The notes beneath the pieces were generated by a model. That model made no database searches, was not told where the DNA came from, and saw only the letters and a program-made list of their open reading frames with translations. From assembly GCF_034258515.1 (NCBI RefSeq), contig NZ_CP139438.1, forward strand, positions 682,001 through 746,000: 64,000 nt of DNA, written 5' to 3'. The translations under genes and the position numbers were made by a program. Within the stretch, counting starts at the first letter, position 1, and every line of letters begins with the position of its first letter. Of the stretch, positions 1 to 64,000 are shown one piece after another. The stretch comes from Pseudarthrobacter oxydans (GTDB lineage: Bacteria; Actinomycetota; Actinomycetes; Actinomycetales; Micrococcaceae).

Positions 1-96
1 GGCTGCCGGAGTGGAACCGCCGCCGCAGGCGGTCAGTCCGAGGGCTGCGGTGGCGGCGAGGGCGATGCCGGCCAAGGCGCTGTTGCGGATCTTCAT
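1..96 (-). CDS. Lipoprotein N-terminus, probable iron-siderophore binding protein (partial)
   Basis: Only the first 32 codons are inside the window; the gene runs off the left edge. They form a lipoprotein signal peptide: a short basic start (MKIR), an alanine-rich hydrophobic core and a lipobox LTAC with the lipidated cysteine at residue 24, followed by a Gly/Ser-rich linker. This is typical of ABC substrate-binding lipoproteins of Gram-positive bacteria. The family is not visible in the fragment. The iron-siderophore guess rests on the IdeR/DtxR-type box about 80 bp upstream of the start, which usually controls siderophore uptake genes in actinobacteria. Confidence 0.6.
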   Translation of the reverse strand, partial: MKIRNSALAGIALAATAALGLTACGGGSTPAA

Positions 97-178
97 TGAG
101 GGGCTGCTTTCTGGGAAAAAGTCAACGGGACCGGAGTCCTCATGGGCCGGGGGATTCGGGAGGCCTACGTGAAAAAGC

Positions 179-197
179 GTAGGTTAGCCATACCTAA
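179..197 (-). promoter_or_regulatory. IdeR/DtxR-type iron box
   Basis: On the minus strand the 19 bp read TTAGGTATGGCTAACCTAC. This follows the interrupted palindrome of the actinobacterial iron repressor box (TTAGGTTAGGCTAACCTAA) with only three changes. It lies upstream of the lipoprotein start at 96. Repression by iron-loaded IdeR/DmdR is inferred from family knowledge. Confidence 0.75.
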
Positions 198-260
198 GCC
201 ACCAAACCACAATGACCTTATGTGAGCAGGATCACAACAATTACGGAACTGTTGCGTGCC

Positions 261-1484
261 CTAATTGCCCGCGCTGTCCGGGAGGGTTGCTGCGGCCTCC
301 AAAGCCATCCATGCCTGCAGCTGGGTGGAAAGTTCGACGGCGGTGCCCGCGGGGCAGGTTTCCCGTGCCGGCTTGGCGGCATGTACGGAGAAGATGCTTG
401 CGCCGTTCCTTCCGGCGGCCTGGCCGGCTTCCGCGGGGCGCCGACCGGCCCAGAAGGCGCCTGCTGTGTCGGCCACCAGCGTGGCTGCGGTGCTGCGGGT
501 CTGCGGGGACAGCCGGACATCGGCGGCCGCCAGCGCGAGGTAGCGGCAGAGGATCCCGGTGAACAGGCCGCCGTCGCCCGTGCCTTCGCACCGCAGGACG
601 CGGCCCTCGCCGGGGGTTTGTGCGCCGGTGGGGGCCGGCACCGTCAGCAGCTGGTCCACCGCCTCCACCACGACTGCTGCCCGGGCAAGGTTCGCCTCCC
701 CGCCCTGTTCCAGGAGGGCGCCCAGGACGGGGCCCTGGTTATAGGTGTAGACCGCCCGTTCAAGCACCACTTCGCCGGCCGCATTCAGCCGCGCCCCGTC
801 AAGGTACAGGCCCTGGTCCGGGTCGAAGAGGGTGGCCCCCAGCCAGTCCAGCAGCGCCTGTGCCTTCCCGGGGCTGCCCGTCCGGGCGAAGTAGAGGGCG
901 ACCGGCGCCGTGGCCGGGGTGTTCTTGAAATCCCGCGCCTTGCTCCAGAAAGCGCCGCCGCCCAGGTCGGCGGTGCACGCGGCCTCGAACTGGAGGGTGA
1001 GGGACTTCCGGACGCGCGCGTTGCGCCCGCGCCCCGGCCTGCGGGTCTCCTCGGCCAGCTTGTCGAGCCGGTGGGTGGCAAGCGCCAGCCAGGCCATGTC
1101 GTCGTAATAGCTGTTGACGAACGTGAAAGCGTTCCGCAGTCGGATGCCGGTGACCAGGCGGGAGGCGAGCCGCCCGGCGCTGGGGTGTTCCGGGCCGTTG
1201 AACCGCGCGGCCGGGGTGGCGCCGTAGCCGAGTTCCCGCCGCCCTGCATCAACCAGGCAGTCAACGTAATGGGCCTGCCACCAGTAATGCCAGGAGCCCG
1301 GGAGTGCGCCCTTCGGATCCCTGCGCCAGGAAGGTGGGGGCCACTGCACGGCACCGAGATGGGTGCCCGGCAGGAACAGGAGCCTCCTGCCGAAGAGCGT
1401 GGTCACCGATCGTGCAGCTTCATTTGCCCTGCCGTGCCAGTGGGAAAGATCCTGGCGGTCAGGGGCGGGCTCCGGACGCGTCAT
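261..1484 (-). CDS. Glycoside hydrolase family 76 (alpha-1,6-mannanase-like)
   Basis: A 407-residue protein matching the (alpha/alpha)6-barrel GH76 family, which cleaves alpha-1,6-mannans. The family hallmark, two adjacent catalytic aspartates, is present at about residues 128-129 in SYYDDMAWLALA. Several aromatic residues (HYWWQAHYVD, about 66-75) fit a sugar-binding cleft. I chose the ATG at 1484 because a GGGTGGGA ribosome site precedes it; an upstream in-frame start at 1562 would add 26 residues without a ribosome site. Neither start gives a signal peptide, so the enzyme appears cytoplasmic, which is unusual for a mannanase. It stands alone; the next gene diverges. Confidence 0.8.
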   Translation of the reverse strand: MTRPEPAPDRQDLSHWHGRANEAARSVTTLFGRRLLFLPGTHLGAVQWPPPSWRRDPKGALPGSWHYWWQAHYVDCLVDAGRRELGYGATPAARFNGPEHPSAGRLASRLVTGIRLRNAFTFVNSYYDDMAWLALATHRLDKLAEETRRPGRGRNARVRKSLTLQFEAACTADLGGGAFWSKARDFKNTPATAPVALYFARTGSPGKAQALLDWLGATLFDPDQGLYLDGARLNAAGEVVLERAVYTYNQGPVLGALLEQGGEANLARAAVVVEAVDQLLTVPAPTGAQTPGEGRVLRCEGTGDGGLFTGILCRYLALAAADVRLSPQTRSTAATLVADTAGAFWAGRRPAEAGQAAGRNGASIFSVHAAKPARETCPAGTAVELSTQLQAWMALEAAATLPDSAGN

Positions 1485-1554
1485 GAATCCCACCCTAGCC
1501 CGCTTCCTCCAGCCGGCCAGGAAGGCCCCGGTGATGCAGGCCTCGCGTATTTCA

Positions 1555-1570
1555 GTTAACATTCACTAAC
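1555..1570. promoter_or_regulatory. Inverted repeat, possible TetR-type operator
   Basis: GTTAACATTCACTAAC is an imperfect inverted repeat (GTTA-N8-TAAC) followed directly by another TAAC. It sits 50 bp before the SDR/acyl-CoA dehydrogenase operon. Similar AT-rich palindromes serve TetR-family regulators of acyl-CoA catabolism in actinobacteria; no such regulator is encoded nearby, so this is inference. Confidence 0.3.
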
Positions 1571-1619
1571 TAACCTCCGCGGCCGCCCTGCCATGGGGGA
1601 CGCGCATCAAGGAGGATGT

Positions 1620-2414
1620 ATGAACGTCAATGGCACTGTGGCGCTGGTGGCCGGGGGTGCCTCCGGCCTGGGGGCGGCAACAGCCCGGCGCCTGTTCGAC
1701 GACGGCGCTTCCGTGGTGCTGGTTGACCTCCCGTCGTCGGCAGGGGCTGCCCTCGCAGAAGAACTGAACGCGGCCGGCGCTCCAGGCAGGTCCGCCGTCT
1801 TTTCACCCGCGGACGTGACCAGCGAGTCCGAGGTCCAGGCCGCCGTCGCCGCCGCGGGCAGCCTTGGCCCGCTGCGGATCGTGGTGAACTGCGCCGGGAT
1901 CGCCACCCCCGGAAAGGTCCTGGGCCGGGACGGCGTGCTTCCGCTCGAGGCCTTCAACCGGGTCATCCAGGTGAACCTCATCGGCACCTTCAACGTGCTG
2001 CGCCTCGCAGCGGCAGCGATGGCAGCCACCGAGCCGGCCACTACGGTGCTGGGCGGGCCCGAGCGCGGCGTGATCATCAACACCGCCTCGGTCGCGGCCT
2101 TCGAAGGCCAGATCGGCCAGCCGGCGTATGCGGCCTCCAAGGGCGCAGTGGCGGCCATGACGCTGCCAATCGCCCGGGAACTGGCCCGCTCGCTGGTCCG
2201 GGTGGTCACCATCGCGCCAGGCATTTTTGAGACGCCCATGATGGCCGGCCTGCCGCAGGAGGCGCAAGACTCCCTGGGCGCGCAGGTGCCGCATCCGTCA
2301 CGGCTGGGCAGGCCCGGCGAGTACGCGAACCTGGTGGCGCACATCGTGGACAACGCCATGCTGAACGGGGAAACCATCCGCCTGGACGGCGCCATCCGGA
2401 TGGGCCCGAAGTGA
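1620..2414 (+). CDS. SDR-family 3-hydroxyacyl-CoA dehydrogenase (HSD10-like)
   Basis: A 264-residue classical short-chain dehydrogenase, closest in appearance to type-2 3-hydroxyacyl-CoA dehydrogenase (HSD17B10-like), an NAD-dependent enzyme of fatty-acid or branched-chain acyl-CoA oxidation. The nucleotide-binding GGASGLG motif is at residues 12-18, NCAG at about 90-93, and the catalytic Ser157, Tyr170 and Lys174 are all present (YAASK). The ATG at 1620 follows a perfect AAGGAGG; an in-frame start 27 bp upstream is therefore unlikely. Its stop overlaps the start of the acyl-CoA dehydrogenase gene, so the two are translationally coupled and probably act on the same acyl-CoA series. Confidence 0.85.
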
Positions 2415-3616
2415 GCATGGAAACACAGCCCGAGCTGCCCTCAGCGGACTTCTTCGCCTTTGAATCCCTCCTGGGCCAAAAGGAACGGGACAAGCTCGCC
2501 GAACTGCGGGATTTCCTGGCCGCCGAGATTGCGCCGTACGCAGGGGACTGGTGGAACAAGGCCGAGTTCCCCGCGCACATCCTGCCCAAACTGGCTGCCC
2601 TTGAACTCAGCACGCCCGCCCAGCGCGGCTACAGCAACCTGTTCGCCGGCCTGGTCATCGCCGAGATGACGCGCGTGGACACCTCGATTGCCACTTTCTT
2701 CCTGGTCCACCACGATCTGTTTGTCCAGGCCCTGTACGACTTCGGGTCCGCGGACCAGAAGCAGCGGCTGCTGGCGGACGCCTCGGAATTGCGCATCACG
2801 GGTGCCTTCGCCCTGACTGAGCCCAACCACGGCTCGGACGTGGCGGGCGGCATGGAGACGCGGGCCAGGCGCATCTCCTCTGTGACAGGCGAGGCGGACG
2901 ACGACGGTGATGCCTGGGTGCTGAACGGCGCCAAGCGGTGGATCGGCAACGGGACGTTCTGCGACTACATGCTCGTGTGGGCGCTGGATGAGGCGGACGG
3001 GTCGGTCCGCGGGTTCATCGTGGACGCCACGTTGCCGGGCGTCACGCGGACCCGGATCGAGAACAAGATTGCCCTGCGGACGGTGCAGAACGCGGACATC
3101 CTCCTGGCGGACGTCCGCGTGGCCGAGGCGGACCGGTTCGCGTCCGTCAGCAGCTTCGAGGACACCAAGGAGCTGCTGCGGGGCTCGCGGATCATGGTCG
3201 CCTGGCAGGCCGTGGGCCAGCAGCTGGCCGCCTTCGACGTCGCCCGGCAGTACGCCCTGGAGCGCAGGCAGTTCGGCCGCCCGCTGGCACAGTTCCAGCT
3301 GATCCAGCAGCAGCTCGTGACGATGCTCGGCAACGCCGTGGCGAGCATGGGCATGATGGCCGCCCTCGCGCGGCTGCAGGATGACGGCGCCGCGGACATG
3401 CCGCAGGTGGCGCTCGCGAAGTCATACCTGAGCGCGCGGATGAGGGAAACTGTGGCAATGGGCAGGTCCATCCTGGGCGGCAACGGCATTGTGACCGATT
3501 ACCGCATGGCCAAGATCTTCTCCGACGCCGAGGCCATTTACACCTACGAAGGGTCCTTCGAGGTCAACACCCTGATTGCGGGCCGCGCCATCACCGGGGT
3601 TTCGGCCATCGCCTAA
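2411..3616 (+). CDS. Acyl-CoA dehydrogenase, glutaryl-CoA dehydrogenase-like
   Basis: A 401-residue FAD acyl-CoA dehydrogenase. The central [10 protein letters not shown] flavin loop (about 138-147) and the C-terminal GGNGI motif (about 357) are intact, and the catalytic base is Glu380 in TYEGSFEVN, the position used by glutaryl-CoA and related dehydrogenases. The last residues (GRAITG) also match that subgroup. The GTG start overlaps the upstream TGA; an ATG two codons later is an alternative. It pairs with the SDR gene upstream, giving the oxidation and hydroxyacyl-oxidation steps of an acyl-CoA degradation route; the exact substrate is not evident. Its end overlaps the convergent DUF1684 gene by 4 bp. 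Confidence 0.85.
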
Positions 3617-4461
3617 TCCTCGCGGGTGTACGGAAGCTTCTCGCCTGCCTCGACGCGCACGTCCAGCGAATTGTTCCGCACCGGCATGGGGCACGTGCCG
3701 TACGGGGTGAAGGCGCTGGGATAGTTGATGGCGCGGTTGAAATCCAGCACCACGGTCGCATTTCCGGATGAATCCGTTCGGGGCCGCGGCAGGGACAGCT
3801 TGCGCCAGTCAGCTGTTTGTCCCGGCGGGGCGGCGCCGTTGGTTTCGTCATGGAAAGTGACGGACAGCGCCCCGAGTTTTTCCTCCTCCGCCTGCAGCCG
3901 GCACTCGTGGGCGCTGCCGACGCGGAACACCACTTCACCCACGGTGCGGTGGATGCCGTCCACCAGGGGGTTGGCCGTGGCGATCGGCACGCCCACGGGC
4001 CGGGGATAGGGTTCGAACCTGCCCGCCACCTCCCACTCCGGGTTGTAGTCGAACGTTGGCACGCCAGCGAATCCGGTGAGCACGGGGGAGGCCGAGTCCC
4101 GGGTCCGGATGGCATAGCGCCCGGCCCGCATGGCCAGTTCCACCACCACCTGGTCCCCGCCAGGTCCGCCGAACTGCACCCACATCAGCGACTCCTCATC
4201 GGCGAGGGCCGCGGAAATCGTCCCGGACACCGGTTCCCCTGACTCCACCAGGGACAGGCCGTCGGCGGGCACCGCGGTGAGTTCCGCGGTCGTACCGTCC
4301 GTCGACCAGAGCCCGGGAGCAAGTTCGACGGCGGCGGGGGAGTTCTCAAGCCACTGGAACGAGGTGAGGGTCAGCCAGCCGTGGCGGGCGGCGAGGGCTT
4401 TGTTGCGGTTGTCGCGGAAGCGCTGCCAGCGCTCCACCTTGGCTGCGGGGAGGGTGCCCAT
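3613..4461 (-). CDS. DUF1684 protein
   Basis: A 282-residue protein of the DUF1684 family (COG3358), function unknown. Recognisable family features are the N-terminal HGWLTLTSFQWLE block and the C-terminal LDFNRAINYPSAFTPYGTCP block, which contains the most conserved residues. There is no signal peptide or membrane segment. I prefer the ATG at 4461, which follows AAAGGA, over a GTG four codons upstream that has no ribosome site. The gene converges on the acyl-CoA dehydrogenase and starts 95 bp from the divergent membrane-protein gene. Confidence 0.8.
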   Translation of the reverse strand: MGTLPAAKVERWQRFRDNRNKALAARHGWLTLTSFQWLENSPAAVELAPGLWSTDGTTAELTAVPADGLSLVESGEPVSGTISAALADEESLMWVQFGGPGGDQVVVELAMRAGRYAIRTRDSASPVLTGFAGVPTFDYNPEWEVAGRFEPYPRPVGVPIATANPLVDGIHRTVGEVVFRVGSAHECRLQAEEEKLGALSVTFHDETNGAAPPGQTADWRKLSLPRPRTDSSGNATVVLDFNRAINYPSAFTPYGTCPMPVRNNSLDVRVEAGEKLPYTRED

Positions 4462-4556
4462 GGTTCCTTTCACACGGTCGGATTGCCATACCCTACAACC
4501 GCACCGCGCCGGCGTTCATTCCACTTTGATACGGTCCGCCCTGTTGAATAGGTGGC

Positions 4557-5102
4557 GTGGACATACTTGCTGGAGTAAGCACCGAATGGCTCAAGGCCCT
4601 GACCTGGATCACGGCAGTAACAGTCGGCGTGGCAATCCTCCTGTGGCGGCCGCGGCGGCCCGACCTGGCGGGTCTGGCAGCCCTGGTGGTGTTCATGGCA
4701 GCCAGTGCCGGCGCGGGGATCTACGTCCTGAACCACCTGGGCGACGGCCGCTGGGGCGGTGACCAGCAGTCAAAACTGAGCCCGCCTCCGCTCACTGACG
4801 CACCGATGGTGGGGCAGTTCCTGGAACCGCTGGAAGGGATGCTGGGCGGCGTTACCGACGGCATCAACGAGTTCGTGGACTTCCGGTCCGCGTTGCCGGT
4901 GGCGCTGGATTTCTTTGTTGCCGCGGGCTGGGCGCTCGCGCTTTCGGTGCCCCTGGCGCTGGTGGCCATGGTAGTCACCGCCAGGGCAGCCAAGCGGCTC
5001 AAGGCAGAATTCACAGGCTATAAGTCTGAAGTTGAGCAACTCCGGAAGGAGCTCGAACTCGTCAAGCGCCACGTAGGTTACCAAGCGCACGACATTATCT
5101 GA
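4557..5102 (+). CDS. Small membrane protein of unknown function with C-terminal coiled coil
   Basis: A 181-residue protein I do not recognise. It has three predicted membrane segments (about residues 13-29, 39-57 and 118-141). Between the second and third is a loop of about 60 residues. After the last segment comes a charged helical tail (RAAKRLKAEF ... EVEQLRKELELVKRHV) with heptad spacing, probably a short coiled coil in the cytoplasm. The start is a GTG without a clear ribosome site; TTGAAT lies 6 nt upstream and could be a -10 element for near-leaderless expression. It precedes ppc on the same strand with a 112 bp gap. Confidence 0.7.
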   Translation: MDILAGVSTEWLKALTWITAVTVGVAILLWRPRRPDLAGLAALVVFMAASAGAGIYVLNHLGDGRWGGDQQSKLSPPPLTDAPMVGQFLEPLEGMLGGVTDGINEFVDFRSALPVALDFFVAAGWALALSVPLALVAMVVTARAAKRLKAEFTGYKSEVEQLRKELELVKRHVGYQAHDII

Positions 5103-5214
5103 GACGGATTCCCCTATGCCGCCGAAGTGCGGGTAGCATCTTTAGCTAGTTACGTGGCTCACAGTATCCAGCGCAGTGTACGAGCCAAGTCCGAACCCTC
5201 GAAAGATAGTTTCC

Positions 5215-8037
5215 ATGGCTCACACTGCAACGAATCCCGAAACCGATCTTGCCTCCGAACTGAGGGCAGACGTCCGTCGCGTCTCCACCCTGCTGGGAGA
5301 ATCGCTGGTCCGCCAGCACGGACCTGAGCTCCTTGACCTGGTGGAGCAGGTGCGCCTCCTCACCAAGGAGTCCAAGGAAGCGGCCCGCGGCGGTGCGGAC
5401 GCCACCGGTCCCTGGAGCGCGCACGACGTCGTGGCCCAGGTCCGCGAGCTCCTGGGCTCCCTGCCCATCGGGCAGGCCACCGACCTGGTCCGCGCCTTCG
5501 CTTTCTACTTCCACCTCGCCAACGCCGCCGAACAGGTCCACCGGGTGCGGGGGCTGCGCACGCGCGCTGAAAAGGACGGCTGGCTGGCCAAGACGGTTGC
5601 CGACATCGCTGACCAGGCCGGACCGGCGGTGCTGCAGGAAGTGGTCAACGGGCTGGACGTCCGCCCCATCTTCACCGCCCACCCCACCGAAGCCTCGCGC
5701 CGGTCCGTGCTGGACAAGATCCGCAAGCTCTCCGACGTGCTGGCCCGGCCCACCGCAGAGGGCACCACTGCACGCCGGCGCCAGGACCGCCAGCTGGCCG
5801 AAATCATCGACCAGATGTGGCAGACGGACGAGCTCCGCCAGGTTCGGCCCACGCCGGTGGACGAGGCCCGCAACGCCATCTATTACCTGGGCAGCATCCT
5901 CACCGACGCAATGCCGGAGATGCTGAGCGAATTCTCCGACCTGCTGGGCGAGCACGGAGTAACCCTTGCATCCCAGGACGCCCCCATCCGCTTCGGCTCA
6001 TGGATCGGCGGCGACCGGGACGGCAACCCCAACGTCACCGCCGCGGTCACCCGGGAGATCCTGCAGATCCAGAACCAGCATGCGGTCCGCATCAGCATCG
6101 GCATGATCGACGAACTGATCTCCATCCTTTCCAACTCCACCGCGCTCGCGGGGGCGGACCCGGAGTTGCTGGAATCCATCGAGGCCGACCTGCAGAAACT
6201 GCCCGGCCTGGATAAGCGGGTGCTGGAGCTCAACGCCCAGGAGCCCTACCGGCTGAAGCTGACCTGCATCAAGGCCAAGCTGATCAACACCGGCAAGCGG
6301 GTGGCGGCGGGCTCGCACCACGAACACGGCCGCGACTACAGCGGCACCGGCGAACTCCTGGCGGACCTGGAACTGGTGGAGCTCTCTCTCCGCAACCACT
6401 CGGCGTCGTTGGCTGCCGACGGCGCACTGGCCCGGGTGCGCCGCGCCATCGCCTCGTTCGGACTCCACCTGGCAACCCTGGACATCCGCGAGCACGCCGA
6501 CCACCACCATGACGCCGTTGGCCAGCTGATGGACCGCCTGGGCGGACCCGGCCTGCGCTATGCGGAACTCAGCCGCGAGGAACGCTTTGAGGTGCTCGGT
6601 TCCGAGCTCGCCTCGCGCCGGCCGCTGTCCGGGCACCCGATCAAGCTCGACGGCGCCGCTGACGGCACGTACGACGTCTTCCGTGAGATCCGCCGCGCCC
6701 TGCGCACGTACGGCCCGGACGTCATCGAGACCTACATCATCTCCATGACCCGCGGCGCCGACGACGTCCTGGCCGCGGCCGTCCTGGCCCGTGAGGCCGG
6801 CCTGGTGAACCTCTTTGGCGAGAAGCCCTACGCCAGGCTCGGGTTCGCGCCCCTGCTGGAGACCGTTGAGGAGCTGCGGGCCTCCGCGGAGATCGTTGAC
6901 CAGCTGCTGTCCGATCCCTCCTACCGCGAACTGGTGCGCCTGCGCGGGGACGTCCAGGAAGTCATGCTTGGCTACTCGGACTCCAACAAGGAATCCGGCG
7001 TGATGACCAGCCAGTGGGAAATCCACAAGACCCAGCGGAAGCTGCGGGACGTCGCCGCCAAGCACGGCGTGCGCGTGCGCCTGTTCCATGGCCGCGGCGG
7101 GTCGGTGGGCCGCGGCGGCGGACCCACGTACGATGCCATCCTGGCGCAGCCCAACGGCGTGCTCGAAGGCGAGATCAAGTTCACGGAACAGGGCGAGGTC
7201 ATCTCGGACAAATACTCCCTGCCCGAGCTCGCCCGCGAAAACCTTGAGCTGTCCCTGGCCGCCGTGCTGCAGGGCTCGGCCCTGCACAAGGACCCGCGCA
7301 CCTCCGCCGACCAGCGGGAACGCTACGGGCACGTCATGGAGACCATCTCCGACGCCGCTTTCGACCGCTACCGGAACCTGATCGACAACCCCGACCTTCC
7401 GGCCTACTTCATGGCCTCCACCCCGGTGGAGCAACTGGGCTCGCTGAACATCGGCTCCCGCCCGTCCAAGCGGCCGGATTCCGGAGCGGGCCTCGGCGGC
7501 CTGCGTGCCATCCCTTGGGTGTTCGGCTGGACGCAGTCCCGCCAGATCGTCCCCGGCTGGTTCGGCGTGGGCTCCGGCCTCAAGGCGGCCCGCGAGGCCG
7601 GCAACGCGGCGCAGCTCGTGGAAATGTGGGAGAACTGGCATTTCTTCCGGTCCGTGCTCTCCAACGTGGAGATGACCCTCGCCAAGACGGACCTGGACAT
7701 CGCCGGCTACTACGTCTCCACCCTCGTCCCCGAGGAACTGCATCACATCTTCCGGTCCATCCGGGAGGAGTATGAGCTGACAGTATCCGAGGTGCAGAAG
7801 CTGACAGGCGAGAACCTGCTCCTGGATGCCCAGCCCACGCTCAAGCGTTCACTCGAAATCCGGGACCAATACCTGGATCCCATCAGCTACCTGCAGGTGG
7901 AGCTCCTGCGCCGCGTCCGGGCTGAAGCGGCTGAAGCCGCTGATGGCATCAGCGGCGCCGAAATTGACGAACGCCTCCAGCGCGCCATGCTGATCACCGT
8001 CAACGGCGTGGCAGCCGGGCTCCGGAACACGGGCTAG
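5215..8037 (+). CDS. ppc: Phosphoenolpyruvate carboxylase
   Basis: A 940-residue PEP carboxylase, full length for the bacterial family. It carboxylates phosphoenolpyruvate with bicarbonate to oxaloacetate, refilling the TCA cycle. All signature blocks are present: TAHPTE with the catalytic His156, [35 protein letters not shown] near residue 585, [14 protein letters not shown] near 624, and the conserved C-terminal [12 protein letters not shown] chose the ATG at 5215; the in-frame GTG at 5176 would add 13 atypical residues. The gene is monocistronic and ends at a strong hairpin. Confidence 0.97.
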
Positions 8038-8050
8038 GCGTTCTGGCGTT

Positions 8051-8104
8051 GCGCCATCACTCTTGGTTGCTCCCGTGCCGGGAAGCAACTAAAAGTGATA
8101 GCGC
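8051..8104. terminator. Long hairpin between convergent genes
   Basis: An interrupted inverted repeat: GCGC, ATCACT and GTTGCT on the left pair with AGCAAC, AGTGAT and GCGC on the right. It lies 14 bp after the ppc stop and 25 bp before the end of the convergent secreted-protein gene, and can serve both directions. Confidence 0.7.
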
Positions 8105-8128
8105 ATCCGTAAGTGGCCGCTGCTGCCC

Positions 8129-8632
8129 CTACAGGCAGCGGACCTTCGGGTTGTAGGTTGCCAGCACACCGTCCGGGTTACCCTGCCAGAGGTAGGCGTG
8201 GAGGTCGTAGTGGATCGGCATGCCAGGGGCGTGGCCCAGCATGGGGCCGTCAAAGTCCTTGCCAAACATGGAGGGCCGGTCGCTGTCGGTTCCCAGGTCT
8301 TGGTCCTCGTCCACCTTGAACCATTCTGCGGCCACCAGCCTGAGTTGGCCCGCGCTGTTGGCTGCGTACGTCAGTGCGTCCGGGGTCAGCGGGTCCATCT
8401 GGCCGAACTGGCTGAAGTTGACGTAGTGGAAGCCCATGCCTGGAACACATTCACCCACTGCCTCGTACCCGGCCATTACGGCTGCGTCAACGTTGCGGTA
8501 CTGGACCGTGGCTTGGCGAACCGCCGCCAGGTCGCTCTGGCCCGAGCCTGCTGAAGCGGCACTGATGCCCAAAACCGAGGCCAGGAGGACCGCAAATGTG
8601 GTGGCAAAAGCGCGAAGGATATTCCGTCTCAT
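8129..8632 (-). CDS. Secreted protein of unknown function
   Basis: A 167-residue protein with a clear Sec signal peptide (MRRNILR, hydrophobic core, ASAG cleavage region near residue 28). The mature part contains conserved-looking motifs seen in a widespread uncharacterised secreted family: VPGMGFHYVNF, DPLTPDALTYA and a C-terminal HYDLHAYLWQGNPDGVLATYNP. The repeated histidines (GFHYVN, LGHAPG, PIHYDLHAY) could bind a metal, but that is inference. Two cysteines, one in the GECVPGMG segment and one second from the C-terminus, could form a disulfide. The gene is alone, between the ppc terminator and a divergent small gene. Confidence 0.75.
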   Translation of the reverse strand: MRRNILRAFATTFAVLLASVLGISAASAGSGQSDLAAVRQATVQYRNVDAAVMAGYEAVGECVPGMGFHYVNFSQFGQMDPLTPDALTYAANSAGQLRLVAAEWFKVDEDQDLGTDSDRPSMFGKDFDGPMLGHAPGMPIHYDLHAYLWQGNPDGVLATYNPKVRCL

Positions 8633-8674
8633 GTTCCGTCTTCTTTTCTCGTTGTTGATACTGAAGATGAGACC

Positions 8675-8695
8675 GCGGGGCTAGTGTAGCCCCGC
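8675..8695. repeat. Perfect 9-bp inverted repeat between divergent genes
   Basis: GCGGGGCTA and TAGCCCCGC are separated by GTG. The hairpin lies 43 bp upstream of the secreted-protein start at 8632 and 79 bp before the divergent gene at 8774, so it is in a leader or promoter region rather than at a gene end. Confidence 0.5.
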
Positions 8696-8773
8696 CGTAC
8701 CGGAGACCGCCATGGGTGATTTGGATCCACTGCCGGACGGGCTTTTCGCAGGCTATTGATTAGGGTTGAAGGC

Positions 8774-9079
8774 ATGCCCTCCTTCCAGACCCGCCTGAAG
8801 ATCACCGGACTTCGGCCGGGTAACCCGCCTGAAGCCGTGATGGACGCTGCGGTGGAAGCGCTGGGAACCCGCCACCATGTGGAGTCGAACCAGCTGCAGA
8901 TTGCCGGCGGGGTGCCGCAGCTGAACCTGCGGTTCCTCGTGGAGGCCACCGAGTACAGCGGTGAGAACCAGCGGGCGCGGGAATCGGCAGCCATGATGCG
9001 GGACGCCGTCGAACGCGTTGCCCTCACCGGTTCGCTCACGGTGCTGCGCCGCAACCGCGGCCGCTGGGCTCCCGTGTAG
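8774..9079 (+). CDS. Conserved-looking hypothetical protein, 101 aa
   Basis: Not recognised. A 101-residue soluble protein with alternating strands and helices (SFQTRLKITGL, a helix PEAVMDAAVEAL, strands around NQLQIAG and LNLRFLVEA, then a helix SAAMMRDAVERVAL). This is consistent with a small ferredoxin-like fold. No cysteines, signal peptide or membrane segment. The ATG at 8774 follows GAAGG closely; an in-frame upstream start lacks a ribosome site. It converges with the dedA gene. Confidence 0.6.
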   Translation: MPSFQTRLKITGLRPGNPPEAVMDAAVEALGTRHHVESNQLQIAGGVPQLNLRFLVEATEYSGENQRARESAAMMRDAVERVALTGSLTVLRRNRGRWAPV

Positions 9080-9114
9080 GACCCGCTGCCACTGGGCCCG
9101 GTGTCGTCCAGCGC

Positions 9115-9732
9115 TCAGCCCAGAGGGCCCGGTTCCTCCACTGGTGACCGGCTGCCGCGCCGCCGGGTCACGATCACGCCGACGGCGGCGCCCACCACCA
9201 GGCCGAGCGCCACTCCAATCAGCGAGCTGGCCCAAAACGGCAGCTTGGTTGCCGAGCCCGTGAAGTAGCCCAGGCCCACCAGCCAGCATGCCCACAGCAC
9301 TGCCCCGATGCCCGCGCACAGGCTGAATCCCGGCGCGGAGACGTTGGCTATGCCGGCAGCGGCCGAGGTGGCCAGCCGGCCGCCCGGGATAAACCTGGCA
9401 CCGATGATGGTCCCGTAGGTGGACGAACGGCCGGCTTTGGCGATGGCTTCGTGGATGCCCTGGTGGACCCGCCGGCCCCACTTCCACCGGTCCAGCACGT
9501 GACTCAGCCGCCGCCGGAAGAGCTGGAAAACCACCATGTCGCCGATCCAGGAGGCCACGGCCGAGAGTATTACCACCAGGAAGACGTTGGCGCGTCCGTC
9601 CGCGGACAGGGCGCCGGCGGTGATCACCACCATTTCGGAGGGAACGGGCGGGAAGATGGCATCACCGAGAACCACGGGGATGATCCAAAAGTAGATCGCC
9701 GTCCCCCAGCTCTCAGCGCTGCCGAAGTCCAT
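9115..9732 (-). CDS. DedA-family membrane protein
   Basis: A 205-residue polytopic membrane protein of the DedA/SNARE-associated family, members of which support membrane homeostasis and are proposed lipid flippases. Visible marks are IFPPVPSEMVVITAGAL near the N-terminus and GARFIPGGR in the second half, the conserved re-entrant-loop motifs. The C-terminus is basic then acidic (RRRGSRSPVEEPGPLG). I chose the ATG at 9732; reading further upstream gives a non-DedA, arginine/proline-rich sequence. It overlaps the preceding membrane-protein gene by 20 bp, so the two are probably co-translated. Confidence 0.85.
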   Translation of the reverse strand: MDFGSAESWGTAIYFWIIPVVLGDAIFPPVPSEMVVITAGALSADGRANVFLVVILSAVASWIGDMVVFQLFRRRLSHVLDRWKWGRRVHQGIHEAIAKAGRSSTYGTIIGARFIPGGRLATSAAAGIANVSAPGFSLCAGIGAVLWACWLVGLGYFTGSATKLPFWASSLIGVALGLVVGAAVGVIVTRRRGSRSPVEEPGPLG

Positions 9733-10342
9733 GGCCCAACTGCCGGCCGGCCAGGAAGTACCAGTACGGCCAGGCGATCCAGGCGGCTGCTCCCGCCGCG
9801 ACGCCGGCACCGCCAACCCCGTAGCGGATCCAGCGGGGAAGCTGCTCCACGGCGGTGAGGCCGGCCACGGGCAGCGCCACCAGCAGCGAACCTCCAATGG
9901 CCTGCCCCAGTCTGGCGAGCTTCCGCGGGTACCCCCCGGAGGCCAGGAGCTCCCGGTGTGCCAGCAGGAACCAGCCCGCCTGGACGGTCATCGCCGCGAC
10001 CGAAATGACGGTGGAGCTCTTGAAATCGAGCTGCCTGGAAACCAGCAGGAACGAGCTTGCGGATCCGGCCGCGCAGGAAGCAATGACCACCCACTTGCCG
10101 GCCTCGGAGGCGCCCGTCCGGGGCAGCCGGCGGTGGACCTGGAGGATTACGGGGATGGCCACCAGGTTGAATACGGCGCCCGTTGCGTCATTGATGGTGC
10201 CGAAGACATAGGGTCCGTTGCGGGGGACTTCCACGGCAAACATGGCGCCCAGGGTGGCCACTCCCACCGCGCCCAGCCCGGCTGCTGCGTACGCAAAACG
10301 GGCGGCTGTCCGATCGCCGGGTATTTCGATGAGCGCGTCCAT
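9713..10342 (-). CDS. Integral membrane protein of unknown function
   Basis: A 209-residue protein with about six hydrophobic segments (near residues 18-38, 46-64, 86-102, 113-126, 150-166 and 176-194). It resembles small DUF4386-type membrane proteins, though I cannot assign the family with confidence. The order of genes on this strand is pseudouridine synthase, this gene, then dedA, with an 88 bp gap before it and a 20 bp overlap after it. The shared transcript suggests a function tied to DedA in the membrane. Confidence 0.7.
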   Translation of the reverse strand: MDALIEIPGDRTAARFAYAAAGLGAVGVATLGAMFAVEVPRNGPYVFGTINDATGAVFNLVAIPVILQVHRRLPRTGASEAGKWVVIASCAAGSASSFLLVSRQLDFKSSTVISVAAMTVQAGWFLLAHRELLASGGYPRKLARLGQAIGGSLLVALPVAGLTAVEQLPRWIRYGVGGAGVAAGAAAWIAWPYWYFLAGRQLGHGLRQR

Positions 10343-10430
10343 TGTGCTTCCTTGCCTTGGCCCAGGTATCCCTCAGGATAGTCCCGTCGGCACCCGCCAT
10401 CCAGAGGACGGAGCGGCCAGGCGCGGCCGG

Positions 10431-11414
10431 TCAGCTGCGGGCGGGACCGGCAGTGCTGAGTTCAAGCCGGCTGCGGTACTCCACGGGCTTTCCCGCGATG
10501 GGGTCAACAAACCGGATGCCGCGGGCCAGCAGCTGGAGCGGCCGGCTGTAGTCGTCCGGTGCCTTGTCCAGCAGCTCCGGATAGAACGCGTCGTTGATGA
10601 TGCCCAGGCCGAGTGAAGCCATGTGCACCCGCAGCTGGTGGGTCTTTCCGGTATGCGGCTCCAGCCGGTACCGCGCGAGGCGCCGGGGACCGCCCGATGC
10701 CGCGGCCGTGGCGCCGGAGGCACCCGGGGAAGCGCCGGCGTCGAACGTTTCCAGCCGCTCGATCCGGGTTTCCGCGTTGGGTTCACCGTCCACCACTTCG
10801 GCGAGCAGGTAGCTGCGGGACTTGGTCATCCGGTTGCGCACCACCACGGGAAATTCGACGGCGGCATGGCCGGGGGCAGGGTGGGCGGCGGCCACGCACT
10901 CGTACTCCTTCTGCACCTGGCGCTTCTCGAAGAGCACCTGGTACTTGCCGCGGGTCTGCGGATTGGTGGAGAACAGCAGTACCCCGGCGGTCATGCGGTC
11001 AAGCCGGTGCATGGGAATCAGGTCCGGCAGTTCCAGCTGGTTGCGCAGGCGCACCAGCGCCGACTCCTGGATGTAGGTGCCGCCCGGGGTGGTGGGCAGG
11101 AAATGCGGCTTGTCCACCACCAGCAGGTGCTCGTCCTGGTGGAGGATGCTGATGTCCACCGGGATCCGCGTCTCCGGCGGCAGGCTGCGGTAGTACCAGA
11201 TGAAGGTGTGGTCCTGGAGGGGAGTAGCCCGGTCCAGCGGCACCCCGCCCTCGCCAACGATCTCGCCGGCGTCGAACCTGTCCTCGATGCCCTGCGGATC
11301 GATATGCCCCCAGCGGTGCATCATGTAGTCCATTGCGGTGTCCCACGGGCCCTCTTCCGGCAGGCGCAGGCGGGTGGCGTTCACGCCGTCGCGCACGGGG
11401 AGGGGGGATTGCAT
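10431..11414 (-). CDS. RluA-family pseudouridine synthase
   Basis: A 327-residue RNA pseudouridine synthase of the RluA family. The catalytic aspartate lies in HRLDRMTAG at about residue 138, followed by the conserved QVLFEKRQVQKEYECV segment. The C-terminal RYRLEPHTGKTHQLRVHMASLG block is also typical. There is no N-terminal S4 domain of the RluD type; instead about 90 residues precede the core, including VDISILHQDEHLLVVDKPHFLPTTPGG. The RNA target cannot be read from the sequence. The ATG at 11414 is chosen; a GTG directly before it is an alternative. It is divergent from the ArsR gene. Confidence 0.88.
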   Translation of the reverse strand: MQSPLPVRDGVNATRLRLPEEGPWDTAMDYMMHRWGHIDPQGIEDRFDAGEIVGEGGVPLDRATPLQDHTFIWYYRSLPPETRIPVDISILHQDEHLLVVDKPHFLPTTPGGTYIQESALVRLRNQLELPDLIPMHRLDRMTAGVLLFSTNPQTRGKYQVLFEKRQVQKEYECVAAAHPAPGHAAVEFPVVVRNRMTKSRSYLLAEVVDGEPNAETRIERLETFDAGASPGASGATAAASGGPRRLARYRLEPHTGKTHQLRVHMASLGLGIINDAFYPELLDKAPDDYSRPLQLLARGIRFVDPIAGKPVEYRSRLELSTAGPARS

Positions 11415-11482
11415 CACCGGTCCATTCTACCGGCGCGCGTTCCTGCCCGTTCGGCGAACTAAAACCGACGACAAAAAAGTTC

Positions 11483-11512
11483 TTGACAATAAAAATTGTC
11501 GGTGGCAATACT
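11483..11512 (+). promoter_or_regulatory. Promoter with embedded palindromic operator for the ArsR-SRPBCC operon
   Basis: A perfect -35 TTGACA (11483-11488) is followed after 18 bp by AATACT (11507-11512) as a probable -10. The perfect palindrome GACAAT-AAAA-ATTGTC (11485-11500) fills the spacer, so a bound repressor would block RNA polymerase. The obvious candidate is the winged-helix regulator encoded 19 bp downstream. Confidence 0.65.
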
Positions 11513-11518
11513 GGAAGC

Positions 11519-12148
11519 ATGTTGGAGATAGCGGTTATTGAGGACCCGGCAGCGGCCGAGGTGTCACTCGATCCGATCCGTACCCGGATCCTTCGGGAGC
11601 TGGTCCAGCCGGCATCGGCCACCCGGCTCGCGGTCAGGCTGGCGCTGCCGAGGCAGAAGGTCAACTACCACCTGAAGGCCCTGGAGAAGCACGGGCTGGT
11701 GGAGCTGGTGGAGGAGCGGCGCAAGGGCAACGTGACCGAGCGCGTCGTCCAGGCCACGGCCTCGTCCTACCTGATCTCGCCCCAGGCGCTGGCCTCGATC
11801 TCACCGGATCCGGGCCGCTTTTCCAGTCATTTCTCGGCGTTCTGGCTGCTGGCGCTTGCGGGCCGGATGGTGCAGGAGCTGGGCAAGCTGATTGCCGGCG
11901 CGGCCGCGGCCCGCCAGGAGCTGGCCACGTTCGCGGTGGACGGCGAAGTCACCTTCCGCACCGCGGCCGACCGCGCAGCCTTCGCCGAGGAGCTCGGCGT
12001 GGCAGTCACCCGACTGGTGGACAAATACCACGACGGCGACGCCCCCCGCGGGCGGCGGCACCGCCTCGTGGTGGCCCTTCATCCCGTCCTCAAGCCGCTC
12101 AAGGAAACAACGGAAACCCCCTCAGGCAAGGAGCAGGACAATGACTGA
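11519..12148 (+). CDS. ArsR-family winged-helix regulator
   Basis: A 209-residue regulator. The N-terminal half is a winged helix of the ArsR/HTH_20 type: DPIRTRILRELV, SATRLAVRLALPRQKVNYHLKALE (recognition helix around KVNYHLKALE) and LVELVEERRKGNVTERVVQ as the wing. No metal-binding CxC or CVC motif is visible, so it is not a classical metal sensor. The C-terminal half has no recognised ligand domain. The start is the ATG after the TTGACA promoter. Its stop overlaps the SRPBCC gene by 8 bp. ArsR regulators paired with SRPBCC/AHSA1 proteins are a common bacterial arrangement in which the partner is the regulated product; autoregulation through the promoter palindrome is inferred. Confidence 0.85.
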   Translation: MLEIAVIEDPAAAEVSLDPIRTRILRELVQPASATRLAVRLALPRQKVNYHLKALEKHGLVELVEERRKGNVTERVVQATASSYLISPQALASISPDPGRFSSHFSAFWLLALAGRMVQELGKLIAGAAAARQELATFAVDGEVTFRTAADRAAFAEELGVAVTRLVDKYHDGDAPRGRRHRLVVALHPVLKPLKETTETPSGKEQDND

Positions 12149-12833
12149 CAACCGCAACTTCGAAATCGTCTGCGACACCGAGCTTCCGGGCACGCCGGAG
12201 CGCGTGTGGGAGGCTGTGACCACTGGAACGCCCGCGTGGATGTTCCCCACGGACCAGTGGCCGGACGTCAAGACCGTCAAGGAATACCCGACGCACCTCG
12301 TGTCCAGGATGGAGGGGCCGGACGGCTGGTTCAACCAGCTGGAGCACGTCCTGGAACCGCTTGACGGCGGTGGCGCCCGCCTCCACTACGTCCACAGCGG
12401 GATCTTTGCGGACAGCTGGGACGAACAGTACGACGGCGCCTCCCGCCACACCGAGTTTTACCTCCACACCCTGGGCCAGTACCTGCAGTACTTCGACGGC
12501 CGGCCCGTGGTATTCACGGACATCCAGGCGCCGGCGGCGTCCCAGTCACCAGACGGCTTTGCCCGGCTGCGCGGCGCGCTGGGCCTGGCGTCCGCGGAGC
12601 AGGGTTCACGCCTGGACGTGGAGCTCGACGGCATGGGGAGGCTTTCAGGGGAAGTGGACTTCTCCAATGAGCACTTCCTTGGCCTGCGGACATCCGAGGC
12701 CATGTACCGCTTCTTCGGCCGCAACGCGTGGGGCGCACCCGTCGGGATGACCGTCCATGATTTCAGCGGTGCAGGGGATTCCGAAGCCACCGCCAGGGCA
12801 TGGGGCAACTTCCTGGCGAAGGTGTACGCGTAG
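12141..12833 (+). CDS. SRPBCC (AHSA1/START-like) protein
   Basis: A 230-residue protein. The first 150 residues fit a SRPBCC hydrophobic-ligand-binding fold: FEIVCDTELPGTPERVWEAVTTG, the aromatic DGWFNQLEHVLEPL strand and a C-terminal helix HTEFYLHTLGQYLQYFDG. The remaining 80 residues are an extra segment without a recognised domain. The gene starts inside the end of the ArsR gene, with AAGGAG 8 bp before its ATG, so expression is coupled. The ligand is unknown. It probably binds a lipophilic molecule linked to whatever the regulator senses. Confidence 0.8.
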   Translation: MTDNRNFEIVCDTELPGTPERVWEAVTTGTPAWMFPTDQWPDVKTVKEYPTHLVSRMEGPDGWFNQLEHVLEPLDGGGARLHYVHSGIFADSWDEQYDGASRHTEFYLHTLGQYLQYFDGRPVVFTDIQAPAASQSPDGFARLRGALGLASAEQGSRLDVELDGMGRLSGEVDFSNEHFLGLRTSEAMYRFFGRNAWGAPVGMTVHDFSGAGDSEATARAWGNFLAKVYA

Positions 12834-12873
12834 GGCTGCCGCCGGGACGCGCACCGCTGGCGACAGCCGAGGG

Positions 12874-14358
12874 TCAGGCAATGGCCACGGCCGGGGCGTT
12901 CCTGAGGGTGCGCCGGAGCTGCGGGGCGGCATCCAGCCGGTCCTGCGCTGAACGCAGGGCCAGGACTGCGGTCTCCAGCTTCTCCGGCGGCAGGGTAAAG
13001 GGCACCCGGAGGTAGCGTTCGAAGGCGCCGCCAACCCCGAAGCGCGGCCCTGCCGCCAGCCGGATTCCAAAGTCGGGGGCTATGACTGTCAGCGCAGTGC
13101 TGATGGGGGCCGGCAGCCTGCACCACGCCGAGAGGCCGCCGGCAGGGTACGCCACCTCCCATTCGGGCAAGTGGCCGGCGAGGAGTTCCAGGAGCGCGGC
13201 CCGGCTGTCCCGGAGCGCGGCTAGACGGGCCGGCAGGGGCTCGTCCAAGGCCCTGACCAGGTGGGCGGCGGCCAGTTGCTCCATCAGGGGTCCGCCCAGA
13301 TCCAGCGAGGTCCGCGCTGCCGCAAAGCGCTGGACCAGGTCCGGAGTAGCCCGGATCCAGCCTGTGCGGAGGCCGCCCCAATGGGATTTGCTGAGCGAGC
13401 CGATGGTTACCACTGCCGGGCTGAAAGCCGCGACGGGAGTGGTCCCGGCGCCGTCAAGGTTCAGCTCCCGGAGGGTCTCATCCACCACCAGGACGGTGCC
13501 GGCGGCCGCGGCCGCGCGGACCAGCCGGCGGCGCTGGAGGTCCGGCATCAGTTGGCCCGTTGGATTGTGGAAGTCCGGAACCACGTACGCCAGCTTGGGC
13601 CGCTGCTGCTGCAGTGCCGCCTGGATGCTGTCCATGTCCCACCCCGGCCGGCCCCCGGAGAATGCCACCGGAACGGGGCGGCACCCGGCCGCCCGGATGG
13701 CATCGAGGGCGTTCGGGTAGCTGGGGTGCTCCACCAGCACCCGTTCCTGCCGGCCGGCAAGGGCGCGAAGGACGATGTTGAGGGCATGCTGCGCGCCCGA
13801 CGTCACCAGGATCTGGTCCGCGGTTGTGGGCGCTCCGGCCGCGGTGTAGCGCGCCGCCACTGCCTCCCGCAGGGGGAGCAGGCCGATGGCGTCGTAGCCG
13901 AAGCCGGGGAGCAGAGCCGGGAGTTCGGTGAGGGCGGCCGCGAACGCGCGGTGCACCACCTCTCCGCTGGCGGGAAGGGAGGCATAGGCGAGGTCGATCA
14001 GTCCTTCCGGGGCAGCCAGTCCGGGGGCGGTGAGCGCCGGGTCCTTGCGCGCCGGGCCTGTGAATACCGTGGTGCCTGCCGGGGTCACCGGCGGGATCCG
14101 TGTCCGGCTCCTGCTGCCTTGGCCGCCGGTAAGGAAACCCTGGTCACGGAGCAGGCCGTAGGCGGCAGTCACCGTGGTCCGGCTGACGCCCAGGACGTCG
14201 GACAGCGCCCGCTCGCTGGGCAGGGCCGTGTCCAGGGCCACCCGCCCGTCGAGCACCAGCAGGCGTACGACGTCGGCCAGCTCGCGGTAAGCGGCCGCGG
14301 CACCAACGTTCCACTCGCCCAAGAGACGGGCAAGGCCGGCGGCGGTGAGGGATGACAT
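12874..14358 (-). CDS. MocR/PdxR-type GntR regulator with aminotransferase domain
   Basis: A 494-residue chimeric regulator: a GntR winged helix (about residues 20-85, with LPSERALSDVLGVSRTTVTAAYGLL) joined to a fold-type I PLP aminotransferase-like domain. The PLP-binding lysine is present at about residue 322 in GSLSKSHWGGLRTGWI, as are the VTSGAQHALN and PDFHNPTG motifs. MocR proteins use PLP as a sensing cofactor; the best known activate PLP synthesis (PdxR) or GABA use (GabR). It is divergent from a YczE-like membrane protein 61 bp away, with CCAGT repeats between them. Confidence 0.9.
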   Translation of the reverse strand: MSSLTAAGLARLLGEWNVGAAAAYRELADVVRLLVLDGRVALDTALPSERALSDVLGVSRTTVTAAYGLLRDQGFLTGGQGSRSRTRIPPVTPAGTTVFTGPARKDPALTAPGLAAPEGLIDLAYASLPASGEVVHRAFAAALTELPALLPGFGYDAIGLLPLREAVAARYTAAGAPTTADQILVTSGAQHALNIVLRALAGRQERVLVEHPSYPNALDAIRAAGCRPVPVAFSGGRPGWDMDSIQAALQQQRPKLAYVVPDFHNPTGQLMPDLQRRRLVRAAAAAGTVLVVDETLRELNLDGAGTTPVAAFSPAVVTIGSLSKSHWGGLRTGWIRATPDLVQRFAAARTSLDLGGPLMEQLAAAHLVRALDEPLPARLAALRDSRAALLELLAGHLPEWEVAYPAGGLSAWCRLPAPISTALTVIAPDFGIRLAAGPRFGVGGAFERYLRVPFTLPPEKLETAVLALRSAQDRLDAAPQLRRTLRNAPAVAIA

Positions 14359-14361
14359 CAG

Positions 14362-14399
14362 GCCAGTATTTCAGACTGGCTATGTAAATCAAGGCCAGT
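14362..14399. promoter_or_regulatory. Three GCCAGT half-sites, probable MocR operator
   Basis: GCCAGT (14362-14367), its inverse ACTGGC (14375-14380) and a third GCCAGT (14394-14399) lie between the MocR and YczE starts. The two outer copies are direct repeats 32 bp apart, about three helical turns, as expected for MocR dimers that bind spaced direct repeats. Confidence 0.55.
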
Positions 14400-14419
14400 T
14401 TTCTGACAGGGTCGTGTGT

Positions 14420-15067
14420 ATGTTGACCCGCAGACTTCTTCAGCTCTTTACCGGCCTTGCCATGTACGGCATCTCCCTCGCCATGTTCATCCGCGCCGGG
14501 CTGGGCCTGGACCCGTGGGATGTCTTTCACCAGGGTGTCGCTGGCAGGACCGGGCTCAGCATCGGTGTGGTGGTCATCATCGTCAGTTTCCTGGTGCTGC
14601 TGCTGTGGATTCCGTTGCGGCAGTGGCCGGGGTTCGGAACCCTCTGCAACGCCGTCCTGGTTGGCTTGTTCGCGGACATCGGTCTCGCCCTGATTCCCGC
14701 GTTCTCCCACCTGGGCGGACAGGTGGGCCTGCTTGCCGGCGCGGTGCTGCTGAACGGCATCGCTTCGGCCTGCTACATCGGCGCCCGTTTCGGTCCCGGC
14801 GCACGGGACGGACTGATGACCGGGCTGGCGAGGCGTACTGGCTGGTCTGTCCGGGTGTCCCGCACGCTGATCGAAATTGTTGTCCTCGCCGTCGGCTGGT
14901 TCCTTGGTGGCTCCGTGGGAGTGGGGACTGTTGTGTACGCCCTTGCCATCGGCCCCCTGGTCCAGCTCCTGCTGCCGGTCTTCATGGTGACCGCTGCACA
15001 CGCCGACGCTGGAAGCGGCGGCGACTCCCGAAGCGCAGCCCCGGAGCCGCTTGCCAGCACCAACTGA
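14420..15067 (+). CDS. YczE/YitT-like integral membrane protein
   Basis: A 215-residue protein with about five membrane segments and the YczE-family signature LGLDPWDVFHQGVA near residues 28-41 and IGARFGPGARDGLMTGLARRTG near 116-137. YczE-type proteins are often encoded next to MocR regulators, as here. Their transport substrate is unproven; vitamin B6 vitamers or other small molecules have been suggested from context. The ATG at 14420 is chosen because an upstream in-frame start would add 25 residues that overlap the operator repeats. Confidence 0.8.
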   Translation: MLTRRLLQLFTGLAMYGISLAMFIRAGLGLDPWDVFHQGVAGRTGLSIGVVVIIVSFLVLLLWIPLRQWPGFGTLCNAVLVGLFADIGLALIPAFSHLGGQVGLLAGAVLLNGIASACYIGARFGPGARDGLMTGLARRTGWSVRVSRTLIEIVVLAVGWFLGGSVGVGTVVYALAIGPLVQLLLPVFMVTAAHADAGSGGDSRSAAPEPLASTN

Positions 15068-15091
15068 GGCGGCAGGCGGGGGCGGGGAATC

Positions 15092-15922
15092 CTAGGCCAA
15101 CAGGGGCTGGCATGTGGGGCAGAAGTAGATGTCCCGTTCCTCGTCGCCGTTCAGCTTGCCCAGCACCCCGCGCCGGATGGGTGTTCCGCACTTGAGGCAG
15201 GCCTGGTGTTCCCTGCGGTACACCCAGTAGCCGGGCCGCCCCGCCATCCTGCCCACCGGCAGGCCCCTGGCGTTGAGGATGGTGACCCGGCGGCCGGGGC
15301 CCAGGTTGACTTCCAGGAGCTGCTTGGCGTCGGTCATGAGGGTCCGCAGGTCCGCCACCGAGGACACCGGCGAGGCGGGGTGCACCCCGGAGAGGAAGCA
15401 CGCCTCGCACCGGTAGATGTTGCCGATCCCGGCAAGGTTCCTCTGGTCCAGGAGGGCCACGCCCACGGGGACGTCCGGGGCGGAGCGGATCCGCCGTTCT
15501 GCTTCGTCCGGGTCCCAGTCCGGGCCCAGCAGGTCCGGGCCCAGGAATCCCACGATGGAATCCTCGCTTGCGGTGGCCACCACTTCCACGATGCCCAGCG
15601 AGAATCCGACGGCGTCCGCAGCCGCGGTCCGCAGCACGCAACGGGCCGTGTAGCCTGGTTTCCGCCACTTCCCCCCGGGCGGGTAGACCTGCCAGGTCCC
15701 TTCCATCTTCAGGTGGGAATGGATGGTGAGCCTCTTGTCGTCCGGTCCCACCACGCGCATCAGCAGGTGCTTGCCGCGCGCGACTACCTCGGCCACGGTC
15801 CAGCCGGCAAGGTTCAGCGTGGCGAAGCGCGGAACGCGGAAATCGGAGCCAAGCAGTGTCTGCCCTGCCAGTGCCTGGTGCAGCTGGTTGGCTGCACGCC
15901 AGACGGAGTCGCCCTCAGGCAC
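15092..15922 (-). CDS. nei2: Fpg/Nei-family DNA glycosylase (Nei2 type)
   Basis: A 276-residue base-excision-repair glycosylase/AP lyase. The N-terminus MPEGDSV carries the catalytic Pro2 and Glu3 of the endonuclease VIII branch. The H2TH segment contains LLDQRNLAGIGNIYRCEACF, and the C-terminal zinc finger has Cys242, Cys245, Cys268 and Cys271. It removes oxidised pyrimidines, by family knowledge. The start overlaps the end of lhr by 8 bp, so both are made from one transcript. Mycobacteria have the same gene order (lhr then nei), supporting a shared DNA-repair role. Confidence 0.92.
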   Translation of the reverse strand: MPEGDSVWRAANQLHQALAGQTLLGSDFRVPRFATLNLAGWTVAEVVARGKHLLMRVVGPDDKRLTIHSHLKMEGTWQVYPPGGKWRKPGYTARCVLRTAAADAVGFSLGIVEVVATASEDSIVGFLGPDLLGPDWDPDEAERRIRSAPDVPVGVALLDQRNLAGIGNIYRCEACFLSGVHPASPVSSVADLRTLMTDAKQLLEVNLGPGRRVTILNARGLPVGRMAGRPGYWVYRREHQACLKCGTPIRRGVLGKLNGDEERDIYFCPTCQPLLA

Positions 15923-18900
15923 GGATCCTCAGCCCCTTCGGGGTGGAGTAGGCGCCGGCGGAGCTGAGGGCTGCAGCCACCGGGGTGTCCAGGATGCCGT
16001 GGCCGTTGACCTTCTCCATGATGAGTTTGTCCACGGCCCCGCGGGTCACCACGCCCACCAGGGCTGCGCCTGCCGCCGCCAGCACGGCATCATCGCCGCT
16101 GAAAGCCAGCAGGGTCTTCCCGCCCCTCTCCACGTACAGGACCAGCGCCCCATCCACCAGCACCACCAGGGCGCCGGCTTTCCGCCCCGGACGGTGCCCG
16201 GTGCCGGCGTCGTCCTGGAGGGCGGGCCAGGGGAGGGCTGCACCGTACGGGTTGGCCGGGTCCGTGGCGGCCAGGGCAAGGGCAACCGGCTCGGGCTTGG
16301 CGAGCTGGCTGTCCTCTGAGTACGAGCGCAGCCGGTCAACAGTGGCCGGAACGGCGAATTGGGCCGCGCCCAGGTGCTCAATGAAGTAGCCGCGGCGGCA
16401 GCGCCCTGCCTCCTCCAGCCTGGCCAGGACTTTGTACATCAGGCCGAAGCCGCCCAGGATCTGTTCCGCCATCACGGATCCCCTGGTGACCACCCCGTAG
16501 CGGTCCAGCAGGAGTTCGGCAGTGGCGCGGGCGTGGATGGTGGCGTCCAGCTCCGGCTGCGGAAGGGCGGACCAGCGGCCGGCAGCCATCGGGGGAGTTG
16601 CGGCCGCCCCGGCCAAGGCGCCATAACGCCCGCCCGCCAGTCCCGGCGAGCCCACGAGCCCGCTTCCGTGGGAACGGCCCAGCCTGCTGAGCCGCGGAGC
16701 CCTGGCCCGCGGTGCCCGTGCCACCTGCCGATGCGCTGTATGTCCACCGGCAATCAGGGCGCGGACCGGGGCGAAGGTGTCCCCGGTGATCCGGCCTGCC
16801 CAGGCCAGGTCCCAGAGCGCCGCGACCACTTCCTGGTCGCTGAGCACGGAGTCCATGCCGCCGGCGACGTCCGTCAGTTGCCGGAAGAAGTAGCCGCCGC
16901 CGTTGTTCCGCAGGTGGTCCAGCAGCCGCTGCTGGGCATCACCGGGTTCGTACTCGACTGCGGGGCTCAGGGTCAGTTCCGCGGAGTCGGCGAGGTGAAG
17001 GCTGATCCAGCCGTCATTCCCGGGCAGGGCGCCTGCGCCGGACCAAAGGATTTCCCCGGCGGCCATGAGCTCGTCCAGCATGGCCGGCTGGTAGTTGGAC
17101 ACCCTGCTGGCGAGGATGAGCGGCTCCCACGCGGATGCCGGAACAGGAATTCCGGAGAGCTGGTCAACGGCCGTGATGATGCCGTCCAGGCCCCGCAGCG
17201 AGGGCTGGCCGCGGCCACCGCCTGGCGTGCGGACATGCTGCCAGGCGGGGAGGAAGCGCCCGTAGGCTGCCGCGTCCACTGGTTCCACTTCCGCGCGGAG
17301 GGCCGCCAGCGAACGACGGCGGAGCTTCCGCAGGACCTCGGCGTCGCACCATTCGCTGACGGCAGCATGGAGGGGCAGGTGCGGCGAGGGCAGGTCACCT
17401 GCCGGCGGGGGGCCCGGGTCCACCACACCAGGTTCCACGCCATCGGCGGGAGCGGCTTCGCCGCCGACCCCGCCCTCCCGGGGGGCTTCCGGCTGTGCGG
17501 CATGCGGCCGGAACTCGCCCTCCACCACGCGCCCGTCCGCGGCCAGGCGCTTCAGGGCCGTGCTGACGACTGCCACACCCAGGCCCAGCCGCGCTGCGGC
17601 CTCGGCGGCGGTGAAGGGTCCATGCGTGCGGGCGTAGCGCGAAACAAGGTCGCCGAGGGGGTCCGCCACGGGCTCGATGAAGGCGAGCGGGACGCCCATG
17701 GGCAGCGGAACGCCAATGGCGTCGCGGAGCCGCGCGGCGTCTTCAACGGCGGCAAACCGTTCCACGCCGCCGATGTTTACCTTGATGGCGCGGTTGGCCC
17801 GCTGCAGGGCGGTGAGGTGGGCAGCGGCTTCTGCGGGTTGGGCGTGCGCGGTGTTGGTGGGATCTGTGTTGGTGGGCTCTGTGTTGGTGGGCTCTGTGTT
17901 GGTGGGCTCTGTGTTGGTGGGCTCTGTGTTGGTGGGCTCTGCGTGGGTGGGCCCGGTTTCGGCAGGCTCAACCACGCCGGCAGGCTCAACCACCGGTGCA
18001 GGCTCAACCGCCGCGGCAGGTTCCAGCCGGGCGGCTACTTCCTCCGGTGCCAGGGGGCCAAGGAGCCGCAGCAGGTCGGCGACGCCCTCCATTCCCCGCA
18101 CCCGCCGGTCCTGGGCCAGCCGCTGGAGCTCGCGCTCGGTGGCCTCGATGACCTTGGGATCCAGCAGTTCGCGAAGTTCCACCCGCCCCAGCAGCTCGTT
18201 GAGGAGCGTGGAGTCCAGGGCGAGTGCGGCAGCCCGGCGCTCAGCCAGCGGGGAGTCGCCCTCGTAGAGGAACTGTGCCACGTACCCGAACAGGAGGGAC
18301 TTGGCGAACGGCGAGGGCTGGGAGGTGGTGGTCTGGACAATCCTCAGCTCGCGCCGCTCCACCGACGCCGCGATGTCCTTCAAAGCGGGAAGGTCATAAA
18401 CGTCCTGCAGGCATTCACGGACGGTTTCCAGCACGATGGGGAAAGTCGGGTACTTCCGTGCAACATCGAGCAGTTGCGCGGAGCGCTGCCGCTGCTGCCA
18501 CAGTGGCTGCCGCTTGCCGGGAGTCTGCCGCGGCAGCAACAGGGCACGGGCGGCACACTCCCGGAACCGCGACGCGAAGAGCGCGCTGCCGCCCACCTCT
18601 GCGGTGACGATCTGTTCCAGCTCCTCGGGGTCGAACAGGAACAGCTCCGCTCCCGGCGGCTCATCCTCCATCATGGGCACCCGAAGCACGATCCCGTCGT
18701 CGGCGGCCATGGCGGAGCCGTCCATCCCATAGCGCTGGTGGAGCCGCTGCCCGACGGCGAGGGCCCAGGGCGCGTGCACGGGCATGCCGAAGGGGCTGTG
18801 CAGGATCACCCGCCAGTCGCCCAGCTCGTCGTGGAACCGCTCCACCACCAGCGTGGTGTCGTTCGGTACAACCTCGGTGGCCAGTTTCTGCTCTTTGAGG

Positions 18901-21131
18901 TACTGGATCAGGTTGTTTGCCGCGAAGGCGTCCAGGCCGCTTGCCTCGCAGCGCTCGGTGGCAGGGCCGACGTCGGACGCTGACAGTTCGCGGACGAACG
19001 CGCCGAGGGCGCGCCCCAGGTCCACGGGCCGGCCCAGGGAATCGCCCTTCCAGAAGGGAAGCTTGCCCGGCTGGCCAAAGGCCGGGGAGACAAGCACGCG
19101 GTCGTGCGTGATGTCCTCGATTTTCCAGCTCGTCGCGCCCAGGGCAAAGACGTCCCCCACCCGTGACTCGTACACCATTTCCTCGTCCAGCTCGCCGACG
19201 CGCCGTCCTCCCTTTGGCGCGGGCGCCGGCTTGCCGTCAGCAGAAGGGGATGCGGCACCTTCCACTTCGGTGCCGATGATGTACACGCCGAAGAGGCCAC
19301 GGTCCGGGATGGTTCCGCCGGAGGTCACGGCCAGGCGCTGAGCCCCCGGCCTGCCCTCGATGGTGCCCGCGTTGCGGTCCCAGATGATCCTGGGACGAAG
19401 CTCGGCGAACTCGTCCGACGGGTAGCGGCCGGCCAGCAGGTCAAGGGTGGCTTCGAAGGCGGAGCGGGGGAGGGACGCGAAAGGGGCGGAGCGCCGCACG
19501 GTGGCGAACCATTCCTCAACGTCGATGCTGCCAAGGGCGGCGGCAGCGACGGTCTGCTGGGCCAGGATGTCCAGGGGATTGGCGGGGATGCTGAGGCGCT
19601 CGATCTTGCCGGCCAGCATCCGCTCCACGGTGATGGCTGTGTGGACGAGGTCGGCACGGTGCTTTGGGAAGAGGACACCCTGGGAGACTTCGCCCACCTG
19701 GTGGCCGGCGCGGCCCACCCGCTGCAGGCCGCTGGCAACGGACGGCGGCGATTCCACCTGCACCACCAGGTCCACGGCACCCATGTCGATGCCCAGTTCC
19801 AGGGACGAGGTGGCCACCACGCACCGCAGCCGCCCGGACTTCAGGTCGTCCTCAATGAGCGCACGCTGGTCCTTGGAAACCGAGCCGTGGTGCGCGCGCG
19901 CCAGCACCGGATCCGCGCCCGCCGAGCTTCCCGCCTGCGCCATCATGTGCGCGGGCGTGGCCGTGGAGGCGGGAATCCCTGACGCCGCCGGTGGGGGGAC
20001 CGGATCATCCCAGCCGCCGCCCACGGCCACCAGCTGCCGCTCAGCGTAAATCTCGTTGAGCCGTGCCGTGAGCCGCTCGGACAGCCGGCGGGAGTTGGCA
20101 AAGACGATCGTGGACTGGTTGGCGAGCACCAGGTCCACGATCTTCTCTTCCACATGCGGCCAGATGGATGCCTGCGGCTGCAGTCCGGAGGCCGGGCCCG
20201 AGTCAAAAGCGCCGGCAGCGCCCTGGAGGTCGGACATGTCCTCCACGGGAACCGAGACTGTGAGGTCCCAGTTCTTCTTGGCGGGCGGGGCCACGATTTC
20301 CACCGGTGCCGAACCTGCGAGGAACTGCGCCACGAGCTCCTTGGGTTCCACCGTGGCGGACAGGCCGATGCGCTGCGCCGGCTTGGGCAGCAAGGCATCC
20401 AGCCGTTCGAGTGAGACGGCCAGGTGGGCGCCGCGTTTAGTCCCGGCCACCGCGTGGACTTCATCGATGATGATGGTGTCCACTTCGGCCAGCGTTTCCC
20501 GTGCCCTGGAGGTCAGCATCAGGAACAGCGATTCCGGGGTGGTGATGAGGATGTCCGGCGGGCTGGTCAGCAGCGTCCGGCGGTCCGCGGCAGTAGTATC
20601 CCCCGAGCGCACGCCCACGGTGGTCAGCGGTGCCGGCAGGCCGAGCCGCTTGGCGGTCTGGGTGATGCCGATCAGCGGCGAGCGGAGGTTCCGTTCGACG
20701 TCCACGCCAAGGGCTTTCAGCGGCGAGATGTAGAGGACTCGGGTCTTGCGCTTGGGGGCCCGTATCCGCTTGCCTTTGGCGGGGGCCTTTTCGCCCGTGG
20801 CAGCGGCAGCGCCGGATGCGGCGGCATGGCGCTCGGCAGCCTCCGTTTCTTCGGTGGAGGCGATGAGCAGCCGGTCCAGCGCCCAGAGGAAAGCGGCAAG
20901 GGTCTTACCCGAACCGGTAGGAGCCACCACCAGGGCGTGCGAACCTGAGGAAATCGCCCGCCACGCGCCCTCCTGTGCGGGCGTCGGCCCTGGGAAGGCG
21001 CCGAGGAACCAGTCCCTGGTGGGCCGGCTGAACTGTGCCATGGCGGCGGCGCCGCCGGCATTCCCGCCGGCATTCCCGCCGGCAGTCCCGCCATTGGTGT
21101 TTCCAGTTTGGGGGCCCTGTTCCTGGATCAT
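15915..21131 (-). CDS. lhr: Lhr-type superfamily 2 DNA helicase
   Basis: A 1738-residue ATP-dependent helicase, slightly longer than the typical actinobacterial Lhr of about 1500-1600. Helicase motifs in order: Walker A APTGSGKT at about residues 69-76, DEVH with AGTKRGAHLAVSLERL, SAT in GLSATVEP, and motifs V/VI LELGIDMG and QRVGRAGHQ. The Lhr core winged helix and a long C-terminal domain follow. The middle holds a low-complexity linker of VEPA and PTNTE repeats. The start is uncertain: the ATG at 21131 has GGAGG one base upstream, a TTG at 21149 is in frame, and homologues usually begin near MAQFSRPTRDWF (21041). It is cotranscribed with nei2. Confidence 0.93.
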   Translation of the reverse strand: MIQEQGPQTGNTNGGTAGGNAGGNAGGAAAMAQFSRPTRDWFLGAFPGPTPAQEGAWRAISSGSHALVVAPTGSGKTLAAFLWALDRLLIASTEETEAAERHAAASGAAAATGEKAPAKGKRIRAPKRKTRVLYISPLKALGVDVERNLRSPLIGITQTAKRLGLPAPLTTVGVRSGDTTAADRRTLLTSPPDILITTPESLFLMLTSRARETLAEVDTIIIDEVHAVAGTKRGAHLAVSLERLDALLPKPAQRIGLSATVEPKELVAQFLAGSAPVEIVAPPAKKNWDLTVSVPVEDMSDLQGAAGAFDSGPASGLQPQASIWPHVEEKIVDLVLANQSTIVFANSRRLSERLTARLNEIYAERQLVAVGGGWDDPVPPPAASGIPASTATPAHMMAQAGSSAGADPVLARAHHGSVSKDQRALIEDDLKSGRLRCVVATSSLELGIDMGAVDLVVQVESPPSVASGLQRVGRAGHQVGEVSQGVLFPKHRADLVHTAITVERMLAGKIERLSIPANPLDILAQQTVAAAALGSIDVEEWFATVRRSAPFASLPRSAFEATLDLLAGRYPSDEFAELRPRIIWDRNAGTIEGRPGAQRLAVTSGGTIPDRGLFGVYIIGTEVEGAASPSADGKPAPAPKGGRRVGELDEEMVYESRVGDVFALGATSWKIEDITHDRVLVSPAFGQPGKLPFWKGDSLGRPVDLGRALGAFVRELSASDVGPATERCEASGLDAFAANNLIQYLKEQKLATEVVPNDTTLVVERFHDELGDWRVILHSPFGMPVHAPWALAVGQRLHQRYGMDGSAMAADDGIVLRVPMMEDEPPGAELFLFDPEELEQIVTAEVGGSALFASRFRECAARALLLPRQTPGKRQPLWQQRQRSAQLLDVARKYPTFPIVLETVRECLQDVYDLPALKDIAASVERRELRIVQTTTSQPSPFAKSLLFGYVAQFLYEGDSPLAERRAAALALDSTLLNELLGRVELRELLDPKVIEATERELQRLAQDRRVRGMEGVADLLRLLGPLAPEEVAARLEPAAAVEPAPVVEPAGVVEPAETGPTHAEPTNTEPTNTEPTNTEPTNTEPTNTDPTNTAHAQPAEAAAHLTALQRANRAIKVNIGGVERFAAVEDAARLRDAIGVPLPMGVPLAFIEPVADPLGDLVSRYARTHGPFTAAEAAARLGLGVAVVSTALKRLAADGRVVEGEFRPHAAQPEAPREGGVGGEAAPADGVEPGVVDPGPPPAGDLPSPHLPLHAAVSEWCDAEVLRKLRRRSLAALRAEVEPVDAAAYGRFLPAWQHVRTPGGGRGQPSLRGLDGIITAVDQLSGIPVPASAWEPLILASRVSNYQPAMLDELMAAGEILWSGAGALPGNDGWISLHLADSAELTLSPAVEYEPGDAQQRLLDHLRNNGGGYFFRQLTDVAGGMDSVLSDQEVVAALWDLAWAGRITGDTFAPVRALIAGGHTAHRQVARAPRARAPRLSRLGRSHGSGLVGSPGLAGGRYGALAGAAATPPMAAGRWSALPQPELDATIHARATAELLLDRYGVVTRGSVMAEQILGGFGLMYKVLARLEEAGRCRRGYFIEHLGAAQFAVPATVDRLRSYSEDSQLAKPEPVALALAATDPANPYGAALPWPALQDDAGTGHRPGRKAGALVVLVDGALVLYVERGGKTLLAFSGDDAVLAAAGAALVGVVTRGAVDKLIMEKVNGHGILDTPVAAALSSAGAYSTPKGLRIRA
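17851..17955. repeat. Tandem 15-bp coding repeats inside lhr
   Basis: Six head-to-tail copies of a 15-bp unit (plus strand GTGTTGGTGGGCTCT, the first with one change) run from 17851 to 17940, with a decayed seventh to 17955. On the coding strand each gives the pentapeptide PTNTE or PTNTD. Because 15 is a multiple of 3, gain or loss of units keeps the frame. They encode a disordered linker between the lhr domains. Confidence 0.9.
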
Positions 21132-21209
21132 GCCTCCATCATGCCCCAAGCCACCGACACTGATGCCGGCCGTGCTCCGGCCTTGCCGCAGGCCTCCCCG
21201 ATGCCTGGC

Positions 21210-22733
21210 TCAAGCCTTTCCTGCGGCCGGAAGGTCCTTGGTGGCGGGCCCTTCCAGGAGCTTCCCGTCGCTGCTGAAACGGGAGCCGTGCAGTGGGCAG
21301 TCCCACGTCAGCTCGCTGTCATTCCAGTGCAGGATCCCGCCGAGGTGGGTGCAGACGGCGGACAGCCTGCACGTGGTGCCGGCAACGGTGGACACGGCCA
21401 CTGGTTTGGGTCCCTCGCGGTAAACCTTGCCCTCGCCTTCGGCCGGAACCACCGGCGCGGGCTCAGCAGGCTGGCTTTTGTCCCTCCGCAGGCCCTGGGC
21501 AGCCACCTGTCCCCAGCCGGAGGCCAGCTTGGCTGCTACTCCCGCATTTAGGGCGACGGCGGACAGGGCGCCGGAGGGTGCGGTAACGCGGTGGTGGATG
21601 GTGTTCGCCCATGGCACGTTCCCGCCCAGGATGTCAGCGGAAATTCCGACGGCGGCGGCCACCGCGTTGGTCATGCCCCACTTGTTGTAGCCGGTACCGA
21701 AGTAGATATGGCCTTTGCCGCGGGGGAACTTGCCGAAGAAGGGCATGAGGTTGGTTGGCAGGTAATCCTGCGCGGACCAGGTATGGGTGGCAACCGCGCC
21801 GGGGTAATGCCGCACGGCCCAGTCGAGGAGGCTGCCCAGGTGGTGTTTCTCGGACCTGGCCCTGCCCACATGGTGTCCGTGCCCGCCCACCAGCAGCAGC
21901 CGCCGGCCGTCGGCCTCATAGTCCCGCAGCGAATGGGTGGGTTGTTCCACTGAGAGGTACATTCCCGGTGGAGGCGCCTGGTCCTCCTGCAGCTGCAGCG
22001 CCGCCGCGTAGGAGCGGCTGGGTGTGAGCTTGGCGAAGTACAGGCCGCGGTCCAGCACCGGGATGCCGGTGGCCAGCACCACCTGGTTGGCGGTGACGTT
22101 GCCCTGGGCTGTGTGGACCGTGGCGGGTCCGGCGCCCGTGACATCCCGGAGCCGCACGCCGCCCACGACCGATCCGCCCCGGCTGCGAAGGTCGGACACC
22201 AGGACGTCCAGCACCTCCATCGGGTTGATCTGTGCCTGGTCCGCCAGGCGCACGGCGCCGTGAACGGCAAACGGCAGTCCGGCGTCGCGCACGTATTCCA
22301 TGTCCAGCCCGGCGGTGGTGCCGGCACTGACCTCTTCGCGGAGCTTTTCCGTGCCCTGGGGGGACGCGGCGTAGGTGTAGGCGTCCCTCCGCTGGTACGG
22401 CACTCCGTTCTCGTCGAGGTAGCGCAGGAGCCAGGCCTGGCCTTCGCGGTTGCCGTCCACATATGCCTGCACCTGCTTCCGCGAGTACTGGCGGGCGAGC
22501 TGTGACAGGAAGGTCCCCTGGAGCAGGGACACTTTGGCGGTGGTGTTTCCTGTGGTGACTGCGCCGGGGTACCTGGCCTCCAGGACGAGCACTTTCTGCC
22601 CCGAGCGGGCCAGGAGGAGTGCCGTGACGAGGCCGGTGAGTCCGGCGCCTGCCACCACGGTGTCATAGCTGCTTCCGGGTTCGAACGGGTCCGTTGTGAA
22701 AGTGTCCGCCCGATCCAACCAAATCGACGTCAT
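21210..22733 (-). CDS. FAD-dependent oxidoreductase with C-terminal Rieske domain
   Basis: A 507-residue fusion. Residues 1 to about 390 are a DadA/DAO-like FAD domain with VVAGAGLTGLVTALLLARSG as the dinucleotide-binding start and LPTNLMPFFGKFP late in the fold. The last 75 residues are a Rieske [2Fe-2S] domain with both ligand pairs intact: Cys461/His463 (CTHLGG) and Cys479/His482 (CPLHG). Such fusions are common in soil actinobacteria; their substrate is unknown. No twin-arginine signal is present, so it is cytoplasmic. The start is 168 bp from the divergent DUF4383 gene. Confidence 0.88.
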   Translation of the reverse strand: MTSIWLDRADTFTTDPFEPGSSYDTVVAGAGLTGLVTALLLARSGQKVLVLEARYPGAVTTGNTTAKVSLLQGTFLSQLARQYSRKQVQAYVDGNREGQAWLLRYLDENGVPYQRRDAYTYAASPQGTEKLREEVSAGTTAGLDMEYVRDAGLPFAVHGAVRLADQAQINPMEVLDVLVSDLRSRGGSVVGGVRLRDVTGAGPATVHTAQGNVTANQVVLATGIPVLDRGLYFAKLTPSRSYAAALQLQEDQAPPPGMYLSVEQPTHSLRDYEADGRRLLLVGGHGHHVGRARSEKHHLGSLLDWAVRHYPGAVATHTWSAQDYLPTNLMPFFGKFPRGKGHIYFGTGYNKWGMTNAVAAAVGISADILGGNVPWANTIHHRVTAPSGALSAVALNAGVAAKLASGWGQVAAQGLRRDKSQPAEPAPVVPAEGEGKVYREGPKPVAVSTVAGTTCRLSAVCTHLGGILHWNDSELTWDCPLHGSRFSSDGKLLEGPATKDLPAAGKA

Positions 22734-22811
22734 GCCTGCTCAGCCTGCCTTTTGCTCCAGGTCCTGGTGGGCCATTTGTGATGGGTCTGTTATGAATCCC
22801 AATCTGTTTAC

Positions 22812-22823
22812 TAAGTATACTTA
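22812..22823. promoter_or_regulatory. 12-bp perfect palindrome TAAGTATACTTA
   Basis: The palindrome lies in the 168 bp region between the divergent FAD-Rieske and DUF4383 genes and contains TATACT on both strands, so it can act as a -10 in either direction or as an operator. It is an AT-rich island in otherwise GC-rich sequence. Confidence 0.45.
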
Positions 22824-22901
22824 TGATGTCGGGGTTTAAGTCTATGGTCAGGCGGCAGCCCGGCAGCCACGGTGTGAACATAACGGCAAACAGGAGAGAT
22901 C

Positions 22902-23375
22902 ATGACCAGCATGAGTTCCGACGGTCGCGCGGTGGACCGGACCAACATTCAAAAGACAGCCCTTGCGGTGGGTGCAGTCTTCTTCTTAGTGGGCCTCCTG
23001 GGGTTCATTCCAGGCGTCACCACCAACTACCAGGCCCTGGGTTTCGCCGGACATGGTTCGGAAGCGCTGCTGCTGGGGATTTTCCAGGTGTCGGTGCTGC
23101 ACAACATTGTCCACGTGCTCTTCGGCGCGGCCGGCATCGCGATGGCCCGCAGCGCCGTGCAGTCCAGGAATTACCTGGTGGGCGGCGGTGCCATCTACCT
23201 GGTCCTCTGGATCTACGGCCTGCTGATCGGCAAGGACACCGCGGCGAACTTTGTCCCGGTGAACACCGCGGACGACTGGCTGCACTTCGTCCTTGGCGTG
23301 GCAATGGTTGGCCTGGGAGTCGCCCTGTCACGGGGCACCGCCCGCGCGGGACGCCCCAGCACTGCCACCAGGTAA
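22902..23375 (+). CDS. DUF4383 membrane protein
   Basis: A 157-residue protein with four membrane segments and the features of the DUF4383 family: an N-terminal QKTALAVGAVFFLVGLLGFIPG helix, SVLHNIVHVLFGAAGI with two histidines, and ADDWLHFVLGVAMVGLG near the end. Function is unknown; the family is common in actinobacteria and often sits among stress-response genes. A strong AGGAGAG ribosome site precedes the ATG. It is divergent from the FAD-Rieske gene and followed by three 16-bp repeats and a strong hairpin. Confidence 0.85.
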   Translation: MTSMSSDGRAVDRTNIQKTALAVGAVFFLVGLLGFIPGVTTNYQALGFAGHGSEALLLGIFQVSVLHNIVHVLFGAAGIAMARSAVQSRNYLVGGGAIYLVLWIYGLLIGKDTAANFVPVNTADDWLHFVLGVAMVGLGVALSRGTARAGRPSTATR

Positions 23376-23378
23376 GCA

Positions 23379-23426
23379 CCACGCACGTCAGCAACCACGC
23401 ACGTCAGTAACCACGCACGTCAGCAA
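23379..23426. repeat. Three tandem 16-bp repeats
   Basis: CCACGCACGTCAGCAA occurs three times head to tail (23379-23394, 23395-23410, 23411-23426), the middle copy with one change. They begin 3 bp after the DUF4383 stop, in the 3' untranslated region before the terminator. Confidence 0.85.
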
Positions 23427-23438
23427 CACAGCACAGAC

Positions 23439-23478
23439 AGCTGCAGGCGGCCCGGCACTCGCCGGACCGCCTGCAGCT
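23439..23478. terminator. Bidirectional terminator hairpin
   Basis: A long, nearly perfect stem: AGCTGCAGGCGG and GCCGG arms pair with CCGCCTGCAGCT around an ACTC loop, followed by TTT on the plus strand. It separates the plus-strand DUF4383 gene from the convergent lipoprotein gene. Confidence 0.85.
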
Positions 23479-23505
23479 TTCCTTGGACTGTTTCCGGGGG
23501 GAACG

Positions 23506-24150
23506 TCAGGCCGGCTGGAACGGCCCGATGGTCAGCAGCGTGATTCCGGCATTGCTGCAGGCGCGCGTGGGCTGGGCCAGGAACAGGGAGTCGGTGTCCT
23601 CGGGCGGGTAGATCCGGTAGCCGGCGGCGTCCACCATGGCGCAGTCCGGGTAGTTTCCGGCCTGGGTGTAGCGCAGCACGGCGGAGCCGGTCTGGCCGGG
23701 TGCCAGGAGGACGTCGGCCGGTGCGGTGGTTTCATCGCGGGTGGCGGGAGCGCCGATGGGGGCACCGGCGCCATCCGCTGCCAGGGAGACGCCGGCAAAG
23801 CCCTGGAGGATGCACGGTTCTGCGCCGGTGTTGGTGAGGTTGAGCTTCATGTAGACACTGCCGGCGGCCCCGCCCCCCGACGCATCGGTAGCAGCCGTAA
23901 GCCCTGCCGCCTTGCAGCGGGCAGGTGCACCCGGCGCCGTGGTCACTGAGCCGGTGGGCGTGCCGGACGACGACGGCGGTGCCGACGTCGTGGGAGCGGC
24001 GGACGTTGCGTCCGGGCTGGCTGAGCTGGTGCCTGCCGGCGGAGTCGTCTGTGCCTGCGACTGGCCCGGACTGCAGGCACTAAGCATCAATGCCGCCGAC
24101 GCGGCAGCCGTGGAAATGACCAACCCCTGGAAAATTCGCTGAGACCTCAT
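23506..24150 (-). CDS. DUF4232 lipoprotein
   Basis: A 214-residue lipoprotein. The signal peptide ends in LSAC with the lipidated cysteine at residue 26, then a Ser/Thr/Pro/Ala-rich linker of about 50 residues. A DUF4232 domain follows (CKAAGLTAAT ... GSVYMKLNLTNTGAEPCILQGFAGVSL ... LLAPGQTGSAVLRYT ... CAMVDAAGYRIYPP). The four cysteines of the mature domain could form two disulfides. The domain is beta-sandwich-like and of unknown function, common in actinobacterial surface proteins. The ATG at 24150 follows AAGGTGG; a longer in-frame start would place the signal peptide internally. Confidence 0.85.
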   Translation of the reverse strand: MRSQRIFQGLVISTAAASAALMLSACSPGQSQAQTTPPAGTSSASPDATSAAPTTSAPPSSSGTPTGSVTTAPGAPARCKAAGLTAATDASGGGAAGSVYMKLNLTNTGAEPCILQGFAGVSLAADGAGAPIGAPATRDETTAPADVLLAPGQTGSAVLRYTQAGNYPDCAMVDAAGYRIYPPEDTDSLFLAQPTRACSNAGITLLTIGPFQPA

Positions 24151-24210
24151 GGCACCACCTTCGCCGCAGCAGGAGCCCGCGTCAACGACGCCACGAGGCC
24201 GCACGGCATT

Positions 24211-24243
24211 TTGATGCCCGGATCGTGATGATCCGGGCATCAA
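24211..24243. terminator. Perfect 14-bp hairpin after ycnI
   Basis: TTGATGCCCGGATC and its exact complement flank the 5-nt loop GTGAT, 7 bp past the ycnI stop. The run AAAA rather than T follows on the minus strand, so it may act as a factor-assisted terminator or RNA 3' end. Confidence 0.7.
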
Positions 24244-24249
24244 GGCGGA

Positions 24250-24969
24250 CTACTTGCGCCGTGCAGCGCTCCGGACGAACGCCGCGCCGCCCAGCACCAG
24301 CCCGCCGACCCCGGCCGCCAGGCCCGCCCAGCTGCGCGCGTCGGCACCGCCATCTGCACGTGCCGCTGCGCCGCCGTCGGCGACTGCTGCGGCATGTTCT
24401 GTTCCGGGGCCGCCGGCGCCGGCTGCCCCGGTGATGGTGACCGACGGCGCGGGAGCCTTCAGGGAGTGCGGGTCCTGGCCGTCCTTCGCGATCTCGGACC
24501 AGTCGGTCTGCCCCGCCTCGCAGGTCTGGAGGGTGGGGAAATACAGCGTTGTTCCGGCCGCATCGGGGAGTTTCACGGAAAGGACCAGAGTGTCCCGAAG
24601 CTGGTGTTCCAGGGGTGCTTTGGCTGTGTAGACCACCTGGCTGGTCCGCTTGGTGATTGAGGAGCCGTCGGCGAGCTTCCTGGGCTCGGCGAGCTGCTCG
24701 GTCACCTTCTCCGCCGTCCAGTTGGGGTTGACGGTGGGCTGGGCATCGTTCAGCTCCGCAGGGAGCGTGATGGCCACCTTGGTGGTACCCGATCCGTCGC
24801 AGCCGTGGGGGACCGCGAAGGTGAGCAGGGCGTAGGAGTTGGCCGAGGTCTTGTCCGGCGTTACGCCGACATGTGCGGCGGCACCGCCCGCGGCCGCCAG
24901 CAGGAGCATGGCAGCACCTCCGGTTGCGGCGGAAGTTTTCAGGGCACGGCGAAGGAATGGGGTGTTCAT
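24250..24969 (-). CDS. YcnI-family copper-binding protein (DUF1775)
   Basis: A 239-residue exported protein. After the signal peptide the mature chain is expected to start with His in AHVGVTPDKTSANSYALLTFAVPHGC; an N-terminal histidine with a nearby acidic/aromatic site binds copper in YcnI homologues. The DUF1775 core continues to about residue 165 (YFPTLQTCEAGQTDWSEI). An Ala/Gly/Asp-rich linker and one C-terminal membrane segment (WAGLAAGVGGLVLGGAAFV) with RRK anchor it to the membrane. It lies 78 bp after a membrane-protein gene on the same strand, taking the place that CopD/YcnJ-like partners often hold. Confidence 0.88.
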   Translation of the reverse strand: MNTPFLRRALKTSAATGGAAMLLLAAAGGAAAHVGVTPDKTSANSYALLTFAVPHGCDGSGTTKVAITLPAELNDAQPTVNPNWTAEKVTEQLAEPRKLADGSSITKRTSQVVYTAKAPLEHQLRDTLVLSVKLPDAAGTTLYFPTLQTCEAGQTDWSEIAKDGQDPHSLKAPAPSVTITGAAGAGGPGTEHAAAVADGGAAARADGGADARSWAGLAAGVGGLVLGGAAFVRSAARRK

Positions 24970-25047
24970 GGGTTGCCTTTCTGGCGCACGCCGGAACGGC
25001 CGGGGTGCGTAGGTTTTCGGGGTTCGCGCCGGAAGGATCCGGCGGGG

Positions 25048-25668
25048 TCAGGAGGAAAGCGCGACGGCGGAAGGCGGGCCGCGCCGGCTGTCCTGCCGAA
25101 GGTTGCGCCAGGGACGCAGCGGCACGGCGAAAGGTGCGAAAGGAAACAAAGGCGCGGCGCCGCCGTCGCACGCTGCCGGCCGGGGGAGCGCCACGAGGGG
25201 CCGAAGCCAGGCAGCAAGCGCCCACAGTGCGTCCTCGCCCTTGGCGAGAAGGAGCGCGGACCCCAGCGTCGCCAGGATGTGGGCCGCAAGCATCAGCGGG
25301 CCGGACGCTGCCCCGGCCCCCGAGATGTGGTCCAGCGGCAGCGCAGCGGCTCCGGCCAGGTGGCTGCCGTGAGCTGCCTTGGCGCCGGATTCGGCGGCGG
25401 CTGCGGGGATGCTGAAGGCACCAAAGACCTCATGCAGCGCCAGCTGCCCGGCACCCAGAAGCGCCATGACGGCGGGGAAACCCAACCGCAGGCGGGTGGC
25501 TGTGGTGCTGCCGAGTGCAGTCAATGCCAGCACTGCCAGCATGACGGTGGGGGCCGGCAACGCGCCGCCGCCCGCCAGGTGTGCTCCGGCGGCAAGGGTC
25601 AGGATGGCGGTCGCCATGGCTGAAGACCGGAGGAAGTGGAAGGGGACGCGGGTACGAAGCGCATCCAC
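25048..25668 (-). CDS. Unidentified membrane protein upstream of ycnI
   Basis: A 206-residue protein with about four hydrophobic segments (near residues 18-33, 41-56, 64-80 and 122-142), separated by loops rich in Ala, Gly and His (AKAAHGSHLAGAAALPLDHISG). The C-terminal 50 residues are Pro/Arg-rich and likely cytoplasmic. I do not recognise the family. Position just before ycnI on the same strand suggests a membrane partner in copper handling, an inference from context; the histidines between the third and fourth segments would fit metal contact. Confidence 0.65.
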   Translation of the reverse strand: MDALRTRVPFHFLRSSAMATAILTLAAGAHLAGGGALPAPTVMLAVLALTALGSTTATRLRLGFPAVMALLGAGQLALHEVFGAFSIPAAAAESGAKAAHGSHLAGAAALPLDHISGAGAASGPLMLAAHILATLGSALLLAKGEDALWALAAWLRPLVALPRPAACDGGAAPLFPFAPFAVPLRPWRNLRQDSRRGPPSAVALSS

Positions 25669-25833
25669 GGATGGTCCCCTTCCGGCCTGAAGTCAGTCGT
25701 ACAAATTGTATCCGGGGCCTGCCCGCGCCTGTGGCGGCAGGGGAGGCGCAGCCCTGAGCGGCGGCCATGTACCGCCTCTTCAGGGCCGGGTTAGACTGCC
25801 TGCGTAACTGTTGGCGATGTTGAGGAGAAGTTC

Positions 25834-26178
25834 ATGGACTACACCGGAAGCCAGTCAGAAAAGGTTGTTCCCGCTGGTGAACTTGGCCGCAGCCACATCG
25901 GCCAGACGATCAGCTTCCAGCCCAACGAGTTCACCATCGTCTTTGGAAAGCTCGCGGGAATCGCCCGCACGGAGGCGATGGTCTACCTGTCCCTGACGGG
26001 GGTCGGAAACGGCACGCACCTGAAGGATGAATACGACCTGCCGCTTACCCACGACGTTTATGTGCCCGTGGACGTCATCACGAACGCTGAGTCCACCATC
26101 AAGGACCTTTTCGGCAAGGTGCAGGAAAACCTGCGCGGCGCGGGCCACAAGGGCGAGGACAAGACGGACCGGCTGTAG
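25834..26178 (+). CDS. Hypothetical protein, 114 aa
   Basis: Not recognised. A soluble, acidic 114-residue protein with no cysteine, signal peptide or membrane segment. The N-terminal half looks strand-rich (GQTISFQPNEFTIVFGKLAGIARTEAMVYLSLTGVG); the C-terminal part is helical and charged (ESTIKDLFGKVQENLRGAGHKGEDK). A good GGAG ribosome site precedes the ATG. It stands alone, ending 13 bp before the convergent lacI-type gene. Confidence 0.7.
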   Translation: MDYTGSQSEKVVPAGELGRSHIGQTISFQPNEFTIVFGKLAGIARTEAMVYLSLTGVGNGTHLKDEYDLPLTHDVYVPVDVITNAESTIKDLFGKVQENLRGAGHKGEDKTDRL

Positions 26179-26191
26179 CAGGCAGCCGGGA

Positions 26192-27244
26192 TCAAGCCCG
26201 CGCGGGCCCCGTGGAGGCCCGCACCGTAAGGTGCGTGGGCATCACGGCAAGCTGCCGGCTCGAGCGGCCTGGAACAGGATTCAGCTGGGAAAGCAGCATG
26301 GATACAGCCACCCGGCCGGCCTGCTCGATTGGGCTGGAAATGGTGGTCAGCGGGGGGTTGCAGAAATCTGCGCCGAAGATGTCATCCGAGCCGACGATGC
26401 TGATGTCCTCCGGTACGCGGATTCCGCGCTCGCGAAGCCGTTGGAGCATTCCGATGGCAAGAAGGTCATTGAACACGATGCACGCCGTGGCGCCGGTGCG
26501 CACGGCCGCGTCTGCCGCGGCTGCGCCCGAGGTTGTTTTGGGCGTGTAGGGGCCAATGCGGTGGGTTTCCATTCCGCGTTTGGATGATTCCTCCTCGAAG
26601 ACCTTCCACCGTGCCCGGTTGGACCAGGATGTTGGCGGGCCGCTGACGTAGCAGACGCGGTGGTGGCCCAGGGACGCCAGGTGCTCCAGGGCCTGGATGA
26701 TCGCGGAGGGCGTGTCGATGACAACCGTTGGAGCGCTGGTGGACGCCCGGTTGATTGTCACCAGCGGCTGGGTCTCGGAGACCTCGGCCAGTTGCGCATC
26801 AGTCAAACGGGAGGCTGCAAGGATGAACCCGTCAGCAGACCGCCGCATTTTGTGGAGCGCTTCAAGCTCCATTTCATTGGACTCCTCGGTATCTACCAGC
26901 AACTGCGTATACCCCGCAGCCTTGAGCTGGTGCTGGGTGCCCCGGATGATGTCGAAGTAGAACGGGTTGGTAATGTCCGGCACCAGGACGGCGACGGCGT
27001 TGGTGCGCCCTGAACTGAGTCCCTGTGCCTGTGAGCTGGGCACGTAGTTCAGCTGAGCGGCCGCTGCTTCGATGCGTTCCCTGGTGTGGCGGTTGACCCG
27101 GTCCGGCTTGGAGAGGGCCCGCGAAACCGTTGATGTGGCCACCCCCGCGAGTTGGGCGACGTCCCGGATTGTTGGGAGTTTTTCCGCGCCCGCGCGGCCC
27201 TCCGGCGGCCCCTCCGTGCGAGCTCCCGGCGTTGTTGCAGTCAT
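26192..27244 (-). CDS. LacI-family transcriptional repressor
   Basis: A 350-residue LacI/GalR regulator. The helix-turn-helix and hinge are classical (TIRDVAQLAGVATSTVSRAL ... YVPSSQAQGLSSGRT), followed by the periplasmic-binding-protein-like sensor core (VAVLVPDITNPFYFDIIRG, IVGSDDIFGADFCNPPLTTI). The ATG at 27244 is preceded by AAAGGA; further upstream codons lack domain sense. It is divergent from the sugar-uptake operon starting at 27446, and a LacI-type palindrome overlaps that operon's -35, so it is the likely local repressor. The inducer is probably an intermediate of the uronate/glycoside pathway. Confidence 0.93.
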   Translation of the reverse strand: MTATTPGARTEGPPEGRAGAEKLPTIRDVAQLAGVATSTVSRALSKPDRVNRHTRERIEAAAAQLNYVPSSQAQGLSSGRTNAVAVLVPDITNPFYFDIIRGTQHQLKAAGYTQLLVDTEESNEMELEALHKMRRSADGFILAASRLTDAQLAEVSETQPLVTINRASTSAPTVVIDTPSAIIQALEHLASLGHHRVCYVSGPPTSWSNRARWKVFEEESSKRGMETHRIGPYTPKTTSGAAAADAAVRTGATACIVFNDLLAIGMLQRLRERGIRVPEDISIVGSDDIFGADFCNPPLTTISSPIEQAGRVAVSMLLSQLNPVPGRSSRQLAVMPTHLTVRASTGPARA

Positions 27245-27334
27245 TGGCCCAATCCTTTCGTGCCGAGAAGGCGCCGGTCCTTCATCCGCGGTGGAGTGGC
27301 CGTACCTCAATGGAAACATCTTTTGGCAACTTTT

Positions 27335-27372
27335 GGCAACCGCTTGCCGCATGTGTTGCCGCTCCCTAGACT
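27335..27372 (+). promoter_or_regulatory. Promoter and LacI-type operator of the sugar/uronate operon
   Basis: The palindrome GGCAACCGCTTGCC (27335-27348), centred on CG as usual for LacI proteins, overlaps a -35 TTGCCG (27344-27349). Exactly 17 bp later is TAGACT (27367-27372), a good -10. Just upstream TTTTGGCAAC is directly repeated (27321-27340), giving an additional operator half-site. Transcription would begin near 27379, leaving a leader of about 67 nt. Confidence 0.75.
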
Positions 27373-27445
27373 GGGTTTCGAATCGCCTGCAGTGATGTGC
27401 GCCACTTGACGTTGTGGCCATGTGGGTGTCCAAGAGGAGAAAACA

Positions 27446-28804
27446 ATGAGGTTTAAATCGTCTTCCGGGCTCGCGGCTATCGTTACGGCTGCGGCATTGG
27501 CATTGACCGGCTGCGGCGGCGGCTCCGGCACTACTGATTCGTCCACCAGCGCGGACGGAAAGGTGGACGGAACGGGCAAGACCCTCAACGTCCTCGTCGG
27601 TGTCTTGAGCCAATACCCGGAACAGCAGAAGCAGTGGCAGAGCGACATCGCGGCAAAATTCAAGGCTGAAACCGGCGCCGACGTGAAGTTCGAGACCTTT
27701 GCCTCGGCCAACGACGAACTGACCCGCATCCAGACCTCAGTGGTATCGGGGCAGGGCCCGGACATCTACGGACTGGGCACCACCTTCACGCCGACTGCCT
27801 TCGCCACCAAGGCATTTGTCACCCTGTCCGACGACGACTGGAAGAAGGTGGGAGGCAAGGAACGGTTCAACAAGGCTGCCCTGGGGATCTCCGGGCCGGA
27901 CGAGGAGCACCAGGCCGGCATTCCGTTCGTCAGCCGCCCCTTCGTGATGGCGTACAACAAGGAACTGCTGGCCGCCGCCGGAATTGAAAAGCCGGCCACT
28001 TCGTGGGATGAGCTTGCGGAGCAGGCGAAGAAGATGACCAAGGACGGCACCTACGGCCTGGCCACCGGCTACAAGGACAATTACGACCCCTGGAAGTTCA
28101 TCTGGGCGATGTCCGTCCAGGCCGGCAACCCGATCGTGGACGGCAACAAGCTCAAGCTCGACGACCCCACCGTCAAGAAGGCCTACGAAACCTACTTCGG
28201 CTGGCTGACAGAGGACAAGATCGTTGACCCGGCTTCCGTGGGTTGGAGCAACAGCAACGCAGTCGCGGCCTTTGCCAGCGGCAAGGCCGGTTACCTGATG
28301 ATGACCACCTCAAGCTCCCTTCCCACCCTTGAGAAGTCGGCCGTTGCGGGCAAGTACGAGTACGCACTGATGCCCACAACGCCTCCGGGCGAGTCCAGCT
28401 CCAAGAACGAGGACGCAGCGAGCATCCTGTCCGGCGACAACCTCGTGGTAGCGGACTACTCGAAGCAGAAGGACCTGGCCTTCGCGTACATCAAACTCAT
28501 CACCTCAAAAGAGGAACAGCTGAACTACCAGAAGATCTTCGGCGACCTGCCGGCCAACGCCGAGGCCCTGGAGGAGCTGGGCGGAAATGCGAAGCTCAAG
28601 CCCATCACCGACGCAGCCGCGAAGTCCAAGGCGACGCCGTTCACCGGAGCCTGGGGCGACATCCAGCTGGGCCTGCTGAACGTCACGGTCCAGTCCGTCC
28701 CTGACCTTGCCGCCGGCAAGGTGGACAGTTCTGCCCTTGAAGCACGGATCAAGGACTCCCAGAGCAAGGGCCAGGCCTCCCTGGACCGGGCCTCCAAAGG
28801 ATAA
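27446..28804 (+). CDS. ABC transporter sugar-binding lipoprotein (family 1)
   Basis: A 452-residue extracellular solute-binding protein. The signal peptide ends with LTGC, the lipidated cysteine being residue 23, followed by a Gly/Ser linker. The rest matches MalE/UgpB-type binding proteins (KTLNVLVGVLSQYPEQQKQW, GPDIYGLGTTFTPTAF, AYNKELLAAAGIEKPATSWDEL, LKLITSKEEQ-like end). It would deliver a mono- or oligosaccharide to the two permeases that follow. AGAGGAGA precedes the ATG. First gene of the nine-gene operon under the LacI operator. Confidence 0.93.
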   Translation: MRFKSSSGLAAIVTAAALALTGCGGGSGTTDSSTSADGKVDGTGKTLNVLVGVLSQYPEQQKQWQSDIAAKFKAETGADVKFETFASANDELTRIQTSVVSGQGPDIYGLGTTFTPTAFATKAFVTLSDDDWKKVGGKERFNKAALGISGPDEEHQAGIPFVSRPFVMAYNKELLAAAGIEKPATSWDELAEQAKKMTKDGTYGLATGYKDNYDPWKFIWAMSVQAGNPIVDGNKLKLDDPTVKKAYETYFGWLTEDKIVDPASVGWSNSNAVAAFASGKAGYLMMTTSSSLPTLEKSAVAGKYEYALMPTTPPGESSSKNEDAASILSGDNLVVADYSKQKDLAFAYIKLITSKEEQLNYQKIFGDLPANAEALEELGGNAKLKPITDAAAKSKATPFTGAWGDIQLGLLNVTVQSVPDLAAGKVDSSALEARIKDSQSKGQASLDRASKG

Positions 28805-28810
28805 ATTGTG

Positions 28811-29824
28811 ATGTCAACTGACGCATCCAACGAAGTCCGGCTTGCGGCGGAGTCCGCCGCAAGCCGGGCGGCCCGCTCAGCCGCTGACACCGCCGGCACA
28901 GAGCCGGGCGGGCAGAAGAGCCCGCGCCGCAAAGGCCTCAGCGAACGAAACCGCCCACTGTGGATGCTGATCCCGGGCGGGGTACTGATGATCATCATCA
29001 TCGTCGTGCCGCTGTTGCTGGGCATCTTCATGTCCACCCTCAACCTGGACCAGTACACACTCCGCAAGTGGATCAGTTCGCCCTTCATCGGCGTCGAAAA
29101 CTTCGTCGAAGCACTGACGTCCTCACCCCTCCTCCACGCCACCTGGCTGAGCGTCAGCTACTCGCTGCTGGCAATGGTCGTGACCCTTCCGCTGGGCATA
29201 GCTGCCGCCGTCGCCACACAGAACGCGTTCAAGGGGCGGGCCGTGATCCGGTCCATCTTCCTGATCCCCTACGTGCTTCCGTCGTTCGTGGTGGCGACCG
29301 TCTGGCGCACCATGTTCCAGCCGGACGGCATCGTGGACAAGGCCTTGGGGACTGTCGGCATCGAGGCCGGCCTGTGGCTGAACGGGCCGCAGACCTTCTG
29401 GACGCTGGTCCTGGTCCAGATTTGGGCCTCCTGGCCCTTCATCTACCTGCTCGCACTCTCCGGGCTGCAGTCCGTGGACCATGAGGTCCATGAGGCCTCA
29501 GCCCTGGACGGCGCACTGTGGTGGAACAAACTGCGCTACGTCATTTTCCCCTACCTCAAGGGGCCGCTCTCGCTCGCTTTCCTGATCGGCATGCTGCACC
29601 ACATCAACAACTTCACGCTTCCCTATGTCCTCTTTGGAGTTCCGGCCCCGGCCGACGTGGAAGTGCTCCCGATCCTTACGTACGTCACCAGCTTCCAAAG
29701 CTTCCGTTTCGGGCTGAGCGCTGCCATGGCTTTCGTTTCCCTGGTCCTGATCGCCATTCCGCTGTTTGTCTACCTGCGCGCCGTCAAGCTCGACGACGCC
29801 GAGTCACCTGGAGCCAAGAAATGA
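28811..29824 (+). CDS. ABC sugar transporter permease, MalF/UgpA type
   Basis: A 337-residue inner-membrane permease with six main membrane segments after a charged 50-residue cytoplasmic N-terminus. The EAA loop that docks the ATPase is visible (HEASALDGALWWNKLRYVIFP). It starts 6 bp after the binding-protein gene; the GTG directly upstream of the ATG is an alternative start. Its stop overlaps the next ATG as ATGA. No ATPase gene lies in the operon, so a shared MsmK/UgpC-type ATPase encoded elsewhere is expected. Confidence 0.93.
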   Translation: MSTDASNEVRLAAESAASRAARSAADTAGTEPGGQKSPRRKGLSERNRPLWMLIPGGVLMIIIIVVPLLLGIFMSTLNLDQYTLRKWISSPFIGVENFVEALTSSPLLHATWLSVSYSLLAMVVTLPLGIAAAVATQNAFKGRAVIRSIFLIPYVLPSFVVATVWRTMFQPDGIVDKALGTVGIEAGLWLNGPQTFWTLVLVQIWASWPFIYLLALSGLQSVDHEVHEASALDGALWWNKLRYVIFPYLKGPLSLAFLIGMLHHINNFTLPYVLFGVPAPADVEVLPILTYVTSFQSFRFGLSAAMAFVSLVLIAIPLFVYLRAVKLDDAESPGAKK

Positions 29825-30744
29825 GCATCTCCACTGCCACCCGGCGGAGTCAGGCCACCGCGGACATTCCACGTCCGGGATCGAAGAAACAGCACGAAGT
29901 CCTGCGGCTGCTCCCGGGGCCTTTGCTCACCATCATTCTCGTGTTCCTCGGTGCCCTCGTCCTGATCCCCGTTTTCTACATCTTCCTTGCGTCCGTTAAC
30001 TCGGACATCGGCGTGGCCAACGGAGAGTTCTGGCCGTCAAGCTTCACCCTGGAGAACTACTCGAAGATCTGGACCAGCGTGGGACTGGCTACCGGACTTG
30101 CCAACAGCGTCCTCGTGGCAGGCGCAACAGCCGTTGTTTCGGCAGCGTTGTCCGTCTCAACCGCGTTCGTCCTGGTCCGCTACAGCTTCCGGGGCCGCCT
30201 CACCATCCTGCGCGGCCTCCTTGCACTGCAGTCTGTGCCGGGAACCCTGATGGTGCTGCCCGTGTTCGTCCTGTTCTCTTCGGCCGCCACCTACTTGGGA
30301 ATCCAGGTCATCGGAACCCAGTGGGGACTCTTTGTCACCTACCTGACGTTCGCCATGCCGTTCTCCACCTGGGTCATGGTGACCTACCTGCGCGGACTTC
30401 CCCGGGAACTTGAGGAAGCAGCCAGGATCGACGGCGCCAGCAACGTGGGTGTCCTGTTCAGGATCATCCTGCCGCTGAGCTGGCCCGGCATCGTGGTTTC
30501 CGGCATCTTCGCCTTCCTGCTCGGCTGGAACGACGTCCTGTTCGCTTCCGTCATGACCCGGCCCGAAAGCCAGACCGCGGCCGTGGCACTGCAGATCTTC
30601 GGTGCGTCCCAGGAAGGCGGCGCCATCCCGTTCTACGGCCAGATGATGGCTGCGGCCCTGGTATGTGCCGCCCCCGTGGTCATTCTTTACCTGATTTTCC
30701 AGCGTTATCTAGTGGGCGGACTTACCGCCGGAGGAGTTAAGTAA
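29821..30744 (+). CDS. ABC sugar transporter permease, MalG/UgpE type
   Basis: A 307-residue permease with six membrane segments and a clear EAA loop (LEEAARIDGASNVGVLFRII). It overlaps the preceding permease gene by 4 bp and is followed 2 bp later by the first isomerase gene. With the preceding permease it forms the channel of a carbohydrate uptake-1 family importer. Confidence 0.93.
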   Translation: MSISTATRRSQATADIPRPGSKKQHEVLRLLPGPLLTIILVFLGALVLIPVFYIFLASVNSDIGVANGEFWPSSFTLENYSKIWTSVGLATGLANSVLVAGATAVVSAALSVSTAFVLVRYSFRGRLTILRGLLALQSVPGTLMVLPVFVLFSSAATYLGIQVIGTQWGLFVTYLTFAMPFSTWVMVTYLRGLPRELEEAARIDGASNVGVLFRIILPLSWPGIVVSGIFAFLLGWNDVLFASVMTRPESQTAAVALQIFGASQEGGAIPFYGQMMAAALVCAAPVVILYLIFQRYLVGGLTAGGVK

Positions 30745-30746
30745 CC

Positions 30747-31595
30747 ATGGTTCCAGCCACCCAGGTCTCGTGGGCCCTGTCCGGATTCGGCGACGAAATC
30801 GACGACGACCCCGCGGTGCAGATCGCGGTGCTGCAGGCACTCGGTGCCAGTTACATCGAAGTGCGCAGCGCGTGGGGCACCAACATCGTGGACCTGTCCG
30901 ATGACCAGCTCGCGGAACTCGCGGGGCTGCTCAAGGAAAAGGGCATGCAGGTTTCCGCGATTGCCTCGCCGATCGGCAAGGTGGACGTCAGCCTCCCCGT
31001 TGAACACGAAGTGGAGCGGCTGCGGCGGGCAGCCAATGCTGCCAAAGTCCTGGGTGCCAAGTACATCCGGATCTTCTCCTTCTACTACGGCGAATCCGTT
31101 CCGGTGGACAGCATCCGTGACGCGGTCATCGAGCGGATGAGGGCGCTCGCCGCTGTTGCCGAGGAAGAGGGCGTGGTCCTGCTGCACGAAAATGAAAAAG
31201 ACATCTTCGGGGACGTTCCGGACCGCGTGCTGGACATCATCGAAAGCGTGAATTCACCGGCGCTGAAAGTGGCGTGGGACGCAGCCAACTTCGTGCAGGT
31301 GGGCGTGAAGCCCTTTGATGAGGCCTATGCGAAGCTGCGCCCGCACCTGGAATACCTCCAGGTCAAGGACGCCCTGTTCTCCAACGGACATGTGGTCCCC
31401 GCAGGGGAAGGCGACGGCGACCTGCTGCGCACCGTCGAAGCGCTTAAGGCTGACGGTTTCACCGGCTTCGCCTCCCTGGAGCCGCATCTTGCCGGAGCCC
31501 ACGGCCTTGGCGGATTCTCCGGCCCCACAGCATTCGGTATTGCTGCCCGGGCCTTTGCAAAAGTCACAGCGGAAGCAGGAGTGCAGACAGTATGA
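30747..31595 (+). CDS. Sugar isomerase/epimerase, AP-endonuclease-2 TIM barrel (first copy)
   Basis: A 282-residue TIM-barrel protein of the xylose isomerase-like family. Metal ligands can be followed as Glu in LHENEKD, Asp in VAWDAANF, His in RPHLEYLQVKD and Glu in ASLEPHL, the usual E-D-H-E set. Members include epimerases, isomerases and lyases acting on keto-sugars, including enzymes that cleave 3-keto-glycosides. Which reaction applies is not evident. It overlaps the oxidoreductase gene by 4 bp, so both probably act in succession. Confidence 0.82.
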   Translation: MVPATQVSWALSGFGDEIDDDPAVQIAVLQALGASYIEVRSAWGTNIVDLSDDQLAELAGLLKEKGMQVSAIASPIGKVDVSLPVEHEVERLRRAANAAKVLGAKYIRIFSFYYGESVPVDSIRDAVIERMRALAAVAEEEGVVLLHENEKDIFGDVPDRVLDIIESVNSPALKVAWDAANFVQVGVKPFDEAYAKLRPHLEYLQVKDALFSNGHVVPAGEGDGDLLRTVEALKADGFTGFASLEPHLAGAHGLGGFSGPTAFGIAARAFAKVTAEAGVQTV

Positions 31596-32758
31596 GTGAG
31601 ACGTTGAAGGTTGCCATCACGGGTTGCGGCGTCATTGGCAGGACCCACGCGGTTGCCCTGCAGGAGTTCCCCGGCGCCAGCATTGTGGCGCTGGTGGATG
31701 CTGTCCCGGACGCCGCTGTTGCCCTTGCGGACTTCATCGAAAAGAGCGGACGCCCCAGGCCCTCCGTGCACGCGTCCCTTGCTGACGCCTTCGCCGCCGC
31801 AGACATCGACCTGGTGGCGCTGGCCACCCCCAGCGGCCTGCACATCCAGCAGGGCCTCGAAGTCCTGGCTGCCGGCAAGCACGTTGTCATCGAAAAGCCC
31901 CTCGACGTGGACCTGAGCCGCGCCCAGGAGATCGAGGCGGCAGCGAATGAAGCCGCACGCCGCGGGGTAGTCGCTTCCGTCATCAGCCAGCACCGCTTTG
32001 ACCAGGCCAGCGTTGCGGTTGCCGATGCCGTGGCAAAAGGCCGGTTCGGCCGGCTGACGTCCGCCATCGCTTCTGTTGCCTGGTGGCGCGGGCAGGGCTA
32101 TTACGATTCCGGTGACTGGCGCGGCACCTGGTCAATGGACGGCGGTGGCGCCTTGATGAACCAGGGCGTCCACACGGTTGACCTGCTGCTGTGGTTCATG
32201 GGCCGCCCGGTTGAGATCCACGCGCACACGGCCCGCCTGGCACACGAACGCATCGAGGTGGAGGACACCGCCGTAGCTACCGTGACGTTCGAAAACGGCG
32301 GCCTGGCAGTACTGCATGCCACCACCGCCGCATACCCGGGCCTGACAGTGCGGGTACAGCTGATGGGCTCCGAAGGCTCCGCAGTGGTGGACAACGACCA
32401 GCTGCACTACTTCCACGCCAAGGACGCCGGCGGCCCTTCGGCGGATATGGGGCTTCAGGGCGGCGGCAACCAGGCGCGGGAAGAACTCGCCAAGTACCCG
32501 GCAGAGGATTACGAGGCCAAGGACCCCACGGTGTACCCGGCCGGACACATCCGCCAGTACCGCGACATCCTCGGGGCCATCACCGAAGGCCGCCAGCCGG
32601 GGGTCACGGTGAGCGATGCAGTCAATGCCCTGGCCGCCGTGCGGGCCGTCTACGTCTCCGCCACGCTCAACCAGGCGGTCCTTTTCGACGACGTCCTGGC
32701 CGGCAAGTACAACGACCTGGAGGTCCGCACGGGCTCCACTGCGACAGAAAGCGCCTGA
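31592..32758 (+). CDS. Gfo/Idh/MocA-family oxidoreductase
   Basis: A 388-residue NAD(P)-dependent sugar dehydrogenase. The Rossmann motif is GCGVIGRTHAVAL near the N-terminus and the family lysine is in the EKPLDVDL motif, around residues 100-107. The substrate domain includes GGGALMNQGVHTVDLLLWFMG, whose histidine is a usual catalytic residue. It would oxidise or reduce a sugar hydroxyl, for instance at C3 of a glycoside. It lies between two isomerase/epimerase genes, an arrangement seen in inositol, keto-sugar and glycoside catabolic clusters. Confidence 0.88.
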   Translation: MSETLKVAITGCGVIGRTHAVALQEFPGASIVALVDAVPDAAVALADFIEKSGRPRPSVHASLADAFAAADIDLVALATPSGLHIQQGLEVLAAGKHVVIEKPLDVDLSRAQEIEAAANEAARRGVVASVISQHRFDQASVAVADAVAKGRFGRLTSAIASVAWWRGQGYYDSGDWRGTWSMDGGGALMNQGVHTVDLLLWFMGRPVEIHAHTARLAHERIEVEDTAVATVTFENGGLAVLHATTAAYPGLTVRVQLMGSEGSAVVDNDQLHYFHAKDAGGPSADMGLQGGGNQAREELAKYPAEDYEAKDPTVYPAGHIRQYRDILGAITEGRQPGVTVSDAVNALAAVRAVYVSATLNQAVLFDDVLAGKYNDLEVRTGSTATESA

Positions 32759-32762
32759 AGCG

Positions 32763-33668
32763 ATGAAATTTTCAGTATTTACAGCCTCCACGCCGGACTG
32801 GACCCCCGAGGAAGCCGTGAGCCACCTTTCGGGCCAGGGCTGGGACGGCATCGAGTGGCGGATCACAGACCAGGCGGAGGCGCCCGAGCCAGGTTTCTGG
32901 GCCGGCAACAAAGCGACGATCCCGCTCACCGGACTCGAAGACAACCTTGGGCGGGTGGCAACCATTACCCGCGACGCCGGGCTGGAGTTCTCCGGAATCG
33001 GCGGCTATGCGCGCTGTGACAACCACGACGACGTCGAGCGCATGCTGGCAGCTACGGCCGCCTTGGGCGCGGGCCAGGTCCGCGTCACCACGCTTCCGCT
33101 GGGAACGGCGGCGTGGGGTAACGAAGGACCGAGCGGGATTCCTTATCCTGCCCTGTTTGAGGCAGCCCGCCATGACTTCGAATGGGTGGCCGAACGGGCA
33201 GCCCACCATGGCGTCAAGGCACTGGTGGAACTGCACCACCGCACCATTACCGCATCCGCGTCCTCGGCGCGGCGCCTGCTGGAGGGCCTCGACCCCCGGC
33301 ACGTGGGGGTCATCCACGACCTCGGCAACCTGCTGATCGAAGGCCAGGAAGACTACCTTCCGGCCTTCGAACTGCTGGGCGAATACCTGGCACACATCCA
33401 TGTCAAGAACGCCGTCTGGGTCCGCCAGGACGCAACGGACGAATCAGGTGCCGCCGTGTTCAGCAACGAATGGGCACCGCTGCAGTCCGGACAGGGAAGC
33501 GTCCTCGAATACTTCAAGGCGCTCGCGGCCCATGGCTATGACGGGTGGGTCACGGTGGAAGACTTCTCCACGGAGTTGCCCCTTGCCGAACGTACTGCCG
33601 GCAATCTCGACTACCTGCGGCGTACGGCGGCCCTCGCCGGGCTCACCGCAGGGGCCGGGGCGCGTTGA
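32763..33668 (+). CDS. Sugar isomerase/epimerase, TIM barrel (second copy)
   Basis: A 301-residue relative of the first isomerase, but clearly divergent from it. Probable metal ligands are Glu in LVELHHRT, Asp in GVIHDLGN, His in AHIHVKNA and Glu in WVTVEDFS. The ATG at 32763 follows the oxidoreductase stop by 4 bp. Two members of this family flanking a Gfo/Idh/MocA enzyme suggests a sugar is oxidised and then epimerised or cleaved. Confidence 0.82.
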   Translation: MKFSVFTASTPDWTPEEAVSHLSGQGWDGIEWRITDQAEAPEPGFWAGNKATIPLTGLEDNLGRVATITRDAGLEFSGIGGYARCDNHDDVERMLAATAALGAGQVRVTTLPLGTAAWGNEGPSGIPYPALFEAARHDFEWVAERAAHHGVKALVELHHRTITASASSARRLLEGLDPRHVGVIHDLGNLLIEGQEDYLPAFELLGEYLAHIHVKNAVWVRQDATDESGAAVFSNEWAPLQSGQGSVLEYFKALAAHGYDGWVTVEDFSTELPLAERTAGNLDYLRRTAALAGLTAGAGAR

Positions 33669-33672
33669 CGCC

Positions 33673-35073
33673 ATGGCACATTCAATGGCAGCCCACCCCG
33701 ACCGGCTCCTGCCCGCAGACCCCGGCGTTCGGGAGATTGCCCGTTCGCTCTACAGCCTCGTGGCCGGCCTCCCGATCATCTCCCCGCACGGACACGTTGA
33801 TGCCGCCGTCATCGAACAGAACCTGCCCTTTCCGGATCCCGCCGCGCTCCTGGTCACCCCGGACCACTATGTGACCCGCTTGATCCATGCCGGCGGCGTC
33901 CCAATGGACCAGCTGGGCCTTGGCGGCTCCGCTGCAGGCTCCCGGCAGGTCTGGCGCAACTTTTGTGCCGCGTGGCCGCAATTTGAGGGCACGGCCTCGG
34001 GGTACTGGATCCGGCAGGAATTCGAGCACGTGTTCGGTTTGCATGAGGAGCCCACCGCCGAAAACGCCGACAGGATCTACGACGCGATCTCGGCCAAGCT
34101 TGCCGAACCAGGCTTCAGGCCCCGGCAGCTGTTCAAGGAATTCAACATCGAGGTGCTCGCCACCACCGACGATCCGCTGGACACACTGGACAGTCACGCG
34201 GCCCTGGCCAAGGACCCGGCCTTCGCCAGCCGTGTCCTGCCCACCTTCAGGCCGGACCAGTACCTCAACATTGCCCATCCGGCCTGGCAGGACAATGTGG
34301 AGCGGCTCATCGCTGCCGGTGGAGGCGGTTCGGGGTACGCCGGCTACATCAGCGCGCTGGAATCACGGCGGCGCCACTTCGTCGAAAACGGGGCGGTATC
34401 CGCCGACCACGGCGTCCGTACGCCGGCCACCCTTAAGCTGGACCGCTCCGAAGCGGAACGGCTGTTCGAACGGGCGCGTGCGGGGAACGCGCGTCCGGAG
34501 GACCGCGACGCTTTCGAAGCCCACATGATCTACGAGATGGCACGGATGTCCGTCGAGGACGGGCTGGTCATGACCATCCACCCGGGTTCGTACCGCAACC
34601 ACCACGGGCCTACGTTCGAATCATTTGGCGCGGACACGGGCCACGATATTCCGTTCGCGATCAACTACACCGAGGCCATCCGGCCCCTGCTCCAGGACTT
34701 CGGCACGGCCAAGGACTTCCACCTGGTGCTGTTCACCCTGGACGAGACCGTGTTCTCGCGGGAGCTGGCGCCGCTGGCGGGGTTCTACCCGTCCGTCTAC
34801 ATCGGCGCCCCGTGGTGGTTCCTGGATGCGCCGGATGCGATGCTGCGGTTCCGGTCCGCCGTCACGGAAACTGCCGGTTTCTCGCGCTCCTCGGGATTCA
34901 TCGACGACACAAGGGCTTTCTGCTCCATCCCGGCACGCCACGACACGTCACGCCGGATCGAGTCGGCCTTCCTGGCACGCCTGGTAGCCGAGCACCGCAT
35001 CAGCGAAGAGCGCGCCCGCGAACTGGTCGTGGACATCGTTGACGGTTCGCCGAGGAGGGTCTTCAAGCTGTGA
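33673..35073 (+). CDS. uxaC: Uronate (glucuronate/galacturonate) isomerase
   Basis: A 466-residue UxaC, the amidohydrolase-fold isomerase that converts D-glucuronate to D-fructuronate (or galacturonate to tagaturonate). The N-terminal metal site SPHGHVDA, the TTDDPLDTLDSH segment and MTIHPGSYRNHH are characteristic, and the length is usual for the family. The ATG at 33673 begins 4 bp after the previous stop. This enzyme fixes the operon's purpose as hexuronate catabolism. Its end overlaps the reductase gene by 4 bp. Confidence 0.94.
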   Translation: MAHSMAAHPDRLLPADPGVREIARSLYSLVAGLPIISPHGHVDAAVIEQNLPFPDPAALLVTPDHYVTRLIHAGGVPMDQLGLGGSAAGSRQVWRNFCAAWPQFEGTASGYWIRQEFEHVFGLHEEPTAENADRIYDAISAKLAEPGFRPRQLFKEFNIEVLATTDDPLDTLDSHAALAKDPAFASRVLPTFRPDQYLNIAHPAWQDNVERLIAAGGGGSGYAGYISALESRRRHFVENGAVSADHGVRTPATLKLDRSEAERLFERARAGNARPEDRDAFEAHMIYEMARMSVEDGLVMTIHPGSYRNHHGPTFESFGADTGHDIPFAINYTEAIRPLLQDFGTAKDFHLVLFTLDETVFSRELAPLAGFYPSVYIGAPWWFLDAPDAMLRFRSAVTETAGFSRSSGFIDDTRAFCSIPARHDTSRRIESAFLARLVAEHRISEERARELVVDIVDGSPRRVFKL

Positions 35074-36503
35074 GCATTGAACTGCCACCACAACCAGGGT
35101 CCGCCGCCGGGGACCTTCCGCAGTTGAACCGCCGCCTGCACCAGTTAGCCAAGGCTCCAGTGCGGATTGTCCACCTTGGCCTGGGCGCCTTCCACCGCTC
35201 CCACCAGGCCTGGTACACGCAGCAGGCGTCCGATGCCCCGGACTGGGGCATCGCAGCCTTCACCGGCCGCCGTCCCGATGCTGCTCTGGCCCTCGCTGAG
35301 CAGGACGGCCTGTTCACCCTGGTGGAACGTGCTGACGACGGCGACTCCTACACCGTCGTCGGCAGCATTGTGGAGGCCGTGGACGGCGCCGACGTGCAGC
35401 GCCTGGCGGATCTGGTGGCCGCCCCCGGTACCGCCGTCATCACCCTGACGATCACGGAAGCCGCCTACGGCATCGGTTCCGGCGGCCGGCTGGACCTCAC
35501 CGCGCCTGGCGTAGCTGCCGACCTTGCCGTGCTCTCCTCCGGCAAGGGCCAACCGACGACGCCGCTGGGCCGCCTCGTGTTCGCCCTCGCCGCCCGCCGG
35601 GCTGCTTCTGCGGGACCGCTCGCTGTGGTCTGCTGCGACAATCTCGCCAACAACGGCACCATTGCACACCATGCCGTCACGGGCATGGCCGAGGCCTGGG
35701 ATGCCGACCTGGCCGGATGGATCGATGCCAACGTCAGCTTCGTCAGCACCTCGGTGGACCGGATAACACCGCGCACCACTGACGCCGACATCGCGGCCGT
35801 CCAGGCCGCCTGCGGGTATCGCGACACCTCTCCGGTGGTGGCCGAGCCCTTCGCCAACTGGGTGCTCAGCGGGGACTTTCCCGCCGGGCGTCCGCACTGG
35901 GAAGATGCCGGCGCGGTCTTCGTGGACCACATCGAACCCTATGAGAACCGCAAACTCTGGCTCCTGAACGGGGCCCACTCCCTGCTCGCCTACGCCGGCC
36001 AGCTCCGTGGCCATACCACTGTCGCGGAGGCCTTGGCGGACCCGCGCTGCCTGCAGGCCGTGGAGAGCTTTTGGGACGAGGCGGAAACCAACCTCACGGA
36101 ACAGGAGGGTGACGGGGTCGACCTGCAGATCCCGGCTTACCGCGCGGCCCTGCTGGCGCGGTTCCGCAATGCCCGGATTGCCCACCACCTGGCACAGATC
36201 GCAATGGACGGCAGCACCAAGCTGCGCATGCGTGCCGTCCCCGTTTTGCAGGCGGAGCGTGCCGCGGGACGCCCGGGCGCAGCCGCCGCGCTGATGATCG
36301 CTGCGTGGATGGACTACACGGCCGGCGGCGCGGTCCAGGATCCGCTCGCGGGCGAGGTTGCCGCAGCCAACTCACTCCGGGGCAGGGAGCGGATCCGTGC
36401 CCTCCTGTCCTTGGTGGATCCTGCCCTCGCCGGGGACACCGGCGCAGTGGACCTGGTTGAGGGCCTCTGCGGGACGTTTGAGCCGCGGACTGTCCCGCGG
36501 TAG
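35070..36503 (+). CDS. uxuB: Fructuronate reductase, mannitol dehydrogenase family
   Basis: A 477-residue long-chain dehydrogenase. It has the N-terminal [16 protein letters not shown] block, the [11 protein letters not shown] motif and the active-site lysine region [14 protein letters not shown] of the mannitol dehydrogenase family. Placed directly after uxaC and before a mannonate dehydratase, it most likely reduces fructuronate to mannonate with NADH; mannitol 2-dehydrogenase activity cannot be excluded from sequence. It starts with GTG overlapping the uxaC stop, with GAGGAGGG upstream. Confidence 0.85.
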
Positions 36504-36639
36504 TTGTGCAAGCACGCACATCTGCCTGGCGCCGCGGATGCCGCGGATGCCGCGGCCGCCAAACAGCCGGCAACCACCGGCTGAGCCCCTGCCAATCCAC
36601 CAAGTACCGCTCCATCGATTAAGAAAGCCTGGATCTGTT
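36504..36639 (+). other. 136-bp gap inside the uronate operon
   Basis: The only long gap in this operon. It contains a short 9-bp tandem repeat (GGATGCCGC units near 36535-36553) and no obvious -10/-35 pair, hairpin or operator copy. An internal promoter is possible but I cannot point to one. Confidence 0.4.
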
Positions 36640-37869
36640 GTGAAAATCATTGCTGCCGATGTGTTTGTGACCAGTCCCTCCCGTAACTTCGTGACGCTGC
36701 GGGTCACCACGGAGGATGGTGTGACGGGTATTGGGGATGCGACGTTGAACGGGCGGGAGCTTGCGGTCGCCGCGTATTTGAAGGAGCATGTGGCGCAGTT
36801 GCTGATCGGGAAGGATCCGCACCGGATCGAGGATACGTGGCAGTTCCTGTACCGGTCCGCGTACTGGCGCCGGGGTCCGGTGACGATGGCGGCGATCGCG
36901 GCGGTGGATATGGCGTTGTGGGATATCAAGGGCAAGGTGGCCGGGATGCCGGTGTACCAGTTGCTGGGCGGGGCGTCGCGGAACGGGTTGCGGGCGTACG
37001 GGCACGCGTCGGGCGCGGATTTGCCGTCGTTGTTTGATTCGGTGCGGGAGCATCTGGAGCTGGGGTACAAGTCGATCCGGATCCAGACGGCGGTTCCCGG
37101 GATCAAGGCCGTGTACGGGGTGGCGGCGCAGGCGCAGGCTTCGGGGGAGCGGTATGACTACGAGCCGGCCGGGCGGGGTGCGTTTCCGGTGGAGGAGGAC
37201 TGGGACACCCGTGCGTACCTGCGGCACCTGCCTACGGTGTTTGAGGCGGTGCGGAATGAGTTCGGTCCGGAGATCCCGTTGCTGCATGACGGGCATCACC
37301 GGATGACGCCGATCCAGGCGGCGAAGCTGGGCAAGACGCTGGAGCCGTATGACCTGTTCTGGTTGGAGGACTGCACCCCGGCGGAGAACCAGGAGGGCCT
37401 GCGCCTGGTCCGGCAGCACACCACCACGCCGCTGGCGATCGGGGAGATCTTCAATACCGTGTATGACTTCCAGACCCTGATCAAGGAACAGCTGATTGAT
37501 TACGTCCGGGCTGCGTCCACGCACTTCGGCGGGATCTCCCCGTTGAAGAAGGTGATGGATTTCGCCGCGCAGTACCAGATCAAGTCCGGTTTCCACGGGC
37601 CCACGGACATTTCCCCGGTGGGCTTCGCGGCGCAGCTGCACGTGGGCCTGGCGATCCATAATTACGGGATCCAGGAGTACATGCAGCATTCGGACAAGAC
37701 CAACGAGGTGTTCGAGCAGTCCATGACGTTCGTGGACGGCTACCTCCACCCCGGGGACAAGCCCGGCATCGGCGTCGAGTTCAATGAAGAAGCCGCAGCC
37801 GCCTACCCCTACCAGCAGGCCTACCTGCCCTACAACCGCCTCATCGACGGAACGGTCCACGACTGGTGA
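36640..37869 (+). CDS. manD: D-mannonate dehydratase, enolase superfamily (ManD type)
   Basis: A 409-residue enolase-superfamily dehydratase that would turn D-mannonate into 2-keto-3-deoxy-D-gluconate. The metal ligands are visible in order: Asp in [10 protein letters not shown], Glu in FWLEDCTP and Glu in LAIGEIFN. The region [18 protein letters not shown] is the mobile loop of the ManD subgroup and [10 protein letters not shown] is near the active site. It is not the UxuA-type enzyme. The GTG start has only a weak upstream GGATC. Codon choice over the first two thirds (many TTG, GCG, GAT and CGG) differs from the flanking genes. Its stop overlaps the fusion gene start. Confidence 0.9.
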
Positions 37870-40193
37870 CCACGTACAACCCCGAAACCAAGCTCCGCAT
37901 CATCGTGATGGGGGTGTCCGGCTGCGGCAAGACCACCATTGGCGACCTCGTCGCCCGGGAACTCGGCGTGCCGTTCCTCGACGGCGACTCCCTCCACCCT
38001 GTGGAGAACGTCGCCAAAATGGCGGCCGGCACGCCCCTGACGGATGACGACCGCTGGCCGTGGCTCGCCACGGTGGGCACCGAGCTGGCCAACGCGGGCG
38101 ACGGCGGCATGGTCCTGGCGTGCTCCGCCCTCCGGCGCAGCTACCGCGACGCCATCCGGGCCCAGGCGCCGGATACCGTCTTCCTGCACCTGCACGGGAG
38201 CAAAGAGGTCCTGAGGGCGCGGACTGAAGGGCGCACCGGCCACTTCATGCCGCCGGCCCTCCTCGACTCCCAGCTCGCCACGCTGGAACCGCTCCAGGCT
38301 GACGAAGCGGGCGTCGTCGTCGACATCGCTGCCGGCGTGGACGAGGTGGTGCGGGAGGCACTCGCCGGAATTGCCGTCGTCGCGCGCTCCAAAACTGGTG
38401 GCTCCGGCGGCGCTGCCGGCAGTGCCGGTGCCCCCGGCACCCGGCCGCGGCAGTTCGACGTCGACCTCCAGGCCGCGCCGTTCAACCTCGACGACGACGC
38501 CGTCGCCTGGGTGGAATCCACTCTGGCCGGCATGAGCCTCGAGGAAAAAATCGGCCAGCTGTTCATCAACCACAACAACGACTACTCCCCGAAGTACCTC
38601 GATGGCGTGCTGGAGAACTACCACGTGGGCGGCATGCGGTACCGGCCGGGCCCGTCCGCGGCAGTGCAGGAGCACATCCGGTATGCGCAGTCGAAGACCC
38701 GCATCCCTTTGCTGGTGGCCTCCAACCCGGAAATGGGGGGAGCCGGAAGCTGTGACGACGGCACGTTCGTGTCCACGCACCTGCAGGCCGGCTCCCACCC
38801 GGACAAGGCCATCGCCCGGCAAATGGGACAGGTGGCCGGGGTGGAAACCGCGGCGCTGGGCTGCAACTGGGCGTTCGCGCCGATCGTGGACATCCACTAC
38901 AACTGGCGGAACACGGTGATCTCCACCCGGTCCTTCGGGAATACCCCCGAGATCGTGGTGGAGCGCGCCAAGGAATACTTCGACGGCATCAGCGAGTCCC
39001 CGACGGTGTGCGCCATGAAGCACTTCCCGGGCGACGGCGTGGACGAGCGCGACCAGCACGTCGTCACGTCCTACAACACGTTTGGCTACGAGGAGTGGAA
39101 CCGGACCTACGGGCACGTGTACCGCGAGATGATCGGGCACGGCGTGCAGTCCATCATGGTGGGGCACATCGGCGCCCCGGAGCTGTCCCGGCATTTCCGG
39201 CCGGGCATGGCGGACGCGGACATGCTGCCGGCCACGCTGTCCCCGGAGCTGCTGCAGGACCTGCTCCGCGGTGAGCTGGGGTTCAACGGACTGGTCCTTA
39301 CCGACGCCTCGCAGATGGTGGGCCTCACCCAGGCCATGAAGCGCCGGGACCTGGTGCCGGCCACCATCGCCGCCGGCTGCGACATGTTCCTCTTCTTCCG
39401 CAATCCGGCGGAGGACTTCGGCTACATGCTGGACGGCGTCAAGTCCGGCGTCATCACCGAAAAGCGCCTCCACGACGCGCTGCGCCGGATCCTTGGACTG
39501 AAAGCTTCCATGGGACTGCACCGCAAGCCGGCGGACCAGCTGGTTCCGCCTCCTGCGGCGCTGGCCGTGATCGGCAGCGCGGAACACCGGGCTGTTGCGG
39601 CGGAAATCGCGGACAAGACCGTCACCCTGGTCAAGGACACTGCGCACAACCTGCCCATCACGCCGCAGACGCATCCGCGGATCCGGCTGTACGGGATCTC
39701 CGGCGGGGCGGATTTCACCCGCGCCGATCCGCTGGCCTACCTGGACACCGTCAAGGAAGAGCTGCAGGCCGCCGGCTTCGAGGTGCACTTGTTCAAAACC
39801 GCGGACCAGCGGGAGGCTGCGGGGGAGACCGGTGTTAACTTCATGTCGATCATCTCCGAGGAAGCCACCGGCGACTACGCGGACAAGTACGACGCCGCTT
39901 TTGTGTTCGCGAACGTCAAGGGCTTCGCGCAGGAAGCGGCGATCCGGATCAAGTGGTCCTCGCCGATGGCCGCGGAGATCCCGTGGTACGTCACCGAGGT
40001 TCCCACGGTGTTTGTTTCGCTCAACCAGCCGAACCACCTGATCGATGTGCCGATGGTCAAGACGGCGATCCACGCCCACGCAGGGTCCCGCGAGGCCATC
40101 CGGGCCACCATTGAAAAGATCCAGGGCAAGTCCGCATTCCAGGGCACGTTCAACGACAACGTGTTCTGCGGTTCCTTCGACACCCGGCTCTGA
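37866..40193 (+). CDS. Gluconokinase-GH3 glycoside hydrolase fusion protein
   Basis: A 775-residue two-domain protein. Residues 1 to about 172 are a complete GntK-type gluconokinase: P-loop GVSGCGKT (16-23), DGDSLHP (40-46), [11 protein letters not shown] (57-67), [10 protein letters not shown] and [18 protein letters not shown] Gly/Ala/Ser linker (about 173-193) leads to a GH3 barrel with KHFPGDG (385-391), an Asp-Gln-His triad-like motif (396-398) matching the NagZ acid/base loop, and the predicted nucleophile Asp480 in LTDASQM. No signal peptide, so both activities are cytoplasmic. It is the last gene of the operon, overlapping manD, and ends at a strong terminator. The fusion suggests hydrolysis of an imported glycoside coupled to phosphorylation of a released acid. 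Confidence 0.9.
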
Positions 40194-40206
40194 CCGGCGC
40201 ACTAAA

Positions 40207-40239
40207 AAAGGAAAGCCCCTCCATGAGGGGCTTTCCTTT
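40207..40239. terminator. Bidirectional rho-independent terminator
   Basis: AAAGGAAAGCCCCT pairs perfectly with AGGGGCTTTCCTTT around a CCATG loop. It has A-rich sequence on one side and T-rich on the other, so it can stop both the uronate operon and the convergent gentisate operon, whose last gene ends 21 bp beyond it. Confidence 0.93.
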
Positions 40240-40260
40240 CTTGCTGATAGCAGGACGCGG

Positions 40261-41010
40261 CTAGATCCACTTCGGTGCGGCGGGCGTTCCTTCCGCCGCA
40301 CCCGCGCCGGTGGCCGTGACCCCATGCGACCCCCGGCCGGCGGCCCATTGGACGACGGCGGGCAGCGGCCCCGTGATGATCGTCGGGTCAGCGGCGCCCG
40401 CATCGCCGAACGCCAGGTCCGTACCGTCCACCTTGACAAGGAGCCCGGCATCCGTGCCGCGGGTGTGCCAGGCGCCGGTGATGTCCTTGAGCAGGCGTTC
40501 CAGGACGGGGGCAGGGATATCGCCGAAAGTGGCGCCGTTGTCCAGGTCCACGGCGTGCATCCAGACCTCGCGGGTGCGCATCCACACGGTTTCCTCCGCC
40601 GGGACGATGCGGCCCTGGGCGGTCTTGACCTTGTGGTGCCAGGCGTCCGCGGGCAGGTCGCGCCATTCGACGTTCAGGTGCACGGCTGAGTGGTCGAAGA
40701 GGTGCCGCAGGGCGATCGGGGACAGGGTGGACCCGAAATCGATTTCGTGGTTCCGGGCCTCGGGCGAGGAGTACATGGGGTTTTCCACGCCGGTGGCGGC
40801 CCATTCGATCAGCCGCGCGATGGCGCGGGCGTTGTAGCCCACGTGTGCCACGACATGCCTGCGGGTCCAGCCGGGAAGGAGGGTGCCGCCGTCGAGCTCT
40901 GCGTCGGAAAGCTCGTTGAGCTTGCGGGCGAAGAACGCGGTGCCCCGGCGCGCCTGGAGCAGTGCCTCCAGGAGCGCCGGGTCGGTGGCCTGGTCGTGGC
41001 GGGCAACCAT
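40261..41010 (-). CDS. Maleylpyruvate isomerase, mycothiol-dependent (MDMPI) type
   Basis: A 249-residue DinB-like/MDMPI protein. The N-terminal helical bundle carries LPGWTRRHVVAHVGYNARAIARL, whose histidine is a zinc ligand in the family, and DHSAVHLNVEWRDLP and REVWMHAVDLDNG supply the others. It isomerises maleylpyruvate to fumarylpyruvate with mycothiol, the thiol of actinobacteria. The start overlaps the stop of the hydrolase gene by one base (TGATG arrangement). Third gene of the gentisate operon; the order matches the pathway except that the hydrolase comes first. Confidence 0.9.
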   Translation of the reverse strand: MVARHDQATDPALLEALLQARRGTAFFARKLNELSDAELDGGTLLPGWTRRHVVAHVGYNARAIARLIEWAATGVENPMYSSPEARNHEIDFGSTLSPIALRHLFDHSAVHLNVEWRDLPADAWHHKVKTAQGRIVPAEETVWMRTREVWMHAVDLDNGATFGDIPAPVLERLLKDITGAWHTRGTDAGLLVKVDGTDLAFGDAGAADPTIITGPLPAVVQWAAGRGSHGVTATGAGAAEGTPAAPKWI

Positions 41011-41849
41011 CAGGCTTCCTTGACCACGCGGTTCTTCAGCTGGCCCAGGCCCTCGATGGTGGTCACCAGGACCTGGCCTTCCTGGAGGTAGCGCTTGGGG
41101 TCCTGCGCGTGGCCCACACCGCCGGGGGTGCCGGTGGCGATCACATCGCCCGGGTTCAGCGTGATGATCGTGGAGATGTAGGAGACCAGGAATTCTGGGG
41201 TGAACACCAGGTCCGAGGTGGGGGTGGATTGCTGGACGTCGCCGTCCACGGCGGAGGTCATGAGCGGTCCGGGAGTGAATTCGTCCTTGGTGACCAGGGC
41301 CGGGCCGAACGGGGTGGACTTCTCCCAGGTCTTGCCCTGCAGCCACTGGATGGTGCGGAACTGGTAGTCGCGCATGGAGATGTCGTTCAGGACGGCGTAG
41401 CCGGCGATGTGGTCCGCGGCGTCGGCCTCGCTGATCCGGCGGCCCTGCTTGCCGATGACGACGGCGAGTTCGGCTTCCCAGTCCACGGTGTCCGATTCCT
41501 GCGGCAGGGCGAGGTCGTCGTTGGGGCCGATCAGGGACTCGGCGTACTTGGCGAACAAAGTGGGGTATTCGGGCACTTCCCGGCCCATTTCCTTGATGTG
41601 GTTGCGGTAGTTGTGGCCCACGCAGATGATCTTCCCCGGCGAGGGCACGACGGCGGCGAGGTCCGCGCCGTCGAGGGCGTGCGTTGCGCCGCTGGCCGCC
41701 GCAGCGGTGGTTTCCCAGGCGGGGTCCTGCAGCAGGGCGCCGACGTCGGCGAACCCGGAGATCTCGGTGAGGGTGTCGCCGTCCTGGCGGACCGCCACGG
41801 TGCCCTTGGTTCCTGTGCTGTCAGCAGTGCGGAGGGTGAGGAGTTTCAT
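41010..41849 (-). CDS. Fumarylpyruvate hydrolase (FAH family)
   Basis: A 279-residue fumarylacetoacetate-hydrolase-fold enzyme. The family core is clear: ICVGHNYRNHIKEMG, SDTVDWEAELAVVIGK with the metal-binding glutamates, VLNDISMRDYQ and TGTPGGVG. In this operon it should split fumarylpyruvate into fumarate and pyruvate, the last step of the gentisate route. The start overlaps the gentisate dioxygenase stop by one base (TAATG). Confidence 0.9.
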   Translation of the reverse strand: MKLLTLRTADSTGTKGTVAVRQDGDTLTEISGFADVGALLQDPAWETTAAAASGATHALDGADLAAVVPSPGKIICVGHNYRNHIKEMGREVPEYPTLFAKYAESLIGPNDDLALPQESDTVDWEAELAVVIGKQGRRISEADAADHIAGYAVLNDISMRDYQFRTIQWLQGKTWEKSTPFGPALVTKDEFTPGPLMTSAVDGDVQQSTPTSDLVFTPEFLVSYISTIITLNPGDVIATGTPGGVGHAQDPKRYLQEGQVLVTTIEGLGQLKNRVVKEA

Positions 41850-42979
41850 TACTTGCTGCGTCCTTCGATGTAGGTGCGGTTGAAGTTCAGGCGCTCAAAG
41901 ATGGGGGCGTCGCTGAAGCGGAACAGATCAAATTCACTCTCGGCCTGCAATGACCAGGCGGCCCAGGACGGGACCACGAAGAGGTCGCCCTTGGCCAGCT
42001 GCCGGGATTCGCCGTTGAGGACTACGGAGCCGGTGCCTTCGAAGACCTGCCAGACACTCGAGCCGACCTCGCGGACGGTCTCGGTGGCGGCGCCGGCGCG
42101 GAGGCGGTGGAACTCGGCGCGGATGGTGGGCATGACGTCGCCGCCTGTGGTGGGGTTGGTGTAGCGGACGGCGGCGTGGCCCTGGGACACGGTGGCCGGG
42201 TGGCCCTCGTCTTCCAGCAGCAACTGCTCACGCAGGGCCGCGTCCGTGTACTTCCACCTGTACGCGGCGATGGGGGAGCTGGTGGTGTCCTCCAGGCCCG
42301 AGAGCGGGCGAAGGCCCGGGTGGGCCCAGAGGCGCTCGGACCGGGAGATGTCCGGGGTGGCCTCGTCCGTGACGCGTTCGGTGCCGAACTCGAAGAACCC
42401 GGCGTCGGCGTAATGCACGAACGGGATGTCCAGGCCGTCGATCCAGGCCATCGGCTCGTCGGTGTCGTTGTGGTGGCCGTGGAAATTCCAGCCCGGGGTG
42501 AGCAGGAAGTCGCCGCGGGACATCCGCACCGGGTCCCCGTTCACCACGGTCCACACGCCTTCGCCCTCGACGACGAAGCGGAAAGCGTTCTGCGAGTGGC
42601 GGTGCTCCGGTGCGGTTTCGCGGCCGCCCAGGTACTGGATCGCGGCCCAGAGCGTGGGCGTGGCGTAGGCGGTTCCGCCAAGGCCCGGGTTGGCCAGGGC
42701 AATTGCGCGGCGCTCCCCGCCGCGGCCCACCGGCACCAGGTCACCGGCACGGGCGGCCAACGGGTAGAGGTCGCTCCACCGCCACACGTGCGGCACTGCC
42801 TTGGGGGACGGGACCATCGGCATCAGGTCACCGATCTCCGTCCACAGCGGGATCAGGTTCTCTTTGTCGAAGTCCTTGTAGAGCTGCTCCAGCTGGGCAG
42901 CCTCCTCCGGCGTCGGCTCCGGGACGGTGATCCCCGCGGCCACTGATTCATGGGTCGTGTTCTCGGCGCTGATGGACAC
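41849..42979 (-). CDS. Gentisate 1,2-dioxygenase
   Basis: A 376-residue double-cupin dioxygenase. The iron site of the first cupin is visible as APEHRHSQNAFRF (His126 and His128) and the downstream WNFHGHHND. The second cupin (residues about 280-350) keeps the fold. It opens gentisate between C1 and C2 to give maleylpyruvate. The start is GTG with a strong AAAGGAGG 6 bp upstream. First gene of the operon; a 17-bp palindrome shared with the transporter promoter lies 79 bp upstream. Confidence 0.94.
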   Translation of the reverse strand: MSISAENTTHESVAAGITVPEPTPEEAAQLEQLYKDFDKENLIPLWTEIGDLMPMVPSPKAVPHVWRWSDLYPLAARAGDLVPVGRGGERRAIALANPGLGGTAYATPTLWAAIQYLGGRETAPEHRHSQNAFRFVVEGEGVWTVVNGDPVRMSRGDFLLTPGWNFHGHHNDTDEPMAWIDGLDIPFVHYADAGFFEFGTERVTDEATPDISRSERLWAHPGLRPLSGLEDTTSSPIAAYRWKYTDAALREQLLLEDEGHPATVSQGHAAVRYTNPTTGGDVMPTIRAEFHRLRAGAATETVREVGSSVWQVFEGTGSVVLNGESRQLAKGDLFVVPSWAAWSLQAESEFDLFRFSDAPIFERLNFNRTYIEGRSK

Positions 42980-43057
42980 GTGGGCCTCCTTTGTGGGTCA
43001 GAACAGTTTTTTGGCGTGGCTCGACTCTACGGAAGAAGGTGGTGTGACCCCCAGCAT

Positions 43058-43074
43058 ATTCTGCTCTTCAGAAT
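43058..43074. promoter_or_regulatory. Palindromic operator upstream of the gentisate operon
   Basis: ATTCTGCTCTTCAGAAT is a perfect palindrome of ATTCTG and CAGAAT around 5 bp. A nearly identical site is found at 43887-43903. The two copies share 13 of 17 bases including both arms apart from one end base, and both are followed by TG. They are the likely binding sites of the adjacent IclR regulator. Confidence 0.7.
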
Positions 43075-43097
43075 TGGTGCGCTTTACTCTGGCCCTG

Positions 43098-43931
43098 TCA
43101 GTCCGGCTCTGCCGGGTTTGCCGCGATGTCGATTTCCAGCTGCCTGCAGCATTCGCGCAGGGCCGGTACCAGCCCGGCGTCGAACACCGTGCGGAAACGG
43201 GTGGCGGGTGTGGCAACGCTGAGGGCGCCCACAACCTGCCCGTGCCGGTTGTGCAGCGCCATGCCCAGGGCGCTCACACCGTCCTCAGTGCCCTCAAAGT
43301 TGGCTGCAAAACCGTTGCCGCGGATGGACTCCAGCTCGCGCAGGAATCCCGGATATTCCTCGTCGGGGATGGTGTCCCCGCCAATCTCGGCGTTGTTGCT
43401 GCGGAAGAGCTGGTCCAGCAAACGCGGTTCCAGTTCCGCCAGCATGGCCTTGCCGCCGGACGTCTTGTCAGCAGGCATCACCGTCCCCTGCCGGTCACCT
43501 ACCCGCAGCACGTTGGTCCCCTCCACGGTCGCCAGGAATCGGACTTTGGTGCCAACCCGCACCATGAGGTTCACGGTCTCGTTGAGCCGCGCGGCGAGCA
43601 GTTCCATATGGGGCTGTGCGAGCGAGCGCAGCAGCCTGGTCCAGCTCAGTCCGGCGGGGCCGACGCCCATGGCGGGACCCGGAACATAGCGACGGGTTTC
43701 GTCCTGCACGGCGAAGCCGCGGTAGACCAGCATCGCCAGGAGCCGGTGGGCCGTGGAGGGGGCCACTCCCAGTTCCTCGGCCGCATCCTTCAGCCGGAGG
43801 GCGCCGCCGTCGCGCAGGAGCTGGAGGAGCTGCAGCGCGTTGTCCACCGCCTCGATGGAATAGGTGGGGCGCTTCTGCACGGGCTTTTTCTGCACATCAG
43901 AATTGTATTGTGGTTCATCTTCGGTGGCCAT
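43098..43931 (-). CDS. IclR-family regulator of the gentisate genes
   Basis: A 277-residue IclR regulator: N-terminal winged helix (AVDNALQLLQLLRDGGALRLKD, AEELGVAPSTAHRLLAMLVYRG) and C-terminal effector domain (VNLMVRVGTKVRFLATVEG, SGGKAMLAELEPRLLD, GVSALGMALHNRHGQVVGALSV). It lies between the two arms of the pathway it likely controls, with 3-hydroxybenzoate or gentisate as effector. The ATG at 43931 is only 12 bp from the divergent transporter start and has no ribosome site. In-frame GTG codons at 43895 and 43880 are alternatives that would leave room for the promoter and operator. Confidence 0.9.
   Translation of the reverse strand: MATEDEPQYNSDVQKKPVQKRPTYSIEAVDNALQLLQLLRDGGALRLKDAAEELGVAPSTAHRLLAMLVYRGFAVQDETRRYVPGPAMGVGPAGLSWTRLLRSLAQPHMELLAARLNETVNLMVRVGTKVRFLATVEGTNVLRVGDRQGTVMPADKTSGGKAMLAELEPRLLDQLFRSNNAEIGGDTIPDEEYPGFLRELESIRGNGFAANFEGTEDGVSALGMALHNRHGQVVGALSVATPATRFRTVFDAGLVPALRECCRQLEIDIAANPAEPD
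43887..43903. promoter_or_regulatory. Second copy of the palindromic operator, before the transporter gene
   Basis: TTTCTGCACATCAGAAT repeats the palindrome at 43058 with the same arms and spacing. It is 40 bp before the MFS start codon, where a repressor would cover the promoter. It also lies inside the 5' end of the IclR gene as read from the ATG at 43931, arguing that IclR really starts further in. Confidence 0.7.
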
Positions 43932-43943
43932 GACAGTAGTGGG

Positions 43944-45302
43944 ATGAATCACACACTTCCCGCTGCAGCGACGCACCGGTTCTCGCCGGGGGATCCCACC
44001 CCCACGTCCAATGACGGGCACGGCCGGTTCTCCAAGGCCTCGGCAGCCGCAGTCCTTGTCTGCTGGCTGCTGGTGGTCTTCGACGGCTACGACCTCATCG
44101 TCTACGGCACTGTCCAGTCCTCCCTCATTTCCGAAACCGGCTGGGGCCTGACCAAGGCAACCGCCGGGACGGTGGGCTCCATGGCCTTCCTGGGCATGAT
44201 GATCGGCGCGATCTTCGCCGGCCGCATGGCCGACTCGTGGGGCCGCCGCCGGACCATCCTGGGCTGCGCCATCGTTTTCTCCGTCTTCACTGTTCTTTGT
44301 GCCTTCGCTCCCAGCGCCGCCATTTTCGGGGTCCTGCGGCTCCTGGCCGGCATCGGGCTTGGCGGCCTGGTGCCGTCCGCGAATGCCCTGGTGGCGGAAC
44401 TGGTCCCCACCAAGTGGCGCTCCATCGTGGCCACCCTGATGATGTCCGGCGTCCCGATCGGCGGTTCCATTGCTGCCCTCGTGGGCATCCAGCTGATTCC
44501 GGCCTTCGGCTGGCAGTCCATGTTCCTGGTGGCCGTGCTGGCCCTGGTGGTCGTGGTGCCGCTTGGGCTCAAGTACCTGCCCGAGACGCTTGCACCCGTG
44601 GGCGCAACGGACAGCGCGAAAGGCAAGGCCGAAAAAGCTGCCCGCCGGTTTGGCGCAGCCAAGGAACCGTCCGGCTTCTCCTTGCTCCTCCGCGCACCCT
44701 ACCTGGGCATCAGCATGCTCTTCGCGGTTGCTACCATCGCCACCCTGTTCGCGTGGTACGGGCTGGGCACCTGGCTGCCCAACCTCATGCAGCTTGCGGG
44801 CTACAACCTGGGCTCCGCCCTGACGTTTGCCCTGGCCCTGAACCTCGGTGCAGTGGCCGGCTCAGTGATCACGGCCTGGGCCGGTACCCGCTTCGGACCA
44901 ATTCCGACGGCGATCGCAGCTGCCGCCGTCGCCGCCGTCGCGCTTGTGGTGCTGGTGAGCGGACCGCCTGTGTCCGTCGTCTACCTCATGCTGGTGCTCG
45001 CCGGCGTCGGAACCCATGGCACCCAGTGCCTCATCATCGCCGCGGTGGCCAGCCACTACCCCGCCCATTTGCGGGGGACGGCGCTTGGCTGGGCCCTGGG
45101 CACCGGCCGGATTGGCGCCGTCGCAGCTCCCCAGGTGGGCGGCCTCCTGCTGGCGGCCGGACTGGGTGTCAACTCCAATTTCCTTGCCTTCGCCGGTGCG
45201 GCCGCCGTCGCTGCGGTCCTGCTGACCGCCGTCGGCATCAACCTCAAGTCCAAAATCCCAACTTCCCCTTCAAGCCCAACAACAGGAGCAAGCAATGTCT
45301 GA
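43944..45302 (+). CDS. MFS aromatic acid:H+ symporter (AAHS family)
   Basis: A 452-residue twelve-helix transporter. The AAHS signature DGYDLIVYGT is in the first membrane helix, followed by GRMADSWGRRRTILG in the loop between helices 2 and 3, the standard MFS motif. Members import benzoate-type acids with protons; here 3-hydroxybenzoate or gentisate is expected. It overlaps the 6-hydroxylase gene by 8 bp, so uptake and the first oxidation are cotranslated. The ribosome site is weak. Confidence 0.92.
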   Translation: MNHTLPAAATHRFSPGDPTPTSNDGHGRFSKASAAAVLVCWLLVVFDGYDLIVYGTVQSSLISETGWGLTKATAGTVGSMAFLGMMIGAIFAGRMADSWGRRRTILGCAIVFSVFTVLCAFAPSAAIFGVLRLLAGIGLGGLVPSANALVAELVPTKWRSIVATLMMSGVPIGGSIAALVGIQLIPAFGWQSMFLVAVLALVVVVPLGLKYLPETLAPVGATDSAKGKAEKAARRFGAAKEPSGFSLLLRAPYLGISMLFAVATIATLFAWYGLGTWLPNLMQLAGYNLGSALTFALALNLGAVAGSVITAWAGTRFGPIPTAIAAAAVAAVALVVLVSGPPVSVVYLMLVLAGVGTHGTQCLIIAAVASHYPAHLRGTALGWALGTGRIGAVAAPQVGGLLLAAGLGVNSNFLAFAGAAAVAAVLLTAVGINLKSKIPTSPSSPTTGASNV

Positions 45303-46545
45303 GCACGCCACGTCCACCGATGTCCTGGTGATCGGAGGGGGGATGGCCGGCGTGGCCGGCGCCCTCGCACTGCGCGAAAACGGTGCCAGCGTGACCCTCG
45401 TGGAGCGCGCCCCCGAGTTCGGCGAGGTGGGCGCCGGACTGCAGATGGCACCCAACGCCTCCCGCATCCTCCGCCGCTGGGGCCTGCTCGAAAAGGCGCT
45501 GGAAATAGGCGTGCAGCCCAAGCACCTGGTGTTCCGCGACGCCGTCACCGGCGAGGAGCTCACCCGCCAGACGCTCAACGGTGAATTCGAGGAACGTTAT
45601 GGCGCTCCCTACGTTGTGATCCACCGGAGCGACCTGCACCGGGTCCTGCTGGAAGGCTGTGAAGCGGCGGGCGTCAAGCTCGTCAACGACGTCATGGTCG
45701 AAAGTGTTGAGACCGTGGGCGGCCGGGGCGTGGCGCATACCGCAGCCGGAGTGGACTTCGAGGCCGACGTCGTAATCGGCGCCGATGGCCTGCGGTCCAC
45801 GCTGCGTCCGCTCGTGGCAGACGACCAGCCCGTCTCCTCCGCCTACGTGGCGTACCGCGGCACCGTGCCCATCACCGAAAACACGCCCAAGGCCGACCTC
45901 GAGGACGTCATCGTGTACCTCGGGCCGGACTGCCACCTGGTGCAGTACCCGCTGCGAAAAGGCGAACTGCTCAACACTGTTGCTGTCTTCAAGTCGCCGT
46001 CCTTCGAGCGCGGCGAGGAGCAGTACGGGGGAGTGGACGAGCTCGAGGCTGCGTACAAGGACTGCGTTCCCGCCGTCCAGGAGGCACTGAAGAACCTCGC
46101 CACCGGCATCCGCTGGCCCATGTACGACCGCGATCCGATCGAGAACTGGGTGGCCGGCCGCATGGTCCTGATGGGCGACGCCGCGCACCCCATGCTCCAG
46201 TACCTCGCCCAGGGAGCGTGCCAGGCCCTGGAGGACGCTGCCGCGCTTCAGGATGCGTCCGTTGGCACCGTCTTCACGGCGGACGGCGTCAACCCCGACG
46301 GCTGGGACGAGGCCATCCGCGACTTCAACAAAGTCCGCGCCGGCCGGACCGCCCGGGTGCAGCGCACCGCCCGCGTCTGGGGCGAGTCATGGCACGCGTC
46401 CGGCCTCGCGCGCACCCTGCGCAACCTGCTGTTCAAGAGCCGGAAGGACAACAACTTCCAGTACAACGACTGGCTGTATGGGCAGGATGGCGACGGCGTT
46501 CCCGCCGCAGCCACGAAGCGGATCGCGCAGGAGGCGGCCGCGTAG
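45295..46545 (+). CDS. 3-Hydroxybenzoate 6-hydroxylase-like FAD monooxygenase
   Basis: A 416-residue class A flavoprotein monooxygenase. Motifs: GGGMAGVAGALALRE (FAD binding), VVIGADGLRS (DG motif) and LMGDAAHPMLQYLAQGACQALEDAAAL (GD motif). The closest functional types are 3-hydroxybenzoate 6-hydroxylase and salicylate hydroxylase. The divergent gentisate operon makes the former likely, producing gentisate with NADH and O2. It ends before a very strong hairpin. Confidence 0.88.
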   Translation: MSEHATSTDVLVIGGGMAGVAGALALRENGASVTLVERAPEFGEVGAGLQMAPNASRILRRWGLLEKALEIGVQPKHLVFRDAVTGEELTRQTLNGEFEERYGAPYVVIHRSDLHRVLLEGCEAAGVKLVNDVMVESVETVGGRGVAHTAAGVDFEADVVIGADGLRSTLRPLVADDQPVSSAYVAYRGTVPITENTPKADLEDVIVYLGPDCHLVQYPLRKGELLNTVAVFKSPSFERGEEQYGGVDELEAAYKDCVPAVQEALKNLATGIRWPMYDRDPIENWVAGRMVLMGDAAHPMLQYLAQGACQALEDAAALQDASVGTVFTADGVNPDGWDEAIRDFNKVRAGRTARVQRTARVWGESWHASGLARTLRNLLFKSRKDNNFQYNDWLYGQDGDGVPAAATKRIAQEAAA

Positions 46546-46571
46546 GTCCGCCGGCAAGCCAGCCCCCACGG

Positions 46572-46615
46572 CAGCAGCGGACGACGGCGGGACCCTCCGC
46601 CGTCGTCCGCTGCTG
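46572..46615. terminator. Perfect 19-bp hairpin between convergent operons
   Basis: A 19-bp arm starting CAGCAGCGGACG is exactly complementary to the arm ending CGTCCGCTGCTG, with a GACCCT loop. It lies 26 bp after the monooxygenase stop and 48 bp before the end of the convergent ThDP enzyme gene. Confidence 0.85.
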
Positions 46616-46663
46616 TGTGCCAGTGCCTCGCAGGTCAGCCTGGTTGCCGGGCGTGGGCGGCGC

Positions 46664-48409
46664 TTAGTAGGCCTTGACGCGCTGTTCGACGACGAGGTGG
46701 ATAAGAGCGAAGACGCCGTCCTCCTCGATGGCCGCAAGGGCTGCATCGAGTGCGGCGGGGATGTCCTTGTCCTTGGTAACAGTGACCCCGAAACCGCCGA
46801 AGGCCCTGGCCATCAGGCCGAAGTCCGGATTCTTCAGTTGCGTGCCGGAGACGCGCGACGGATAGTGCCGCTCCTGGTGGGTGCGGATGGTCCCGTACTC
46901 CTGGTTGTCCATGACGATCACCAGCGGCGTGGCACCGTACTGGACCGCCGTCGCCAGCTCCTGGCCGTTCATCAGGAACTCGCCGTCGCCCGCAATGGTG
47001 ACCACCCGGCGTGCCGGTTCCGCCAGCGAGGCCGCGATGGCCGAAGGCACGGAATACCCCATCGAGCCGTTACGGGCGCTGATCATGGAGGCGTACCGGC
47101 GGGTTGGGAAGTAGCGGTGGGCCCAGTTGGTGTGTTCGCCGGCGCCGAAGGTCACCATCGCATCCTCCGTAAGCCGTGGCACGAGGTTCGCCATCAGGGT
47201 GTCCATCCGCGCCCGACCCGGTGCCGGAGAGGCCGGGGGCAGGGCGGCGAACCTTTGCTGCTCCGTCCGCATCCGCCCGGTCCAGGCTTTCCACTCCGCC
47301 TTGGCCGGCAGGCCGATGCCCGCGAGGTCGCGTACGAAGGCTTCCGGCTTGGCCAGGATTTGCCGGGAGACCGCGCCCGACCGGCCGCGGAGCGAGGGAT
47401 CCACGGTAACCAGGAAGTTCTTTTTGCTCCAGTCCTGCCGGCAGACGAACCCGTCCGTAATAACATCGCCCGGCACCGTCCCCACAAAGACCAGCAGGTC
47501 GGTTTCCTCCAGGAGATCGTAGGTGGGGCGGGGCCGGCCATAGCCAATAGGGCCAACGTAGGAGGGCGAATCGAAGGGCACCGTCCCCTGTGTCCGCCAT
47601 TCCGCAGCTGCCGGGATATGGTGCCGCTCCAGCCAAGCGGTCAGCTGGTCTGCCGCCGCCTGGGTCCAGTCGTTGCCGCCGGTGACGAACAGGGGCCTGC
47701 TCGATTCTGCCAGTGCAGCCCGGAGGGCGATAGCATCCGTGCTGCTCATGCCACCGGAGGCCACGGGAATGGCGGGATGCAGCGCAGGGTCGATCTGCTG
47801 CCGGATGACGTCCTCGGGCAGCCCCACCACCACGGGCCCGGGCCGGCCGCTCATGGCCGCAAACATGGCTTCCGCCACGATCTCGGACGCCCGTTCTGCG
47901 TGGTCGAGGACCATCACCCGCTTGGCGCCCGTGTCGAACCAGGACTTGATGTCGAACTCCTGGAAGGCCTCCCGGTCCCGGTGAGCGAAGGGGATCAGGC
48001 CCACAAACAGAAGCATGGGGGTGGAGTCCTGCCATGCCGTGTGCAGGCCAACATGGGCGTTGGCGGCGCCTGGACCACGGGTCACCATCGCCACGCCGGG
48101 GCGCTGGTTCATCTTGCCGTCCGCTTCAGCCATGTAGGCGGCGCCGCCCTCATGCCTGCAGACGATGGTTGCAATATCCGATGCGTGCAGGCCATCCAAT
48201 ACGTCGAGGAAGCTCTCGCCCGGCACTACATAGGTGCGCTCCACTCCGTGCGCGGCCAGCGAATCAACTATCACATGGCCCGCGGATTTGGTTGCTGGTT
48301 CTGGCTTCTCCGCAGGGTTTGCCTGCAGCTTGTGCTGCGCGGAGGATTCGACGGCGGCGCGCGGGACGCGCGGTTCGGTCAGGGTTGCTGCTGCGGGTTC
48401 CGTTGTCAT
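46664..48409 (-). CDS. Thiamine-diphosphate enzyme, acetolactate synthase-like, function unknown
   Basis: A 581-residue ThDP enzyme with the three-domain plan of acetolactate synthase/benzoylformate decarboxylase. After a disordered 40-residue N-terminus comes the PYR domain, with the activating glutamate Glu87 in CRHEGGAAYMAEA and RGPGAANAHVGLHTAWQDSTP. A central domain follows, then the PP domain with GDGEF near residue 472 running to VMDNQEYGT, the cofactor-binding motif. The real substrate is unclear. It is the last gene of a PucR-glutaminase-permease operon, 20 bp after the permease, so a 2-oxo acid derived from an amino acid is a reasonable guess. Confidence 0.85.
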   Translation of the reverse strand: MTTEPAAATLTEPRVPRAAVESSAQHKLQANPAEKPEPATKSAGHVIVDSLAAHGVERTYVVPGESFLDVLDGLHASDIATIVCRHEGGAAYMAEADGKMNQRPGVAMVTRGPGAANAHVGLHTAWQDSTPMLLFVGLIPFAHRDREAFQEFDIKSWFDTGAKRVMVLDHAERASEIVAEAMFAAMSGRPGPVVVGLPEDVIRQQIDPALHPAIPVASGGMSSTDAIALRAALAESSRPLFVTGGNDWTQAAADQLTAWLERHHIPAAAEWRTQGTVPFDSPSYVGPIGYGRPRPTYDLLEETDLLVFVGTVPGDVITDGFVCRQDWSKKNFLVTVDPSLRGRSGAVSRQILAKPEAFVRDLAGIGLPAKAEWKAWTGRMRTEQQRFAALPPASPAPGRARMDTLMANLVPRLTEDAMVTFGAGEHTNWAHRYFPTRRYASMISARNGSMGYSVPSAIAASLAEPARRVVTIAGDGEFLMNGQELATAVQYGATPLVIVMDNQEYGTIRTHQERHYPSRVSGTQLKNPDFGLMARAFGGFGVTVTKDKDIPAALDAALAAIEEDGVFALIHLVVEQRVKAY

Positions 48410-48429
48410 GGTCTTTCTTTGTTGTTCGG

Positions 48430-49947
48430 TTATCTGATGGGTGTGGGGTTGGCGATGACGGGGGAGAGGCCGGTGTGGCCTTCGCGGGTTTCGGCGATTT
48501 CGCGGATGCGGGTGCGGCAGGCGTACCAGCCGACGACCATGAGGGCGGAGGCGATGGCGGTGACGAGCATGGTGAGGGGGGAGTCGATGAAGACCATGAT
48601 GAGGACGCCGGCGAGGAAGAGCAGGGAGAGGTAGCCGGTGTAGGGGGCGCCGATCATGCGGAAGGAGGGGCGTTCGAGCCAGCCTTTGTCGGCCCAGCGT
48701 TTGAGCTGGATCTGGCACAGGACGATGGTTGCCCAGGTCATGATGATGCCCACGGAGGCGACGTTGAGGACGATTTCGAAGGCCTGGGCGGGGACGAGGT
48801 AGTTCAGGGGGACGCCCAGGAGGGAGACGGCGGCGGTGATGGCGATGCCGCCGTAGGGGACGCCTGCTTTGTTCATGCGGGAGGCGAAGCGCGGGGCGGA
48901 GCCGTTGACGGACATGGAGCGCAGGATGCGTCCGGTTGAGTAGAGGCCGGCGTTGAGGGAGGACAGGGCGGCGGTGAGGACGACGAGGTTCATGATGACG
49001 TCCACGCCCTGGATGCCGATGGAGCCGAAGAAGGTCACGAAGGGGCTGACGCCCTTTTCGTAGGAGGTGTAGGGCAGCAGCAGGGCCAGGAGGATGACGG
49101 AGCCGACGTAGAACACGGCGATGCGGAAGACCACGGAGTTGATGGCTTTGGGCATGATCTTTTCGGGGTTTTCGGTTTCGCCGGCGGCGGTGCCGACGAG
49201 TTCGATGGAGGCGTAGGCGAAGAGGACGCCCTGCATGAGGATGATCATGGGGAGCAGGCCGTTGGGGAAGATGCCGCCGTTGTCCGAGAGGAGGCTCAGG
49301 CCGACTTGCTGGCCGTCCACGGGGGTGCCGAAGATGACGAAGTAGGTGCCGGCGATGAGGAAGATGACCAGGGCGGCGACTTTGATCAGGGCGAACCAGA
49401 ATTCCATTTCGCCGAAGACCTTCACGGAGACGAGGTTCAGGGCGAGGACCACGATCAGGGCGGTCAGTGCCCAGGCCCATTGCGGGACGGCTGCCATCCA
49501 GGGGATGTAGTTGCCGAAGAAGTTCATGTAGAGGGCGGCGGCGGTGATGTCCACGATGGTGGTGGTGGCCCAGTTGATCCAGTAGAACCAGCCGGAGACG
49601 AACGCGGCTTTTTCGCCGAAGAATTCGCGGGCGTAGGAGACGAACGAGCCGGAGGAGGGGCGGTGCAGGACCAGTTCGCCCAGGGCGCGCAGGATCAGGA
49701 ACGCGAAGAACCCGCAGACGGCGTAGGCGATGACCAGGGACGGGCCCGCGGCATTGAGCCGGCCGCCGGCGCCGAGGAACAGGCCGGTGCCGATCGCACC
49801 GCCGATCGCGATCATCTGGATCTGCCGGGGCTTGAGGTTCTTGTGGTAGCCCTTGTCCTCCGCATGCAGGGCGGTCTCGGAGGCATGGGCGTGCCCGCCG
49901 TCGATGATGTGGTCTGCTGCAACCTCGTCGTTGGGGTTGTGGGGCAT
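48430..49947 (-). CDS. Amino-acid permease, AAT/APC family (AnsP-like)
   Basis: A 505-residue transporter with twelve membrane helices. The first-helix motif [19 protein letters not shown] and [14 protein letters not shown] are typical of the amino acid transporter family that includes asparagine, GABA and aromatic amino-acid permeases. Loops are hydrophilic, with a 40-residue acidic, His-containing N-terminus. The substrate cannot be read. It lies 88 bp after glutaminase and 20 bp before the ThDP enzyme on the same strand; glutamine, glutamate or asparagine would fit. AAAGGA precedes the ATG. Confidence 0.92.
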
Positions 49948-50035
49948 GGTTGATCCTTTCGATCCGGGGAAGATCTGACTGGGTGGGGAAAAGTTGTGGG
50001 GAGATACCTTCACATGGCAGGCAGGAAAACGCAGA

Positions 50036-50968
50036 TCAGAAAACTGACCAGCCGGTGCGGTCGGAAAGGTCGGCGAGGGCGGCAGTGCCGGCAAGGGAAT
50101 TGCCTTTGCCGTCGAGCCGGGGACTCCACACACAGATGGAGCACTCGCCGGGAACGATGACCAAAATGCCGCCACCCACACCGCTTTTGCCAGGAAGGCC
50201 CACGCGGTACGCGAACTCTCCGGCAGCGTCGTACATGCCGCAGGTCAGCATGATGGAGCCAACGCGTTTGGCATCGCTCGGGGACAGGACGGGTCCCGCC
50301 GTTCCCCGGCCTTCCCCGGCCAGGAAAAGCCCTGCCTTGGCGAGTTCAACGCAGGTCATCATGATGGAGCAGTGGCGCACGTAGTTCTCCACCACTGCTT
50401 CCGCCGGTCGCTTCAGGTTGCCGAAGTCCTTCAGGAAATGCGCCAGCGCCAGGTTGCGGCTGCTGCCCGAAAGCTCACTGGCGGCTGCCGCTTCATCGAT
50501 GTACGGCCCGCTGATGCCCGCCTGCGCGGTGAGGAACCGCAATACCCAAGCGGCGGCGTCGTATGTTCCTTCCATCAGGTGGTCCGTGACCACCAAAGCG
50601 CCGGCGTTGATGAAGGGGTTCCGCGGGATCCCGTGTTCCGCCTCCAGTTGGACCAGCGAGTTGAACGGGGTCCCTGATGGTTCACGCAGGACCCGGGACC
50701 ACAGCCTTCCGGTGGTGTCGCCCTGCAGGGCCATGGCCAGCGTGAACACCTTGGAGATGCTCTGGATCGAGAAGGGGACATCCGCGTCGCCGGAGCTGAA
50801 GACCTGGCCGGAAGTGGTGGCAACGGCTATGCCGAACTTGTTGAAGGGAACGTCCGCAAGGAACGGGATGTTCGCCGGGACAGACCCTGTCTCCCGCCGC
50901 GGCCGGTGGTTCCGCACGAGGTCGTGGAGGAGGGGGCCGAGCGGTGGTGCCGCAATCGCTACGGTCAT
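50036..50968 (-). CDS. glsA: Glutaminase
   Basis: A 310-residue serine-dependent glutaminase of the beta-lactamase-like fold that converts glutamine to glutamate and ammonia. Catalytic and conserved motifs are intact: [13 protein letters not shown] (Ser-x-x-Lys), [35 protein letters not shown]. Length is normal for the bacterial enzyme. It overlaps the PucR gene end by 4 bp and should be cotranscribed with it, the permease and the ThDP enzyme. Confidence 0.95.
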
Positions 50969-52554
50969 TTCCGGCCCGCTTTTCGATTGGATGTTTCAGC
51001 CCATTCCTGGATGTGCAGCAGGGCAACCAGCGAGTCCCGGGGGTTGCCGAAGTCCAGTCCCGTCACTTTGGATACCTTGCTGATGCGGTAGTAGACGGTG
51101 TTTTTGTGCAGCTTCATCCGCTGGGCGCATGCGGCAACATCAAGGGAAGCTTCGAAGTACACCCGCAGCGTTTCGGCCAGTTCCACGTCCTCAGACAGGA
51201 GGGCCGAGAGGCTGCGGTGGCGGAAAGCCGAAGACGCGAAATTCTGCACTGCTTCGCGGAAAAGGATCTCTCCCTCAAAATCGTCCACGGTGGCCACTGA
51301 CGACGTTGTGGACCTTCCCACGCAGCTCAACAGTGCTTCTGCCATCCGGGTGACCGAGTGGATGGAGAGCAGGTCCGGGGCCACCGGGCCTACGGCCGCA
51401 AACGGGGTGATGCCAAGGTGCTTGCGTGCATCCCGGACGATGGACTCTGCAAGGCCCCGGAGTCCCGGTTCCGCCGCTGCAGACTGCAGGCCGGGGACAA
51501 TCACTGCGGTGTCGCCTTTGAACTGCCCCACGATTGCCGAAGCTTTGTAGGCAGCGGCGTGGATGGATGCCAGGTTGGCAAGCTCGCCGTGCTTTAGTGC
51601 GGCGTCATCGGCTTCCACCTCGGAGATCCCGATCAGGATCAGCGCGGCCGGGCGGTCAGCGGAGATCTTTTCGCTGTGCGCGCTGGCTGCTGCCTCCGCG
51701 GGGCCTGAAAGGATCCGGGCAATGCGGTCTTCCCTCATGTGCACGGATTGCTGGTTGCGGTAACGGATCAGCTCAGCCGAGGTACGGGCAGCGGAACCCT
51801 GCAACACCTGGTCAACGTCCGGGCCGAAGCCGTCGCCGGTCTCCTGGAGCCAGATGTAGCCCATGATCCTGTTGCCGGCGAAAAGGGTGATGGCTACGCG
51901 TTCGCGCAGTCCGTCCTGGGGCCTGGCGGGTACACGCACGGGGAACCGGGTGCCATGGAGTTCACGGTAGGCTCCAAGGTCCTTGAGCAGCAGCTCGTAT
52001 TTCCGTGGCCCGCGCCTGGCCAGGATGGAGGCTTTGCGCAGCTCGTCAATGTCGTTGGAAACGGTGGAATACGCCAGAACCTTGTTGGCCGCGTCCTCGA
52101 TCACCACGTGGCTGGAGGTGAGCCGGGCAGTGGTCTGGGCGATCGCGAACAGGTCTTCTTCCAGCAGCGTCAGGACTTCGCTCTGATAGCTGGGCGGCTG
52201 GATCCTGTCTTTTGCGATAGACAGCAGGCGGTCCCAGTCGGCCGCGGGGTCCACCAGGAGCAGGCCGGTACCGGCGTCGCGCAGCAACTCTTCGGCTTCG
52301 GACAGCTCCTGCCGGCTTCCCTTGACGGCCACCACCGGCGGCGGGTTCCGCAGCAGCCGGCGCAATGCGGGCAAAGCCGACCGTCCGCGGACTCCAATCA
52401 GCAGGACAAACGCCCTGTCGCCGTCGAGCTTTTCATCCTCGGCGTCCATGATCAGGAAACGTTCCACCGCGGAGCCGTCCGCCGGCCGGAGGATGAGGCT
52501 TCCAAAGCCCAAGGGGAGATCCGAAAGGATATCGTCCACCGTCACCGCAGTCAT
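50965..52554 (-). CDS. PucR-family transcriptional regulator
   Basis: A 529-residue PucR/CdaR-type regulator. An N-terminal ligand-sensing region (about 1-140) is followed by a GAF-like segment (SSHVVIEDAANKVLAYSTV) and a GGDEF-like/central region. The C-terminal helix-turn-helix is EASLDVAACAQRMKLHKNTVYYRISKV, in pieces around residues 480-510. PucR proteins activate purine, amino-acid or polyamine catabolic genes. It is first in the operon and overlaps glsA, so it probably controls glutamine use. AAGGA precedes the ATG at 52554. Confidence 0.9.
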   Translation of the reverse strand: MTAVTVDDILSDLPLGFGSLILRPADGSAVERFLIMDAEDEKLDGDRAFVLLIGVRGRSALPALRRLLRNPPPVVAVKGSRQELSEAEELLRDAGTGLLLVDPAADWDRLLSIAKDRIQPPSYQSEVLTLLEEDLFAIAQTTARLTSSHVVIEDAANKVLAYSTVSNDIDELRKASILARRGPRKYELLLKDLGAYRELHGTRFPVRVPARPQDGLRERVAITLFAGNRIMGYIWLQETGDGFGPDVDQVLQGSAARTSAELIRYRNQQSVHMREDRIARILSGPAEAAASAHSEKISADRPAALILIGISEVEADDAALKHGELANLASIHAAAYKASAIVGQFKGDTAVIVPGLQSAAAEPGLRGLAESIVRDARKHLGITPFAAVGPVAPDLLSIHSVTRMAEALLSCVGRSTTSSVATVDDFEGEILFREAVQNFASSAFRHRSLSALLSEDVELAETLRVYFEASLDVAACAQRMKLHKNTVYYRISKVSKVTGLDFGNPRDSLVALLHIQEWAETSNRKAGRK

Positions 52555-52758
52555 GGGTTCCTTCTGGTCGATCTGGCCGGACGGCTCTGTCCGGTCAGCC
52601 CATCGTATCCACCGCTGAACACGGAAAATTTGTGAGGAAATCCCAATTCGGCGGGTGCTTTTCGGTTTCTTTTCCAATGTATTTGCTTCACCGGACTCCA
52701 ACCCCGTGCCGGGTACCCGACGCAGGACGCCGGAGCGGGAACTGATCCACAAACCAAA
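52555..52758. other. Upstream region of the PucR operon
   Basis: About 200 bp between the PucR start and the tRNA terminator. It must contain the operon promoter on the minus strand; the AT-richer part near 52620-52685 is the best place, but I see no convincing -10/-35 pair or operator. Confidence 0.4.
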
Positions 52759-52797
52759 AGGGCCCCGCTTCTCTTTCACAAAGAGAAGCGGGGCCCT
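52759..52797 (-). terminator. Terminator of tRNA-Ser
   Basis: An 18-bp perfect stem (arm starting AGGGCCCCGC) closes on a 3-nt loop CAC, followed on the minus strand by CTTTTGG. It lies 7 bp beyond the tRNA 3' end. Confidence 0.93.
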
Positions 52798-52803
52798 GCT
52801 ACT

Positions 52804-52893
52804 TGGCGGTGACGGTGGGATTTGAACCCACGTTGGCTTTTACACCAAACAACATTTCGAGTGTTGCACCTTCGGCCGCTCGGACACGTCACC
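52804..52893 (-). tRNA. tRNA-Ser(CGA)
   Basis: A class II tRNA of 90 nt on the minus strand. Acceptor arms GGTGACG and CGTCACC pair fully, with discriminator G and an encoded CCA. The anticodon stem CAACA/TGTTG encloses the loop CTCGAAA, giving anticodon CGA (52857-52859) for UCG codons. The long variable arm and the T-arm GTGGGTTCAAATCCCAC are typical of serine tRNAs. Confidence 0.97.
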
Positions 52894-53058
52894 AACCTCA
52901 ATAGGGTACCGGAGCGAGGCGCCCATCCCCAAAACGGGGCCGATCACGCCTGGCCCGCTATCGCCCGGGCAGAGGTGGCCCCAAGAAGATTCAAAAACTT
53001 TTTCGCAGCGGTGGGCTGAGGGCCTAATAATGTCGGACCCCCTCGCGATGATGGGGGT

Positions 53059-54825
53059 ATGGAATCGAACGCGGCGGTGGTGCAGGGGGAGGAAGCGGTT
53101 GACGCTTCTGTTGCTGCGTTTATGGCTGCGCTGGCTGGCGGAGGCCTTGCCGCGGGCGGGCCTGCCGTTTCCGGTGGCCGTGGCGGGGGCGTTGATGATC
53201 CGTTGCAGCGGGTTGCTGATGCGGCGTTGGATGTCCTGGGTGGGGTGGCGCGGTCGGAAGCGAAGTTGGCGGCGGTGAAGGCAGTGGCCGCGGCGGCCCT
53301 TGCCGGGGCGACGAAGGCGATGAATCCTCCGCCCGGGTCCCCTCACGAGGCCACGGCGCAGGACCGGAGCCTGGTGGCGGAGGTCGGGTGTGCGCTGGCC
53401 ATCGGTGACCGGGCCGCCGGTGCTTTGCTGGCTGAAGCCCATGCCTTGACCGCGTCGCTGCCCCGGACCCTGGCAGCCCTGCAGGGCGGGACGATTTCCT
53501 GGGCGCATGCCCGGACCATGGTGGACCAGACCGTCGGCCTTGGCCCGTCCGGGGCGGCGGCCCTGGAGGCCCATTTCCTGGACCCGGACGCCCCGGGGGC
53601 GGTCCGCGGGTGCCCGGTGGGGGAGATGCCGGCGTACCGGTTCAGGGCCAAGGCGCGGGGGTGGCGGGAGCGGCACCATCCGGAGAGCCTGGCGAAGCGG
53701 CACGCCAAGTCCCTGGCGGATAGACGCGTGGAGTACTGGCCGGATAATGATGCGATGGCCTGGGTGGCCGCCTACCTGCCCGCGGACCAGGCGTCCGCGG
53801 TCTGGAACCGGCTGACCGCCATTTCCCGGGGGATGCAGGGCCCGGAGGAGGCCCGCACCCTGACCCAGCTCAGGGCCGACAATTTCGCCGAGGCGCTCCT
53901 GGGCGGCGGGAACATCTCCCGGGTTACCGGGCACAGCGAGGCAACCAGTGCCGGGCACGGTGAGACGGGAAGTTCCTGCGGCGCGGAGGTGGCAGGTCCC
54001 GGCCCGTCGTCGTCGATTCGGCCGCAGGTGCTGGTCACCGTGCCCGTGTTTTCCCTGATGGGCTTGACGGACGAGCCGGCGGTGCTGGACGGGTACGGAC
54101 CCATCCCCGCCTCGATGGCCCGGGACCTCGTCGCCGACGGGGCGGATTCGTTCTACCGGGTGCTGGTGGACCCGCGGGACGGCGCGCCCCTGGAAATCGG
54201 CCGCACCAGCTACCGGGTGACCAAAGCCATGCGGAACTGGCTCAGGCTGCGCGACGGAAAATGCCCCTTCCCCGGCTGCAGCAACCCCTCCCTCGACAAC
54301 GAAGCCGACCACCTCCTCGCCTGGCACAACGGCGGCACCACAGGAGTCTCGAACCTCGGACAGCCCTGCCCGAAACACCACAAACTCCGCCACACCAGCG
54401 GCTGGAAACCCACCCCCGCCACCACAACCGCACCACCCGGCTGGACCTCACCCGGCTGGACCTCACCCACCGGCCGCCACTACACAAGCGAACACCAGGA
54501 CTGGGAACCACCCCACTGGCCGGAACGGGCTGTGCCGGCAGGGCTCCGCGCGCTTGATGACAGTGCGGAGATGTGGCCACCGCCCAACGACCTTTCGGGG
54601 GTGTCGCCGCCCAACAACCTTTCGGGGGTGTCGCTGCCTGATGACTTGTCTGATGCTTGGCCTCCAGCGGCCGGCCGGTCGCTCCAGGACCTGTATCCAA
54701 AGGAGGAGTTCCCCGAGGACACTTTTGCTGACTGGTTCGTGCCTGGGTACCAGCAGCCCAAGGACCCGCTGCCCGAAGATGTTTGGTGGGAGATGGCCTG
54801 CCAGGCAAGCGCTGGCGTCACGTAA
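53059..54825 (+). CDS. DUF222 / HNH endonuclease domain protein (13E12-repeat family)
   Basis: A 588-residue protein of the DUF222-HNH family that is multicopy in many actinobacteria (the mycobacterial 13E12 repeat proteins). DUF222 occupies about residues 40-330. The HNH nuclease motif follows: LRDGKCPFPGCSNPSLDNEADHLLAWHNGGTT in pieces, with Cys pairs (CPFPGC), the EADH histidine and CPKHHKLRH. The C-terminal 120 residues are low complexity with two sets of tandem repeats. Function is unproven; homologues have been linked to mobile DNA and phage insertion sites. It is divergent from tRNA-Ser. Confidence 0.88.
   Translation: MESNAAVVQGEEAVDASVAAFMAALAGGGLAAGGPAVSGGRGGGVDDPLQRVADAALDVLGGVARSEAKLAAVKAVAAAALAGATKAMNPPPGSPHEATAQDRSLVAEVGCALAIGDRAAGALLAEAHALTASLPRTLAALQGGTISWAHARTMVDQTVGLGPSGAAALEAHFLDPDAPGAVRGCPVGEMPAYRFRAKARGWRERHHPESLAKRHAKSLADRRVEYWPDNDAMAWVAAYLPADQASAVWNRLTAISRGMQGPEEARTLTQLRADNFAEALLGGGNISRVTGHSEATSAGHGETGSSCGAEVAGPGPSSSIRPQVLVTVPVFSLMGLTDEPAVLDGYGPIPASMARDLVADGADSFYRVLVDPRDGAPLEIGRTSYRVTKAMRNWLRLRDGKCPFPGCSNPSLDNEADHLLAWHNGGTTGVSNLGQPCPKHHKLRHTSGWKPTPATTTAPPGWTSPGWTSPTGRHYTSEHQDWEPPHWPERAVPAGLRALDDSAEMWPPPNDLSGVSPPNNLSGVSLPDDLSDAWPPAAGRSLQDLYPKEEFPEDTFADWFVPGYQQPKDPLPEDVWWEMACQASAGVT
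54436..54465. repeat. Two 15-bp repeats in the HNH gene
   Basis: CCCGGCTGGACCTCA occurs twice head to tail, encoding PGWTS-PGWTS just after the HNH domain. In frame. Confidence 0.85.
54580..54660. repeat. Three 27-bp repeats in the HNH gene
   Basis: Units at 54580-54606, 54607-54633 and a diverged one at 54634-54660 encode PPNDLSGVS, PPNNLSGVS and LPDDLSDAW. The first two differ by one base. Confidence 0.85.
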
Positions 54826-54877
54826 CGAAGCCCTCTCCGCAATCGTGATGGTGAGGCCTGCCCGGACTGTGCCTCCC

Positions 54878-54905
54878 GACGGGGAGGAAGCGACGGGGAG
54901 GATGC
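54878..54905. repeat. Two 14-bp direct repeats in the intergenic region
   Basis: GACGGGGAGGAAGC and GACGGGGAGGATGC lie head to tail, followed by a partial third GACGGGA. They are in the 149-bp gap between the HNH gene and the MDR dehydrogenase gene. No function evident. Confidence 0.6.
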
Positions 54906-54974
54906 GACGGGACAAGGGGACTGCCGCCGTCCAGCTTTCCCGCGCGCACGTTGACGGCTAGATTCATCAGCAAG

Positions 54975-56066
54975 ATGACTAATCAATCCAGTCCAGCGCA
55001 TCAATCCAGTCGCACGCACGCAACCGCCTACTGGACCACAGCCAGGGAACATGGCGAGCTCCGGCCCGAGGAGCTGCCTGCCCGCGGGTCGGACGAGGCC
55101 CTGGTCCGCGCCCTGTACTCCGGCATCAGTAAGGGCACGGAAATGGTGGTCCATGCAGGCGCTGTTCCGCCCCGGGTTGCCGAGGAGATGAGGGCACCCC
55201 ACCAGGAGGGACACTTCCCCGGGCCGGTGAAGTTCGGGTACCTCTCCGTCGGGGTTGTCGAGGAGGGTCCGGAGGGCTGGGCGGGGCAGCGCGTCTTCTG
55301 CCTTAACCCCCACCAGGACCGCTACGTGGTGCCGGTCAGCTCACTGACGAAGATCCCTGATGACGTGCCCTCCCGCCGGGCAGTGCTCACCGGCACGGTG
55401 GAGACCGCCGTGAACGCATTGTGGGAGGCGGGTCCGCGGCTGGGAGACCGGATTGCGGTGGTGGGAGCCGGGCTGGTGGGCGGCATGGTTGCCACCCTGC
55501 TGAGGACCTTCCCGCTGCAGCGCTTGCAGCTGGTGGACCTGGATCCGGGCCGGAAGCACCTGGCGGACTCCCTGGGCGTGGACTTCGCCCGCCCGGATGA
55601 CGCCCTGGCCGACTGCGACATCGTTTTCCACTGCTCTGCATCCCAGGAAGGCCTGGAGCGGAGCCTGCAGCTCGTGGGCGACGAGGGGGACGTCATCGAG
55701 ATGTCCTGGTACGCCAACCGCGAGGTAACCCTGCCGCTGGGGGAGGACTTCCATGCCCGGCGGCTGTCCATCCGGGCCAGCCAGGTGGGTGTGGTGGCGC
55801 GTGCGCGCCGCCACCGCAGGACCAGCGCCGACCGCCTGGACCTCGCCGTCTCGCTGCTGAAGGACCCCGTCTTCGATGCTTTCCTCACCGGTACTTCGCG
55901 GTTCGCCGAGTTGCCCGGCACGGTGCAGGACCTCGCCCACGGGAAGCTTGAAGCCCTGTGCCACGTCATCGAATACCCCACCGACGAAGGCGGCGGGAAC
56001 AAAGACCGCGGGAACAAAGACCCCGAGAACAAAGACCCGCACCAGACCCGAGAAGACCAGAGGTAG
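54975..56066 (+). CDS. Medium-chain dehydrogenase/reductase (zinc-binding alcohol dehydrogenase-like)
   Basis: A 363-residue MDR protein. The N-terminal GroES-like part (EEALVRALYSGISKGTEMVVHAG) lacks the catalytic Cys and GHE motif of zinc alcohol dehydrogenases. The nucleotide-binding part has RIAVVGAGLVGGMVATLLR and QLVDLDPGRKHLA with an Asp that favours NAD. The C-terminus is low complexity with three GNKDP-type repeats. The ATG at 54975 is chosen over a TTG eight codons upstream; TAGATT 9 nt before it would suit a leaderless transcript. It is 4 bp upstream of the PTPS-like gene and is probably a reductase in an undefined pathway. Confidence 0.8.
   Translation: MTNQSSPAHQSSRTHATAYWTTAREHGELRPEELPARGSDEALVRALYSGISKGTEMVVHAGAVPPRVAEEMRAPHQEGHFPGPVKFGYLSVGVVEEGPEGWAGQRVFCLNPHQDRYVVPVSSLTKIPDDVPSRRAVLTGTVETAVNALWEAGPRLGDRIAVVGAGLVGGMVATLLRTFPLQRLQLVDLDPGRKHLADSLGVDFARPDDALADCDIVFHCSASQEGLERSLQLVGDEGDVIEMSWYANREVTLPLGEDFHARRLSIRASQVGVVARARRHRRTSADRLDLAVSLLKDPVFDAFLTGTSRFAELPGTVQDLAHGKLEALCHVIEYPTDEGGGNKDRGNKDPENKDPHQTREDQR
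55995..56039. repeat. Three 15-bp repeats at the 3' end of the MDR gene
   Basis: GGGAACAAAGACCGC, GGGAACAAAGACCCC and GAGAACAAAGACCCG follow each other directly and encode GNKDR-GNKDP-ENKDP, a charged tail just before the stop. Confidence 0.85.
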
Positions 56067-56070
56067 TCCC

Positions 56071-56484
56071 ATGTTCAGCCTGACCGTCCGCCGCCACTTC
56101 ATGATCGCCCACAGCCTGCCCCGTGAGGCGTTCGGGCCGGCCCAGGCCCTGCACGGGGCGACTTTTGTCGCCGAGGTGTCCTTCCGCCGTCGGACGCTCA
56201 ACAAGGACGCGATCGTGCTGGACATCGGCGCCGCCGGCACCATCATCGAGGAGGTCCTGGCAGGCCTGAACTACCGCAACCTGGACGAGCATCCGGATTT
56301 TGCGGGCAAACTCAGCACCACTGAGGCGCTCGCGGAATACATTGCCCATTCAGTTGCGGAAAAGCTGCAGAATGACGACGACGGCGGCCGGCTTGAGGCA
56401 ATCGACGTCACCCTGCGGGAGAACCCGGATGCCTGGGCCACCTACTCGCTGGATCTCCCGGCAGCGGACTCTCCAGCAGCCTGA
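56071..56484 (+). CDS. PTPS/QueD-like protein lacking the canonical active-site residues
   Basis: A 137-residue T-fold protein of the 6-pyruvoyl-tetrahydropterin synthase/6-carboxytetrahydropterin synthase family. The fold is recognisable (FSLTVRRHFMIAHSLP, ALHGATFVAEVSF, LDIGAAGTIIEEVLAGLNYRNLDEH, TTEALAEYIAHSVAEKL). However, the nucleophilic Cys before the LHGH motif is Ala, the second metal His of HGH is Ala30, and the LDHH catalytic pair is absent. Only His14 and His28 of the metal site remain. It is unlikely to be a normal QueD; a related reaction or a binding role is more likely. It sits between an MDR and a glycosyltransferase gene with 4-bp gaps. Confidence 0.78.
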   Translation: MFSLTVRRHFMIAHSLPREAFGPAQALHGATFVAEVSFRRRTLNKDAIVLDIGAAGTIIEEVLAGLNYRNLDEHPDFAGKLSTTEALAEYIAHSVAEKLQNDDDGGRLEAIDVTLRENPDAWATYSLDLPAADSPAA

Positions 56485-56488
56485 TCCC

Positions 56489-57556
56489 GTGCCCCGCATC
56501 CGCCTGCTGGTACCCGGCAACATCCACCACCATTCCGGCGGGAACGTCTACAACGCGCGGCTGGTGCAGGGCTTGGAGGCCTTGGGGACAGAGGTCGAGG
56601 TGATCGCAGTGGACGGCTCCTGGCCGGAAGCCAATGCCCACGCTCGGCGCCGGCTGGGCAGCCTGCTTGGCGCCTGGGAACCGGACGCAGGACTGCAGGG
56701 CACCGTGATCCTCGTGGATGGGTTGATTGCCATGGGCGCGCCGGATGAGCTGGAATTCGCGGCCAAAGCCGGCCGGGAAACCTGGGTGCTGGTCCACATG
56801 CCTGCCCCCGCCCGCTACGGACTTGAGGCAAGGTCCCTGCGTGCCGCCACCGGGGTGCTGTGCACCAGCACCTGGGCCAGGAATGTCCTGGCGGCACGCC
56901 ATGGCCTACATGGGTTGAAGGTCGCCCTTCCCGGCACCGACCCGGCTCCGCTGGCCCCGGGCTCCACGCCGCCCCATATCGTTGCCGTGGCCGCACTCCT
57001 GCCCAACAAGGACCAGTTGCTTGTGGTTGGAGCACTGGGCTTGCTGCAGGACCTCGACTGGACGGCAGCCCTGGTGGGTTCGGACCGGGCAGACGCGGAA
57101 TACACCGGCAAGGTTCGCGCTGCCGTTCAGGCGAACGGCCTGGGCGGACGGATCCGGCTCACCGGCGAGCTGACGGGCCCGGCGCTCGAAAACGCATGGC
57201 TGCGGGCAGACCTCAGCCTGCTGGTCTCCCGCGCTGAGGCCTTCGGCATGGTGGTCACCGAGTCGCTCGCCCGGGGTATCCCGGTGATCGTGCGCGAGGG
57301 GACGGGCGCCGTCGAGGCCTTGCGCCTGGGCGCACCGGGTACGGACGACGACGGCGGCCCGCTTCCCGGGGCGAAGGTCGCCTTCCCTGCCGATGACGAC
57401 CCTGCCAACCCGGCCCTGCTGGCCCAGGTCCTCCGCAGCTGGCTGGAGGACACCGCAACCAGGGCTTCCTGGCGCGAAAGGGCGGTTCAGGCGAGGAGCA
57501 CGCTGCCGGGTTGGGACCGGACAGCGGCCGTGGTGCTGGACGCCATCAGAAGTTAG
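56489..57556 (+). CDS. Glycosyltransferase, GT4 family (GT-B fold)
   Basis: A 355-residue retaining glycosyltransferase. The N-terminal acceptor domain begins RIRLLVPGNIHHHSGGNVYNARL with a glycine-rich loop. The C-terminal donor domain has VAALLPNKDQLLVVGAL and the E-x7-E-like motif SRAEAFGMVVTESLARGIPVIV, which binds the nucleotide sugar. The start is GTG 4 bp after the PTPS-like gene. No membrane segment. It likely glycosylates a small molecule made by the two preceding enzymes. Its end overlaps convergent tadA by 4 bp. Confidence 0.88.
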   Translation: MPRIRLLVPGNIHHHSGGNVYNARLVQGLEALGTEVEVIAVDGSWPEANAHARRRLGSLLGAWEPDAGLQGTVILVDGLIAMGAPDELEFAAKAGRETWVLVHMPAPARYGLEARSLRAATGVLCTSTWARNVLAARHGLHGLKVALPGTDPAPLAPGSTPPHIVAVAALLPNKDQLLVVGALGLLQDLDWTAALVGSDRADAEYTGKVRAAVQANGLGGRIRLTGELTGPALENAWLRADLSLLVSRAEAFGMVVTESLARGIPVIVREGTGAVEALRLGAPGTDDDGGPLPGAKVAFPADDDPANPALLAQVLRSWLEDTATRASWRERAVQARSTLPGWDRTAAVVLDAIRS

Positions 57557-58053
57557 AGCCGGTGCCCGGCGAAGAAATCACGCAGCAGCCCGGCACACTC
57601 CGCCTCGCGCACCCCGGGATAAACCTCAACCCAATGATTCAGGCGGCGCTCGCGGAGCACGTCGAACACGGATCCTGCCGCCCCCGCTTTTTCATCCCAA
57701 GCCCCGAAGACCACCCGCGGAATCCGGGCCAGGACAATGGCGCCGGCGCACATGGCGCAGGGCTCCAGGGTCACCACCAGCGTGCAGTCGGCGAGCCGCC
57801 AGCCGTCCCCGCTGCCGCCGTCGAGCACTGAAAGCTGGCGCAACCGTTCTGCCGCCTCCCGGATGGCAACCATCTCGGCGTGGGCGGTGGGATCACCAAG
57901 CTCCTCCCGCTGGTTCCGGCCGGAACCCAGCACGGCGCCGTCGGGCCCTATGACCACCGCACCAATCGGCACATCCTCCGTAGCAAGGGCGCGGCGGGCC
58001 TCGGCCAGGGCAAGGCCCATCCACGCGTCGTGTTTTTTATCTGCGGAGACCAT
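57553..58053 (-). CDS. tadA: tRNA-adenosine deaminase
   Basis: A 166-residue zinc deaminase that makes inosine at position 34 of tRNA-Arg(ACG). The zinc site is complete: His58 and Glu60 in TAHAEM, Cys99 and Cys102 in EPCAMC. Length and N-terminus are usual for TadA. It is convergent with the glycosyltransferase gene and divergent from the PAP2 gene. Confidence 0.94.
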   Translation of the reverse strand: MVSADKKHDAWMGLALAEARRALATEDVPIGAVVIGPDGAVLGSGRNQREELGDPTAHAEMVAIREAAERLRQLSVLDGGSGDGWRLADCTLVVTLEPCAMCAGAIVLARIPRVVFGAWDEKAGAAGSVFDVLRERRLNHWVEVYPGVREAECAGLLRDFFAGHRL

Positions 58054-58115
58054 GGCTCAATGATAGTTTCGTGGGATAACCCGAGCCCGTGACGCCCCAG
58101 ACGCCGGGAGGCACA

Positions 58116-58919
58116 GTGAGCACCGTCCGAGACCGCATGGACAAGTGGATCAAGCCCTATGCCGCCTTGTGGCTGACCCTGATCATCGGCGGAACACTGG
58201 TGGTCACCTTGGCCCTGCTCGGTGCGGAGGTATACGCGAATGTAGTGGACGAGGAGGGGCTGGCCAGCCTGGATATTCCCGCGCTGGAATACTCCCAGTC
58301 GCTGCGGAATCCCGAGGTGGACGCCTTCGCCACCGGCTTTACCAACGTGGGCGGGGGGATCGGCATGCCCATTCTCGCCAGCATCCTCACCGCGTGGCTG
58401 ACATTACTGAGCAGGACGTGGCGGCCCATCGTCCTGGTGGGCGGCGCTGCCCTCGTTTCCACAACTGCCACCACCCTCGGCAAGCGACTGGTCGGCAGGA
58501 CCCGTCCGGACCATTCGGAGGCGGTGCCGCCCTATGAGACCACACCGTCCTTCCCGAGCGGACACACGCTGAACACAACTGTGGTGATAGGCGTCCTGGT
58601 CTATCTGATGTGCCTCCAGTTCCAAATCCTGTGGGCTAGGATCGCCGCGATAACGGCCGGAGCCATCTTCATCATCGCCATGGGCCTGAGCAGGGTTTTC
58701 CTGGGACACCATTGGTTGACCGATGTGATGGCCGGCTGGTTCCTTGGCCTTGCGTGGGTGTCCATGGTGATCCTCGCCCACCGGCTGTTCCACCTGATAC
58801 GCCGCCGCGAGCACGCGGGCCCTGCGCCCACGTTTGAACACCCCGTCCTCCGCGAGGACCACACCGGGGAGCCGGAGGCCAGCGGCGAACGGCCGGGGAG
58901 GGGGCCGGCGGCCGGGTGA
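58116..58919 (+). CDS. PAP2-family membrane phosphatase
   Basis: A 267-residue membrane phosphatase with six helices and all three PAP2 motifs: KRLVGRTRP, PSFPSGHT and SRVFLGHHWLTDV, including both catalytic histidines. Such enzymes dephosphorylate phosphatidic acid or undecaprenyl diphosphate at the outer membrane face. I chose the GTG at 58116, which has GGGAGG at the right spacing; a GTG at 58089 without one would add nine residues. It is followed 12 bp later by upp. Confidence 0.9.
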   Translation: MSTVRDRMDKWIKPYAALWLTLIIGGTLVVTLALLGAEVYANVVDEEGLASLDIPALEYSQSLRNPEVDAFATGFTNVGGGIGMPILASILTAWLTLLSRTWRPIVLVGGAALVSTTATTLGKRLVGRTRPDHSEAVPPYETTPSFPSGHTLNTTVVIGVLVYLMCLQFQILWARIAAITAGAIFIIAMGLSRVFLGHHWLTDVMAGWFLGLAWVSMVILAHRLFHLIRRREHAGPAPTFEHPVLREDHTGEPEASGERPGRGPAAG

Positions 58920-58931
58920 TAGTTTTGACCA

Positions 58932-59567
58932 ATGCGCACTCTCGTTGTGGACCACCCGCTGGTCGCCCATAAGCTCACTGTCCTCCGCGACAAAAACACT
59001 CCGTCCCCGGTCTTCCGGCAGCTGACGGAGGAGCTGGTGACGCTCCTCGCCTACGAGGCAACGCGCGAGGTCCGCACCGAGCCAGTCACCATCGAAACGC
59101 CCGTCAGCACCACCGTGGGCACGGCGTTCACCAAGCCCACCCCCCTGGTGGTGCCCATCCTGCGCGCGGGCCTTGGAATGCTCGAGGGCATGACCAAGCT
59201 CGTCCCCACAGCTGAAGTGGGCTTCCTCGGCATGGCCCGTGACGAGGAAACCCTGGACATCATCACGTACGCTGAGCGCCTGCCCGAGGACCTTACCGAC
59301 CGGCAGATCTTCGTCCTGGACCCCATGCTGGCCACCGGCGGGACGCTGCGCGAAGCCATCAAGTTCCTGTTCAAGCGCGGCGCCTCTGATGTCACCTGCA
59401 TCTGCCTGCTTGCTGCTCCGGAAGGACTGGCGAAGCTGGAGGAAGAACTCTCCGGCGCCAACGTCACCATCGTGCTGGCCTCCATCGACGAAAGGCTCAA
59501 CGAGAAGTCCTACATCGTTCCCGGCCTCGGCGACGCAGGCGACCGGCTGTACGGCATCGCAGGCTAA
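58932..59567 (+). CDS. upp: Uracil phosphoribosyltransferase
   Basis: A 211-residue phosphoribosyltransferase for uracil salvage (uracil plus PRPP to UMP). The PRPP loop DPMLATGGT and the uracil-binding C-terminal region ([16 protein letters not shown]) are intact, and the length is standard. No clear ribosome site precedes its ATG. Confidence 0.96.
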
Positions 59568-59627
59568 GGACATGGCAGGCTAAAGCCAGGCCTTTCCTGT
59601 TCCCGGCCGCAGGGCTAGCCTGTGCGG

Positions 59628-60017
59628 ATGGACTGGAAACTGGAACTGGTGTTTGTCCCTGTGTCCGACGTGGACCGGGCCAAGGATTTCTACGTCAACA
59701 AGGTGGGGTTCAATGCCGATTTCGATCAGCGGCCCACGGACTCCATCCGCTTTGTCCAGCTGACTCCTCCCGGCTCGGCCTGCTCCATCTGCATCGGGGA
59801 AGGGCTCACGGACGCGCCTCCGGGTACCGGCTCGAACCTCCAGCTCGTGGTCAGCGACATCCAGGCTGCCTACGAGCACCTGAAGGGCAACGGGGTGGAC
59901 GTGAGCGAAGTGGACGTGCAGGACTGGGGCCATTTTGTGTACTTCGCGGATCCGGACGGGAACCGGTGGGCCGTCCAGTACATCCCCGGCCGGGAGGCGG
60001 GGGAGCAGCAGAAGTAG
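59628..60017 (+). CDS. VOC/glyoxalase-family protein
   Basis: A 129-residue vicinal-oxygen-chelate fold protein with the two beta-alpha-beta-beta-beta modules: LELVFVPVSDVDRAKDFYVNKVGF and NLQLVVSDIQAAYEHLKGNGV ... WGHFVYFADPDGNRWAVQYIP. Members include glyoxalases, dioxygenases and antibiotic-binding proteins; the metal ligands are not obvious here, so a binding role is possible. I chose the ATG at 59628; a GTG two codons upstream is possible. Ends 15 bp from a convergent gene. Confidence 0.85.
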   Translation: MDWKLELVFVPVSDVDRAKDFYVNKVGFNADFDQRPTDSIRFVQLTPPGSACSICIGEGLTDAPPGTGSNLQLVVSDIQAAYEHLKGNGVDVSEVDVQDWGHFVYFADPDGNRWAVQYIPGREAGEQQK

Positions 60018-60032
60018 GTTACTGCATCCCGC

Positions 60033-60728
60033 CTAGTACCAGTTGTTCGACAAGTGGAAGTTCAGTGCACCACACGGCGACTGGTAGCGCTCCTGGATGT
60101 AGTTCAGGCCCCAGTTAATCTGCGTGCGATAGTTGGTGAGGTAGTCGGCTCCGGCGCTGGCCATCTTCTCAGCCGGCAGGGACTGGACGATGCCGTAGGC
60201 GCCGCTGCTCGGGTTGGTGGCCGTGGTGGTCCAGTCCGATTCCTTGGTCCAGAGGGTCTGCAGGCACTGCATCTGGTCCGGAGCCCAGCCATAGGAAGCC
60301 AGCTGGCCTGCGGCGTACGCCTGGGCGCCTGCGGGATCATTAACCGCGACGACGGGCGCGGGCTCGGGTGCCGGGGCCGGAGCGGGTTCCGGCGCAGGAG
60401 CCGGTGCGGGCTCGGCAACGGGAGCAGGTTCGGCTGCCTGCGGGACAACGTTGATCTGCTCGGCTGCGGGCTCAGGCGCAGGGTTGGCCCGGATTTCGCT
60501 CTGCTCCATGCTCAGCTTGGAATGGGACTCCGAAGCCTGCGCCCCGGTGGCTGCCACGCGGGCACCCGTGTCGGTGGCCTGGCCCGCAGCGCCAACTCCA
60601 ACAAGGAGGGCGCAGGATGCTGCCAGCAGTCCGGCGCGCCGGCCGACGGAGGGGAATTTGCCTGCTGCACGCGTGGAGCGTGCATCCGTGCCTGAATTCG
60701 GGCGTGGTTTTACAAGGAACTTGGACAT
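60033..60728 (-). CDS. Secreted transglycosylase-like cell-wall hydrolase
   Basis: A 231-residue exported protein. The signal/anchor region (AGLLAASCALLVGVGAAGQA, about 33-52) follows a long basic N-terminus. A Pro-Ala-Glu repeat linker (PAPEPAPAPAPEPAPV) spans about 95-130. The C-terminal domain is the transglycosylase-like/aggregation-promoting-factor type with LWTKESDWTTTATNPSSGAYGIVQ, whose glutamate is the likely catalytic acid, and LPAEKM. It would cleave peptidoglycan during growth or resuscitation. A c-di-AMP riboswitch lies directly upstream in its leader. Confidence 0.88.
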   Translation of the reverse strand: MSKFLVKPRPNSGTDARSTRAAGKFPSVGRRAGLLAASCALLVGVGAAGQATDTGARVAATGAQASESHSKLSMEQSEIRANPAPEPAAEQINVVPQAAEPAPVAEPAPAPAPEPAPAPAPEPAPVVAVNDPAGAQAYAAGQLASYGWAPDQMQCLQTLWTKESDWTTTATNPSSGAYGIVQSLPAEKMASAGADYLTNYRTQINWGLNYIQERYQSPCGALNFHLSNNWY

Positions 60729-60737
60729 AATAGATCG

Positions 60738-60880
60738 CCTCTCACACCTGCGGAGTTAGCTGTCGGGTTCGGATGAGGGCATCCGGCCGCACGGAAAAAA
60801 CACGTGCAGGCTTAACCCCAAGGGCAGTCAGTGCCCGGGACGGTGGGTCCCCCGCCTCTGCCGTTGTTCAAGAGGAATCC
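60738..60880 (-). promoter_or_regulatory. c-di-AMP (ydaO/yuaA) riboswitch
   Basis: On the minus strand the leader of the transglycosylase gene contains the conserved ydaO elements in order: CTTGAAC, GCGGGGGACCCA, CTTGGGGTTAAGCC, CCGAACCCGACAGCTAAC and TCCGCAGG. The ends CCTCT and AGAGG pair as the closing helix, 10 bp before the start codon. High c-di-AMP would be expected to lower expression of the cell-wall hydrolase, as for actinobacterial rpf genes. Confidence 0.85.
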
Positions 60881-60989
60881 GGGAAGTGGCAGAGCTTGGC
60901 GTCAACCCGGGATATGCGGCCCGAACGGGGACCGCACCCATTCGACGGTACAGGAGTTCAGCGCATAAGTCACATTTTGGTAACGGAGG

Positions 60990-62515
60990 TCACGATGACG
61001 GCGCGCCGCCTTGTGCCATTCCCCGCATGAGGGGTAGCCGCAGGGCGAACTGCGTGCGGCCGGGTTGCGACGTCACCGTTACCCGTCCGCCGTGGGCCTC
61101 AACAATGGACTCGACGATGGACAAGCCCAAACCGCTGGTTCCTTCAGCGGCGGACGCACCGGGCGCGCTGGTCCCCGCACGTGCCGCGTCTGCGCGGGCA
61201 AACCGGCGAAGACCTGGTCCACGAACTCCGGCGGTATGCCGCCGCCGTCGTCCGTTACGGTCACCACTGCGGCGCCCTCCGGCGTTTTCTCCACCCCCGT
61301 TACCACCGTGGTTCCCGGAGGGGTGTGCTTGCGGGCGTTGGAGAGCAGGTTCATCAGCACCTGCCGCAGCTGGGACGGATCCCCGTTCACCACCACCGGC
61401 TCGTCGGGGAGCTCCAGCCGCCAGGTGTGCCCTGGCGCCATGACCTTCTCATCGCTGACGCCTTCCACCACCAGCTGGGTCAGGTCCACCTCGGCAAGCT
61501 TCAGCGGCTGGCCCTCGTCGAGCCGCGCGAGCAGCAGGAGATCCTCCACCAAAGCGGTCATCCGTTCCGACTGGCTTTGCACCCGTGCCAGCGACTTCTC
61601 CCCGTCCGGAGTGAAGTTTTCCGTCATTCTCATCAGTTCGGTGTAGCCGCGGATGGCGGTCAGCGGCGTGCGCAGCTCATGGGAGGCGTCAGCCACGAAC
61701 TGCCGGACCTTGGTCTCGCTCTTCTGCCGCGCCTGCAGCGCATTCGCAACGTTGTCCAGCAAGAGGTTCAGCGCGTGCCCCACGCTGCCCACCTCAGTTC
61801 CAGGGTTGGAGTTCGACGGCGGGACGCGAACGGCAAGTGCCACCTCGCCGGCGTCCAGGGGCAGCTGCGAAACCCGGGTGGCCACCTCGGAGAGCTGTTC
61901 AAGGGGCTTCATGGTGCGGCGGATCAGGACCGTGCCCACCAGCCCGATCAGGAGCAACCCGCCCAGCGAGACGAACACGAAGGTCCACACCAGGGACGTC
62001 AGCGTGCTCTCCTTGGCGGCCAGGGGGAGCCCTGTGACCAGGACGTCGCCGAAACTGGTCTTGACCGCAATCAGCCGGTAGTCACCGTTTGAGAGCGTGC
62101 GGTCAACGGGCCGGGCATCGGTGGCCAGTGCGAGCAGGACCTGCTTGTCCTCGGAGGACAGCGCAGAGCGCGTAGTGTCCGGGGCCAGGAAGCCGGCGCT
62201 GTTGACCTGGCCGTTGAGGATGCGGGCGTTCAATGTTCCCACGCTTTGTCCGCGGGAATCCAGGGGGTCCCTGCCGTTGAAGCCGCCGGAGGGAGGCCGG
62301 CCGGGATCGTTGGAGCGGGCTGCGGCCTGGCTCAGCTGCTCGTCCAGCTGGCGGGTGAGGAAGGAGTCCATCGAGGCGTAGCTGGCTACGCCCACCGCAC
62401 CGCAGATGGCGATCAACAGCGCCATGGCCAGCAGGATAAGGCGTGTGCGCAAGTGCCAGGTGGCGGGTTTGAGCCAGCTCCGGGGCTGCGGCTCCGCGGT
62501 GTGCACGGAGGTCAT
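60990..62515 (-). pseudogene. PhoR-like sensor histidine kinase, frameshifted
   Basis: A two-component sensor kinase: membrane helix (about 26-47), extracellular sensor, second helix (about 174-197), HAMP, and HisKA with His279 in ASHELRTPLTAIRGY. The N box NLLSNARKHTPP and the first ATP-lid motif DDGGGIPPEF are intact. After VDQVFA (near 61205) the frame shifts: one C appears missing in GCCCGG, so translation as read ends at 61079 with an unrelated tail. In the next frame the expected end continues (FARAD, EGTSGLGLSIVESIVEAHGG) to a stop at 60990. The break removes the F and G2 boxes needed for ATP binding. It is 7 bp downstream of the regulator gene. A sequencing error is possible. Confidence 0.85.
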
Positions 62516-62522
62516 GGCGCGC

Positions 62523-63263
62523 CTACTCCGCCGGCTTGATGACGTACCCGGCGCCCCGCACGGTGTGGATCATGGGCGGGTGCACGGCGTCCACTTTCTT
62601 GCGCAGGTAGGAGATGTAGAGTTCCACGATGTTTGCCTGGCCGCCGAAGTCGTAGTTCCACACCCGGTCCAGGATCTGGGCCTTGCTGATGACGCGCTTT
62701 GGGTTCTCCATGAGGTATCGCAGCAGCTCGAACTGGGTGGCCGTCAGCTGGAGCTCCTCGCCCGCGCGGGTCACCTCCCGGGTGTCGACGTTGAGCACAA
62801 GGTCTCCCACTACCAGTTCCGCAGTGTCCATGGCGGCAACTCCGGAGCGCTGGACCAGCCGGTGCAGCCGCAGCAGGACTTCCTCCATGCTGAAGGGTTT
62901 GGTCACATAGTCGTCGCCGCCGGCAGCGAGGCCCACGATCCTGTCCTGGACCGCGTCTTTGGCGGTCAGGAAAAGCGCGGGAACCTCGGGTGCGAAAGCG
63001 CGGATCCTGTTCAGGACCTCGACGCCGTCGAACCCTGGAATCATGACGTCCAATACCAGGACGTCGGGGCGGAAGTCCTTGGCCAGCTTCACCGCTTCCG
63101 GGCCGTCGGCAGCTACTGCCACGGACCAGCCCGCCATGCGCAGCCCCATGCTCATGAGTTCAGAGAGGCTGGGTTCGTCATCCACGACGAGGGCCCTGAT
63201 GGGGGAGCCGTCCGGATGGGTGAGTTTGGGGAGGTTGTTTGTCATGGAGTGCGACGTGGCCAT
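62523..63263 (-). CDS. phoP: PhoP-like OmpR-family response regulator
   Basis: A 246-residue response regulator. The receiver domain has the acidic pair Asp28-Asp29, phosphoacceptor Asp72 in LVLDVMIPG and Lys122 in DDYVTKPFS. The C-terminal winged helix has QLTATQFELLRYLMENPKRV and VWNYDFGGQANIVELYISYLRKK. This and the overall alignment resemble mycobacterial PhoP closely. Upstream lies a PhoP-type direct repeat, indicating autoregulation. The partner kinase follows after 7 bp and appears frameshifted, so the regulator may be without its normal kinase. An ATG at 63245 is an alternative start. Confidence 0.9.
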   Translation of the reverse strand: MATSHSMTNNLPKLTHPDGSPIRALVVDDEPSLSELMSMGLRMAGWSVAVAADGPEAVKLAKDFRPDVLVLDVMIPGFDGVEVLNRIRAFAPEVPALFLTAKDAVQDRIVGLAAGGDDYVTKPFSMEEVLLRLHRLVQRSGVAAMDTAELVVGDLVLNVDTREVTRAGEELQLTATQFELLRYLMENPKRVISKAQILDRVWNYDFGGQANIVELYISYLRKKVDAVHPPMIHTVRGAGYVIKPAE

Positions 63264-63922
63264 GGGACAACTTTCCGATTATTGGTTTAAGCCCGGCTAT
63301 GGCATTCCTGTGACCAAGCTGTGAATCCCAGCCTAGCGAGCTGGATGCCGGAAATGCGGCTGCTCCTGCGTGGCCGCTGCTGCGGGATTGCCGTCGCGCG
63401 GCAGTTTTCCGGGAAAATTTCTTGTCCGAAAACGCGGGCGGCTGGACACGCCAGCAAGGCGGTGAGTGGGATTTCCCTATCAGTCCCAGTCTTGAATATT
63501 TTCGACGGGAAGCACCATGCTGTCGAACAAAATTCTGCCTAGGGGCGGAATCGGACGCCTCCAAGGGATAACAAGCGTTATTTTTATGGCTCCGCCAGAA
63601 TCGTGATTTGCGGCACATTAGCCCAGTTCGTCTCATTATGCGGACGATCGCGTCCATTGTTACTTGCAAGTTGGCATTGTTACGCTGCACACTTCCAATG
63701 TGAACAAGAACTCAACAGCACCTGCAGACGCAGAATATTGGCCCAGCACATCCGCTGCTGCCGACATGCGCTGTTGTCGAATGCACGCCTGACCTTCCCA
63801 CCCTCCGAAGTTCTTAGGCATTCGCCCCCAGCCCAGCGTCGGGCGCCCCTCCCCAGTTCGCATTGCGGGGAAACCCAGCATTCGGGCCGTGATGACGGCC
63901 ATTCACATTGAGGTAAGCACTT
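63264..63922. other. 659-bp noncoding stretch with AT-richer centre
   Basis: No credible gene. It contains the PhoP box near its left end, an AT-rich segment around 63570-63690 suited to promoters, and ATTGTTAC repeated at 63656-63663 and 63676-63683, exactly 20 bp apart. Short reading frames here are unsupported by ribosome sites or codon pattern. It is unusually long for this compact genome and likely holds regulation for the gene starting at 63923. Confidence 0.5.
63307..63324 (-). promoter_or_regulatory. PhoP box (direct repeat)
   Basis: On the minus strand the bases read TCACAGCTTGGTCACAGG: two heptamers TCACAGC and TCACAGG separated by 4 bp, an 11-bp period. This matches the mycobacterial PhoP site TCACAGC-N4-TCACAGC except for the last base. 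It lies 44 bp upstream of the regulator start. Confidence 0.75.
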
Positions 63923-64000
63923 ATGTCAGTTGCATCCGGATACGTCCACATCTCTGTCCGTAACGCCGCCAAGGCGGGCCAGCAGACCGGCCTCCGCCCC
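63923..64000 (+). CDS. N-terminus of an unidentified protein (partial)
   Basis: An ATG preceded by GAGGTAAG opens a frame of 26 codons (MSVASGYVHISVRNAAKAG and on) that runs off the right edge without a stop. The codon pattern is typical of the genome. No signal peptide or domain is visible; the function is unknown. Confidence 0.6.
   Translation, partial: MSVASGYVHISVRNAAKAGQQTGLRP

Follow-up and report, generated by a model that had tools for sequence, protein, structure and literature searches.

A gluconokinase and a GH3 glycosidase are joined in a single reading frame at the end of a uronate operon, and this fusion is real and commonly found in relatives. What might such a protein do? Our best explanation, to which we give a probability of roughly 40%, is that it is a bifunctional cytoplasmic enzyme of a glucuronide/sugar-acid operon, in which the GH3 half would replace the beta-glucuronidase UidA and the kinase half would act on gluconate. 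Positions are those of the window, the whole stretch of 64,000 nucleotides that was analysed.

The fused protein and its recurrence

37866..40193, + strand: kinase-GH3 fusion reading frame; GTG start, 775 aa, 0 internal stops
37866..38381, + strand: gluconokinase domain of GntK/IdnK type, spanning residues 1-172 with its P-loop at 16-23 (TIGR01313, PDB 3t61, motifs)
38382..38465, + strand: Gly/Ala-rich linker, residues 173-200 (listing of relatives' linkers; low pLDDT)
38466..40190, + strand: GH3 half, BglX-type, barrel and C-terminal domain, residues 201-775 (Pfam GH3, 5VQD)
39018..39059, + strand: segment K385-H398, in which Asp396/His398 form a putative acid-base dyad (motif scan, alignment)
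39303..39305, + strand: Asp480 (TDASQM), putative catalytic nucleophile (BglX alignment; invariant in the 30-row alignment A3)
40207..40239, + strand: inverted repeat immediately 3' of the fusion, a likely intrinsic terminator and operon end (read in the sequence)

The GTG start of the fusion and the stop of manD share 4 nt. The earlier note had described GntK and GH3 in one frame, joined by a Gly/Ala linker, and the 775-residue frame and the HMM matches bear this out; the motifs that it named (P-loop, Asp396-Gln-His398 loop, Asp480) are all present, and inspection by eye agrees with it in finding no signal peptide in the fusion. The fused protein is best read as cytoplasmic.

The kinase half belongs to the gluconokinase family by NCBIfam model TIGR01313 (residues 12-166, 183.3 bits, cut-off 113.75), and a PDB sequence search returns the gluconokinase 3t61 at E 1.3e-51. 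The gluconokinase P-loop and substrate motifs are intact in the consensus of both kinase clades, 87 rows of type A and 30 of type B, types that were grouped by identity and may include misgrouped rows close to the threshold. A second GntK isozyme is encoded in the same genome (G000:1240253), beside a permease named GntP-like by reading. The linker varies among relatives in both length and sequence, and its residues 177-196 have pLDDT below 50 in the structure model.

For the GH3 half, Pfam PF00933 matches residues 225-544 with 194.6 bits (cut-off 27), and the best PDB sequence match is 5VQD (BglX), E 4.6e-117 over residues 201-775. The best fold matches are likewise 5VQD/5VQE, at a TM-score of 0.80 of the target, from a model (30 rows, mean pLDDT 70.7, pTM 0.63, active-site loops below 50) that is adequate for the fold only and not for substrate modelling. 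K385, H386, D396 and H398 are invariant in alignment A3, and the same residues are kept in BglX. The Asp nucleophile and the His/Asp dyad are accounted for by D480, D396 and H398, a set by which phosphorylases cannot be told from NagZ hydrolases. Several clade-specific basic residues (H270, H305, H311, R367, R445, H603, H738) were also listed, without a control, and carry little weight.

The earlier note had named two grounds for doubt, a frame or assembly error and absence of the fusion from close relatives. The fusion recurs in genomes of the genus, and an assembly or frame error is ruled out. Among the matches listed, a single match begins in the kinase half and reaches the end of GH3 (residue 721 or beyond) in 92 of 150 same-genus genomes, two of which (G071 and G132) carry one internal stop each. 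Four more genomes have the protein in broken pieces (G051, G053, G093, G147) and one has a GH3 fragment only (G139); the remaining 53 have no GH3 match among those listed, to about E 3e-50. Outside the fused forms the halves occur as adjacent genes or each alone; in one related genus, 7 of 9 genomes have gntK and GH3 as separate neighbours in the same order. Along the GH3 tree, many of whose branches are weak, the kinase lineage switches at least 5 times. Does the architecture always accompany manD and uxaC, as the earlier note asked? This holds almost throughout where the two are fused or adjacent, but some GH3 copies that stand alone have neither gene in the stretches read (L091, L092, L217-L219).

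The operon and its sister operons

26192..27613, - strand: LacI-family regulator, divergent, start uncertain (Pfam PF00356)
27422..30744, + strand: ABC sugar transporter, binding protein (by Pfam) and two permeases (28808-29824 and 29821-30744, assigned by ORF reading without an HMM)
30747..31595, + strand: iolE1, xylose-isomerase-like TIM barrel protein (Pfam PF01261)
31592..32758, + strand: Gfo/Idh/MocA oxidoreductase (Pfam)
32763..33668, + strand: iolE2, xylose-isomerase-like TIM barrel protein (Pfam PF01261)
33679..35073, + strand: uxaC, glucuronate isomerase, start uncertain (PRK02925, 561.3 bits, cut-off 387)
35070..36503, + strand: uxuB-like, fructuronate-reductase-like polyol dehydrogenase (PRK15037, 262 bits, below the cut-off of 603)
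36640..37869, + strand: manD, D-mannonate dehydratase subgroup (NF043051, 686.1 bits, cut-off 550)

That the fusion stands at the end of a hexuronate operon was right in that it is the last gene; the operon is not simply one for free hexuronate, since sister operons hold uidA and uidB. Their order is lacI-uxaC-uxuB-(uidA)-uidB-manD-gntK-(GH3), as read in operons recruited by UidB and not by GH3, and UidA fills part of them. All five operon UidB copies tested score above the cut-off of the NCBIfam glucuronide-transporter model (567-645 bits against 528), and all three UidA copies tested exceed that for beta-glucuronidase (872-889 against 544). An earlier set of 90 operons had been recruited mostly by GH3 or gntK and was biased, so the comparison was redone from UidB.

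At a UidB identity threshold of 75%, which we chose ourselves, 58 of the 150 genomes qualify. GH3 is present in all 34 of those without UidA and in 18 of the 24 with it, counting the GH3 matches listed (to about E 3e-50); the 6 genomes lacking GH3 among those matches all have UidA (Fisher p 0.0033, without correction for the tree). Three more genomes have an operon UidB of 58-61% identity, two with GH3 and no UidA and one with both, which brings the operon-type UidB genomes to 61, with GH3 among the matches listed in 36 of 36 without UidA and 19 of 25 with it. Counted by locus, with 5 of the 58 set aside at a contig edge, 36 have GH3 only, 11 both, 6 UidA only and 0 neither. In the tree-corrected comparison GH3 changes state only 3 times on the UidB tree; independent pairs never run against the pattern, but the result is not significant, nor could it be with these pairs (p 0.5-1).

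In 24 genomes UidB matches occur only below 75% (53-61%); 12 of these were read, and 7 of those tested by the family model. The 53-55% copies do not follow the UidA/GH3 pattern. Nine of these copies that were read lie outside any uxaC/manD operon, and four tested score 462-469, below the cut-off of 528; for these two reasons the 53-55% copies were set aside. In another family, locus L220, which ends inside uidB, has a GH3 gene (73% identical) near uidB-uxuB-uxaC-lacI on the opposite strand.

The window's genome itself gave no uidB match, and its operon has the ABC transporter and the Gfo and IolE genes instead; it is from relatives that the glucuronide reading is transferred to it. One relative, G069, whose GH3 is 95% identical, has both uidB and the ABC/Gfo/IolE genes. 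GH3 is dispensable in iolE2-bearing operons, as 8 of 23 in the set of 90 are without it. UidA was not found in the window's genome, where the sole GH2 match, a frame of 1058 aa, is interpreted as LacZ-type; among glucuronidase families, UidA/GH2 was the one searched.

Cytoplasmic cleavage of an imported acidic glycoside, as the earlier note had suggested, would fit sister operons that carry a UidB-type glucuronide transporter. In our reading, which is drawn from gene context, the GH3 half would remove beta-linked glucuronosyl, or closely related acidic glycosyl, residues from the imported glycoside by the retaining GH3 mechanism, in which Asp480 would be the nucleophile and His398/Asp396 would serve as acid/base. 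Free glucuronate so released would pass to UxaC, UxuB and ManD, the job that UidA would do in sister operons. The kinase half would convert gluconate, probably entering by the same acidic-sugar route, to 6-phosphogluconate. gntK often accompanies manD, whether or not GH3 is there: the two adjoin in 18 of 30 manD loci read, and 17 distinct sequences have gntK behind manD but no GH3. Because gntK and GH3 also exist separately, cleavage and phosphorylation need not be consecutive. What the fusion most likely provides is a fixed stoichiometry and shared regulation, more than direct channelling.

A bolder version of this reading seems to us doubtful. The GH3 half would be the first glucuronide-cleaving GH3 enzyme, with its origin in the rare branch of beta-glucoside phosphorylases. 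In the uid/uxu operons of actinobacteria it would have taken the place of UidA, and it would have been fused, perhaps repeatedly, to a sugar-acid kinase; it might even phosphorolyse glucuronides to beta-glucuronic acid 1-phosphate. A speculative idea from stereochemical reasoning is that L-iduronate or L-guluronate might give gluconate via UxaC/UxuB-like steps; L-iduronate catabolism is called unclear in an extract of a 2019 review (PMC6353982).

Alternative readings

Could the GH3 half instead be a retaining beta-glucoside phosphorylase, splitting a glucosyl sugar acid of the cellobionate type into beta-glucose 1-phosphate and gluconate, which the fused kinase would trap as 6-phosphogluconate? 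BglX 5VQD/5VQE is the nearest solved relative by sequence and fold, and an excerpt of a review describes the His/Asp dyad as a mark of GH3 phosphorylases (PMC8950772). This proposal alone explains a gluconate kinase as fusion partner; moreover, of 5 bacillar loci read (Firmicutes relatives, 37-39% identity), 3 carry a beta-phosphoglucomutase gene within the cluster (L260, L262, L269), and a GH65-linked domain of the beta-PGM family is present in the window's genome. NagZ hydrolases, however, also use the His/Asp dyad, and with three beta-PGM-family queries at E 1e-8 no such gene appeared in 109 actinobacterial GH3/gntK loci or in the window, a neighbour that is a context trait and not a definition of BglX-type enzymes. 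The 17 gntK sequences behind manD without GH3 also speak against it, and the remaining operon genes indicate a uronate rather than a glucosyl aldonate. On Arthrobacter with cellobionic acid and gluconate, nothing was found in the open-licence literature. We consider this phosphorylase rather unlikely.

One might think of the GH3 half as a broad beta-glycosidase of the ordinary kind, carried along in the operon, and of the fusion as a neutral joining of neighbouring genes that share no pathway step. Adjacent genes in the same order, as in the related genus, would make read-through fusion easy, and the halves are also found apart. The fused state nevertheless persists in many species, kept or re-made while the kinase lineage changed, and GH3 tracks operon UidB without UidA, so that we judge a neutral joining unlikely.

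That the kinase half phosphorylates 2-keto-3-deoxygluconate (KDG) from ManD, which the earlier note had raised, is highly improbable: gntK is strongly tied to manD, the operon indeed has no KDG kinase, and the genome's candidate KDG/KDGal kinase is a soft assignment (181.5 bits, cut-off 400), but directly before a second, 100% identical ManD stand that PfkB-type kinase and a gene resembling KDPG aldolase (each scores below its curated cut-off), and the gluconokinase motifs are kept in the fused kinase. Known KDG kinases have the PfkB fold, and a search of the fusion at E 0.001 gave no PF00294 match. Besides, eda, kdgK, manD and GntK occur together in 3 of 30 manD loci read; the GntKs beside kdgK in these three loci are 51-55% identical to the canonical gluconate-type GntK, the other one of the window's genome, versus 46-49% to the fused one.

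Significance and comparison with known systems

Because it is conserved and lies in an operon of glucuronide type, the kinase-GH3 fusion is a concrete candidate, easy to express, in which a new specificity of GH3 enzymes may be found, as may a coupling of cleavage to phosphorylation in the breakdown of sugar acids. The role of the GH3 half would be missed if it were annotated as NagZ or as a beta-glucosidase. No earlier description of a gluconokinase-GH3 fusion was found in the open-licence literature.

The fused kinase has in common with GntK/IdnK gluconokinases (TIGR01313; PDB 3t61, 1knq) the full domain and intact motifs; solved GntK/IdnK proteins are single-domain chains of 175-202 aa, whereas the fused kinase is the N-terminal half of a larger protein. 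NagZ-type beta-N-acetylglucosaminidases share with the fusion the GH3 barrel, the Asp-x-His loop and the TDA/TDS nucleophile motif. The earlier note's NagZ-like label is nevertheless ruled out, as the fusion has KHFPGDGxDxRDQH, four NagZ-like controls (L001, L077-L079) carry KHFPGHG...DSH, and the NagZ fold match (4gyj, TM 0.63 of the target) is weaker than that to BglX. A third GH3 of the window's genome (L003) has a different segment again, KHFPGGG. A scan for the KHFPG segment found none in the alphaproteobacterial relatives L264 and L265 (about 34% identity), and the signature thus misses the most distant relatives.

UidA, the GH2 beta-glucuronidase of uidAB operons, is presumed to have the same role and to cleave, inside the cell, the glucuronides that UidB imports. 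GH2 beta-glucuronidases use two catalytic Glu residues, and an extract of the same source names GH2, GH154, GH1, GH30 and GH79 as beta-glucuronidase families, GH3 not among them (PMC12943147). Profile searches with Pfam and NCBIfam gave no GH2 match (UidA model NF007538) in the fusion, which is a GH3 with Asp/His, and we propose likeness at the level of role only.

BglX/BglP beta-glucoside phosphorylase (5VQD, 5VQE) is collinear with residues 201-775 at 38% identity, and has the same KHFPGDGxDxRDQH segment, TDA nucleophile motif and C-terminal domain. According to the excerpted review (PMC8950772), characterised BglX phosphorolyses glucosides and GlcNAc-sides, and two GH3 phosphorylases had been characterised by a 2022 count. 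BglX stands alone, whereas the GH3 of the fusion is joined to a kinase, in a uronate operon without beta-phosphoglucomutase.

The fusion protein and its operon

The fusion closes a hexuronate operon whose genes are, from the regulator onward:

5' of the fusion, opposite strand: LacI regulator gene, first in the run
following in order, upstream of the fusion: ABC transporter, IolE-like, Gfo/Idh/MocA oxidoreductase, second IolE-like (iolE2), uxaC, uxuB-like, manD
37866-40193, + strand: fusion gene, a single frame of 775 residues with zero internal stops

The earlier note had read a kinase and a GH3 enzyme in one frame and had named a missed stop or frame error as one possible refutation. That reading stands, as there is no internal stop and a single match runs from the kinase half to the GH3 end in 92 of 150 genomes of the genus, two of the 92 containing a stop. 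The protein is in broken pieces in four others, one has a GH3 fragment, and the remaining 53 have no GH3 among the matches listed, which extend down to about E 3e-50. The fusion gene starts at a GTG in a four-base overlap with the manD stop, and a terminator-like inverted repeat can be read directly 3' of the gene.

A GntK/IdnK-type gluconokinase with intact motifs occupies residues 12-166 (183.3 bits, cut-off 113.75), and a profile match places the GH3 barrel at residues 225-544, while residues 201-775 are collinear end to end with the β-glucoside phosphorylase BglX (PDB 5VQD, E 4.6e-117). The putative catalytic residues of the GH3 half are the nucleophile D480 and the dyad D396/H398. In the AlphaFold model (mean pLDDT 70.7, pTM 0.63) linker residues 177-196 fall below 50 and the active-site loops are poor; the top fold matches to this predicted structure are 5VQD and 5VQE.

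An antisense open frame of 873 codons (37830-40451, - strand) spans the whole fusion and is ascribed to high G+C. Downstream, at 40261-46545, ORFs judged by eye resemble a gentisate pathway (ring-cleavage dioxygenase, fumarylpyruvate-hydrolase type, 3-hydroxybenzoate-hydroxylase type, MFS transporter). Gfo/Idh/MocA and IolE-like genes recurrently adjoin GH3 or uxaC genes at other loci (L084, L093, L217-L220), joined in some, by ORF reading, by a peptide-type ABC transporter; these genes may constitute a route of 3-keto-glycoside cleavage alongside GH3.

Distribution and origin of the fusion

At E 1e-60 the GH3 half is found in 30 of 295 genomes of the family; in the class only 5 of 394 pass E 1e-50, and three of these, some 34% alike, have the NagZ-like motif. 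The best 80 of 468 matching loci in the contig collection come almost entirely from Arthrobacter, Pseudarthrobacter, Paenarthrobacter and their relatives, and include four Microbacteriaceae GH3 genes (73% identity) without a kinase. One locus titled Sporosarcina beigongshangi (L209, NZ_JADHDY010000006.1) looks mislabelled or contaminated, and its counterpart G351:C56 falls in the window's own family. The fusion or GH3 gene is broken by frameshift or stop codon in L090, L089, L191, L032 and L074, so decay or sequencing errors occur.

What steps produced the fusion? In the related genus g24, seven of nine genomes carry adjacent separate genes in the order manD-gntK-GH3 and two carry the fusion, and other loci have manD then gntK with no GH3 (17 distinct kinase sequences). 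One related genus has an extra gntK following the GH3 gene (L064, L066, L068, L071, L073), placing gluconokinase genes on both sides. The set of 104 distinct GH3 sequences divides into 66 with a fused type A kinase, 23 with a fused type B kinase, eight that follow a separate type A gene (of which L191 resembles a fusion broken by a frameshift) and seven with no adjoining kinase. The GH3 tree, with support below 80% on 42 of 101 inner branches, is rooted on the four Microbacteriaceae copies, all unfused, and requires at least five changes between fused and unfused and five of kinase type. Because type B kinases are only 57-63% identical to the window's while the corresponding GH3 halves remain 86-90% alike, either the fusion would have formed at least twice, or an in-place swap would have replaced the kinase half. 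Three lone GH3 copies of the window's family cluster among fused ones, which suggests that these lost the kinase.

Substrate of the kinase half

In a survey of 30 manD loci, taken from an order in which 108 genomes have a match, gntK adjoins manD in 18, the window's own included, with GH3 present or absent. The earlier note had offered KDG as a possible kinase substrate. Elsewhere in this 4.44 Mb genome a single run holds galactonate dehydratase, a KDPG-type aldolase, a KDG/KDGal-type kinase and a second ManD, so KDG is probably served by that other kinase, though it and the aldolase score below curated cut-offs; gluconate is our best guess for the fused kinase. Another GntK of this genome sits beside what read as a GntP-like permease and a GntR-like regulator. 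The second manD (G000:C1:441546-442772; L137 8547-9773), directly 3' of the kinase and aldolase in this galactonate-type operon, encodes a protein 100% identical to the window's and looks like a recent duplication or gene conversion.

The GH3 half: possible glucuronide cleavage or phosphorolysis

Between uxuB and manD, sister operons encode a transporter that exceeds the NCBIfam cut-off for the glucuronide transporter UidB (5 of 5 tested) and, in some, a UidA β-glucuronidase (above its cut-off in 3 of 3 tested). With UidB as the query in the same 150 genomes, 82 had some match and 58 a match of at least 75% identity. GH3 is present in all 34 of the 58 that lack UidA and in 18 of the 24 that have it; the six without GH3 all have UidA (Fisher p 0.0033, kinship ignored). 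GH3 occurs in 52 of these 58 genomes versus 45 of the 92 others. Three further genomes, with an operon UidB at 58-61% identity, conform, raising the GH3 counts to 36 of 36 UidA-less genomes and 19 of 25 UidA-bearing ones. Matches at 53-55% depart from the pattern and are treated as another transporter, because the nine read sit outside such operons and the four tested fall below the UidB cut-off. Read directly, five of the 58 loci end at a contig edge; the other 53 hold GH3 only (36), both (11), UidA only (6) or neither (0). A UidB tree of 52 rows has seven changes of UidA and three of GH3, and no independent pair opposes the pattern, the pairs being too few for significance.

Our reading is that the GH3 half would cleave glucuronides as a substitute for UidA. 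Against it, UidB was not found in the window's genome, where an ABC transporter with Gfo/IolE genes is used; 8 of 23 operons bearing iolE2 have no GH3; and BglX itself acts on glucosides.

Phosphorolysis is plausible for this branch, given the BglX-like segment, the pgmB neighbours of Firmicutes relatives and the His/Asp dyad that GH3 phosphorylases use, as stated in a 2022 review (PMC8950772). The segment KHFPGDGxDxRDQH, common to BglX and the fusion, recurs in six of the seven Firmicutes relatives examined, L268 being the exception with KHFPGNGLDFRDAH; a motif scan found no such segment in two alphaproteobacterial relatives. At the Firmicutes loci, a selection from 42 matching plasmid records, the BglX-like gene overlaps pgmB in Carnobacterium, and pgmB lies one gene beyond in Melissococcus and Enterococcus raffinosus, all three exceeding the β-phosphoglucomutase cut-off; none is annotated around the gene in E. 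innesii or Lactiplantibacillus. In Actinobacteria no β-PGM-like gene was found near the fusion in 109 loci (some sharing genomes), nor in the window. In Melissococcus (L260) and E. raffinosus (L269) the BglX-like gene is followed by an α-L-rhamnosidase-like gene, scoring below its family's cut-off, and then by pgmB, a set that suggests phosphorolysis of rhamnosyl-glucosides.

The NagZ-like assignment of the earlier note gives way, since NagZ-like controls read KHFPGHG...DSH where the fusion has KHFPGDGxDxRDQH, and both sequence and fold match BglX best. A GH3 enzyme cleaving glucuronides, if that reading is true, would be new as judged by portions of the β-glucuronidase review literature; the fusion itself joins two known enzyme types in a domain order of which no report was found within the open-licence literature.
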